Positions 1 to 30,281 of a stretch of DNA of 30,281 nt are shown here, one piece after another. A program made the position numbers and the translations under genes. A model generated the notes under the pieces. That model was not told where the DNA came from, ran no database searches, and saw only the letters and a program-made list of their open reading frames with translations. The stretch's first letter is position 1. Every line of letters starts with the position of its first letter. This DNA comes from a virus, in the IMG/VR virus record IMGVR_UViG_3300030450_000258, positions 1-30,281 of that record; one strand, 5' to 3'.

Positions 1-228
1 GGTGAGTTAAAGGCTATGGGTAGGCAAGAAAGAAAGTTTGCTAACTTAGGTTGGGAAGAGGTAAGAGGTGAGTACGGATATGAAGGTCTGTCTTTTGATG
101 AAGCTCTTGATGTAGTTGATGCAGACAGAGTATTTACTTCTGAAGAAAAAGGTATATACAAAACCAACTTGATAGACTTATACATAGGACTCAAAGACTA
201 TCAGAAGTACATAAGAGATACACAATAA
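1..228 (+). CDS. C-terminal part of an unidentified rightward phage protein (5' partial)
   Basis: The reading frame is open to the left edge of the window. The first ATG in view (position 16) has only a poorly placed AAAGG two bases upstream, so this is probably the tail of a longer gene rather than a 70-residue protein. The visible part is acidic and helical (SFDEALDVVDAD, LIDLYIGLKDYQKY), with no motif I recognise. It is followed at once by a strong hairpin terminator and meets the leftward operon head-on. If the genome is circularly permuted, this could be the last gene of the late operon that begins near 20.5 kb; that is inference. Confidence 0.6.
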   Translation, partial: GELKAMGRQERKFANLGWEEVRGEYGYEGLSFDEALDVVDADRVFTSEEKGIYKTNLIDLYIGLKDYQKYIRDTQ

Positions 229-233
229 AATAG

Positions 234-262
234 GGGCGCAGTTAGCGCCCTTACTTTTTTAT
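234..262. terminator. Rho-independent, probably bidirectional terminator
   Basis: A perfect 6-bp GC stem (GGGCGC at 234-239, GCGCCC at 245-250) with a 5-base loop (AGTTA) is followed on the plus strand by TTACTTTTTT. Read on the minus strand, the same stem is followed by a weaker T-rich tail (CTATTTTATT). It lies exactly between the convergent rightward gene and the last leftward gene, whose stop codon (253-251) abuts the stem. Confidence 0.85.
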
Positions 263-457
263 ACCATACATTTTTGAGGAGCGTTCTGCCCACATTTGTA
301 CTTCAATTAAATTCCTTAATGCTTCATGCGTTTCTGTACTGTGATACAAGTTATCTGAAATAAACTTTTCCAGAGCTTCAATACGTTTCTGTACACCCTC
401 TCTAAAATGATCTTTCCTCCTAGATACAAAGTCTTTTGCTTCTTTTTCTAGGCTCAT
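251..457 (-). CDS. Small helical protein resembling the Acb2/Tad1 hairpin family
   Basis: 68 residues, highly charged and helical. The C-terminal half (residues 38-63: THEALRNLIEVQMWAERSSK) has the pattern LxNLxExxMWAxxA seen in small phage proteins now grouped with the Acb2/Tad1 hairpin domain. Characterised members of that group are cyclic-nucleotide sponges that block CBASS-type defence. The resemblance is by eye only and the family has many untested members, so the anti-defence role is a hypothesis. It is the last gene of the leftward operon, 6 bp after the preceding small gene, and ends against the terminator. Confidence 0.5.
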   Translation of the reverse strand: MSLEKEAKDFVSRRKDHFREGVQKRIEALEKFISDNLYHSTETHEALRNLIEVQMWAERSSKMYGIKK

Positions 458-463
458 ATATTA

Positions 464-655
464 TTATACTTCCTTTGGTATTTCTGTACAGTAAGCTGAT
501 ACAGTAGATTTAGGTGTAGGTTTAGCACTCATAAGCTCACTGCGTATGTACTCTGCTCCTTGTTTACATGCATCCATTGTAGGATAGATGTAATCTACAG
601 CTTTAACTTGTACGTAACCTGGTGCAATGGACATTATGAGTACTAAGACATACAT
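464..655 (-). CDS. Small hydrophobic-N-terminus protein with two cysteines (family copy A)
   Basis: 63 residues. The N-terminus is a short hydrophobic stretch (MYVLVLIMSIAPG), then comes a second strand-like segment, a helix beginning YPTMDACKQ with C30, and a final strand carrying C56. The same plan (hydrophobic N-terminus, aromatic-x-T/S-x-x-x-C helix, late Cys) recurs in three other genes of the window, at 9481, 13443 and 26641. The two cysteines could form a disulfide if the protein is exported. No function is known to me. Its ATG overlaps the stop of the upstream 41-residue membrane peptide (TAATG), so the two are probably co-translated. Confidence 0.7.
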   Translation of the reverse strand: MYVLVLIMSIAPGYVQVKAVDYIYPTMDACKQGAEYIRSELMSAKPTPKSTVSAYCTEIPKEV

Positions 656-780
656 TACTCTGTGCTTTCTACGGCTTCAGTAGAGTTTATATCAGTTTCA
701 TTACCAAGAAATGACATGTTGTGTTTTTCATACAACTCCATACCAATGATAAAAGCTATTAATATTCCTAATGAATGCAT
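655..780 (-). CDS. 41-residue single-span membrane peptide
   Basis: The peptide starts MHSLGILIAFIIGMELYEKH and ends in an acidic tail (TEAVESTE). Residues 4-15 are a short hydrophobic span; the rest is polar. The start is well supported by AGAAAGGA about seven bases upstream, and the stop overlaps the ATG of the next gene (TAATG). It lies just downstream of the ribonucleotide reductase gene. Function unknown; small inner-membrane effectors of this size are common in phage early operons. Confidence 0.65.
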   Translation of the reverse strand: MHSLGILIAFIIGMELYEKHNMSFLGNETDINSTEAVESTE

Positions 781-821
781 TTTATTTTCCTTTCTAATGC
801 AAGTTTATAATATCATAGTAA

Positions 822-2717
822 TTATACTATGTCTACTATTTCGCACACGTCACCACTGCAAGCCATTGTTTGCATAGCAACTGTGTTATCTTCTTGTTCA
901 TACTCACTAAGCTTAGACCAGTCAATACTCTTTGGCATTATAGCTAATAGTTTTTTGTAATCATCCTTTGTACAATCCTGATAGGGTGCTTGTTGATATG
1001 TGTGATCTGAGTGAGGTAAGAACGAAACACCTGACATTTCATCAAAGTGTTTATAAACAAATGCACCTACTTCCATCCATTCACCGGTACGAACTGTCAC
1101 TGTTACAGAAGGTTTATGCTCACACCAGTGTCTTTGATAGGTTAGCCATGTCTCCAACTGTTCAATGGCTGACATATCGTTACGAGTTACAGCTTTATTG
1201 GGTGACTTCTGTGGGAAGCTAAACACTGTAGTAGTATCACCCTTCATCACACAAGGTGAGTTAGGTATGCCTTGGTCTTTCATCATCTGTGTAAGCGGAT
1301 CTTTGTTGTCACCACGAACAGTCCTGATGTAATGCAGTGCATGTCTAGCGTGTATACCTGAAGCTGAGTCAACAAGTTGTGATACTGTACCGCTAGGTTT
1401 CACACAGGTAATTGATGCTGACTGTGGAATGCTAAGGCGGTTAGCCCAATCAGCATTAGTATTAACAGCAGTTTCTCGTAGATGTTCAAGAGTCTTTTCC
1501 AATCCTTTGTTTGCTGATGTCATAAGAGGGTTATCCATTATCCCTGTAAGGCTTACTCCTAAGAGTCTCTCTTCTTCTGTGTTGGTTGTCCAGACTTTTC
1601 TGAGGTAGGGGAATTTTGTGTACGTGCTTTGGATTGTCCCAAGTATTGTGGCGAGTCTGACTTTTCTATCCAAGTCTTCCACCGTGTCCGTGGCTCGTAC
1701 CACAACTTCTGTAAGATTGCAGAACTGGTAAGGGCGTAAGATAATTTCACTACAAGGATTAGTTCCAAACTCGTGGTTAGAATCACGTCTGCCAAACTTC
1801 TCAGCTTGTTTCTTAGATGCTTCACGGTTGAATACTCCTCTTTCACCTGATTTACTTTCTACTAAGGCTAACCACTCACGCATGAATGTTTCTGAATCTG
1901 GCTTCTCTGTATATGAAACACTGTTATTAGCTAACGCTCTGTGTGCGGCTTCATTCCACCACTGTCCTGACTTAGCGTGACGCATACGATCATCACTGAG
2001 GTTAGACAAACTAATCATAGCACTACGTCTAACGCCACCAACAACAACTATCTGACCAATGAAACACATTAGGTCATGGCACTCTAAGCTAGATAGCCTA
2101 CGCCCTTGAGCATCCTTGAATGTCTTTACTGCAAAGTTGAATAGCTCAACAAGAGGTGCAGGTCCACTGGCTCTACCACCAAATGTTTTAAGTCTTGCAC
2201 CTGCAGGGCGTACTCTAGTAACATCCCACTTAGGAATCTCACCTGCCCATAAAAGAGCTAACACTTGTCTGAACGCTTTAGCCCACCCCTCCTTGCTGTC
2301 CTTTACCACAACGGTAGTATCACTTTGGAACAGTTCAGGTACTTCGGGAAGCTTGCTAACGAACTGTCTCTCAACACTGAAGCCAACACCAGTACCACAG
2401 AGGAGGATGTACATAGCCTCATCAAAGGATTTTGGGTCATCTACGGGTAGGTAGCTACAGTTATACCCTGCAGTATTATCTCTCTCAAGTGCTGCTCCTG
2501 CAGTCATCATAGCTCTCATGCTAGGCATAATCTCTAAGTTAAGTATAGCAAACATTATTTCATCTTTAGTATCTGCATCTACTTTATTGCCTACAACATT
2601 TTCTATGTAACGATCTACTGTCTCAGACCACGACTCTCTACCTTTGCCATCAATATATTTAGCATAGCGTGACTTGTGTATAAAGCTTTGGTAGTCTGTT
2701 GGTAAGTAGTTATTCAT
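822..2717 (-). CDS. nrdJ: Adenosylcobalamin-dependent ribonucleotide reductase, monomeric class II
   Basis: Reduces ribonucleoside triphosphates to deoxynucleotides for phage DNA synthesis using coenzyme B12 rather than oxygen or an NrdB partner. The 631 residues carry the full catalytic set in the Lactobacillus-type arrangement: C87 (GYNCSYL), C322 and E324 in TNPCSEI (thiyl-radical Cys and Glu), and C333 (QFCNLTE), with the 11-residue spacing between C322 and C333 as in that family. Other family segments are GTGVGFSVE (108-116), RPAGARLKTFGGRASGPAPL (170-189) and KPSGTVSQL (440-448). The C-terminal CSGDVC pair (C620, C625) is the expected redox shuttle for thioredoxin. The start overlaps the 3' end of the 54-residue gene upstream. 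It works with the adjacent MazG and DUF3310 genes in nucleotide supply. The family assignment is firm. Confidence 0.96.
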   Translation of the reverse strand: MNNYLPTDYQSFIHKSRYAKYIDGKGRESWSETVDRYIENVVGNKVDADTKDEIMFAILNLEIMPSMRAMMTAGAALERDNTAGYNCSYLPVDDPKSFDEAMYILLCGTGVGFSVERQFVSKLPEVPELFQSDTTVVVKDSKEGWAKAFRQVLALLWAGEIPKWDVTRVRPAGARLKTFGGRASGPAPLVELFNFAVKTFKDAQGRRLSSLECHDLMCFIGQIVVVGGVRRSAMISLSNLSDDRMRHAKSGQWWNEAAHRALANNSVSYTEKPDSETFMREWLALVESKSGERGVFNREASKKQAEKFGRRDSNHEFGTNPCSEIILRPYQFCNLTEVVVRATDTVEDLDRKVRLATILGTIQSTYTKFPYLRKVWTTNTEEERLLGVSLTGIMDNPLMTSANKGLEKTLEHLRETAVNTNADWANRLSIPQSASITCVKPSGTVSQLVDSASGIHARHALHYIRTVRGDNKDPLTQMMKDQGIPNSPCVMKGDTTTVFSFPQKSPNKAVTRNDMSAIEQLETWLTYQRHWCEHKPSVTVTVRTGEWMEVGAFVYKHFDEMSGVSFLPHSDHTYQQAPYQDCTKDDYKKLLAIMPKSIDWSKLSEYEQEDNTVAMQTMACSGDVCEIVDIV

Positions 2718-2874
2718 GTTTCTTCACCTCTATCTTTCTAATTACTGCACCATCAATATCATAAATAATATCTTGGAATAACTCAGTAACTGCCTCCTCG
2801 TGCATCTCTGCCACTATCGGTAGTATCCGTTCTTCCTCGTCTATTTCTATTGTTAGTTTAATATTGAACTTCAT
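2710..2874 (-). CDS. 54-residue protein between mazG and nrdJ
   Basis: The sequence begins MKFNIKLTIEIDEEERILPI and alternates beta strand (FNIKLTIEI), acidic helix (PIVAEMHEEAVTELF) and strand (AVIRKIEVKK). Its ATG overlaps the mazG stop (ATGA) and its 3' end overlaps the nrdJ start by eight bases, so it is embedded in a translationally coupled string. There is no recognised domain. It could be a small regulator or stability partner of its neighbours, but nothing in the sequence proves this. Confidence 0.7.
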   Translation of the reverse strand: MKFNIKLTIEIDEEERILPIVAEMHEEAVTELFQDIIYDIDGAVIRKIEVKKHE

Positions 2875-3227
2875 CTTTTATCGCCACTGCCCTTAATAGT
2901 TCCTCGTTCCATACGACTATGAAGTTTATCTAAGTTACACCTAGCTATATATCCCATGTCAAAATTTAGGTCACGACATAAAGATGCAATGTACCACAGG
3001 CAATCCCCTATCTCTGCTGCTACATCATCTCTCTTAAACGTCCCATCCCTTAACATCTTCTTTACTTTGTTGGCTACTTCACCTGCTTCACCTGCGAGTC
3101 CCAACGCAGGATAAACTATCTCATGCTCTTTAGGATATATAGCAGTCTTCTCTGCTTCAATCTGATATTCTTCAAACGTCATTTCATACATATCTTTCCA
3201 AGCATCTATATCATCTGGCGTTATCAT
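2871..3227 (-). CDS. mazG: MazG-like nucleoside triphosphate pyrophosphohydrolase
   Basis: A single-domain MazG of 118 residues. The metal-binding pattern is complete: EAGE at 47-50 (E47, E50) and EIGD at 72-75 (E72, D75), inside the family blocks YPALGLAGEAGEVANKVKK and EIGDCLWYIA. The family hydrolyses NTPs or dNTPs to monophosphates. In marine phages it has been proposed either to recycle nucleotides or to lower host (p)ppGpp; which applies here cannot be read from sequence. It overlaps the genes on both sides by four bases and lies in the nucleotide-metabolism end of the operon. Confidence 0.93.
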   Translation of the reverse strand: MITPDDIDAWKDMYEMTFEEYQIEAEKTAIYPKEHEIVYPALGLAGEAGEVANKVKKMLRDGTFKRDDVAAEIGDCLWYIASLCRDLNFDMGYIARCNLDKLHSRMERGTIKGSGDKR

Positions 3228-3502
3228 TTATGGATCTCCTTGTAGCGATCTTTAAGCCTGTTAAGATACCAGATAGCTTTATCTATATCTTCTAATCCAT
3301 TCTTGTATTCGTGTCTCCATAAATACTTTAACACATTAGCAGCGTGTGGTGCTATAGCGCCTGACATATTCTCTGTCATTGCTTCTATAGCTTCAATACA
3401 TTCTATGCCACTGTGATTGTAGTGTACTGGATTATTTACTTGATCGTGATTTAAAGTTGTATCACCGGTGAGTGTAATAGTTAGATCAGAATCTGATATC
3501 AT
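3224..3502 (-). CDS. DUF3310 protein (T7 gp1.7-like nucleotide kinase family)
   Basis: 92 residues from the chosen start. The DUF3310 core is clear: VNNPVHYNHSGIECIEAIEA followed by NVLKYLWRHEYKNGLEDIDK and AIWYLNRLKDRY. T7 gp1.7, a nucleotide kinase, carries this domain. I chose the ATG at 3502 because it overlaps the upstream stop (TAATG) and has AAAAGGAAA in front. An upstream in-frame ATG at 3529 would give 101 residues but has no ribosome site. It ends on the start of mazG, consistent with a role in nucleotide supply. The domain call is strong; enzymatic activity is inferred. Confidence 0.88.
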   Translation of the reverse strand: MISDSDLTITLTGDTTLNHDQVNNPVHYNHSGIECIEAIEAMTENMSGAIAPHAANVLKYLWRHEYKNGLEDIDKAIWYLNRLKDRYKEIHK

Positions 3503-3837
3503 TATGCGTTTCCTTTTGTCTTTGTCCATTTGTTAAGTGTATATACATTACCCTCTTTTGTTACAACAGGTTTTTCATTCTCTTCATCCATAGCTATTAG
3601 ATAATCTCTGTGTTCTTTAACTTGAGCATATAAATATGGTTGCTCGTGTGCCATGTCTAAGAAAGCTGACATCATAGTAGCTACATCAACAATGCCATTA
3701 ATTATATGCTCAGGTAAATTGTGTTCAGGAGATATAGCTATAGACACATCTGTTTCGCCTTCCCATTTTTCAGGATCTTCATAATTTTTTGGACTTATAA
3801 CTATAGCTATTTCGTTATCATCTAAGCCATGCCCCAT
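3502..3837 (-). CDS. Unidentified acidic phage protein
   Basis: 111 residues, acidic, with the pattern EIAIVISPKN and DVSIAISPEH, an internal near-repeat of the strand-turn motif (IAIxISPxx). A helical middle (IINGIVDVATMMSAFLDMAH) and a short C-terminal hairpin follow. I recognise no family. It is coupled at both ends, TGATG with endonuclease I upstream and TAATG with the DUF3310 gene downstream, so it belongs to the replication and recombination transcript. Confidence 0.75.
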   Translation of the reverse strand: MGHGLDDNEIAIVISPKNYEDPEKWEGETDVSIAISPEHNLPEHIINGIVDVATMMSAFLDMAHEQPYLYAQVKEHRDYLIAMDEENEKPVVTKEGNVYTLNKWTKTKGNA

Positions 3838-4268
3838 CAGTTTTTCCTCTTTGTTTTTAATTCTATTCGCTTAACTGTAATCTCTTTACCTTTTTCTTTT
3901 AACCACTCTTCAGGTATAACACGGTGCGCCCACTTAAACTTGTGTTGCTCACACCAATGGCAATACCTAGACTTAGCACCCTTGTATAGCTTGGCGTTTG
4001 CGTTACTAAATACAAACCGTATGTCTAACTCAGGATGTTGTCTCTGTATCTCACGATGCTTACGTCTGTCGGCACTATCAAAGATACCTTTAGTCTCAAT
4101 AATAATACCGTTGTCTAACACAAAGTCTGGTGTGTAGGTGCGGTAGCGTAAGTCTTCCCACTCTACTTTCAGTACTTCGTATCTGACTTTTTTCTGTGTC
4201 TTACGCAAGTACGCAGCAACCTCTTTCTCCAAGCCACTGCGATACCTACCTTTATTATGCCTCCTCAT
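3837..4268 (-). CDS. T7-type endonuclease I (Holliday junction resolvase)
   Basis: 143 residues, close to the 149 of T7 gp3. Catalytic residues align with the T7 enzyme: E14 in RSGLEKEVAAYL, D48 in TYTPDFVLDNG, E58 and K60 in IIIETKGIFDSADRRKH. The enzyme cuts four-way and branched DNA, resolving replication and recombination intermediates before packaging, and in T7 also helps degrade host DNA. The C-terminal part is strongly basic. It overlaps the exonuclease gene upstream by 14 bases. A second junction nuclease of the endonuclease VII family lies at 9890-10336. Confidence 0.93.
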   Translation of the reverse strand: MRRHNKGRYRSGLEKEVAAYLRKTQKKVRYEVLKVEWEDLRYRTYTPDFVLDNGIIIETKGIFDSADRRKHREIQRQHPELDIRFVFSNANAKLYKGAKSRYCHWCEQHKFKWAHRVIPEEWLKEKGKEITVKRIELKTKRKN

Positions 4269-5121
4269 ACTCAGGACTCAGCAGAACATAGTCTACTATA
4301 GGTGGGTTTGCAGCGTTTGACTTTACAGCTTCACGAGTTTGTAAGCTAGGCCAACACTTGTGCTTGTAAGAACAGAACCCACATTCTGTGCCAAGTTTCA
4401 TATTACCAGTTAGCTTACGGTAATGTGTCTCTGGCACTGGCTCAAAGCAACGCTCAAAGGGTTTATCCTCATTGATGTAGCCTACTGTCTGCTCAATGCT
4501 TTCCATCACTGTAGACTTATCTATGGAGTTAGCATCAACATACTTAAACTCACCGTTTGCTTTGTTGACTACCCACCAACCACCTACATCTAACCCTGCA
4601 GCTTCAGCGTATCCTACTAGTTGAGATACATAACCAAAGCTGTCGCTCTTGGCTAGAGTTTCTAGAGTGTTGAACTTGTTCTTATATGACCAAGGTGAAG
4701 CTGACTTAACATCATCCACCCTGCCATCAAGCACCATGTCGTACTCACCATTTACTTCTGTGCCATCTTTTAGTTTAAGGGTTACACTATCATTGTCTTT
4801 GAAGTCTACCTCAGCAGCACGAAGAAGACCTTTAAACACTGCTTCCACAATGTCACCTATGATCATGTTGATCAAAAAGTGCGGTGGTAGTGGTGTCTTA
4901 TCTTCAGGGTCATTCTTCTCAAACCATAGCTGACAAGTAGGACGCCCAATGTTGGACATCCTTAATCTAAACTTGTCACGAGGCCCACTACTGAACTGCT
5001 TCTCTAGTGCAGCCTCAACATCAACAGCAACTTGCTTACGAATGTCTTCAGCCATACTTGTCTCACCCTTGACAGCTTTGCTAAGGTATTCAAAGACAGC
5101 TAGTTCAGCAGGGTGGTTCAT
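4255..5121 (-). CDS. Cas4/RecB-like PD-(D/E)XK exonuclease with an Fe-S cluster
   Basis: 288 residues. The nuclease core shows D128 (GEYDMVLDG), the D137-x-K139 pair (VDDVKSAS) and the Q167 region (YVSQLVGYAEAAG), in the order of the RecB/Cas4 branch. Four cysteines suited to a 4Fe-4S cluster bracket the fold: C63 near the N-terminus and C247, C250 and C256 (ECGFCSYKHKC) near the C-terminus. Cas4-like enzymes degrade DNA ends. Between endonuclease I and the putative ssDNA-binding protein it sits where T7 has its gene 6 exonuclease region, so host DNA breakdown or recombination is the likely job. The fold call is strong; polarity cannot be told. Confidence 0.88.
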   Translation of the reverse strand: MNHPAELAVFEYLSKAVKGETSMAEDIRKQVAVDVEAALEKQFSSGPRDKFRLRMSNIGRPTCQLWFEKNDPEDKTPLPPHFLINMIIGDIVEAVFKGLLRAAEVDFKDNDSVTLKLKDGTEVNGEYDMVLDGRVDDVKSASPWSYKNKFNTLETLAKSDSFGYVSQLVGYAEAAGLDVGGWWVVNKANGEFKYVDANSIDKSTVMESIEQTVGYINEDKPFERCFEPVPETHYRKLTGNMKLGTECGFCSYKHKCWPSLQTREAVKSNAANPPIVDYVLLSPEYEEA

Positions 5122-5993
5122 TAGTCTACCTCTTCTACGTTGACGAACTCAGCCACAATAGCAGCATCATCATCAGAGATAGTCTCCTTATTCTTTTCAT
5201 CCCATTGTTCTAAGATGTAAGAGTTTTGCGTAGTGATGTACGCTAAGAAGTTATGTAGAGTATCCTGATCTTCATGTTGTAACTCTACCTTATCACCTGT
5301 CTCTAAAGTTATGATAGCAAAGTTGTTACCAGTTTTACTGTCAACTATGTTAGCACCTAGATTCAACATACACTGTATAGGAAGTATGTTTTTACGTCCT
5401 AGTGCATTGACTGTTAAATCTAAAGACTTGATGCTTGAAGGAGGTACTTCAAAAGAGAAAGGCATAGTAGTTATATCATCTACTGGATTACCTGCTTCAT
5501 CAGTAACACCTGTTGCAGTCAACTCCCCAAAGAGAATCTTCTTACGTTTAATACTACGAATCAAATCCTTTGTCTTTTCAGGGACGCTATCCCAATCTTC
5601 AATATAACCTGATGGTCTACCTAGATTAAATGTACCAACATTATCTTTGAGGTCACCCTTAAGATCGTTAGCCATGACTGTCTTCATCATCATTTCTTCT
5701 TTGGCATCCCACTTTGACCACTGCTGTCGGATTGCAAAGATACGTATGGTAGGACTAGTTGCGTAGACAACATCATCTTCACCTCTTGTAATCTTGTATG
5801 CACCTGCAGGTACAACCTCAGTCTTGATAGGCTTACCGTTAACTTCAATTTCACCCATGATTCCTGTGTGCATCAAGTTTACTCTAGGTAAAGCAGCCGT
5901 TTTTCTTTCACTGCCACCACTTTGAGGAGTTACACCTACTGCCTCTGCAAGAGACATACCTAAATCGTTTTGTATCGCTAGTTCTGTATTCAT
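5121..5993 (-). CDS. Putative single-stranded DNA-binding protein
   Basis: 290 residues with a long beta-rich middle and an acidic C-terminus (SDDDAAIVAEFVNVEEVD), the signature tail of phage and bacterial ssDNA-binding proteins. It is followed by the exonuclease and endonuclease I genes and preceded by the DNA polymerase, the same company kept by T7 gp2.5. I cannot show an OB fold from sequence alone, and the protein is larger than gp2.5, so this is position plus tail rather than homology. The ATG at 5993 has only a weak purine-rich leader, and a 45-bp gap separates it from the polymerase stop. Confidence 0.5.
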   Translation of the reverse strand: MNTELAIQNDLGMSLAEAVGVTPQSGGSERKTAALPRVNLMHTGIMGEIEVNGKPIKTEVVPAGAYKITRGEDDVVYATSPTIRIFAIRQQWSKWDAKEEMMMKTVMANDLKGDLKDNVGTFNLGRPSGYIEDWDSVPEKTKDLIRSIKRKKILFGELTATGVTDEAGNPVDDITTMPFSFEVPPSSIKSLDLTVNALGRKNILPIQCMLNLGANIVDSKTGNNFAIITLETGDKVELQHEDQDTLHNFLAYITTQNSYILEQWDEKNKETISDDDAAIVAEFVNVEEVD

Positions 5994-6038
5994 TGTTTTA
6001 CTTACTTTCTTTTAAAGTTAAAGATGGTTAGTTATACT

Positions 6039-8087
6039 CTAAACGTCAACTGTGTCAAGCCAATTCTTTCCTATTTTAGCTTCTAATAATAAAGGCACAT
6101 TCATTTCTACATCGTATGCGTCTTTTATAACACAGTTTAGATTAGCATTTATAGTCTCAACAATAGTCAATACTTTTTTCACTTCATCAGGATGAACATC
6201 TATTACCATAGAGTCATGTACTGTATTAACTAAGCATGACTGTAGAGGCTCAAGCAATCGCTCAAACTCTAGCAGCACCACAGGTACGATGTCACCTGTA
6301 GCAAATCCTTGGACAGGGTAGTTCTTTATCATAGTGAAGTGTGACACGCTACCATTACTCCTACGAGTTACATCAGGAAATGCGTACTGTCTGCCACTCA
6401 CGTTAGTGATCTTGAGAAACCTCATGGCTTCATCACCTAACTTCTTGTGCCACTTAGCTACACCCTTGTACTTCTTCGTAAAGTGTTCGTAGTATGCAGC
6501 TACAGCCTTTGGTCTACCATACCCTGTAGCCCCGAAGAGTGGGGCGAAGGTATGTTCTTTTGCTGCTTGCCTGGCTGTAGGCTGCCCTGCATCACTGATA
6601 ACCTTTGCTGTGTAGGAGTGTACATCAAACCCTGTATCTATCTCCTGCATGGCTGTGCTGTCCTGTGAGAGGAATGCAGCAACTCTGAACTCCAATTGAG
6701 CAAAGTCACATTCCATTATCTGCCCACCCTCCCATCGTGATATGAACACACGCTTCACTGGGAATGTTCCTCCTCTTGGCATGTTTTGCATATTGGGATT
6801 GCGTCCAGAAAATCTACCTGTACTGGTGACACTTTGGGTAAGGTTGACGTGAAGGAATCCGTTTGGCTTGGTGAATATATTGATACCATCCACGAAGCTA
6901 CTAAGGTAACTACTGATAGCAGAAAGACGCTTAAGATCAGTAAGAAAATCAAGAGCAGACTCCATGCCGTTGCTTGTAGCGGTAGCCATAAGACTTTCAA
7001 GATTACCTTTACTAGTGCTGAAACCATTTGCGCTTATCCATTTCTTGCTTGGCGCAGAGAAACACAGCCCTGCTACCTGTTTTGTTTGTGTTAATATATA
7101 TCCTTTACCTTCACACTTTTTACATATGTTTGGTATCTTGTATAGTGTCCCATCTTTTCTTGTCCTCCAAACTTTACCACCTCCATTACAGTTAGTACAG
7201 GTGGATGCTTTAGTCTTTCTAATGATAGAACTGTTTGCTTCTATTGCTTCTTCAAACTCCTTCTTTGTTTCAGTATAGTCAAACAAGTCAGCCCATTCTT
7301 TCTTGTTGTGTATACGTCTACTGAATATAACTTGAGATGCTTGCTCAGGACTGTTAAGGTTGATAGGTGTGTCACCCATAAGATCACGAGTCTTGCGCTG
7401 TAGCCTATCTTCTATCTCAGCTTTCTCTTTCTCAAACTCTAGTCGGACTTGCTGAAGGGCACTTCTGTCCACACGGATTCCTGACATATACATTCTGGTG
7501 AGGGCTTTACAGGTACGGAAGGTAATGTCTCTGACGTTATGTAAGGACTCTGCTTCTGGCTTGGCGTAGTCTTGTTCCAAGGCAAAGAACAACTCACGAG
7601 TAATGTTGAGGTCACTCCTAAGATAAAAAAGAAGCTCTTGTAAAGGTATCTCATTGGTGTTGTATCCTTTCTTGTAATACTCTTTGAGAGTGTCTTGCTT
7701 CTGGTAGTTCAATTGTCTTCGTTCAGCACAGGCTTCCAAACTTATAGGTTCTTTCTGCCCACGTTGCAATAGATACTCAGCTAACATCGTGTCATAGATG
7801 TCACCGTCATACTTGAAGCCTGATTCCCATAGCCACATCAAGTCATGCTGTGCATTGTGCATAATCAAGAGTGTTGTATGGTCTAGTAGGATCTGTATGT
7901 TCCTGACTCTTGATCCACCTACGTCTTGATCTTCATTATGATTAAGTGTGAATAAGTGTGTCTCGTCTACGTTATCTACGTTCTGCACACCTACTTGAAC
8001 GAGTTCTAATCCTGGTTCAAACGGATCAAGTATGTTCTTGCCATCTCGTTTAGTTATGGTGTTTTCTACATCTAGTATAAGTCTCAT
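6039..8087 (-). CDS. polA: Family A DNA polymerase with a DnaJ-type zinc-finger insertion
   Basis: 682 residues. The 3'-5' exonuclease looks active: D6-x-E8 (LDVENT), the HNAQHDL block (D82) and YLRSDL (D159). Polymerase motif A is ECDFAQLEFRVA (D461, E466); motif B begins R506QAAK510 with F514 at the position of E. coli Phe762; motif C is TVHDSMVID (H624, D625). Between the domains, residues 297-328 hold CTNCNGGGK and CKKCEGKG, the two CxxCxGxG halves of a DnaJ-type zinc finger. HMO-2011 and relatives are known for this fusion. It overlaps the helicase gene upstream by ATGA and replicates the phage genome with that helicase and the primase. Confidence 0.96.
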   Translation of the reverse strand: MRLILDVENTITKRDGKNILDPFEPGLELVQVGVQNVDNVDETHLFTLNHNEDQDVGGSRVRNIQILLDHTTLLIMHNAQHDLMWLWESGFKYDGDIYDTMLAEYLLQRGQKEPISLEACAERRQLNYQKQDTLKEYYKKGYNTNEIPLQELLFYLRSDLNITRELFFALEQDYAKPEAESLHNVRDITFRTCKALTRMYMSGIRVDRSALQQVRLEFEKEKAEIEDRLQRKTRDLMGDTPINLNSPEQASQVIFSRRIHNKKEWADLFDYTETKKEFEEAIEANSSIIRKTKASTCTNCNGGGKVWRTRKDGTLYKIPNICKKCEGKGYILTQTKQVAGLCFSAPSKKWISANGFSTSKGNLESLMATATSNGMESALDFLTDLKRLSAISSYLSSFVDGINIFTKPNGFLHVNLTQSVTSTGRFSGRNPNMQNMPRGGTFPVKRVFISRWEGGQIMECDFAQLEFRVAAFLSQDSTAMQEIDTGFDVHSYTAKVISDAGQPTARQAAKEHTFAPLFGATGYGRPKAVAAYYEHFTKKYKGVAKWHKKLGDEAMRFLKITNVSGRQYAFPDVTRRSNGSVSHFTMIKNYPVQGFATGDIVPVVLLEFERLLEPLQSCLVNTVHDSMVIDVHPDEVKKVLTIVETINANLNCVIKDAYDVEMNVPLLLEAKIGKNWLDTVDV

Positions 8088-9313
8088 GCTAAGTACTGGC
8101 TCCTGTCTCCATCTAACTCACAATGAATAGTACCATGCCATCCACCCTTAAGTTTATTCTTGGCTATGCAAAGATGTCTCTGATTACTCTCCTCTTCATC
8201 TTGCCCCTCAACCACTCTGTTCTTTGATATAAGTATCATCAAGTCAGCCTCTGCTGCTTTACCAGTACGGCTACCCTCAAGCATTGATTGATCAGGATGT
8301 ACCAAACCTTCTGCTGCTGCACTCAACTGTGACATCCATATGATTGCACACTTGTGTTCCTTGGATATATTACGGGCATGTATGGCTGCTTCCTTGAGAT
8401 AGATGTCCGACTTGTCACTTGTCTTAGACGCAAACTTGTCACCCATATCAAGCACTACAATGTCAGGCTCGTATGCTTTGATGATAGCCTCAACCCATGC
8501 CATGTCTTTACCTGTACTGTCTTTGATAAAGACGTTCTTCTCCACTGGATCGTAACGTAATGCAGCCACCGCCATGTTAGTCTTCACTTCATCCATGCTC
8601 ATACTTGTAGCGGCACTAAGGTATCTTGCACCTACACGTTCATAGCTTTCTTCGTTACACAGCACCATGCACTTAGCACCCTGTGATGCAAACCCATCAG
8701 GTGCAGCTATTGTACTAGCATGAAAGCTAGTCTTACCTGTGTTAGGTCTAGCACCTACAACAACTAAATGTCCTGCACTTATGCCCTCTGTCCTACGTTT
8801 AAGTGTAGGTATGTTCCACTTCCATTGTGACTGTATATCATTGGCTTTTAATAATGTATCAATACTTGTATCATCCCACTCTACCTTGAGGTTGGGTAGG
8901 AAATCATCTTGGTAATTACTCAGTATTTTTCTCAGGGGTTCAAGACTAGACTGTGATCCGTTAACGTAGTCAAATCCAAGGTTAGCAATCTCTTCACCTA
9001 CCACCTGTTGAAATAACTTAGACAGTACATCATCAGCTATCTCTGTAGACAGCGGCTTCTCTCGTGAAACCTTTTGAAACAACTCACTAAAGACTAGCTT
9101 GTTAGCTGTAGTCATACTGGTATTGTTAACAAAGAACAGAGACTCTAACTCTGTGGGTGTAATGTTCTTACCGTATGTGTCCATAGCGTAGTCAAGAGTC
9201 TGCTTGATCTTACGAGCATCCTTACTGAATATCTTATCAGGGCAACGTATACCCTTATGATTATCGTAGAACTCTTTGTCCAACATAGTGCGGATCAATG
9301 CTAGTTCCATCAT
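8084..9313 (-). CDS. DnaB-like replicative helicase (RecA-fold ATPase)
   Basis: 409 residues. The C-terminal half is a RecA-fold motor: Walker A at 187-196 (GARPNTGKTS), the CNEES segment (219-223), Walker B ending at D289 (DIVVLDMGD) and the sensor-like WMSQLS (326-331). The N-terminal 140 residues are helical, as in the primase-interacting part of DnaB-type proteins. No primase domain is fused, unlike T7 gp4; the primase is a separate gene two genes upstream of the small-gene pair. AGGAG seven bases before the first of two tandem ATGs supports the start. It should unwind the fork ahead of the adjacent polymerase. Confidence 0.9.
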   Translation of the reverse strand: MMELALIRTMLDKEFYDNHKGIRCPDKIFSKDARKIKQTLDYAMDTYGKNITPTELESLFFVNNTSMTTANKLVFSELFQKVSREKPLSTEIADDVLSKLFQQVVGEEIANLGFDYVNGSQSSLEPLRKILSNYQDDFLPNLKVEWDDTSIDTLLKANDIQSQWKWNIPTLKRRTEGISAGHLVVVGARPNTGKTSFHASTIAAPDGFASQGAKCMVLCNEESYERVGARYLSAATSMSMDEVKTNMAVAALRYDPVEKNVFIKDSTGKDMAWVEAIIKAYEPDIVVLDMGDKFASKTSDKSDIYLKEAAIHARNISKEHKCAIIWMSQLSAAAEGLVHPDQSMLEGSRTGKAAEADLMILISKNRVVEGQDEEESNQRHLCIAKNKLKGGWHGTIHCELDGDRSQYLA

Positions 9314-9332
9314 GTTTGTCTCCTCTCTCTAA

Positions 9333-9506
9333 TCAAAGTTCTCCTCCTTCCTGAGTATATCCCATGTTATAAACTTTATCCAACTCTTCATCAAACTTCT
9401 TGTCTGATGCATACCTCCTACACGCCTCTAATACTTCATCTACTGTCAAGTCAACGTAAACTTTACCTAACGGTACACGATCATCTATTATTGCTGTCTT
9501 CTTCAT
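9333..9506 (-). CDS. 57-residue acidic protein upstream of the helicase
   Basis: The sequence starts MKKTAIIDDRVPLGKVYVDL and has a strand-rich N-terminus and an acidic helical C-terminus (VDEVLEACRRYASDKKFDEE). The start is well supported by AAGGAG six bases upstream, and it overlaps the end of the preceding gene by 26 bases. No family recognised. The start codon lies inside the 3' end of the small two-cysteine gene, indicating tight packing of the operon. Confidence 0.7.
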   Translation of the reverse strand: MKKTAIIDDRVPLGKVYVDLTVDEVLEACRRYASDKKFDEELDKVYNMGYTQEGGEL

Positions 9507-9675
9507 TTGTATCTCCTTGTATGCACGTCAGCCTTACTCCTACCCTACTCTCTGGTGTCATTGAATAGTACAACATATCATAGTTACTAAAACATTCAAA
9601 CATATCATCGTATGTTGCCACCTTCCTGACTTCTGGCTCACCATTAAACAACCATATAAATACTAACGTCCACAT
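9481..9675 (-). CDS. Small hydrophobic-N-terminus protein with two cysteines (family copy B)
   Basis: 64 residues. It opens MWTLVFIWLFNGEPEVRKVA, then YDDMFEC with C28 heading a helix, and a late strand RLTC with C51, followed by a hydrophilic tail. This is the same plan as the proteins at 464, 13443 and 26641. The N-terminal hydrophobic part is short for a classical signal peptide, so it may be a buried strand of a small domain instead. The gene is directly coupled to the basic HTH-like gene upstream (stop and start share position 9675). Function unknown. Confidence 0.7.
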   Translation of the reverse strand: MWTLVFIWLFNGEPEVRKVATYDDMFECFSNYDMLYYSMTPESRVGVRLTCIQGDTNEEDSNNR

Positions 9676-9890
9676 CAGCCATAGTTCCTCCTATACTTCT
9701 TAGGGAAGTGTTCTTTATTCATCCCTCTGTTAACTTGCTCTGCTGCCCACGAGTAGTTCACATTAAAGTGTCTCGCTGCATCAGCTATACTCTTGAAGTC
9801 TTTGCCGTGTAACCGACAGGCTCTGCCTCTCTGCTGTTGCGTTGGCTCTACCTTGATACGGATATGGCATGGTACATTCTTTGGTTGCAT
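9675..9890 (-). CDS. Small basic helix-turn-helix-like DNA-binding protein
   Basis: 71 residues, strongly basic. Residues 24-56 (CRLHGKDFKSIADAARHFNV then NYSWAAEQVNRG) fit the pattern of the HTH repeats found in homing endonucleases (NUMOD1/IENR1-like): a short strand, F-K-S-I-x-x-A-A, then a recognition helix. There is no nuclease domain in this protein, but an HNH-type endonuclease VII gene ends on its start codon. It may be a free-standing regulator or a relic of a homing gene. The call is moderate, based on pattern only. Confidence 0.6.
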   Translation of the reverse strand: MQPKNVPCHIRIKVEPTQQQRGRACRLHGKDFKSIADAARHFNVNYSWAAEQVNRGMNKEHFPKKYRRNYG

Positions 9891-10336
9891 TAGTTTGTCT
9901 CCTTATGTTTCTTAATATATTTAACAGCTTCTTCTAGTCGTTCAAGGCTGTCGTTGAATGATCCTAAACCAGTGTTGCAATGATGGCACAACCACCCTCT
10001 AAATGTGTTGGTGTCGTGGCAATGATCTAGCACCCATGACTTTAACTTCTTTTGTTTCTTCCTCCCTAGTATTGTTATATCTCTATTACATATGGGACAG
10101 CAGTAGTCCTTATCAGGATAAGCATTCTGACTCTTAAGTGTTTTGATTACTGCTGAGTGTCCCTTGATACAGGACTTACATATTCTTTTATATTCAATAA
10201 CTCCTGACGCATATACTATGCTAGTGAAATTAGAGTAGGGCTGACATACTCCACACTTGTTACACTCAAGCCCATCATTATATACTTGCTCCTCTTCATC
10301 AAACTCAAATAACTTTAGCTGCTCTTCTTCATTCAT
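9890..10336 (-). CDS. Endonuclease VII-family HNH nuclease
   Basis: 148 residues. The C-terminal half carries the family hallmark: WVLDHCHDTNTFRGWLCHHC followed by NTGLGSF, with D104, H105 and H107 of the ββα-metal site and N121. Structural zinc ligands are the CPIC and CHHC pairs (C80/C83 and C117/C120). The N-terminal half adds a second Cys4 knuckle (C25, C28, C53, C56). T4 endonuclease VII resolves Holliday junctions and debranches DNA before packaging; smaller HNH relatives can be homing nucleases. It is coupled by ATGA to the primase gene upstream. Confidence 0.87.
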   Translation of the reverse strand: MNEEEQLKLFEFDEEEQVYNDGLECNKCGVCQPYSNFTSIVYASGVIEYKRICKSCIKGHSAVIKTLKSQNAYPDKDYCCPICNRDITILGRKKQKKLKSWVLDHCHDTNTFRGWLCHHCNTGLGSFNDSLERLEEAVKYIKKHKETN

Positions 10337-11124
10337 AGAATCTCCTCTAGCTTGGATATGTCTGCCTCTACTTTATATTTGATGTCATCATAAAGCCTTA
10401 ATGCTATAGTCTCTAACCCTGTGTAAGCCTCTATTTCTCTTTTATATTGTAGCGTCTTGTGTGCTGCATCAGGGTCTAACGCTACGATAACTTTGTAGAA
10501 ATTATCTAAGTGTTGCATATTAGACACACTGAATGACGTACCAAGTATAGCTAAACCTGTCAAACCAGGAAATAATTTAGCTGCTACGGTAGCACTAATA
10601 ACATCCTCAACTACTATCACTACGCCACTGGGTTTACCTACAACACGAGTGAATACAGTAGGTGTCTTGTCATAACGCTTCCACTTAATCTGACCTGAGT
10701 AAGATGTACATCTACCTATCGCACCTACAAGTCTGCCCCTATCATAGATAGGAAACACTACTCGTGAGTCCATTACATCATACATCAAGTCTTCACCATA
10801 CAAGCCCCACCTGCCAATGAATCTTTCGTACTGTTTATGTTCTGCGGTGGGTGTAACTATGTACTCAGGCCAAGTGAATAACTCATGTTCTGACTCAGGT
10901 TCATCTAGAGCGTTCAACCTACGTTGTATCTCTTGTGCTGTCATGCCTGATGACACGACACCTTTAACTCTACAGTCAAGCTTGTAACAGTTGTAGAGCA
11001 ATGCACTGCCATCTCGTACAGCAGTGAATGTGTTCTTACCTCTACACACAGGACAGTCACCTCTATGTCTGTAATCTTCTTTTAGATCAAGGGCTTCTAG
11101 GTAGTTCTTAATGTTTACATTCAT
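10333..11124 (-). CDS. DNA primase (zinc-binding domain plus TOPRIM)
   Basis: 263 residues. The N-terminus is a Cys4 zinc ribbon (C24, C27, C46, C51: CPVC and CYKLDC), used for template recognition. The TOPRIM catalytic residues follow: E173 in VIVVEDVISATVA and D217-x-D219 in VIVALDPDAA. Length and order match the primase half of T7 gp4, here uncoupled from the helicase. It synthesises RNA primers for the lagging strand. The gene overlaps both the integrase stop and the endonuclease VII start by four bases. Confidence 0.92.
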   Translation of the reverse strand: MNVNIKNYLEALDLKEDYRHRGDCPVCRGKNTFTAVRDGSALLYNCYKLDCRVKGVVSSGMTAQEIQRRLNALDEPESEHELFTWPEYIVTPTAEHKQYERFIGRWGLYGEDLMYDVMDSRVVFPIYDRGRLVGAIGRCTSYSGQIKWKRYDKTPTVFTRVVGKPSGVVIVVEDVISATVAAKLFPGLTGLAILGTSFSVSNMQHLDNFYKVIVALDPDAAHKTLQYKREIEAYTGLETIALRLYDDIKYKVEADISKLEEIL

Positions 11125-12026
11125 GTCTTATTCCTCTTAGCTAACGCATTACTTGCACCACTAAATGTGTTGACCAAGTATGGCTTGACTGACTCAGGAT
11201 TTCTATGACCACTGACTTGCATGATCTGAGCTAGGTCAGCGTCACCCTCCACCATCTCAGTGATAGCAGTCCTGCGTAGATCCATAGCAGTTATTTCTTT
11301 AGGTAGTCCTGCTTCTTGTTTGACTTCGTTGATAGCTGTATCAATGTGGTCAATTGGGTAAGGTACATATGCACCTGCCACTGGCTTAGTCTTTGGTGCT
11401 ACATAATCTTGAAACCCAAAGTCTTGGCTCTGTTGTTTGAGCATAGTAAGTAGGTCATCAGGTATAGGTAAGTGTACGTCAGCACCACGCTTACTTTGTG
11501 TTAAATCAACACGCTTTGCATCAAAGTTAATGTGATCCCAGGTTAGCATACGCATATCTCCAACACGCTGCGCCCACTCGTATGACATATGTACAATCAA
11601 CCCAATGCTACGCCACTTGAAGTTGCCGTATGCTGTGTCAAGAAAAGATACTACTTGTTCACGAGTCCATTTGACTTTACGAGGTGCAGTACTTTGTGTC
11701 TCAATCAAACGCACTGGATCATTGTCCATTATATCTAGCCTCATGCAGTACTTCCATGCTGTTGAGAGTACAGCCTTACGATAATTAGCTGTGCGTATTC
11801 CTGCTTTCAACCACTTAGAATAAGCTAGGTTAGTGTGCCTAGCCTTGATGCTACGCACTGTGTAGTTACCCAATAGCCTACCCTCTACGTTAGTCTTTAA
11901 CACAGCGGATAAATGTATCTCGTAGTCTCTCTGTGACTTAGCACTAAGCCTAAGAAAGTTACTGCTGTTAAGATAGTACTCAACAATAGCTGATAACTTA
12001 GATGTATGTTTAGGTATCTCTACCAT
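11121..12026 (-). CDS. int: Tyrosine recombinase / phage integrase
   Basis: 301 residues from the chosen ATG, which is preceded by GTGAGGAG; an in-frame GTG nine codons upstream (12053) is possible but lacks a ribosome site. A SAM-like N-terminal domain precedes the catalytic domain with R154 (AQRVGDMRMLTW), K179 (TQSKRG), R251 (MDLRRTAIT), H274 (SGHRNPE) and nucleophile Y283 (KPYLV). The usual HxxR histidine is Met248 here (A-M-D-L-R). The family integrates and excises phage DNA or resolves genome forms. Lying inside the replication operon, upstream of primase, it recalls other marine podoviruses that carry an integrase without an obvious repressor. Confidence 0.92.
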   Translation of the reverse strand: MVEIPKHTSKLSAIVEYYLNSSNFLRLSAKSQRDYEIHLSAVLKTNVEGRLLGNYTVRSIKARHTNLAYSKWLKAGIRTANYRKAVLSTAWKYCMRLDIMDNDPVRLIETQSTAPRKVKWTREQVVSFLDTAYGNFKWRSIGLIVHMSYEWAQRVGDMRMLTWDHINFDAKRVDLTQSKRGADVHLPIPDDLLTMLKQQSQDFGFQDYVAPKTKPVAGAYVPYPIDHIDTAINEVKQEAGLPKEITAMDLRRTAITEMVEGDADLAQIMQVSGHRNPESVKPYLVNTFSGASNALAKRNKT

Positions 12027-12104
12027 TTTCTCCTCACTTTCCAATAAACCCACGACTCCATGCAGTGCCCTCTACCAATCAGCATATCAATCAAATAAAC
12101 TACG

Positions 12105-12290
12105 TTAGGCTTTCCCTCTTTTTGCCACTGATAATTTCTTGCGCTGAACGTCTGATTGTTTTGTCCTCCTAGGATCACGTTTATCAGGACGCTCATTGCT
12201 GTTAGTATTCTCTTTAGATAGATCCGCAAGCCTATCAGTGATGTCATCATGTGGATCATCTTTCGGGTCAACTTCATCATCATCTATCAT
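12105..12290 (-). CDS. Small charged protein with acidic N-terminus and basic C-terminus
   Basis: 61 residues, MIDDDEVDPKDDPHDDITDR then a basic half ending SVAKRGKA. The strong charge separation suggests a nucleic acid- or protein-binding adaptor, but there is no family match. Its ATG overlaps the stop of the 32-residue membrane peptide upstream (ATGA). A competing frame (12020-12283, 87 codons) overlaps almost all of it. I prefer this one because of the coupled junction, though the competing frame ends beyond the integrase start and cannot be excluded. Confidence 0.5.
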   Translation of the reverse strand: MIDDDEVDPKDDPHDDITDRLADLSKENTNSNERPDKRDPRRTKQSDVQRKKLSVAKRGKA

Positions 12291-12385
12291 ACCACACCTA
12301 CAAACACTAAGAGTATATAAACGAATGGTGCTAATAGATATATTGATATAGCAATTCGTATTACGTCATTAAAACAAAGGTTCAT
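12287..12385 (-). CDS. 32-residue membrane peptide
   Basis: MNLCFNDVIRIAISIYLLAP followed by FVYILLVFVGVV. After a short polar head, nearly the entire chain is hydrophobic, enough for one membrane span. The ATG lies within the last codons of the upstream gene and the stop overlaps the next ATG (ATGA). The ribosome site (GGATGAG) is weak, so expression by coupling is likely. Function unknown. Confidence 0.5.
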   Translation of the reverse strand: MNLCFNDVIRIAISIYLLAPFVYILLVFVGVV

Positions 12386-12575
12386 TATTCTCATCCAATA
12401 CATCTCTCCTAAAATAATTAGTATTACTTCTCCAAGGTAATTCTATATCGTTTACCCCATCATCTTCATGTGAAACAGGTAGCAAACCCATAGCCTCCAT
12501 ATGGCTCAGTAAACTAACTGGCAACTGAGGTATCTCCATATTTGGAAGACTGCCTATAATTTTCTTTGTCTTCAT
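12369..12575 (-). CDS. Unidentified 68-residue protein
   Basis: From the chosen ATG the protein runs MKTKKIIGSLPNMEIPQLPV, then a helix (SLLSHMEAMGLLPVS), an acidic stretch (HEDDGVND) and WRSNTNYFRRDVLDENNE. GGAGAG shortly before the ATG supports this start; the frame is open further upstream (to 12623) but without a ribosome site. It overlaps the preceding gene by 62 bases, which is long for this genome, so either the start is later or the overlap is real. No family recognised. Confidence 0.5.
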   Translation of the reverse strand: MKTKKIIGSLPNMEIPQLPVSLLSHMEAMGLLPVSHEDDGVNDIELPWRSNTNYFRRDVLDENNEPLF

Positions 12576-12723
12576 CTGTCTCTCCAAAACATTCTTTAAT
12601 ATAAACAAACTCATTCTTAGCATACAGATCTTTTAAATACAATATATCTCTACGGCTATCGCTTGAATGATATGCAAACATCTTCTTTGTTGTCTTACTG
12701 TATATGTCTAATGCGTAGTACAT
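12514..12723 (-). CDS. Unidentified 69-residue protein
   Basis: The sequence begins MYYALDIYSKTTKKMFAYHS and continues with SSDSRRDILYLKDLYAKNEFVYI, giving a strand-turn-strand-helix-strand layout of a compact domain, then a hydrophilic tail. TAGGAG lies seven bases before the ATG. No family recognised; it is one of the string of small genes between the methyltransferase and the integrase. Confidence 0.65.
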   Translation of the reverse strand: MYYALDIYSKTTKKMFAYHSSDSRRDILYLKDLYAKNEFVYIKECFGETDEDKENYRQSSKYGDTSVAS

Positions 12724-12731
12724 AGCTGCTC

Positions 12732-13040
12732 CTACACATTGATATATTGATGTGTGTTCATAGTGTATTCAATACCCATCTCGTAGTCGGGGCAACTAGA
12801 ATACAACTCTGATAATGCATCTACTGTAACCTTTACATTATTTAGAAGTACTCCCTCTGAATCCTGGTAATCACCATCGTCAAAGACAGGTATAACCGTC
12901 ACTACCTCTTTCCAATGTTTCCATCTGTGATCCTCTGGCTTATCGTCAGGGTTCAAACACTTACGGTGTCTCTCGTACACAAATATAACTGCATCGTGAT
13001 GGTCACCTACTTTTACTTTATATGTTTTATCCTCTAACAT
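12732..13040 (-). CDS. Unidentified 102-residue protein
   Basis: Mixed alpha/beta protein with an aromatic- and histidine-rich middle (PEDHRWKHWKEVVTVIPVFD). The N-terminal strand pair (TYKVKVGDHHDAVIFVYERH) and a later helix (VDALSELYSSC) suggest a compact fold. Its start overlaps the end of the upstream gene by seven bases. I recognise no family. Confidence 0.65.
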   Translation of the reverse strand: MLEDKTYKVKVGDHHDAVIFVYERHRKCLNPDDKPEDHRWKHWKEVVTVIPVFDDGDYQDSEGVLLNNVKVTVDALSELYSSCPDYEMGIEYTMNTHQYINV

Positions 13041-13330
13041 TTTAGTTCCTCCTCCTCTATGTATTCAACTAAATCTAAATTATGTATTTTAGCTATGCCA
13101 GTAAGAGCAAAGTGTTGCATGTCTGTAGGCACATCATCCCAATGGGAATTATCTATTATATACTGTAACTCTGATGATTCTTTAACTAACACCACTTTAG
13201 TATGACCTTTACTATTCAAATCCCACACTAAATGATTAAGAGCGTAGTCGCCTGTGTGATGTTTTCTTCCTAGCACAAGTGTTATGTCACACGCTGCTGA
13301 AAGTGTTTCATACATACTTTTATCTACCAT
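13034..13330 (-). CDS. Unidentified 98-residue alpha/beta protein
   Basis: Residues 8-60 alternate helix and strand (TLSAACDITLVLG, DYALNHLVWDLNSKG, HTKVVLVKES, SELQYIIDNS), a pattern like a small Rossmann- or flavodoxin-like half-domain, with an acidic C-terminal tail (VEYIEEEELK). The ATG overlaps the stop of the 35-residue basic gene upstream (TAATG), with AGGAGG a few bases before it. No specific family or active site is evident. Confidence 0.65.
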   Translation of the reverse strand: MVDKSMYETLSAACDITLVLGRKHHTGDYALNHLVWDLNSKGHTKVVLVKESSELQYIIDNSHWDDVPTDMQHFALTGIAKIHNLDLVEYIEEEELKC

Positions 13331-13437
13331 TACTTCCTCCTCTTATTAGCGAAGTTCTCTACTATTCTTTTGTTTCTGCATATGACAATGACATACCCAT
13401 CCTTGTCATACGCTACCCATTTCTTTTTGCGTTGCAT
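13330..13437 (-). CDS. 35-residue basic peptide
   Basis: MQRKKKWVAYDKDGYVIVIC then RNKRIVENFANKRRK. About a third of the residues are Lys or Arg, flanking a strand-turn-strand core (WVAYDKDGYVIVI). The stop overlaps the next ATG (TAATG). It starts six bases after the stop of the two-cysteine gene upstream. It may bind nucleic acid; no family match. Confidence 0.55.
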   Translation of the reverse strand: MQRKKKWVAYDKDGYVIVICRNKRIVENFANKRRK

Positions 13438-13442
13438 AATGA

Positions 13443-13616
13443 CTACTCTACTTGTAGTTCTAGGCACGCCACTGTCTCACTCTTGTTTGATACCAAGATA
13501 GCAGCTTCACTCATTGCCGCAAGGCATTCCTCCTGACTGGCATATGTCTCAACGTGATAGTATTTCACTGTTTGAGATGTGACTAGTAGCTGCATCCATA
13601 CTAATGCCCAAACCAT
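13443..13616 (-). CDS. Small hydrophobic-N-terminus protein with two cysteines (family copy C)
   Basis: 57 residues: MVWALVWMQLLVTSQTVKYY, then VETYASQEEC (C31) opening a helix, and a late ETVAC (C51) strand. This is the third copy on the minus strand of the plan described for 464 and 9481; a fourth is on the plus strand at 26641. The ATG overlaps the stop of the HTH gene upstream (TAATG), which strongly supports the start. Function unknown; the paired cysteines suggest an oxidising compartment or a structural disulfide. Confidence 0.65.
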   Translation of the reverse strand: MVWALVWMQLLVTSQTVKYYHVETYASQEECLAAMSEAAILVSNKSETVACLELQVE

Positions 13617-13840
13617 TATGCTGCATCCTCAGATGAACGCCATACATATCGTGTGTAACGCTGTCCTGTCACTGGGTGTTTACTCTTCACACCATCAATG
13701 GCGTACCCTAGCTTGCGTAACTCACTGATACGAGCAGTGAATGATTGTATGCTGTAGTCAAGCAATGCCTCACGCTGTGTCAAACCTTTGGTTGCCTTAA
13801 GGTGTTTAAGTATCTTTGTGTATTGTGTAGTTTTAGACAT
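13616..13840 (-). CDS. Helix-turn-helix protein (HTH_39-like)
   Basis: 74 residues. ILKHLKATKGLTQREALLDY followed by SIQSFTARISELRKLGYAID matches the winged-helix pattern of small phage proteins grouped as HTH_39, with a beta wing (GQRYTRYVWRS) after it. This is the clearest sequence-specific DNA-binding candidate in the window and could be the regulator that acts on the divergent control region near 20 kb, but nothing links it directly to those sites. Confidence 0.8.
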   Translation of the reverse strand: MSKTTQYTKILKHLKATKGLTQREALLDYSIQSFTARISELRKLGYAIDGVKSKHPVTGQRYTRYVWRSSEDAA

Positions 13841-13841
13841 C

Positions 13842-14057
13842 TTATTTCTCCTTTGTTATAGATGTTATTATATCTCGCAATGTTTGCGTAGATTCTGGTG
13901 GTATGCTCAGTGTCTCACCTGTAGCATCTTGTGTAAGTACGAGTCGGTCATTGTTGTACAATGTAGCCTCCCATCCGTAACCTAAATTTGATTGTTTAAC
14001 TACTCTGTTGTAGCCATCATCTGATATGATTGCACCTTGTGTTGTCTTGTAGTTCAT
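13842..14057 (-). CDS. Unidentified 71-residue protein
   Basis: A beta-rich N-terminal part (GWEATLYNNDRLVLTQDATG) and a C-terminal helix (STQTLRDIITSITKEK). It overlaps the upstream 39-residue gene by ATGA and ends just before the HTH gene. No family recognised. Confidence 0.65.
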   Translation of the reverse strand: MNYKTTQGAIISDDGYNRVVKQSNLGYGWEATLYNNDRLVLTQDATGETLSIPPESTQTLRDIITSITKEK

Positions 14058-14173
14058 TCTTCAGTCTCCTCTTCTACTTTAAACGTCACTGTAACGTAGC
14101 CAAATTCATCTATAGCCTCATGCTTGTGTGTTGGACAAGTAGCAAGCCACTCCCAAAACTCTTCTCTATTCAT
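14054..14173 (-). CDS. 39-residue acidic peptide
   Basis: MNREEFWEWLATCPTHKHEA followed by IDEFGYVTVTFKVEEETEE. An amphipathic aromatic N-terminus is followed by a beta strand and an acidic tail. Both ends overlap neighbouring genes by ATGA, which is the main support for its being a gene. No family recognised. Confidence 0.6.
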   Translation of the reverse strand: MNREEFWEWLATCPTHKHEAIDEFGYVTVTFKVEEETEE

Positions 14174-14505
14174 TGTTGTGTCTCCTTTTGTTTTTCTGCA
14201 ATGTCGTGTACTCTTTCCATTAATACAGCTAATGCCACATTAAAATCTGTAAGGCTACAGTTTTCCGCAACATCTCTAATATTATCCCAGAAATCATACT
14301 TGTGTGGTTTTCTTGCAGCAGTTCCAGGATTTGGCTTGCTGTCTATAACTTCCTTGGCTGCAACATCTATTGCACCGGTGAATGTGTTAAGCCACTTGAG
14401 TAGGCTAGGCTTGTCCGTTGGTACATCTACCATGTCAGCACCAATCTTCTTAGCCTCAGCCTGTGTGCCTACCCATTCGCCTTGCTTGTTCATGTACAAT
14501 CTCAT
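14170..14505 (-). CDS. Unidentified 111-residue protein
   Basis: It starts MRLYMNKQGEWVGTQAEAKK and has a helical C-terminal half (DFWDNIRDVAENCSLTDFNV). The N-terminal strand-turn (LYMNKQGEWVGTQ, then VDVPTDK) is seen in several small phage proteins, but I cannot name the family. It is coupled by ATGA at both ends. Confidence 0.65.
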   Translation of the reverse strand: MRLYMNKQGEWVGTQAEAKKIGADMVDVPTDKPSLLKWLNTFTGAIDVAAKEVIDSKPNPGTAARKPHKYDFWDNIRDVAENCSLTDFNVALAVLMERVHDIAEKQKETQQ

Positions 14506-14717
14506 TTTCCTAATGCCTCCTTCAAATCTTCATCGGTTATCTCTTTAACGTACTGCCAATCGTATATGTCTTCATCTGTACCTAGACGTGGCTTGAAGTA
14601 CCCACTCCTATCACCTATCTCAGCAAGCAAAAGCCTAGCTGCGTTGGATGCATCTATGTCACTGTAACCTAAAAACTGTACAGCTTTGCCGCCCTTATGG
14701 TATGTCTTAACTTGCAT
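14502..14717 (-). CDS. Unidentified 71-residue protein
   Basis: Contains a strand (AVQFLGYSDIDA), a helix (SNAARLLLAEIGDRSG) and an acidic C-terminal helix (DEDLKEALGK). It overlaps the genes on both sides. No family recognised. Confidence 0.6.
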   Translation of the reverse strand: MQVKTYHKGGKAVQFLGYSDIDASNAARLLLAEIGDRSGYFKPRLGTDEDIYDWQYVKEITDEDLKEALGK

Positions 14718-14952
14718 CTTCTTTCACGCCTTTCACCAATTCTATCAGAAAATTTGTGCTGTCCAATTCCATGTCGCGCATCTCTCTTTCTCTCGGATCG
14801 CGTGACACATCCAGATCTTGTAGTTGCTCGTACAAACTATCCAAAGCAACTTGCAACGTGTTTACGTCCATGAGGTTGAGTTGAGCAGCCGCTCCATTCG
14901 GGAGCACAAGATATGTGTGCCCCATCGGTAATTCATGTATTCTCCTAGTCAT
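14707..14952 (-). CDS. Unidentified 81-residue protein
   Basis: An N-terminal strand (HTYLVLPNGAAAQLNLMDVN) leads into a long charged helix (SLYEQLQDLDVSRDPREREM). A coiled-coil dimer is plausible. A good CGGAGG site precedes the ATG, in a 41-bp gap that is one of the few true intergenic spaces of the left arm. Confidence 0.65.
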   Translation of the reverse strand: MTRRIHELPMGHTYLVLPNGAAAQLNLMDVNTLQVALDSLYEQLQDLDVSRDPREREMRDMELDSTNFLIELVKGVKEDAS

Positions 14953-14993
14953 CTTTAACCTCCGATAAAAACATTTTTAAAATTTGTCTTGGT

Positions 14994-15182
14994 TCAAATA
15001 TTTGATTCAGTACTTGCATCGTCTGTCCTCATTCTTACATCAAGTCTCCAAGTAAATCCTGTTAGAGTTTCAGATGTTGCTAAACCTAAGTCTATTATAT
15101 GTTCGTGAATTGCATCAGCCAATATGTCTATTGTGTGACACTCCAAGTCCTCTGCTGCTATCACTATATCTTTATACTGCAT
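14994..15182 (-). CDS. Unidentified 62-residue protein
   Basis: MQYKDIVIAAEDLECHTIDI and following residues form a short helical domain ending in a strand (FTWRLDVRMRTDD). It overlaps the upstream gene by 11 bases. No family recognised. Confidence 0.6.
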   Translation of the reverse strand: MQYKDIVIAAEDLECHTIDILADAIHEHIIDLGLATSETLTGFTWRLDVRMRTDDASTESNI

Positions 15183-15357
15183 CTAGTATCTCCTCTAATT
15201 GATTGATAATCACATTACCTTTACAGATTTTATCTACTGCTATGTGTCTTTCCTCTTCAGTGTTGAACGGAGACACAGCATCTACTTCCAGTTGTTTGAA
15301 GCTGCGTGCCACGTTAACTATCTTCTGTCTGTTAAAAAATAAATCTTGTAGTTGCAT
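15172..15357 (-). CDS. Unidentified 61-residue helical protein
   Basis: Helical throughout (RQKIVNVARSFKQLEVDA and ERHIAVDKICKGNVIINQLE). The ATG closely follows the stop of the 33-residue gene upstream, which supplies its ribosome site (GAGGAGG-like). No family recognised. Confidence 0.6.
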   Translation of the reverse strand: MQLQDLFFNRQKIVNVARSFKQLEVDAVSPFNTEEERHIAVDKICKGNVIINQLEEILDAV

Positions 15358-15358
15358 T

Positions 15359-15460
15359 TCAATAGTCCTCCTCTAATCCTGACCATATGTATGCTAGGTA
15401 TCGCCAAAAGGTTTTACCAAATGCTTCATTGATTAAGTCATCCATCTCTTGCTCAGTCAT
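15359..15460 (-). CDS. 33-residue peptide
   Basis: MTEQEMDDLINEAFGKTFWR then YLAYIWSGLEEDY. An acidic amphipathic helix is followed by an aromatic hydrophobic patch, which could touch a membrane or a partner protein. AAGAGG lies a few bases before the ATG, and the gene overlaps the upstream stop by eight bases. No family recognised. Confidence 0.55.
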   Translation of the reverse strand: MTEQEMDDLINEAFGKTFWRYLAYIWSGLEEDY

Positions 15461-15641
15461 TGTCTTGTACCTCTTCCCAAGTATAGGGGTTAAAACTAAA
15501 ATCATAGTATGTCCATTTAAAATCTGATCCATTTTCAGAGAGCCAGTTATGTATTCCTGTTTGTGTTTTTGCTACCTCTTGTGGCACTTCAACAAAACAT
15601 TCTTTATAAGATGTCTCTTCTGCTAATACTCGTATTATCAT
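15453..15641 (-). CDS. Unidentified 62-residue acidic protein
   Basis: A beta-rich acidic protein (MIIRVLAEETSYKECFVEVP; later FKWTYYDFSFNPYTWEE). It overlaps the methyltransferase stop by four bases. No family recognised. Confidence 0.6.
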   Translation of the reverse strand: MIIRVLAEETSYKECFVEVPQEVAKTQTGIHNWLSENGSDFKWTYYDFSFNPYTWEEVQDND

Positions 15642-16840
15642 TGTGTTTCCTCCTTTAGTCCTTCAAAGATATGCTTGATAACATCAACTGTCCATCCGTT
15701 GCCTAGCATCTTGTAGCGTTGTGTGTTACTTACGCCACAGGTATACCCATCAGGTACAGTTTGTAATCTCTCACATTCAGTCACAGTAAGCTTACGCCAA
15801 TGCATTTCGTTTATCTTAACTGCTACATTATCTTTCTGCACTGTTGTAAGTGCATTAGTCTTTTCATCTTTCCTGACTTCTAGGCGTTGTGTTGTTAGTC
15901 CTGCAACCTTTTGTTTATGATCTTGTCGCACACCATCTTTGATGTAACGTCCACGCCACGCACCGCATTTTATCTCTACTTTAGGTTGATTGTGTCCACC
16001 TGTTGTAGCCCTTAAAGAGGGTGATTTACCTTCGGCAGCGTACACTCTGTTGATCATTGCATACTTATCATTTAGCTTTGCATCGCCTATATGTATTAAC
16101 CCATCTTTACTTTTTTGTTCAGGTACATATCCAATAGCGTAGCCATGCGTACCTGCACAGACTGTGCCTGATTTACTCTCCACATCGTGTATCGTATTAG
16201 CTTGACTACGATAGTCAGGATTGAGCATATCAGGATTCTTGTCACTTGCTCTGCGTTTCTCCTGCAAGTAAGCACCGGCACGATAAAACTCTGCTGTCTC
16301 TTCCTCTAGTATATCTTTGAGCATAATACCTTTGTCCTCTGGCAATCCATCAAACGGAATGTTTGTCCAATATAATCTCTTACGGTTCTGCGCTGAGACT
16401 AGGTTGCTGTTTATCTCTACAGGTTCTACACCTAGATAGTCAGTAATGATTTGCTCACTTTCCTTCTTCATCTTGACATTCTCAAGTAGGAAATACTTTG
16501 GCTTGAGTGCTTTCAACAATCTGTCAAACTCAAAGAATAACTTACTGCGTGGATCGTCAAAGTTTAAACCTTTGCCGCCAAAGCTAAAGCCCTGACACGG
16601 ACTACCACCAATGAGCAAATCAATCTTGTGTCCACAGTCAAACTCGTCCATCAAATGAGTACCACTAGTCTTGATGTTCTTGACATCACCTAAGTGTATC
16701 ATATCAGGATAATTTTTCCTGGCAATCTGGATTGCATACTTGTCAATCTCCGCTGCAAAGTAGTTTTTAACTGGTATGCCTAGCTGATCTAGTGCGATCT
16801 GCCCACAAGACATACCATCAAACAGGCTCAGTACGTTCAT
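15638..16840 (-). CDS. C5-cytosine DNA methyltransferase
   Basis: 400 residues from the chosen ATG, which has AGGAG eight bases upstream; in-frame upstream ATGs lack this. Motifs in order: I (LSLFDGMSCGQIAL), IV (GGSPCQGFS, catalytic Cys82), VI (LLENVK, E120), VIII (SAQNRKRLYW), a target-recognition region rich in Gly and basic residues, IX (LTVTECERLQTVPDGY) and X (MLGNGWTVDVI). It transfers a methyl group from S-adenosylmethionine to cytosine C5. No restriction endonuclease is adjacent, so it is probably an orphan enzyme protecting phage DNA from host restriction or marking it. Specificity cannot be read. Confidence 0.95.
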   Translation of the reverse strand: MNVLSLFDGMSCGQIALDQLGIPVKNYFAAEIDKYAIQIARKNYPDMIHLGDVKNIKTSGTHLMDEFDCGHKIDLLIGGSPCQGFSFGGKGLNFDDPRSKLFFEFDRLLKALKPKYFLLENVKMKKESEQIITDYLGVEPVEINSNLVSAQNRKRLYWTNIPFDGLPEDKGIMLKDILEEETAEFYRAGAYLQEKRRASDKNPDMLNPDYRSQANTIHDVESKSGTVCAGTHGYAIGYVPEQKSKDGLIHIGDAKLNDKYAMINRVYAAEGKSPSLRATTGGHNQPKVEIKCGAWRGRYIKDGVRQDHKQKVAGLTTQRLEVRKDEKTNALTTVQKDNVAVKINEMHWRKLTVTECERLQTVPDGYTCGVSNTQRYKMLGNGWTVDVIKHIFEGLKEETQ

Positions 16841-16946
16841 CTTTTTTCTCCTCATATAAACCATCTATATCTCCCGAATATCCATCACACATATGTTCGT
16901 GATCATTTGGGCAATTACCTCCACAATACTTACAAACTTCATCCAT
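16818..16946 (-). CDS. 42-residue zinc-knuckle peptide
   Basis: The first 20 residues hold four cysteines and two histidines (MDEVCKYCGGNCPNDHEHMC), enough for one zinc site, followed by an acidic tail. GGAGGAG eight bases upstream is among the better ribosome sites in this arm. The 3' end overlaps the methyltransferase start, so the two are co-translated. It could be a small regulator; no family match. Confidence 0.6.
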   Translation of the reverse strand: MDEVCKYCGGNCPNDHEHMCDGYSGDIDGLYEEKKDERTEPV

Positions 16947-17112
16947 CTTTTTTACTCCTCCAATATGTAGGTAACTCTATCTTAATATACTCACAATCTT
17001 TGTCTTCAAGAATACTTAATAAATCCTCCAGTGTGGCATTTGTGTCACTGCCAAACGTCCATGTTACTCGTGGTGGTTCGTCTTTAAACTTTGTTACTAC
17101 ATCATAAAACAT
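16939..17112 (-). CDS. Unidentified 57-residue protein
   Basis: MFYDVVTKFKDEPPRVTWTF followed by GSDTNATLEDLLSILEDKDC and a strand (EYIKIELPTYW). It has a beta-alpha-beta layout. The ATG overlaps the upstream stop (TAATG) and the 3' end overlaps the zinc-knuckle gene. No family recognised. Confidence 0.6.
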   Translation of the reverse strand: MFYDVVTKFKDEPPRVTWTFGSDTNATLEDLLSILEDKDCEYIKIELPTYWRSKKDG

Positions 17113-17327
17113 TAGATATACCTCTCCTCGTTTGCTCTATCTGTGTAAGTGCAATACCCCTCGTCAATTAGTCGTTTTGCTGTACGTCCAAACCAACCTT
17201 GCAAACGCCACGCCAAACCAGTGTCAATCAAGTATTGCCAAGCTGCTGTCTCTTCTTCAAGATCTGCCATGACTAGCTGCTCACAAATTTGAACAGCTAA
17301 TTCTGGCGTGAAGTGATACTCCTTCAC
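17112..17327 (-). CDS. Conserved small phage protein
   Basis: 71 residues, all helical. The C-terminal half (AWQYLIDTGLAWRLQGWFGR then TAKRLIDEGYC) is a pattern I have seen in small proteins of many unrelated phages, where its function is unknown. It overlaps both neighbours (TAATG downstream). Confidence 0.7.
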   Translation of the reverse strand: MKEYHFTPELAVQICEQLVMADLEEETAAWQYLIDTGLAWRLQGWFGRTAKRLIDEGYCTYTDRANEERYI

Positions 17328-17707
17328 TGTGTCACCTCCTCTACTTTTTTAAACCATTGCTCTGCTTGTGTGTCAGTTAGCTTGTACTCTTTGTTAGTCT
17401 TTAAGTCTTGTACAATCCAAGGCATCTTTGGTGCTTTACTCTTGTAGCCTACCAAAGACATAGTCATACCTTGATAGTCTTTGATCTTGGACGTATCCAA
17501 ACCCATTAGTTTAGCCATCTGTGTCAAGTCTTTCTGTTCTTTAGTCTCTGCTCCATCAAGTAATACGTTTACTTTGTATGTAGCCTCGCCACCATTGTAG
17601 GTACAGTTAGTGACATTGAATGTCATACCCTCTAATTTAACTTGCTCTAATGCTGATTGCATTGCTTGACGTATTGCTTTTAGTTGTGGTTTTGTAAAGT
17701 TAGTCAT
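17324..17707 (-). CDS. Unidentified 127-residue phage protein
   Basis: A helical N-terminus (FTKPQLKAIRQAMQSALEQV) is followed by a beta-rich segment (MTFNVTNCTYNGGEATYKVN) and a C-terminal helix (TDTQAEQWFKKVEEV). It resembles small conserved phage proteins but I cannot name the family. It is the last gene before base composition and codon use become clearly more AT-rich upstream. Confidence 0.65.
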   Translation of the reverse strand: MTNFTKPQLKAIRQAMQSALEQVKLEGMTFNVTNCTYNGGEATYKVNVLLDGAETKEQKDLTQMAKLMGLDTSKIKDYQGMTMSLVGYKSKAPKMPWIVQDLKTNKEYKLTDTQAEQWFKKVEEVTQ

Positions 17708-17712
17708 TGTTG

Positions 17713-18030
17713 TTACCTCCTATAGTTGATAAATTCTTTTAATAAGTTTCCGGTATATTCATTGTCGGAATAGTCGCAAATAATTTCTTCTGGTTCACTT
17801 TCATAATCTAGAACAATAAATAGCCAACCAATGCATTTCTTTTTTTCGCTATCCAAAAATTTTACTGTTGAAATATCCACCGCAAAAACACTTTCAATAA
17901 TCTCATTTACTGTAAAATTTTCATTTATTCTTTCGCCATCAACTCTAACAACTATTTTAATTTTGGGATCAAGATAAGCTTTCTTAATAATTTTTCTTAA
18001 AAGTGTTTTTGCTTTTGCTTCAAGTTTCAT
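17713..18030 (-). CDS. Unidentified AT-rich gene, 105 residues
   Basis: Lys/Ile/Glu-rich protein (TLLRKIIKKAYLDPKIKIVV) with a strand-rich centre and acidic C-terminal part. The chosen ATG has GGTGG upstream and overlaps the preceding gene by 11 bases. Codon use is more A/T-biased than in the replication genes, suggesting recent acquisition together with the next genes upstream. No family recognised. Confidence 0.65.
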   Translation of the reverse strand: MKLEAKAKTLLRKIIKKAYLDPKIKIVVRVDGERINENFTVNEIIESVFAVDISTVKFLDSEKKKCIGWLFIVLDYESEPEEIICDYSDNEYTGNLLKEFINYRR

Positions 18031-18250
18031 TTTGCACCACCTTAAAAACACCGCCTATTATTTCCCCGTCTTCATCAAGCATATTTGTTTCACCTGAATT
18101 TAAAACTTCATCATAATTAAAGTCGTATTGAATAGAAAATTTCTTTAATTCTTTTTTGCTGTTTATGAAGTTTAAACCGGCACAAGTAGTAGAAACTTTT
18201 GAACCGTCATTAAACCAAATTTTAAACATACTTTCAGTTAACTGTATCAT
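18020..18250 (-). CDS. Unidentified AT-rich gene, 76 residues
   Basis: Starts MIQLTESMFKIWFNDGSKVS; beta-rich with an acidic end (NMLDEDGEIIGGVFKVV). The ATG at 18250 is preceded by GGGAGGAT, a much better start than the in-frame ATG at 18277. It shares the AT-rich codon use of its neighbour. No family recognised. Confidence 0.65.
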   Translation of the reverse strand: MIQLTESMFKIWFNDGSKVSTTCAGLNFINSKKELKKFSIQYDFNYDEVLNSGETNMLDEDGEIIGGVFKVVQNET

Positions 18251-18279
18251 TTTATCCTCCCTTAATATTTGAACCATTG

Positions 18280-18438
18280 TTATTGTCTCCTATTTGTTAC
18301 GAGTGTTTCCATTACTTCAATATGTAAATTCATTATAGTTATTTCCGATAGGTGGCTAAGTATTTCAGCAATGCTCCGCTTCTCTCCCTTCGCCAAAAGT
18401 TTTAAACTTAATTCCTCTATTTGTGTTTCTGTAGCCAT
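18280..18438 (-). CDS. 52-residue helical protein
   Basis: MATETQIEELSLKLLAKGEK followed by RSIAEILSHLSEITIMNLHI; two predicted helices, probably a helical hairpin. GGAGG eight bases before the ATG gives good support. It lies immediately downstream of the GP88-like gene. No family recognised. Confidence 0.6.
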   Translation of the reverse strand: MATETQIEELSLKLLAKGEKRSIAEILSHLSEITIMNLHIEVMETLVTNRRQ

Positions 18439-18450
18439 TGTCATTCCCTC

Positions 18451-19290
18451 CTACATATTCAACCACTGTTGATATAATTCATTATCTAATTGTTTAAGTG
18501 TTTCAATTTCTTCTTCAGTTAAGTCAACAACAAAGCCACTCCTATCATGTCTTGCCTTGCCCTTAGCGTATAATTTAACTATTGAATTGCAAGGATCAAG
18601 AAAACGTAAATCGTCTTTGTCTCCATCAGTGACATTTATGCCACGCCATTGCGGAAGCTTGTATTCTTTGCGGAACACCACTGCTGCATTCATACCATTG
18701 GCTAAGGCATCAGTAAGCTTTGCAGCATAATCTGCATTAGCTCCCGAATAGCTCCACGTTAAATGATAGTTGAATATGTTTTTCGTTTTTCTATTAGAAA
18801 TTTTTGTATAGTCGTAAAACTGTACTTCGGGGAATAGCTCAAAGATATTTTTAGCTTCAACCTCTTTGTCGTTTTCTATGTCTTTGTCATTAAAAGCATA
18901 GCTCCACCCATTAACTTTGATTAACTCCCATCTAATATCGGTCGTGCCGTTTAATCTAACGCATGGCTGAATGCCACGTTTCTCACAATAGTTAACAAAC
19001 TTATTTATATCCACAACAAGTTGATCCATAAAGCTTTCCCTATCCCTATAGAACCACTGTGCTTTACGTTGACGTGCAGTTTGCACGTTGTTCATTTGTC
19101 CACGCCCTGCAGTATATAAGCAAGCGTCAATACAACTGGCTATTGCTGCCATGCTACAGCTATTGAATAGCTTTCCATCCACCATAATTTTGTATGGTGT
19201 CATATATAGAATAGCAGTTAAGTATTCGCTACCATCTCCCTTTACAGTTTTGGCATTAGTGCCTACGCCTAATAATTTATAATTACCCAT
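18451..19290 (-). CDS. GP88-like conserved phage protein
   Basis: 279 residues. The blocks GNYKLLGVGTNAKTVKGDG, CLYTAGRGQMNNVQTARQRK, CVRLNGTTDIRWE and the late DGDKDDLRFLDP with RSGFVV resemble the family of mycobacteriophage L5 gp88. Four cysteines (C45, C53, C57 and later C102 and C110) cluster in the N-terminal half and could bind metal. The function of the family is not known to me. It has a strong ribosome site (CAGGAGGATAAC) and follows an 85-bp spacer with a hairpin, so it may be separately regulated. Confidence 0.75.
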   Translation of the reverse strand: MGNYKLLGVGTNAKTVKGDGSEYLTAILYMTPYKIMVDGKLFNSCSMAAIASCIDACLYTAGRGQMNNVQTARQRKAQWFYRDRESFMDQLVVDINKFVNYCEKRGIQPCVRLNGTTDIRWELIKVNGWSYAFNDKDIENDKEVEAKNIFELFPEVQFYDYTKISNRKTKNIFNYHLTWSYSGANADYAAKLTDALANGMNAAVVFRKEYKLPQWRGINVTDGDKDDLRFLDPCNSIVKLYAKGKARHDRSGFVVDLTEEEIETLKQLDNELYQQWLNM

Positions 19291-19324
19291 TGTGTTATCC
19301 TCCTGTTGAGTTTGTTATTTCACC

Positions 19325-19370
19325 AAGTAGCACTCCGAAAAATGCTACTTAATAAAAGAACACCTCCTTA
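19325..19370 (-). promoter_or_regulatory. Hairpin with an upstream unused Shine-Dalgarno sequence
   Basis: On the minus strand TAAGGAGGTG (19370-19361) is a near-perfect ribosome site with no usable start codon after it. It is followed by a perfect 8-bp inverted repeat (19325-19332 and 19343-19350) with a 10-base loop. There is no T-run, so it is not a classical terminator. It lies in the 85-bp spacer before the GP88-like gene and may be an RNA processing, attenuation or translational control element, or the remains of a small gene. Confidence 0.5.
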
Positions 19371-19375
19371 TGCTT

Positions 19376-19594
19376 TTAAATGTCAGTCCAGTATTTATCT
19401 AGAAAAGTTTGTGTGCTTTCCCATGCGTTCCATTCTTCTTGTGTCATTAATTTACATATTTGAGCTTCAATTTCATTTACAATTAAAAGCCATTCATTGT
19501 GTGTAGTTGATCTTTGACTATTTCTACTTGTGTAAAAATGAAAGCTTGTTCTAATCAGTCCTACTATTGTTTGTTTTCTTTTTTCTTCGTTCAT
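19376..19594 (-). CDS. Unidentified 72-residue helical protein
   Basis: A basic helical N-terminus (MNEEKRKQTIVGLIRTSFHF) and a Trp-rich C-terminal half (TQEEWNAWESTQTFLDKYW). GAGGA lies seven bases before the ATG, and the start overlaps the upstream stop (ATGA). No family recognised. Confidence 0.65.
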   Translation of the reverse strand: MNEEKRKQTIVGLIRTSFHFYTSRNSQRSTTHNEWLLIVNEIEAQICKLMTQEEWNAWESTQTFLDKYWTDI

Positions 19595-19764
19595 TTTGTT
19601 TTCCTCATTTCTTGTTGTCTGTAATCATTAAGAACCAGAACATCCGGAAACGCAACAGTATATTTTTGTGACGTAGGGTAACATTCATATTTGCTATAAA
19701 AATAAGGGACATCAATGTGTGGCAAAAATGCAACACCGCCAGGCAATGCTGCAAGTGCAAACAT
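19591..19764 (-). CDS. First gene of the leftward operon, unidentified
   Basis: 57 residues from the ATG at 19764: MFALAALPGGVAFLPHIDVP, then a tyrosine-rich stretch (YFYSKYECYPTSQKY) and a polar tail. There is no ribosome site before this ATG, and a TTG at 19785 in the same frame is the alternative. It lies about 28 bases downstream of the predicted leftward transcription start, so the messenger would have a short leader. It is coupled by ATGA to the next gene, which supports translation through this region. Confidence 0.5.
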   Translation of the reverse strand: MFALAALPGGVAFLPHIDVPYFYSKYECYPTSQKYTVAFPDVLVLNDYRQQEMRKTK

Positions 19765-19798
19765 ATTGTGCAGATGCAGAAACAAATCAGTTTTGTGT

Positions 19799-19828
19799 AA
19801 TATATGAATAGCTATTTTGTGGTCACAA
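19799..19828 (-). promoter_or_regulatory. Leftward sigma70-like promoter of the early operon
   Basis: Minus strand: -35 TTGTGA (19828-19823), 18-base spacer, -10 TATATT (19804-19799). The -10 is close to consensus. The -35 lies inside the left operator, so binding there would block the promoter. A start near 19792 would place the first gene about 28 bases downstream. Confidence 0.55.
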
Positions 19829-19829
19829 A
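19816..19829. promoter_or_regulatory. Operator-like dyad, left copy
   Basis: TTTGTG-GT-CACAAA, a perfect 6-bp dyad around two central bases. It overlaps the -35 of the leftward promoter. Its centre is 42 bp (four helical turns) from that of a second copy at 19858-19871 carrying the complementary centre AC. Confidence 0.65.
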
Positions 19830-19857
19830 TTAAGAATAGCCATGCACGTCTGTTCTA

Positions 19858-19871
19858 TTTGTGACCACAAA
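19858..19871. promoter_or_regulatory. Operator-like dyad, right copy
   Basis: TTTGTG-AC-CACAAA. Together with the left copy it forms a 15-bp inverted repeat (19816-19830 and 19857-19871). The same-face spacing would allow cooperative binding by one dimeric regulator. Confidence 0.65.
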
Positions 19872-20052
19872 CAAAATAGGGGTATGTTTTTTTACATACA
19901 TTGCACAACTATTGAAGCTATATCAGTAGTAAAACCTAGTAAAAACAATAACTTATAAGCTAAAACAACCGGAGAATTACAAATAAAATATTCTAAACTG
20001 AAGAACCATTAATAAATATGTAGTATTTTCAATGACTTAACAAGAATGTCAA

Positions 20053-20080
20053 GGGGGAGGGGCAGGGGCCATGGTGGGGG
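20053..20080 (+). other. G-quadruplex-forming motif
   Basis: Four G-runs of 5, 4, 4 and 5 (20053-20057, 20059-20062, 20065-20068, 20076-20080) separated by loops of 1, 2 and 7 bases: a textbook intramolecular quadruplex pattern on the plus strand, in otherwise AT-rich surroundings. Two more G5 runs lie at 20178-20182 and 20186-20190. It may act in replication initiation or transcription control. Confidence 0.7.
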
Positions 20081-20146
20081 TCTACGTTATACGTATATGT
20101 ACAAATACACACACGGGGTTTTTTCAATGTGACGTAACGTAACTTC

Positions 20147-20174
20147 TTGACAGACTCTTGACTGTGACTATAAC
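20147..20174 (+). promoter_or_regulatory. Rightward sigma70-like promoter 1
   Basis: Consensus -35 TTGACA (20147-20152), 16-base spacer, -10 TATAAC (20169-20174). The expected start is near 20181, just before two G5 runs and the first AACATTAATGTT palindrome, which would lie in the early transcribed region where a repressor could block elongation. Confidence 0.55.
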
Positions 20175-20193
20175 TATGGGGGTAAGGGGGTAT

Positions 20194-20353
20194 GTTAAAC
20201 ATTAATGTTAAACTTTAATAAAGTAACTAAACAAAAATAGTTAAACATAATAAGAGTAGTTGAACATAAGTCATTAAAACATTAATGTATAACATAGGAA
20301 TAGTTATAATTAATATCTGTATTACTATTGACAGTGTTAAAACATTAATGTTA
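20194..20353. repeat. Iteron-like GTTAAACAT repeats with AACATTAATGTT palindromes
   Basis: GTTAAAC/GTTGAAC elements start at 20194, 20207, 20240 and 20259, and AAACATTAATGT elements at 20197, 20277 and 20340. Two of the latter (20198-20209 and 20341-20352) complete the 12-bp palindrome AACATTAATGTT. The last one lies between the -35 and -10 of rightward promoter 2. Such an array suggests a cooperatively binding initiator or repressor. Confidence 0.65.
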
Positions 20354-20357
20354 CACT
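20328..20357 (+). promoter_or_regulatory. Rightward sigma70-like promoter 2, overlapped by a palindrome
   Basis: -35 TTGACA (20328-20333) and a weak -10 TACACT (20352-20357) with an 18-base spacer that contains the AACATTAATGTT palindrome (20341-20352). The -10 is only a partial match, so an activator or a repressor at the palindrome is plausible. Confidence 0.4.
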
Positions 20358-20402
20358 TACATTAGTTACAATCAATATAATAACTATACAACTTGTTGTA
20401 AC

Positions 20403-20496
20403 TACGTGTGTAGATTATCTGTGTAAGTTTAAACCACAGCGTGTCTCCTCCTCCCTCTATGTAGTTTGTACTTAGGCTTGGTAGTCTACACACGTA
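20403..20496. repeat. Long inverted repeat with flanking direct repeats
   Basis: TACGTGTGTAGA at 20403-20414 is exactly complementary to TCTACACACGTA at 20485-20496, with 17 of about 20 bases matching when extended. TTGTTGTAA occurs as a direct repeat just outside each arm (20393-20401 and 20498-20506). The 70-bp interior contains a polypyrimidine tract (20443-20458). It could form a cruciform or a leader RNA stem ahead of the first late gene. Confidence 0.65.
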
Positions 20497-20529
20497 TTTG
20501 TTGTAATCTATGTAAAGTTTTACTTGACA

Positions 20530-20787
20530 ATGCGTAACAAAGGCGTACAACTATATGCATCCGAAGATGTGTTAACTGATTTCTACGATGCACTAGCTAA
20601 TAATGATGCTCGTGCAATACGAAAGGTTCACATTCCTAAGTCGGATGTGTTTTACGTTAGGGAAGCAATATATAATCGTACTGGTGAGTGGTACACATTA
20701 GATCATGTAGAACGTGCTATGTATCTTGAAGGTATGTTAACTAAGGATGAAGTACTAGATCCAGACAGGGAACGTGAATATGGATAA
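20530..20787 (+). CDS. First gene of the rightward operon, unidentified
   Basis: 85 residues from the ATG at 20530 (MRNKGVQLYASEDVLTDFYD). Acidic, mixed helix and strand, with YNRTGEWYTLDHVERAMYLE in the middle. There is no ribosome site; the ATG directly follows TTGACA, so a leaderless message or an internal start is possible. It overlaps the next gene by eight bases. No family recognised. Confidence 0.65.
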   Translation: MRNKGVQLYASEDVLTDFYDALANNDARAIRKVHIPKSDVFYVREAIYNRTGEWYTLDHVERAMYLEGMLTKDEVLDPDREREYG

Positions 20788-21136
20788 TATGAAATTACCT
20801 ATAGCACTTGTAGTAGCGATGGGTGCACAACTAGCAGGTGGTGTGTGGTGGGTATCACAACAAGCTGCTACTATAGAAAGCTTAGAAGAGGCTGTATCAC
20901 AGTTTGCTAGTAAGATGGCTGTAGAGGATAGCGTCAACTTAAAGCGTGATGTACTAGAGAACATGGATTACATAGACGGTGCATTCGCTGAGATAGAAGA
21001 GCTATGGGAAGAAACAGAAAGCTTAACCCTCACGATAGGCAAGATCACTGCCTTACAACAGAGATTAGCTTTGTTGGAAAACACTATGAAGTTTATGAAT
21101 CGTGACCACATGGATATGCTAGACCCAAGAGATTAG
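20780..21136 (+). CDS. Membrane-anchored coiled-coil protein
   Basis: 118 residues from the chosen ATG (an in-frame GTG at 20774 is possible); AGGGA precedes it. A single membrane span (residues 6-24: LPIALVVAMGAQLAGGVWWV) is followed by about 90 residues of heptad-like helix (IESLEEAVSQFASKMAVEDS; ITALQQRLALLENTMKFM). Topology is N-terminal anchor with a long soluble coil. This fits inner-membrane spanins or similar envelope proteins, but no cell-wall motif or partner gene is visible, so the role is open. Confidence 0.7.
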   Translation: MDNMKLPIALVVAMGAQLAGGVWWVSQQAATIESLEEAVSQFASKMAVEDSVNLKRDVLENMDYIDGAFAEIEELWEETESLTLTIGKITALQQRLALLENTMKFMNRDHMDMLDPRD

Positions 21137-21142
21137 CGCAAC

Positions 21143-21427
21143 ATGGCAACGACTAAAGATGTAGAGCGACTACCCAGTGGTAAGTTAAAGTATCGTGGTG
21201 AAACTTACCCGGGGTATAACAAACCAAAGAAAACACCTGGCGCTGCAAAGAAGTCAGCCGTGTTAGCCAAGAAGGGTGACGAAGTAAAGGTAGTTCGTTT
21301 CGGTGATCCTAATATGAGCATCAAGAAAGATAACCCTGAAAGACGTAAGAACTTCAGGGCTAGACACAATTGCGATACAGCTACAGATAAGTTTACGGCA
21401 AGGTATTGGAGTTGTAAGGCATGGTAG
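21143..21427 (+). CDS. Conserved basic phage protein with RHNC...YWSC motif
   Basis: 94 residues, very basic. The C-terminal half (VVRFGDPNMSIKKDNPERRK then NFRARHNCDTATDKFTARYW and SCKAW) is a conserved module in many marine and other phages, usually near terminase and portal genes; its function is unknown. The two conserved cysteines could bind metal or form a disulfide. Confidence 0.75.
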   Translation: MATTKDVERLPSGKLKYRGETYPGYNKPKKTPGAAKKSAVLAKKGDEVKVVRFGDPNMSIKKDNPERRKNFRARHNCDTATDKFTARYWSCKAW

Positions 21428-21448
21428 TAAAGGTGGAGGATACAAATC

Positions 21449-21523
21449 GTGAGAAGATACATAAAGAGATTGTGGTGTGCGTTGCTTAATCGTAAGTGTC
21501 ACCCAAAATGTGATTGCTGTTAA
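21449..21523 (+). CDS. 24-residue cysteine-rich peptide
   Basis: GTG start with GGAGG nine bases upstream, followed by RRYIKRLWCALLNRKCHPKC and DCC. A basic amphipathic helix followed by CHPKCDCC, which would suit a metal site. It occupies most of the gap between two larger genes. The size makes it uncertain, but the ribosome site and composition support it. Confidence 0.45.
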   Translation: MRRYIKRLWCALLNRKCHPKCDCC

Positions 21524-21538
21524 GAAGGATATGAGATA

Positions 21539-21802
21539 ATGGCTTATATGGGATATGAAGACCTTAACCCCTCAACTAGGTTAAGCATAAGACAAGTAGA
21601 AATGTTAGCAAAAGAAAATGGTTACGACTATGATCTTACAGATAAAGGCATAAGGCTTATAGGATATGGAAGCTCTCGTACCTTTGGTAGTAATCCTAAA
21701 GCAGGTACTATAGGTAGCTGGATGGGCTACTCAGAAGGTGGTTTAACAAAACGTAAAACACCACATTTAATACCTAGTGAAAGAGGCGTCCTTTCAAAAT
21801 GA
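21539..21802 (+). CDS. Unidentified 87-residue protein
   Basis: Starts MAYMGYEDLNPSTRLSIRQV; a helix (RLSIRQVEMLAKENGYDYDL) is followed by a Gly/Ser-rich C-terminal half. AAGAAGGA nine bases before the ATG supports the start, and the stop overlaps the next ATG (ATGA). No family recognised. Confidence 0.65.
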   Translation: MAYMGYEDLNPSTRLSIRQVEMLAKENGYDYDLTDKGIRLIGYGSSRTFGSNPKAGTIGSWMGYSEGGLTKRKTPHLIPSERGVLSK

Positions 21803-22134
21803 GAGCACCACAAAAGTCATTAAAAAAGTGGGGGGATCAGAAGTGGAGAACCAAGAGTGGTAAACCTTCCACGCAAGGCGCTAATGCTACTGGTGAACGT
21901 TACCTCCCTTCTAAGGCTATCAAGTCTCTTAGCAGCAGTTAGTATGCCGCTACAACCAGAGCTAAACGAAAAGGCAAGGCGTCAGGTAAGCAGCATGTAT
22001 CTCAACCTAAGAAAGTCGCAGATAAAACTAGACGATTTAGAGCCAACAAAGGTGGTGTTGCTAAAAGCCCTAGACAACAAGCTGCAATAGCTGTTAGTAT
22101 GAAGAAGAAAGGTAAAAAGCCGAAAGGGAAGTAA
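21799..22134 (+). pseudogene. DUF5872-like basic phage protein interrupted by an in-frame amber codon
   Basis: The frame from ATG 21799 to TAA 22134 spans 112 codons and is intact except for one TAG at 21940-21942 (codon 48). Before it the product ends GERYLPSKAIKSLSSS; after it the same frame continues YAATTRAKRKGKASGKQHVS and ends KKKGKKPKGK. The join across the TAG reads like a known phage family (YLPxKAI...EYAATTRxKRxG, DUF5872-like), in which the TAG position is usually acidic. Both ends are perfectly coupled to neighbours (ATGA in, TAATG out), so the stop is either a recent GAG-to-TAG change, a sequencing error or a read-through site. Function of the family unknown. Confidence 0.75.
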
Positions 22135-22811
22135 TGCCGTTTCTTACTAGCAGTATACCGTACTTCAAAGCATGGGTACGTAGAGAATACACGAAGAACT
22201 TAGAAGAATATCATGGAGAGTTTTTACATTGTATGGTCATAGGTGTAACCACCATGCCAAACAGAACGTTAAGCTTTCAAGTTATATTTACAGGTTGTGA
22301 GTCAGACTTTGATGACTCAGAGAATGTACATGGTGGTGCAATGTGGGCTAGGATGCCCCTGACTGCACTTGTAGCTGATACGCCCTTAGAAGAGTGGCCT
22401 GAAGAGTTACCACCATATATGGCACAGCCTTGGGATTGTATGTCTCATACACATTCCGTATACAAGTTAGAGAGAGCAAGCCCTGCTCCTTGGATAGCAA
22501 AAGTAGATGGTGAGTTCTACCCTGCAAAGTATTACTTTACAGTAGACTACACAGATAACGAAGTAGCTGATGATCCTGCACAGCATAAACAGTCACACGT
22601 ACTGGAGTTGTTAGATGCAGGTAAGTACACAGGTAACATAGTTGCGTTGCCCAATAATAGAGTGAGAGTAACTCACCCTGCATGGTTTGAAACAGGAGAA
22701 GGTGCACCAGACTTTAGACCAAACCAAAACATATATAACTCAAAAGAAGACGTAGACTATGTATGGGATACGCAACGAGTGTTTAACAATTTATATAGTG
22801 AGAAAGAGTAA
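22134..22811 (+). CDS. Conserved hypothetical late protein
   Basis: 225 residues, beta-rich and aromatic. The N-terminus (SSIPYFKAWVRREYTKNLEE) leads to a core with GGAMWARMPLTALVADTPLE and PWDCMSHTHSVYKL. There is no known catalytic motif. It begins on the stop of the interrupted gene (TAATG) and ends on the next start. Position among late genes suggests a virion or assembly role; that is context only. Confidence 0.7.
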   Translation: MPFLTSSIPYFKAWVRREYTKNLEEYHGEFLHCMVIGVTTMPNRTLSFQVIFTGCESDFDDSENVHGGAMWARMPLTALVADTPLEEWPEELPPYMAQPWDCMSHTHSVYKLERASPAPWIAKVDGEFYPAKYYFTVDYTDNEVADDPAQHKQSHVLELLDAGKYTGNIVALPNNRVRVTHPAWFETGEGAPDFRPNQNIYNSKEDVDYVWDTQRVFNNLYSEKE

Positions 22812-23137
22812 TGGGTAAAAAATTAAATAAAACAGATCGTGCTAGATATGATAGACTGATGAGAATGTATGAAAAACGTCCTTTGGAATATTTAGGATTA
22901 TTAGATGATTTTGCACACGAAATGGATGAAAAGTATGGAGAACCTATGGCTGAAATAAAAGGTTTTTCTACAGGCGGAATGGGTATGAAGAAGAAGGGTT
23001 ATGCTAAAGGCGGCATGAAGAAAAAAGGCATGGCTAAAGGCGGAGCCATGATGAAGAAAAAAGGTATGGCTAAAGGTGGTAAAATTAGAGCTAATGCAGG
23101 TGCATCAGTTCCACCAAATAGAAAGGCTCGTAAATAA
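22811..23137 (+). CDS. Basic protein with tandem MKKKGxAKGG repeats
   Basis: 108 residues. A helical N-terminal half (residues 1-50) is followed by three near-identical decapeptides: MKKKGYAKGG (59-68), MKKKGMAKGG (69-78) and MKKKGMAKGG (81-90). The C-terminus is also basic (PPNRKARK). Lys/Gly repeats suggest binding to DNA or RNA by charge. Similar repeats occur in proteins of other marine phages. TAATG couples it to both neighbours. Confidence 0.7.
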   Translation: MGKKLNKTDRARYDRLMRMYEKRPLEYLGLLDDFAHEMDEKYGEPMAEIKGFSTGGMGMKKKGYAKGGMKKKGMAKGGAMMKKKGMAKGGKIRANAGASVPPNRKARK

Positions 23138-23427
23138 TGACTGATTTAACTAAAGAACAAGAAGAAGCTATAGAAGCTCTAGGTTACACTGTAATGGGTA
23201 ATACAGTTATAGATAGCAATAAAGCAGTAGTAATGGATAAACCAGACCGTGAAAGTGGGTTTATAACTGAAGTACCAGAGCTAGAAGCTTTGATGTCTGG
23301 TAAAGCTACAGTTGAAACTGTACGTGCAAGAAATGAAAAAGGTCACTACATTGCAGACGATCCTGATACGCCTGAGAATGAAGCCTGGACATCTAAAGTA
23401 GTTAAAAAAGTTAAAGGTAAAAAGTGA
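23137..23427 (+). CDS. Unidentified 96-residue acidic protein
   Basis: Acidic with a Lys-rich end (SKVVKKVKGKK). Short strand-turn units (GYTVMGNTVIDSNKAVVMD) suggest a small beta domain. It is coupled to the repeat protein upstream and overlaps the next start by four bases. No family recognised. Confidence 0.65.
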   Translation: MTDLTKEQEEAIEALGYTVMGNTVIDSNKAVVMDKPDRESGFITEVPELEALMSGKATVETVRARNEKGHYIADDPDTPENEAWTSKVVKKVKGKK

Positions 23428-23789
23428 CAATACTATCAGACGCTAAATTTTTCTCAGCAGCTAAGGATCTTACTGCAACTTCGGGTGGGGCTAGTGGTAA
23501 CGTTATATACACTTGCCCCAATAATTTTGTTAGTCTGATTAGATTTTTACATGTATCAAATGGGGCATCTTCAACTAAGAAGTACAGTCTTCAGTGGTAT
23601 GAGGTTGCAACGACAACCTATCATTTAATTGTAGATGAAGGTAGCCTTGCAGCTAATACAATACAAAACGTAATAGAAGGTGGGGCATATCTAGCCCTAT
23701 CTGCAGGAGATAAAATTGTAGGTTTTGAAGAGTCTAGCTCAGACTTTCATGTAACACTTTCTGGAGAGGAGCATTACCAACCTACATAA
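23424..23789 (+). CDS. Putative beta-sandwich virion protein
   Basis: 121 residues from a GTG that overlaps the previous stop (GTGA). Nearly all beta: SGNVIYTCPNNFVSLIRFLH and KKYSLQWYEVATTTYHLIVD and YLALSAGDKIVGFEESSS. The pattern of alternating strands ending SGDKIVG is typical of small decoration or fibre-like virion proteins. No specific family can be named; the structural call rests on strand pattern and position. Confidence 0.55.
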   Translation: MTILSDAKFFSAAKDLTATSGGASGNVIYTCPNNFVSLIRFLHVSNGASSTKKYSLQWYEVATTTYHLIVDEGSLAANTIQNVIEGGAYLALSAGDKIVGFEESSSDFHVTLSGEEHYQPT

Positions 23790-23936
23790 CGGCTATTCCG
23801 TATTGTCTCTACTAACCTAGTAACATTTATGTACAACTATGTAAGCCTAAGAAGGTAGGCATAACATAGGAGTACAAACAAATTAACAAACAAATAATGA
23901 TTTTAATGATGCTAGGAGTACTTTTGGAGGAGGCTC
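23790..23936 (+). other. 147-bp intergenic spacer with a small hairpin
   Basis: The only sizeable gap among the late genes. It holds a 5-bp inverted repeat (GCCTA/TAGGC, near 23846-23861) without a T-tract and a purine-rich end that supplies the ribosome site of the next gene (GGAGGAG). I see no clear promoter. A short frame starting ATG near 23897 is not convincing. Confidence 0.45.
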
Positions 23937-24395
23937 GTGGACCCAGTAACAATTATCGGTGGTGCAACCGTAGCTTTCAATGCGTTGAAGAAAGGCTTTC
24001 AAGTAGGTAAAGACCTACAATCTATGTCAGGACAGTTGACCCAATGGGCAGGTGCTATGAGTGATCTGTCCTACGCTGAACAAAAAAATAAGAACCCTCC
24101 TTGGTGGAAAGCAATGAATGGAGGGTCTGTTGAAGCAGAAGCTCTGGCTATATTTACGGCTAAACGAAAAGCCGAAGCCATGAGAAAAGAGCTAAAAGAC
24201 TGGATTAGTTTCAGCATGGGTCCATCCGCATGGGATGAACTGGTAGCCACTGAGGGACGTATACGTAAGCAGAAGAAAGAGCAAGAGTATCGCAAAGCAG
24301 AGATACAAGAAGCAATAGTAACTTGGACTCTCTCAATATTAATAGTATTAACTGGAGCAGGAATGCTAGGGTTTATAATTTACATGGTGACATAA
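23937..24395 (+). CDS. Conserved late protein with C-terminal membrane span
   Basis: 152 residues from a GTG preceded by GGAGGAG. The N-terminus (DPVTIIGGATVAFNALKKGF then QVGKDLQSMSGQLTQWAGAM) and the segment PSAWDELVATEGRIRKQKKE are conserved in marine phage proteins found near terminase genes. A single membrane span lies at residues 128-150 (TWTLSILIVLTGAGMLGFII). It could be a membrane-tethered lysis or assembly factor; its role is not known. The stop overlaps the small terminase start (TAATG). Confidence 0.75.
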   Translation: MDPVTIIGGATVAFNALKKGFQVGKDLQSMSGQLTQWAGAMSDLSYAEQKNKNPPWWKAMNGGSVEAEALAIFTAKRKAEAMRKELKDWISFSMGPSAWDELVATEGRIRKQKKEQEYRKAEIQEAIVTWTLSILIVLTGAGMLGFIIYMVT

Positions 24396-24766
24396 TGGCA
24401 AGAAACCTAACAGAAAAACAACAGAAGTTCCTTGAAGTCTTGTTTGAAGAAGCAGGTGGGGATGTTGTACAAGCTAAGAGACTAGCAGGGTATGGTGAAC
24501 AGTCTAGCACTACCGCCATTGTAGAATCATTGAAAGATGAGATAGGTGACAGAACACGTAGTTACTTTGCACGTACAGCACCAAAAGCTGCTATGGCTAT
24601 GGTGGGTGCATTGAGTGATCCGACAGAGTTAGGCATAAGAGATAAGATGTCAGCAGCTAAAGACTTGCTTGACAGAGCAGGACTTGGTAAGGTAGAAAGA
24701 GTAGATGTATCATCATCTAGCGGTGGCGTATTTATACTACCATCTAAAGAAGGAACAAACGAATAA
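24395..24766 (+). CDS. terS: Terminase small subunit-like protein
   Basis: 123 residues from the ATG at 24395, which overlaps the upstream stop (TAATG). The N-terminus (LTEKQQKFLEVLFEEAGGDV then VQAKRLAGYGEQSS) is the helix-turn-helix pattern of small terminases, followed by helices (KAAMAMVGALSDP, IRDKMSAAKDLLDRAGLGK) and a flexible tail. It would recognise phage DNA and hand it to the large subunit encoded just downstream. Confidence 0.78.
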   Translation: MARNLTEKQQKFLEVLFEEAGGDVVQAKRLAGYGEQSSTTAIVESLKDEIGDRTRSYFARTAPKAAMAMVGALSDPTELGIRDKMSAAKDLLDRAGLGKVERVDVSSSSGGVFILPSKEGTNE

Positions 24767-24783
24767 GTAAACAGCGTGAGTCC

Positions 24784-25188
24784 TTGGGATACTGGGAACT
24801 ACCAAGACCACACAAGGGCGCAGAAAAACAATGGCACGTAATAGCTAGAGTAACTAGAACAATACCGTTTGGTTACGAAGTTGACCCTAACAATGATAAG
24901 CTACTTCAGCCTATCATTCCAGAGCTAGAAGCATTAGAACTTGCAAAGAATCACATCCTGCAATACACTTATAAAGAAGTAGCACTGTGGTTAACAAAGC
25001 AAACAGGTAGGTACATATCTGGTAAAGGACTTAAGAAAAGGGTAGACATTGAGCGAAAACGTAAGAAAGCAGCTACAATTAAGCGCAAGCTTGCCAAGCG
25101 GCTCCAAGAAACGTTACAAGAAATCAAGAACCTTGAAGAAGAAAGAATCGGAGCCTACACAGTTAAGTCCAGAGCAGCCACAGCCTAA
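24784..25188 (+). CDS. Terminase-associated HTH protein preceding the large terminase
   Basis: 134 residues from a TTG start; the frame is open upstream (ESLGYWELPRPHKGAEKQWH), and no ATG is available, so the true start is uncertain. YTYKEVALWLTKQTGRYISG then KGLKKRV reads like a helix-turn-helix, followed by a basic coiled coil (KRKLAKRLQETLQEIKNLEE). Similar N-terminal modules accompany large terminases in other marine phages, sometimes as a separate gene. Its last 140 bases overlap the terminase reading frame. Confidence 0.7.
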   Translation: MGYWELPRPHKGAEKQWHVIARVTRTIPFGYEVDPNNDKLLQPIIPELEALELAKNHILQYTYKEVALWLTKQTGRYISGKGLKKRVDIERKRKKAATIKRKLAKRLQETLQEIKNLEEERIGAYTVKSRAATA

Positions 25189-26638
25189 AGTACAAACTGT
25201 AGCAGCAGAAGTTAAAGTGCCTGAGTTTGATGTTGACATTGCTCAAGAAGTAGTGTTTAAACCAAACGCAGGACCACAGACAAGCTTCCTCTCTGCCTCT
25301 GAAAGGGAAGTCTTGTATGGAGGGGCAGCAGGTGGTGGTAAGAGCTTTGCAATGCTTGCTGACCCCCTTCATGGTCTAAACGATCCAAACTTTAGTGGTT
25401 TACTTGTTCGTCATACTACGGAAGAACTTAGGGAACTTATACAAAAGAGCCAAGAACTTTACCCTAAAGCTATTCCTGGCATCAAGTGGAGTGAACGTAA
25501 ATCACAGTGGATTACACCTAGAGGTGGTAGACTGTGGATGTCTTACTTAGATAAAGACATGGACGTAACACGATACCAAGGTCAAGCGTTTAACTGGATC
25601 GGCTTTGACGAACTTACACAGTGGCCTACACCTTACGCTTGGGATTATATGCGGTCACGACTTCGTTCAGCGTTTAGTTCTCAACTAGGTTTGTATATGA
25701 GAGCTACAACAAACCCAGGCGGTAATGGACACGGTTGGGTAAAGAAAATGTTTATTGACCCATCACCTGTAAATGAACCCTTCTGGGCTACTAACATTGA
25801 GTCAGGTGAAACCATAAAATTTCCTAAAGGGCATAGTCGTGAAGGACAGCCCTTGTTTAGGCGTAGGTTTATACCTGCTAGTTTGTTTGACAATCCATAT
25901 CTAGCAGACAGTGGTGACTACGAAGCAATGCTACTGTCATTGCCTGAACACCAAAGAAAACAGTTACTAGATGGTAATTGGGATATTAACGAGGGAGCAG
26001 CATTTCCTGAATTTGATAGAAGCATACACGTTGTGGAGCCATACGATATTCCAAGATCATGGGCTAGATTTAGAGCTTGCGACTATGGTTACGGTTCCTA
26101 CACTGGAGTTTTATGGATCGCTGTTTCACCAGATGAACAGTTGGTTGTTTACAGAGAGCTATATTGTTCTAAGGTTACAGCTACAGATTTAGCTGATATG
26201 ATATTAGATGCAGAATCAGAAGATGGTACAATGAGGTACGGTGTACTTGATTCATCCCTCTGGCATAAAAGAGGTGACACTGGCCCATCACTTGCAGAGC
26301 AAATGAACATGAAGGGTTGCCGTTGGCGTCCATCAGATCGCTCTCGTGGCTCAAGGGTTGCAGGTAAGAACGAGATACACCGTAGGTTGCAGGTGGACGA
26401 GTTCACCGAAGAGCCAAGGCTTGTGTTCTTTTCCACCTGCACGAATACAATAGCGCAAATCCCTACGATTCCGCTAGATAAAAAGAACCCTGAAGACGTA
26501 GATACTAATGCAGAAGATCACTTGTATGATGCTTTACGTTACGGTATAATGACTAGACCAAGAAGTTCTATATGGGATTTTGATCCTTCAAAACAACGAT
26601 CTGGCTTTCAAATGTCAGACCCTACCTTCGGCTACTAA
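25049..26638 (+). CDS. terL: Terminase large subunit
   Basis: 529 codons from a TTG, the furthest upstream candidate. The ATPase has Walker A at 91-99 (GGAAGGGKS) and Walker B with D187/E188 (NWIGFDELTQ). The nuclease domain follows with D345 (RACDYGYG), E370, D401 and the late D490/D494 (AEDHLYDALRYG). It translocates and cuts DNA during head filling. No ATG precedes the ATPase; the frame could start at a TTG here, at a GTG near 25217, or be entered by +1 frameshifting from the upstream gene. The function is firm, the start is not. Confidence 0.93.
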   Translation: MSENVRKQLQLSASLPSGSKKRYKKSRTLKKKESEPTQLSPEQPQPKVQTVAAEVKVPEFDVDIAQEVVFKPNAGPQTSFLSASEREVLYGGAAGGGKSFAMLADPLHGLNDPNFSGLLVRHTTEELRELIQKSQELYPKAIPGIKWSERKSQWITPRGGRLWMSYLDKDMDVTRYQGQAFNWIGFDELTQWPTPYAWDYMRSRLRSAFSSQLGLYMRATTNPGGNGHGWVKKMFIDPSPVNEPFWATNIESGETIKFPKGHSREGQPLFRRRFIPASLFDNPYLADSGDYEAMLLSLPEHQRKQLLDGNWDINEGAAFPEFDRSIHVVEPYDIPRSWARFRACDYGYGSYTGVLWIAVSPDEQLVVYRELYCSKVTATDLADMILDAESEDGTMRYGVLDSSLWHKRGDTGPSLAEQMNMKGCRWRPSDRSRGSRVAGKNEIHRRLQVDEFTEEPRLVFFSTCTNTIAQIPTIPLDKKNPEDVDTNAEDHLYDALRYGIMTRPRSSIWDFDPSKQRSGFQMSDPTFGY

Positions 26639-26640
26639 GT

Positions 26641-26841
26641 ATGAAATCATTTGTTGTTGTAATAAGTATGTGGGGAAACACAGGAACAGAATGGGTCTAC
26701 ACAGGTAACCAGTACATAATGCAAGAACTATTTACTAAAGAGCAATGCCAACAAATAGTGCAAAGTTCTAATTGGGAAAAGTATGAAAAGAATGAATACT
26801 ATGGCTTACAATTTGATTGCTTTAATAAGGATGACCGATAA
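26641..26841 (+). CDS. Small hydrophobic-N-terminus protein with two cysteines (family copy D)
   Basis: 66 residues: MKSFVVVISMWGNTGTEWVY, then LFTKEQC (C36) opening a helix and LQFDC (C60) near the end. It shares the plan of the three leftward copies but lies in the late operon, between the large terminase and the portal. It starts two bases after the terminase stop, without an obvious ribosome site, and its own stop overlaps the portal start (TAATG). Function unknown. Confidence 0.65.
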   Translation: MKSFVVVISMWGNTGTEWVYTGNQYIMQELFTKEQCQQIVQSSNWEKYEKNEYYGLQFDCFNKDDR

Positions 26842-28952
26842 TGGCTGAAATAGAAGACCTATCATTTGAGACAGATGATGTAATAGCTGCAGAGAGTGAG
26901 GATGATAAACTCTTTGAAAGTGTAAGCAGTATAGTATCCTTTGTAGGTGATCGCTACAAACGTGCTGAAGATGCTCGTTTAGGTGATGAAGAGCGTTGGA
27001 TGAGGGCATACCGAAACTACAGAGGTATATATGGTCCTGATGTACAGTTTACTTCTTCAGAAAAGTCTAGGGTATTTGTTAAGGTTACTAAAACGAAAAC
27101 ACTAGCTGCATACGGACAGATAGTAGATGTACTTTTTGGTAGTAACAAGTTTCCACTGACTATCAATCCCTCTGTTCTACCTGATGGGGTAGCTGATGCT
27201 GTCCACATTAATATTGACCCTAATGCTGAACAAGCTACAGACATACTACGTGATTCCTTTACTAAAGAAACAACAAAGCCTTACTTGATAGGACCAGACA
27301 CTGAGTTAAAGCCAGGTGAAACTATGGCTGATCTTAGGCGTAGGCTAGGTCCAGTAGAAGATAAGGTAGATCCTGTATCTGAAAAGATAATAGAGGGTGA
27401 CGGTAGTACACCTACAAGTGTAACATTCCATCCTGCTATGGTAGCAGCTAAGAAGATGGAGAAGAAAGTACATGATCAGTTAAACGAATCTGGCGCATCT
27501 AAACATCTACGTAGTATGGCATTTGAAATGGCATTGCTAGGCACAGGTGTAATGAAAGGTCCGTTTGCAGTAGATAAAGAGTATCCTAACTGGGATGACA
27601 ATGGTGATTATGACCCATTAATTAAAACTGTACCCTCAACAAATCACGTATCTGTTTGGGACTTTTATCCTGACCCTGAAGCTACATCTATGGATGACGC
27701 TGAATATGTTGTTGAAAGACATAAGATGTCACGTAATCAAATACGTGCATTAAAAGACAGACCTTACTTTATGGAAGATGCTATTGAAGAAGCTGTAGCT
27801 TCAGGCTCAGACTATGTACGTAAGCATTGGGAAATGAAGATGGAAGACGATGATAGTATTTCTACAGACAGTGAGCGTTGGGAAGTATTAGAGTTCTGGG
27901 GTTTTGTTGATAAAGAAATACTTGAAGAGAATGGTATTAAGATACCTAAAGAGTATAAAGACTTATTTGAAGTCAATGCTAATATCTGGACAGTCAACGG
28001 TAAAGTAATTCGTTGTGTACTAAATCCATTTAAACCTGCACGTATACCTTACTACGCAGTACCTTTTGAGCATAACCCATACAGCTTCTTTGGCGTTGGT
28101 ATTGCTGAGAACATGGATGACACACAGACACTAATGAATGGTTTCATGCGAATGGCTGTTGACAATGCTGTATTATCTGGTAATCTTCTTATTGAGATTG
28201 ACGAAACCAATCTAGTACCAGGACAAGACATGAGTGTGCATCCTGGCAAGGTCTTTCGCAGACAGGGAGGTGCTCCTGGTCAAGCAATCTTTGGCACTAA
28301 GTTTCCAAACGTTGCAGGTGAAAACATGCAGCTATTTGATAAGGCAAGAGTACTAGCAGATGAATCAACTGGTTTCCCATCTTTCGCTCATGGTCAAACA
28401 GGCGTTACTGGAGTTGGTCGTACTGCTTCTGGCATTTCTATGCTTATGTCTGCTGCCAACGGTAGCATTAGGACTGTTGTAAAGAATGTAGATGACTATC
28501 TCATTGCTCCAATGGGTAAAGCATTCTTTGCATTCAATATGCAGTTTGACTTTGATGAAGGTATACGTGGTGATCTAGAAGTAAAAGCTAATGGTACTGA
28601 AAGCTTAATGGCTAACGAAGTACGTAGCCAACGCTTGATGCAATTCTTACAGGTAGCCTCTAACCCAATGTTAGCACCGTTTGCTAAGATGGATTATATT
28701 GTACGAGAGATTGCTAAGAGTATGGATCTAGACCCTGATAAAGTTACAAACTCTATGGCAGATGCTGCAATACAAGCTGAGATAATGAAGGGTTTCCAAC
28801 AGCCAATGCCTGAGCAACAACAGCCTCCACCTCAAGAGGAACCACCTGCAGGAGCAGACGTACAAGATCAAACAGGTGCAGGAGGTGGCACTATTGGCAC
28901 AGGCGTAGCACCAGTACCAGATGAGCAAGGGTTTAGCGGTAATGTCGCTTAA
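26841..28952 (+). CDS. Portal protein
   Basis: 703 residues, in the size range of large podovirus portals. It follows terminase directly, and family segments include DEERWMRAYRNYRG near the N-terminus, SVWDFYPDPEATSMDDAEYV in the middle and the clip/stem-like NPYSFFGVGIAENMDDTQTL with MNGFMRMAVDNA. TGVTGVGRTASGISMLMSAA and the helical C-terminal third also fit. The last 50 residues are Pro/Gln/Gly-rich (QQPMPEQQQPPPQEEPP) and probably disordered. The portal ring is the DNA entry point of the head and the docking site for terminase. Confidence 0.9.
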   Translation: MAEIEDLSFETDDVIAAESEDDKLFESVSSIVSFVGDRYKRAEDARLGDEERWMRAYRNYRGIYGPDVQFTSSEKSRVFVKVTKTKTLAAYGQIVDVLFGSNKFPLTINPSVLPDGVADAVHINIDPNAEQATDILRDSFTKETTKPYLIGPDTELKPGETMADLRRRLGPVEDKVDPVSEKIIEGDGSTPTSVTFHPAMVAAKKMEKKVHDQLNESGASKHLRSMAFEMALLGTGVMKGPFAVDKEYPNWDDNGDYDPLIKTVPSTNHVSVWDFYPDPEATSMDDAEYVVERHKMSRNQIRALKDRPYFMEDAIEEAVASGSDYVRKHWEMKMEDDDSISTDSERWEVLEFWGFVDKEILEENGIKIPKEYKDLFEVNANIWTVNGKVIRCVLNPFKPARIPYYAVPFEHNPYSFFGVGIAENMDDTQTLMNGFMRMAVDNAVLSGNLLIEIDETNLVPGQDMSVHPGKVFRRQGGAPGQAIFGTKFPNVAGENMQLFDKARVLADESTGFPSFAHGQTGVTGVGRTASGISMLMSAANGSIRTVVKNVDDYLIAPMGKAFFAFNMQFDFDEGIRGDLEVKANGTESLMANEVRSQRLMQFLQVASNPMLAPFAKMDYIVREIAKSMDLDPDKVTNSMADAAIQAEIMKGFQQPMPEQQQPPPQEEPPAGADVQDQTGAGGGTIGTGVAPVPDEQGFSGNVA

Positions 28953-29136
28953 GTCTTTCGTAAACAATAAAGCAGAGTGGGATGCATTCTGTGAAGAACT
29001 AGACATTTTAATTCTTGAGCAACAAAGAAGACTAGAACAATCAGAGGCGGCAATAGATTTGCATCGTTGTCAAGGTGCAATAGCTACATTACGAAGGCTA
29101 AAATATTTGAGGGAAAAAATTAATGGCACAAGATGA
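28942..29136 (+). CDS. Small coiled-coil protein after the portal
   Basis: 64 residues from the ATG at 28942 (MSLKSFVNNKAEWDAFCEEL); an in-frame ATG at 28921 is less likely. Two helices (DAFCEELDILILEQQRRLEQ and LHRCQGAIATLRRLKYLREK) form an antiparallel coiled coil. It overlaps the portal end by 11 bases and the next start by 14. Short coiled coils at this position are common in podovirus genomes; function unknown. Confidence 0.65.
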   Translation: MSLKSFVNNKAEWDAFCEELDILILEQQRRLEQSEAAIDLHRCQGAIATLRRLKYLREKINGTR

Positions 29137-30281
29137 AGATAAACAAATGGTACTAGCTTTTATGGCAGAAGCTGAAGAGGTAGATCCAGTATCAGGAAAT
29201 GAAGTACCTCCAGGCTCACTGCCTGAAGAAGTACGTGATGACATTCCTGCACAACTAAGTGAAGGTGAGTATGTAGTACCTGCTGATGTTCTTCGTTTTT
29301 ATGGTATTAAGTTCTTTGAAGACCTACGAGAAAATGCTAAGATTGAGTTAGCTCGTATGGATAGAGAGGGACGTATTGGCGGTCAACCTGTACCTGCTAA
29401 CGACAATGAGCTTACACCTGAAGAAATGGCAGAGCTAGATGCTATTGGTGCTGCAGTAGGTGGCTTCATTACAGGACAACCTTCACAATCTACAATGGCA
29501 GATCCGTATCAACAACAACAGATGATGTACAGACAAGGTGCACCTGTTGCTATGGGTAATGCAGGTTACCAAGAAGGTGGGTTAGAAGATGGTACAGATC
29601 CTACATACACAGATGATCAACTACGTAATGCGTTTGCTCCAGGTTTTAGCTTTCTTGATACGCCAAGTCTACAACCTGCAGACGCAGTGTTTACACCTGT
29701 CTTGATGTACAAAGAGGGTGAAAACCCTACAATGGCTCAAACTAAACAGCAGTATGATATAATGTTATCTGATGGGTGGACTACTAAACTCATAGATACT
29801 ACAACAGAAACTACAGTAGGTGAAGAGCCAGAGGTTACAGATAATGATACTGGCGTTGTAGGATCTACAGATATATCCTCAATCACTGGCTCAATAAAAG
29901 ATAAAGACTTAGATAAAACAACTAAAGGTTTCAGCTTACTAGCTGACCTATCTACTGCACTAGCAGGTCAACTAGGAGTACCTCTAGCAACACTTATAAA
30001 TACTAAAGCTGTAGCTGAATACAATGATAAACTAACAGATCAAAGTAAACGTAAAGGTAGCATCTTCGGTGGTGAAGGTAGTTTGTACGATGAATTAACT
30101 GATGTAAGCGGAGATGGAAAAAGAAACTTTGGAGATACATGGTTAGGTGACTTACTTGGATTTGATGAACCTGGTTTGTTTAAGGGTATTGGTGTAGCAG
30201 AAGATAGTCCTAAACTAAGAGACTCATTCATGGGTGCACGTAGAGGCTTTGATGTGGCACAGCTTCAAGGAAAAGATGATT
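29123..30281 (+). CDS. Head-assembly or virion protein, cut by the window end
   Basis: 386 complete codons in view without a stop. GAGGGA eight bases before the ATG supports the start. The N-terminal part contains PAQLSEGEYVVPADVLRFYG then IKFFEDLREN, a module conserved in marine phage proteins encoded after the portal. The rest is acidic, Gln- and Gly-rich with low complexity (DPYQQQQMMYRQGAPVAMGN) and ends in mixed repeats of Thr and Asp. It may be a scaffold or an internal head protein; the sequence alone does not decide. Confidence 0.7.
   Translation, partial: MAQDEDKQMVLAFMAEAEEVDPVSGNEVPPGSLPEEVRDDIPAQLSEGEYVVPADVLRFYGIKFFEDLRENAKIELARMDREGRIGGQPVPANDNELTPEEMAELDAIGAAVGGFITGQPSQSTMADPYQQQQMMYRQGAPVAMGNAGYQEGGLEDGTDPTYTDDQLRNAFAPGFSFLDTPSLQPADAVFTPVLMYKEGENPTMAQTKQQYDIMLSDGWTTKLIDTTTETTVGEEPEVTDNDTGVVGSTDISSITGSIKDKDLDKTTKGFSLLADLSTALAGQLGVPLATLINTKAVAEYNDKLTDQSKRKGSIFGGEGSLYDELTDVSGDGKRNFGDTWLGDLLGFDEPGLFKGIGVAEDSPKLRDSFMGARRGFDVAQLQGKDD

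Follow-up and report, generated by a model that had tools for sequence, protein, structure and literature searches.

Helically phased dyads beside the early operon of an HMO-2011-type phage as candidate sites of a host AkgR-like regulator

Genomic context of the dyads

The window, by which we mean the whole stretch of DNA analysed here, covers positions 1-30,281 of a virus record that is 55,427 bp long. It belongs to an HMO-2011-type podovirus (subgroup I) related to the roseophages CRP-2 and CRP-603. This assignment is based on the relatives of its DnaJ-type DNA polymerase and on its conserved gene order; the polymerase is 72% identical to that of CRP-603, 71% to that of CRP-2, and 57% to that of HMO-2011. 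The closest DNA matches to the dyad region come from phages of RCA-clade Rhodobacteraceae. Judging from CRP-2 and CRP-603, the window phage probably infects a Rhodobacterales host.

Two 14-bp dyads lie in the non-coding stretch between two divergent operons, adjoining the leftward early operon. The rightward operon encodes the terminase and portal proteins. The features of the locus are as follows:

822..19594, minus strand: leftward early operon, the proposed target of control, with genes for a GP88-family protein, methyltransferase, HTH_39 protein, integrase, primase, helicase, DNA polymerase, and ribonucleotide reductase
11121..12053, minus strand: tyrosine integrase (PF00589), not needed for having the sites
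13616..13840, minus strand: HTH_39 (PF14090) winged-helix protein, the repressor candidate of the preliminary description, rejected here as the binder
18451..19290, minus strand: GP88-family gene (PF17338), the first long gene of the leftward early operon
19828-19799, minus strand: candidate leftward promoter TTGTGA-18-TATATT, a weak 9/12 match to the consensus with its -35 inside the first dyad
19816-19829, no strand assigned: first dyad, TTTGTGGTCACAAA, exact, the nearer of the two to the leftward early operon
19858-19871, no strand assigned: second dyad, TTTGTGACCACAAA, exact, 42 bp from the first, or about four helical turns
19816..19871, no strand assigned: inverted repeat formed from both dyads, with 15-nt perfect arms at 19816-19830 and 19857-19871
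20524..20787, plus strand: first rightward gene, the other edge of the divergent region, common to many site-bearing contigs

Sequence of the two dyads

Both dyads are exact and lie 42 bp apart from start to start, as the preliminary description had reported. Exact matches to TTTGTGNNCACAAA occur twice in the window and never in 100 dinucleotide-preserving shuffles. At a looser threshold of two mismatches, two matches are found in the window against 2.6 expected by chance; as this count is at chance level, the signal is carried by the exact matches.

Each of the two sites differs by one central base from TTTGTGATCACAAA, the form found in relatives, with GT and AC centres instead of AT. The first dyad, for example, aligns with a TTTGTGATCACAAA site of relative L003. 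A GT...AC pair as in the window is rare, being found in four contigs in the scan, and the only other centre of G/C type is the single GT-centred site of CRP-13. Comparison with the AT-centred sites of L003 suggests that the window pair arose through a single central change followed by inverted copying. As the alignment score of the window arm (19) is matched or beaten by two site pairs among relatives, an origin of the inverted arm by template switching is not proven. Avoidance of GATC was considered as a cause of the GT and AC centres and rejected: the tetramer is only mildly depleted in the full record (152 occurrences against 197 expected), and this is insufficient to explain them.

The preliminary description also held that the left copy covers the -35 of the only strong leftward promoter. 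The -35 of the candidate does lie in the first dyad, but the claim to be the only strong promoter fails, with a better leftward match (10/12) located at 20052-20025. The window contains eight promoter-like matches against 6.7 expected from shuffles, and TTGTGA-18-TATATT is therefore treated as a candidate only.

Conservation and spacing of the sites in related phages

A search for the same dyad in related phages, as earlier proposed, showed that operator-like sites are kept at the same place, and thus did not refute the operators. Most close relatives have one to four copies, usually TTTGTGATCACAAA, between the divergent operons. The closest-relative set was collected through the GP88 gene. 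One to three exact TGTGATCACA sites are present upstream of the leftward operon in L003, L007-L010, L012, L013, L016, L017, L019, L021, and L022, and none in the GP88-found relatives L004, L005, L014, L015, and L023. Among isolates, four sites are found in CRP-603, three in CRP-13 (one of them the GT-centred site), two each in CRP-1 and CRP-345, and one in CRP-2. None are found in CRP-207, HMO-2011, HTVC033P, CRP-3, CRP-235, CRP-212, CRP-4, CRP-5, CRP-6, CRP-7, or CRP-9, nor in any of the five FZCC0040 phages examined. Close relatives without a site include CRP-207, G001, and G003. When near-sites were sought in CRP-4, CRP-6, and HMO-2011, none was exact, and CRP-6 had one palindrome with a single mismatch (TTTGTCAACACAAA). 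At the same place, HMO-2011 carries repeats of ACACTTAAGTGT type at a distance of 121 bp, and the other site-less relatives show no clear replacement palindrome there.

In 16 of the 17 loci that could be judged, the cluster is found between divergent operons. Most complete site-bearing records have the AT-centred motif nowhere else; the exceptions (G007, G008, G022) each have one further AT-centred site outside the cluster. The position of the sites relative to the promoter varies among relatives, and the frequency of -10-like hexamers is highest 20-35 nt past whichever site is closest to the early operon.

Spacing follows the helical repeat of DNA. At least 120 viral contigs contain paired TGTGATCACA sites 18-48 bp apart, against nine for a reversed control pair. 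Start-to-start distances are grouped at 20-23, 29-34, 39-48, and 52-55 bp, with gaps between the groups, and cluster near 31, 42, and 53 bp. For 98 non-redundant pairs, in a scan restricted to distances of 28-58 bp and drawn from related phages that are not fully independent, the periodicity at 10.5 bp reached R = 0.60, and none of 2000 uniform draws attained the observed maximum. The 42 bp of the window falls in the four-turn group. The earlier proposal that the spacing places both dyads on the same DNA face is thus borne out by phased spacing in relatives, as same-face or cooperative binding would predict. The dyads are operator-like, are conserved in place, and have a spacing phased to the DNA helix.

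Other repeats and restriction-site avoidance

The divergent region contains further repeats. A long-range inverted repeat lies upstream of the first rightward gene (20400-20417 and 20482-20499) and recurs in L001, L088, L091, L118, L148, L161, and others with arms of 9-14 nt, which differ in sequence while complementarity is kept. It is found in 19 of 37 non-redundant upstream regions, compared with 2.1 in shuffles, and resembles either a covarying stem or a set of paired sites. A second type of dyad, (A)ACATTAATGT(T), occurs in three window copies (20198-20209, 20279-20288, 20341-20352), the last of which is flanked by the two hexamers of a rightward promoter-like sequence, TTGACA-18-TACACT, at 20328-20357; in CRP-2, the corresponding location holds two copies. 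At about 20044-20117 of the window and about 600-690 of L001 and L002 there is a G-rich non-coding stretch, followed by tacgttatacgtatat...cacacggggtttt, that is strongly conserved in CRP-2 and CRP-603. A palindrome, (T)GTCCAACGTTGGAC(A), occurs in two or three copies near the record ends of CRP-345 (L228, L229) and CRP-1 (L231), with one copy in CRP-345 directly after the operator-like site.

In the full 55,427-bp record, TCGA is absent (44 expected) and GGCC occurs 13 times (56 expected), a scarcity that is restriction-site avoidance. The whole genome of HMO-2011 (GU557055) lacks GATC, of which 170 occurrences are expected, and an AT-centred operator would therefore be forbidden there.

The motif in host genomes and its probable regulator

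TTTGTGATCACAAA occurs 20 times in 121 genomes of one Rhodobacteraceae family, and the reversed control not once. Of 19 host loci, 16 adjoin the gene of a GntR/FCD regulator, mdh-sucC, or sdh: ten are at a GntR/FCD gene homologous to that of L285 at 5534-6196, three at mdh-sucC, and three at sdhC. The remaining three, read by eye from the sequence, are of atpH, pyruvate carboxylase, and enoyl-CoA hydratase type. In further genomes, pairs of sites separate mdh from sucC, and single sites occur close to sdhC and nuoA. RCA-type genomes have sites in the mdh-sucC gap or next to sucC, in the neighbourhood of sdh and nuoA, and ahead of a GntR gene adjoining lpd. Host sites are hence found both at TCA-cycle genes and at the gene of a GntR/FCD regulator. 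At the level of sequence, the motif of the relatives is identical with this host operator consensus.

When 84,980 species genomes were scanned without bias for paired TGTGATCACA sites, 110 loci were found; Alphaproteobacteria make up about 53 of 80 among the matches listed. The GntR/FCD family adjoins the sites in 17 loci, at a median distance of 39 bp from the gene start. Other families nearest the sites include aminotransferases, glutamine-synthetase-like and sarcosine-oxidase-like proteins, and sucC. Orthologues of the GntR protein, with 55-61% identity, are encoded by Planktomarina, IMCC1909, and other Rhodobacteraceae; the regulator is present in RCA-type hosts.

AkgR (RSP_0981) of Rhodobacter sphaeroides is reportedly a GntR-family activator of TCA-cycle genes, and we take the host regulator of the motif to be probably AkgR-like. 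Both regulon and family fit AkgR. A text search of the literature for TGTGATCACA returned no title or abstract on phage or Rhodobacter regulation; the AkgR study itself (Imam et al. 2015, mBio, doi 10.1128/mBio.02461-14) is cited in PMC4419725. Sites of the FadR subfamily have a palindromic consensus with TKGT/ACMA boxes (PMC4494728). The motif conforms to this pattern, being an A/T-rich palindrome in which TTTGT...ACAAA contains TTGT/ACAA. Its GT-AC distance, reading GT and AC in TTGT-GATC-ACAA, is four, longer than the 2-3 nt of most FadR-type sites (PMC4494728).

The motif is also found in a different setting in these genomes. Pairs of TTTGTGATCACAAA and AATGTGATCACATT, 28 bp apart, occur in Planktomarina (L263/L360) and IMCC1909 (L312/L352), adjoining small genes of unknown kind and, in one genome, a gene resembling that of a recombinase. 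Such a pair perhaps belongs to a mobile element that makes use of this host operator.

Alternative explanations

The preliminary description envisaged a lysis-lysogeny or early-shutoff switch and named the winged-helix protein at 13616 as a candidate binder. A phage-encoded repressor, perhaps a small protein of an unrecognised family, would then bind the paired operators cooperatively; the phased dyads, the integrase gene, and the many small ORFs without assigned function in the leftward operon are in keeping with this. The named candidate has to be dropped, given that the distribution of HTH_39 does not follow that of the sites: HTH_39 is missing from CRP-1, CRP-345, and many contigs that bear sites, and conversely CRP-207, SIO1, P12053L, ICBM1, and CRP-118 have HTH_39 and no sites. 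In a profile search that took in three families (GntR, HTH_3, HTH_39), the HTH_3 domain of a lambda-like CI was found in none of 43 phage records and GntR in none of 44, and among these profiles no repressor gene is tied to the operators. Nor are the sites restricted to integrase carriers, as PF00589 was not found in the site-bearing records G012, G015, G018, G021, G023, G024, G028-G031, and G034, some of which are fragments. Sites are present even in phages whose replication genes are unrelated to those of the window phage (G021, G023, G024, CRP-13), whose proteins in common with the window are structural, of nucleotide metabolism, or unknown, with no recognised DNA-binding regulator among them. 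The nearest kin of two of these other-family groups are the RCA isolates CRP-6 (terminase, 84%) and CRP-4 (DNA); unrelated RCA-type phages carry the same arrays. The tested families GntR, HTH_3, and HTH_39 cannot explain the sites from the phage side. The identity of the motif with a host operator also speaks against a repressor of the phage's own and a switch built on it, and we regard both as unlikely.

The remaining readings differ in what the sites would do. As decoys, they would multiply with the replicating DNA and titrate the host regulator off TCA-cycle genes, thereby altering host metabolism with no phage promoter regulated. This is quite unlikely in our view: the identity of motif and host operator, the two to four sites in each of many genome copies, and the variable position of the sites near the promoter agree with it, but a decoy needs neither a single divergent region nor helical phasing, and the sites show both. 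Clusters of two to four phased dyads in a divergent non-coding region also resemble an origin, and the dyads could act like iterons for a replication initiator or for a host DNA-binding protein other than the AkgR-like regulator. We consider this improbable, since the host sites cluster at TCA-cycle genes and at a single GntR gene and not at origins, and since replication genes are unrelated among site-bearing phages. It is very improbable that the dyads serve as the arms of a cruciform or RNA stem for termination, replication, or packaging. The perfect 15-nt arms, to which CTATTTTG/CAAAATAG and AGAATAG/CTGTTCT add partial extensions, give z-scores of -5.7 as DNA and -5.5 as plus-strand RNA, and are located in a long non-coding region beside repeats. 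Yet the perfect repeat results from the two dyads being reverse complements of each other, and any two dyads form a stem because each is self-complementary. The dyads are kept in relatives while their spacing and number vary, arms outside the dyads are complementary there at about two of eight positions on average (the chance level), L003 has AT centres and a third site, and the hairpin is absent from the results of an intrinsic-terminator scan. The hairpin made by the two sites is probably incidental.

Proposed role of the sites

We favour the reading that the dyads are sites of a host AkgR-like regulator of the GntR/FadR type (FCD-domain), and think it reasonably probable that they couple early transcription to the carbon and energy state of the host. 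Under this proposal, the phage captured host operators, and both 14-bp dyads would be bound by the Rhodobacteraceae AkgR-like regulator of TCA-cycle and respiratory genes. One regulator dimer would occupy each phage site, and the dimers would probably contact each other across about four helical turns. The leftward early genes, including those for replication, integrase, and methyltransferase, would be set by the carbon and energy state of the infected cell. The phage would probably thus tune its early genes to host state with no repressor of its own. The regulator would bind the phage sites, the G/C-centred variant of the window presumably included, and its likely place of action would be the leftward promoter.

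The control could be positive or negative. Activation is somewhat more likely, given that AkgR is said to activate host genes and that -10-like motifs in relatives peak 20-35 nt beyond the site closest to the early operon. In L012, for example, a site lies just upstream of the -35, an arrangement that suits an activator. In the window, the promoter candidate overlaps the site, which would imply repression.

A broader version of the proposal is held more tentatively, at a little under even confidence. Marine phages of several unrelated roseobacter-infecting families may sense the TCA-cycle/2-oxoglutarate state of the host through phased AkgR-operator arrays at an early promoter. The pace of infection, and the lysogeny decision in integrase carriers, would then be set by host carbon metabolism without a phage repressor.

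Comparison with known systems

HMO-2011-type phages are described as belonging to the most abundant groups of marine phages, and no repressor is named in the passages searched of papers on the RCA members. Should the early promoter of these phages respond to a metabolic regulator of the host, the speed of infection in the ocean would depend directly on the carbon and energy status of the host. The sequence signature may also help to predict which metagenomic phages infect Rhodobacterales.

The arrays resemble lambda-type OR/OL regions in that several dyads of similar length lie on one helix face between divergent operons. In contrast to lambda, no phage repressor was found with the GntR, HTH_3, and HTH_39 profiles, the motif is a host operator, and the sites also occur in phages where no integrase was found. 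A further likeness is to the AkgR regulon of Alphaproteobacteria, with its GntR-family regulator, TCA-cycle targets (suc, mdh, sdh), and a regulator gene adjoining lpd in Rhodobacteraceae. TTGTGATCACAA lies upstream of such genes in the genomes examined, the match being by regulon and family rather than by a published motif. The arrangement differs, however, in that it is here a phage that carries the sites, which number two to four, are spaced 20-54 bp apart, and lie beside early genes, and in that those of the window are GT- and AC-centred.

A precedent in principle comes from T4-like cyanophages, in which the host regulator NtcA, controlled by 2-oxoglutarate, is proposed to drive phage genes via phage-borne sites (PMC3037559). 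In both cases, a host regulator of central metabolism is proposed to act through sites carried by the phage. The host groups differ, and NtcA belongs to the CRP-type protein family. In addition, NtcA sites are scattered over many promoters, with 1-16 per genome, whereas those described here form one phased cluster in one divergent region. If the proposal is correct, the idea developed for cyanophages and NtcA would extend to the phages of heterotrophs.
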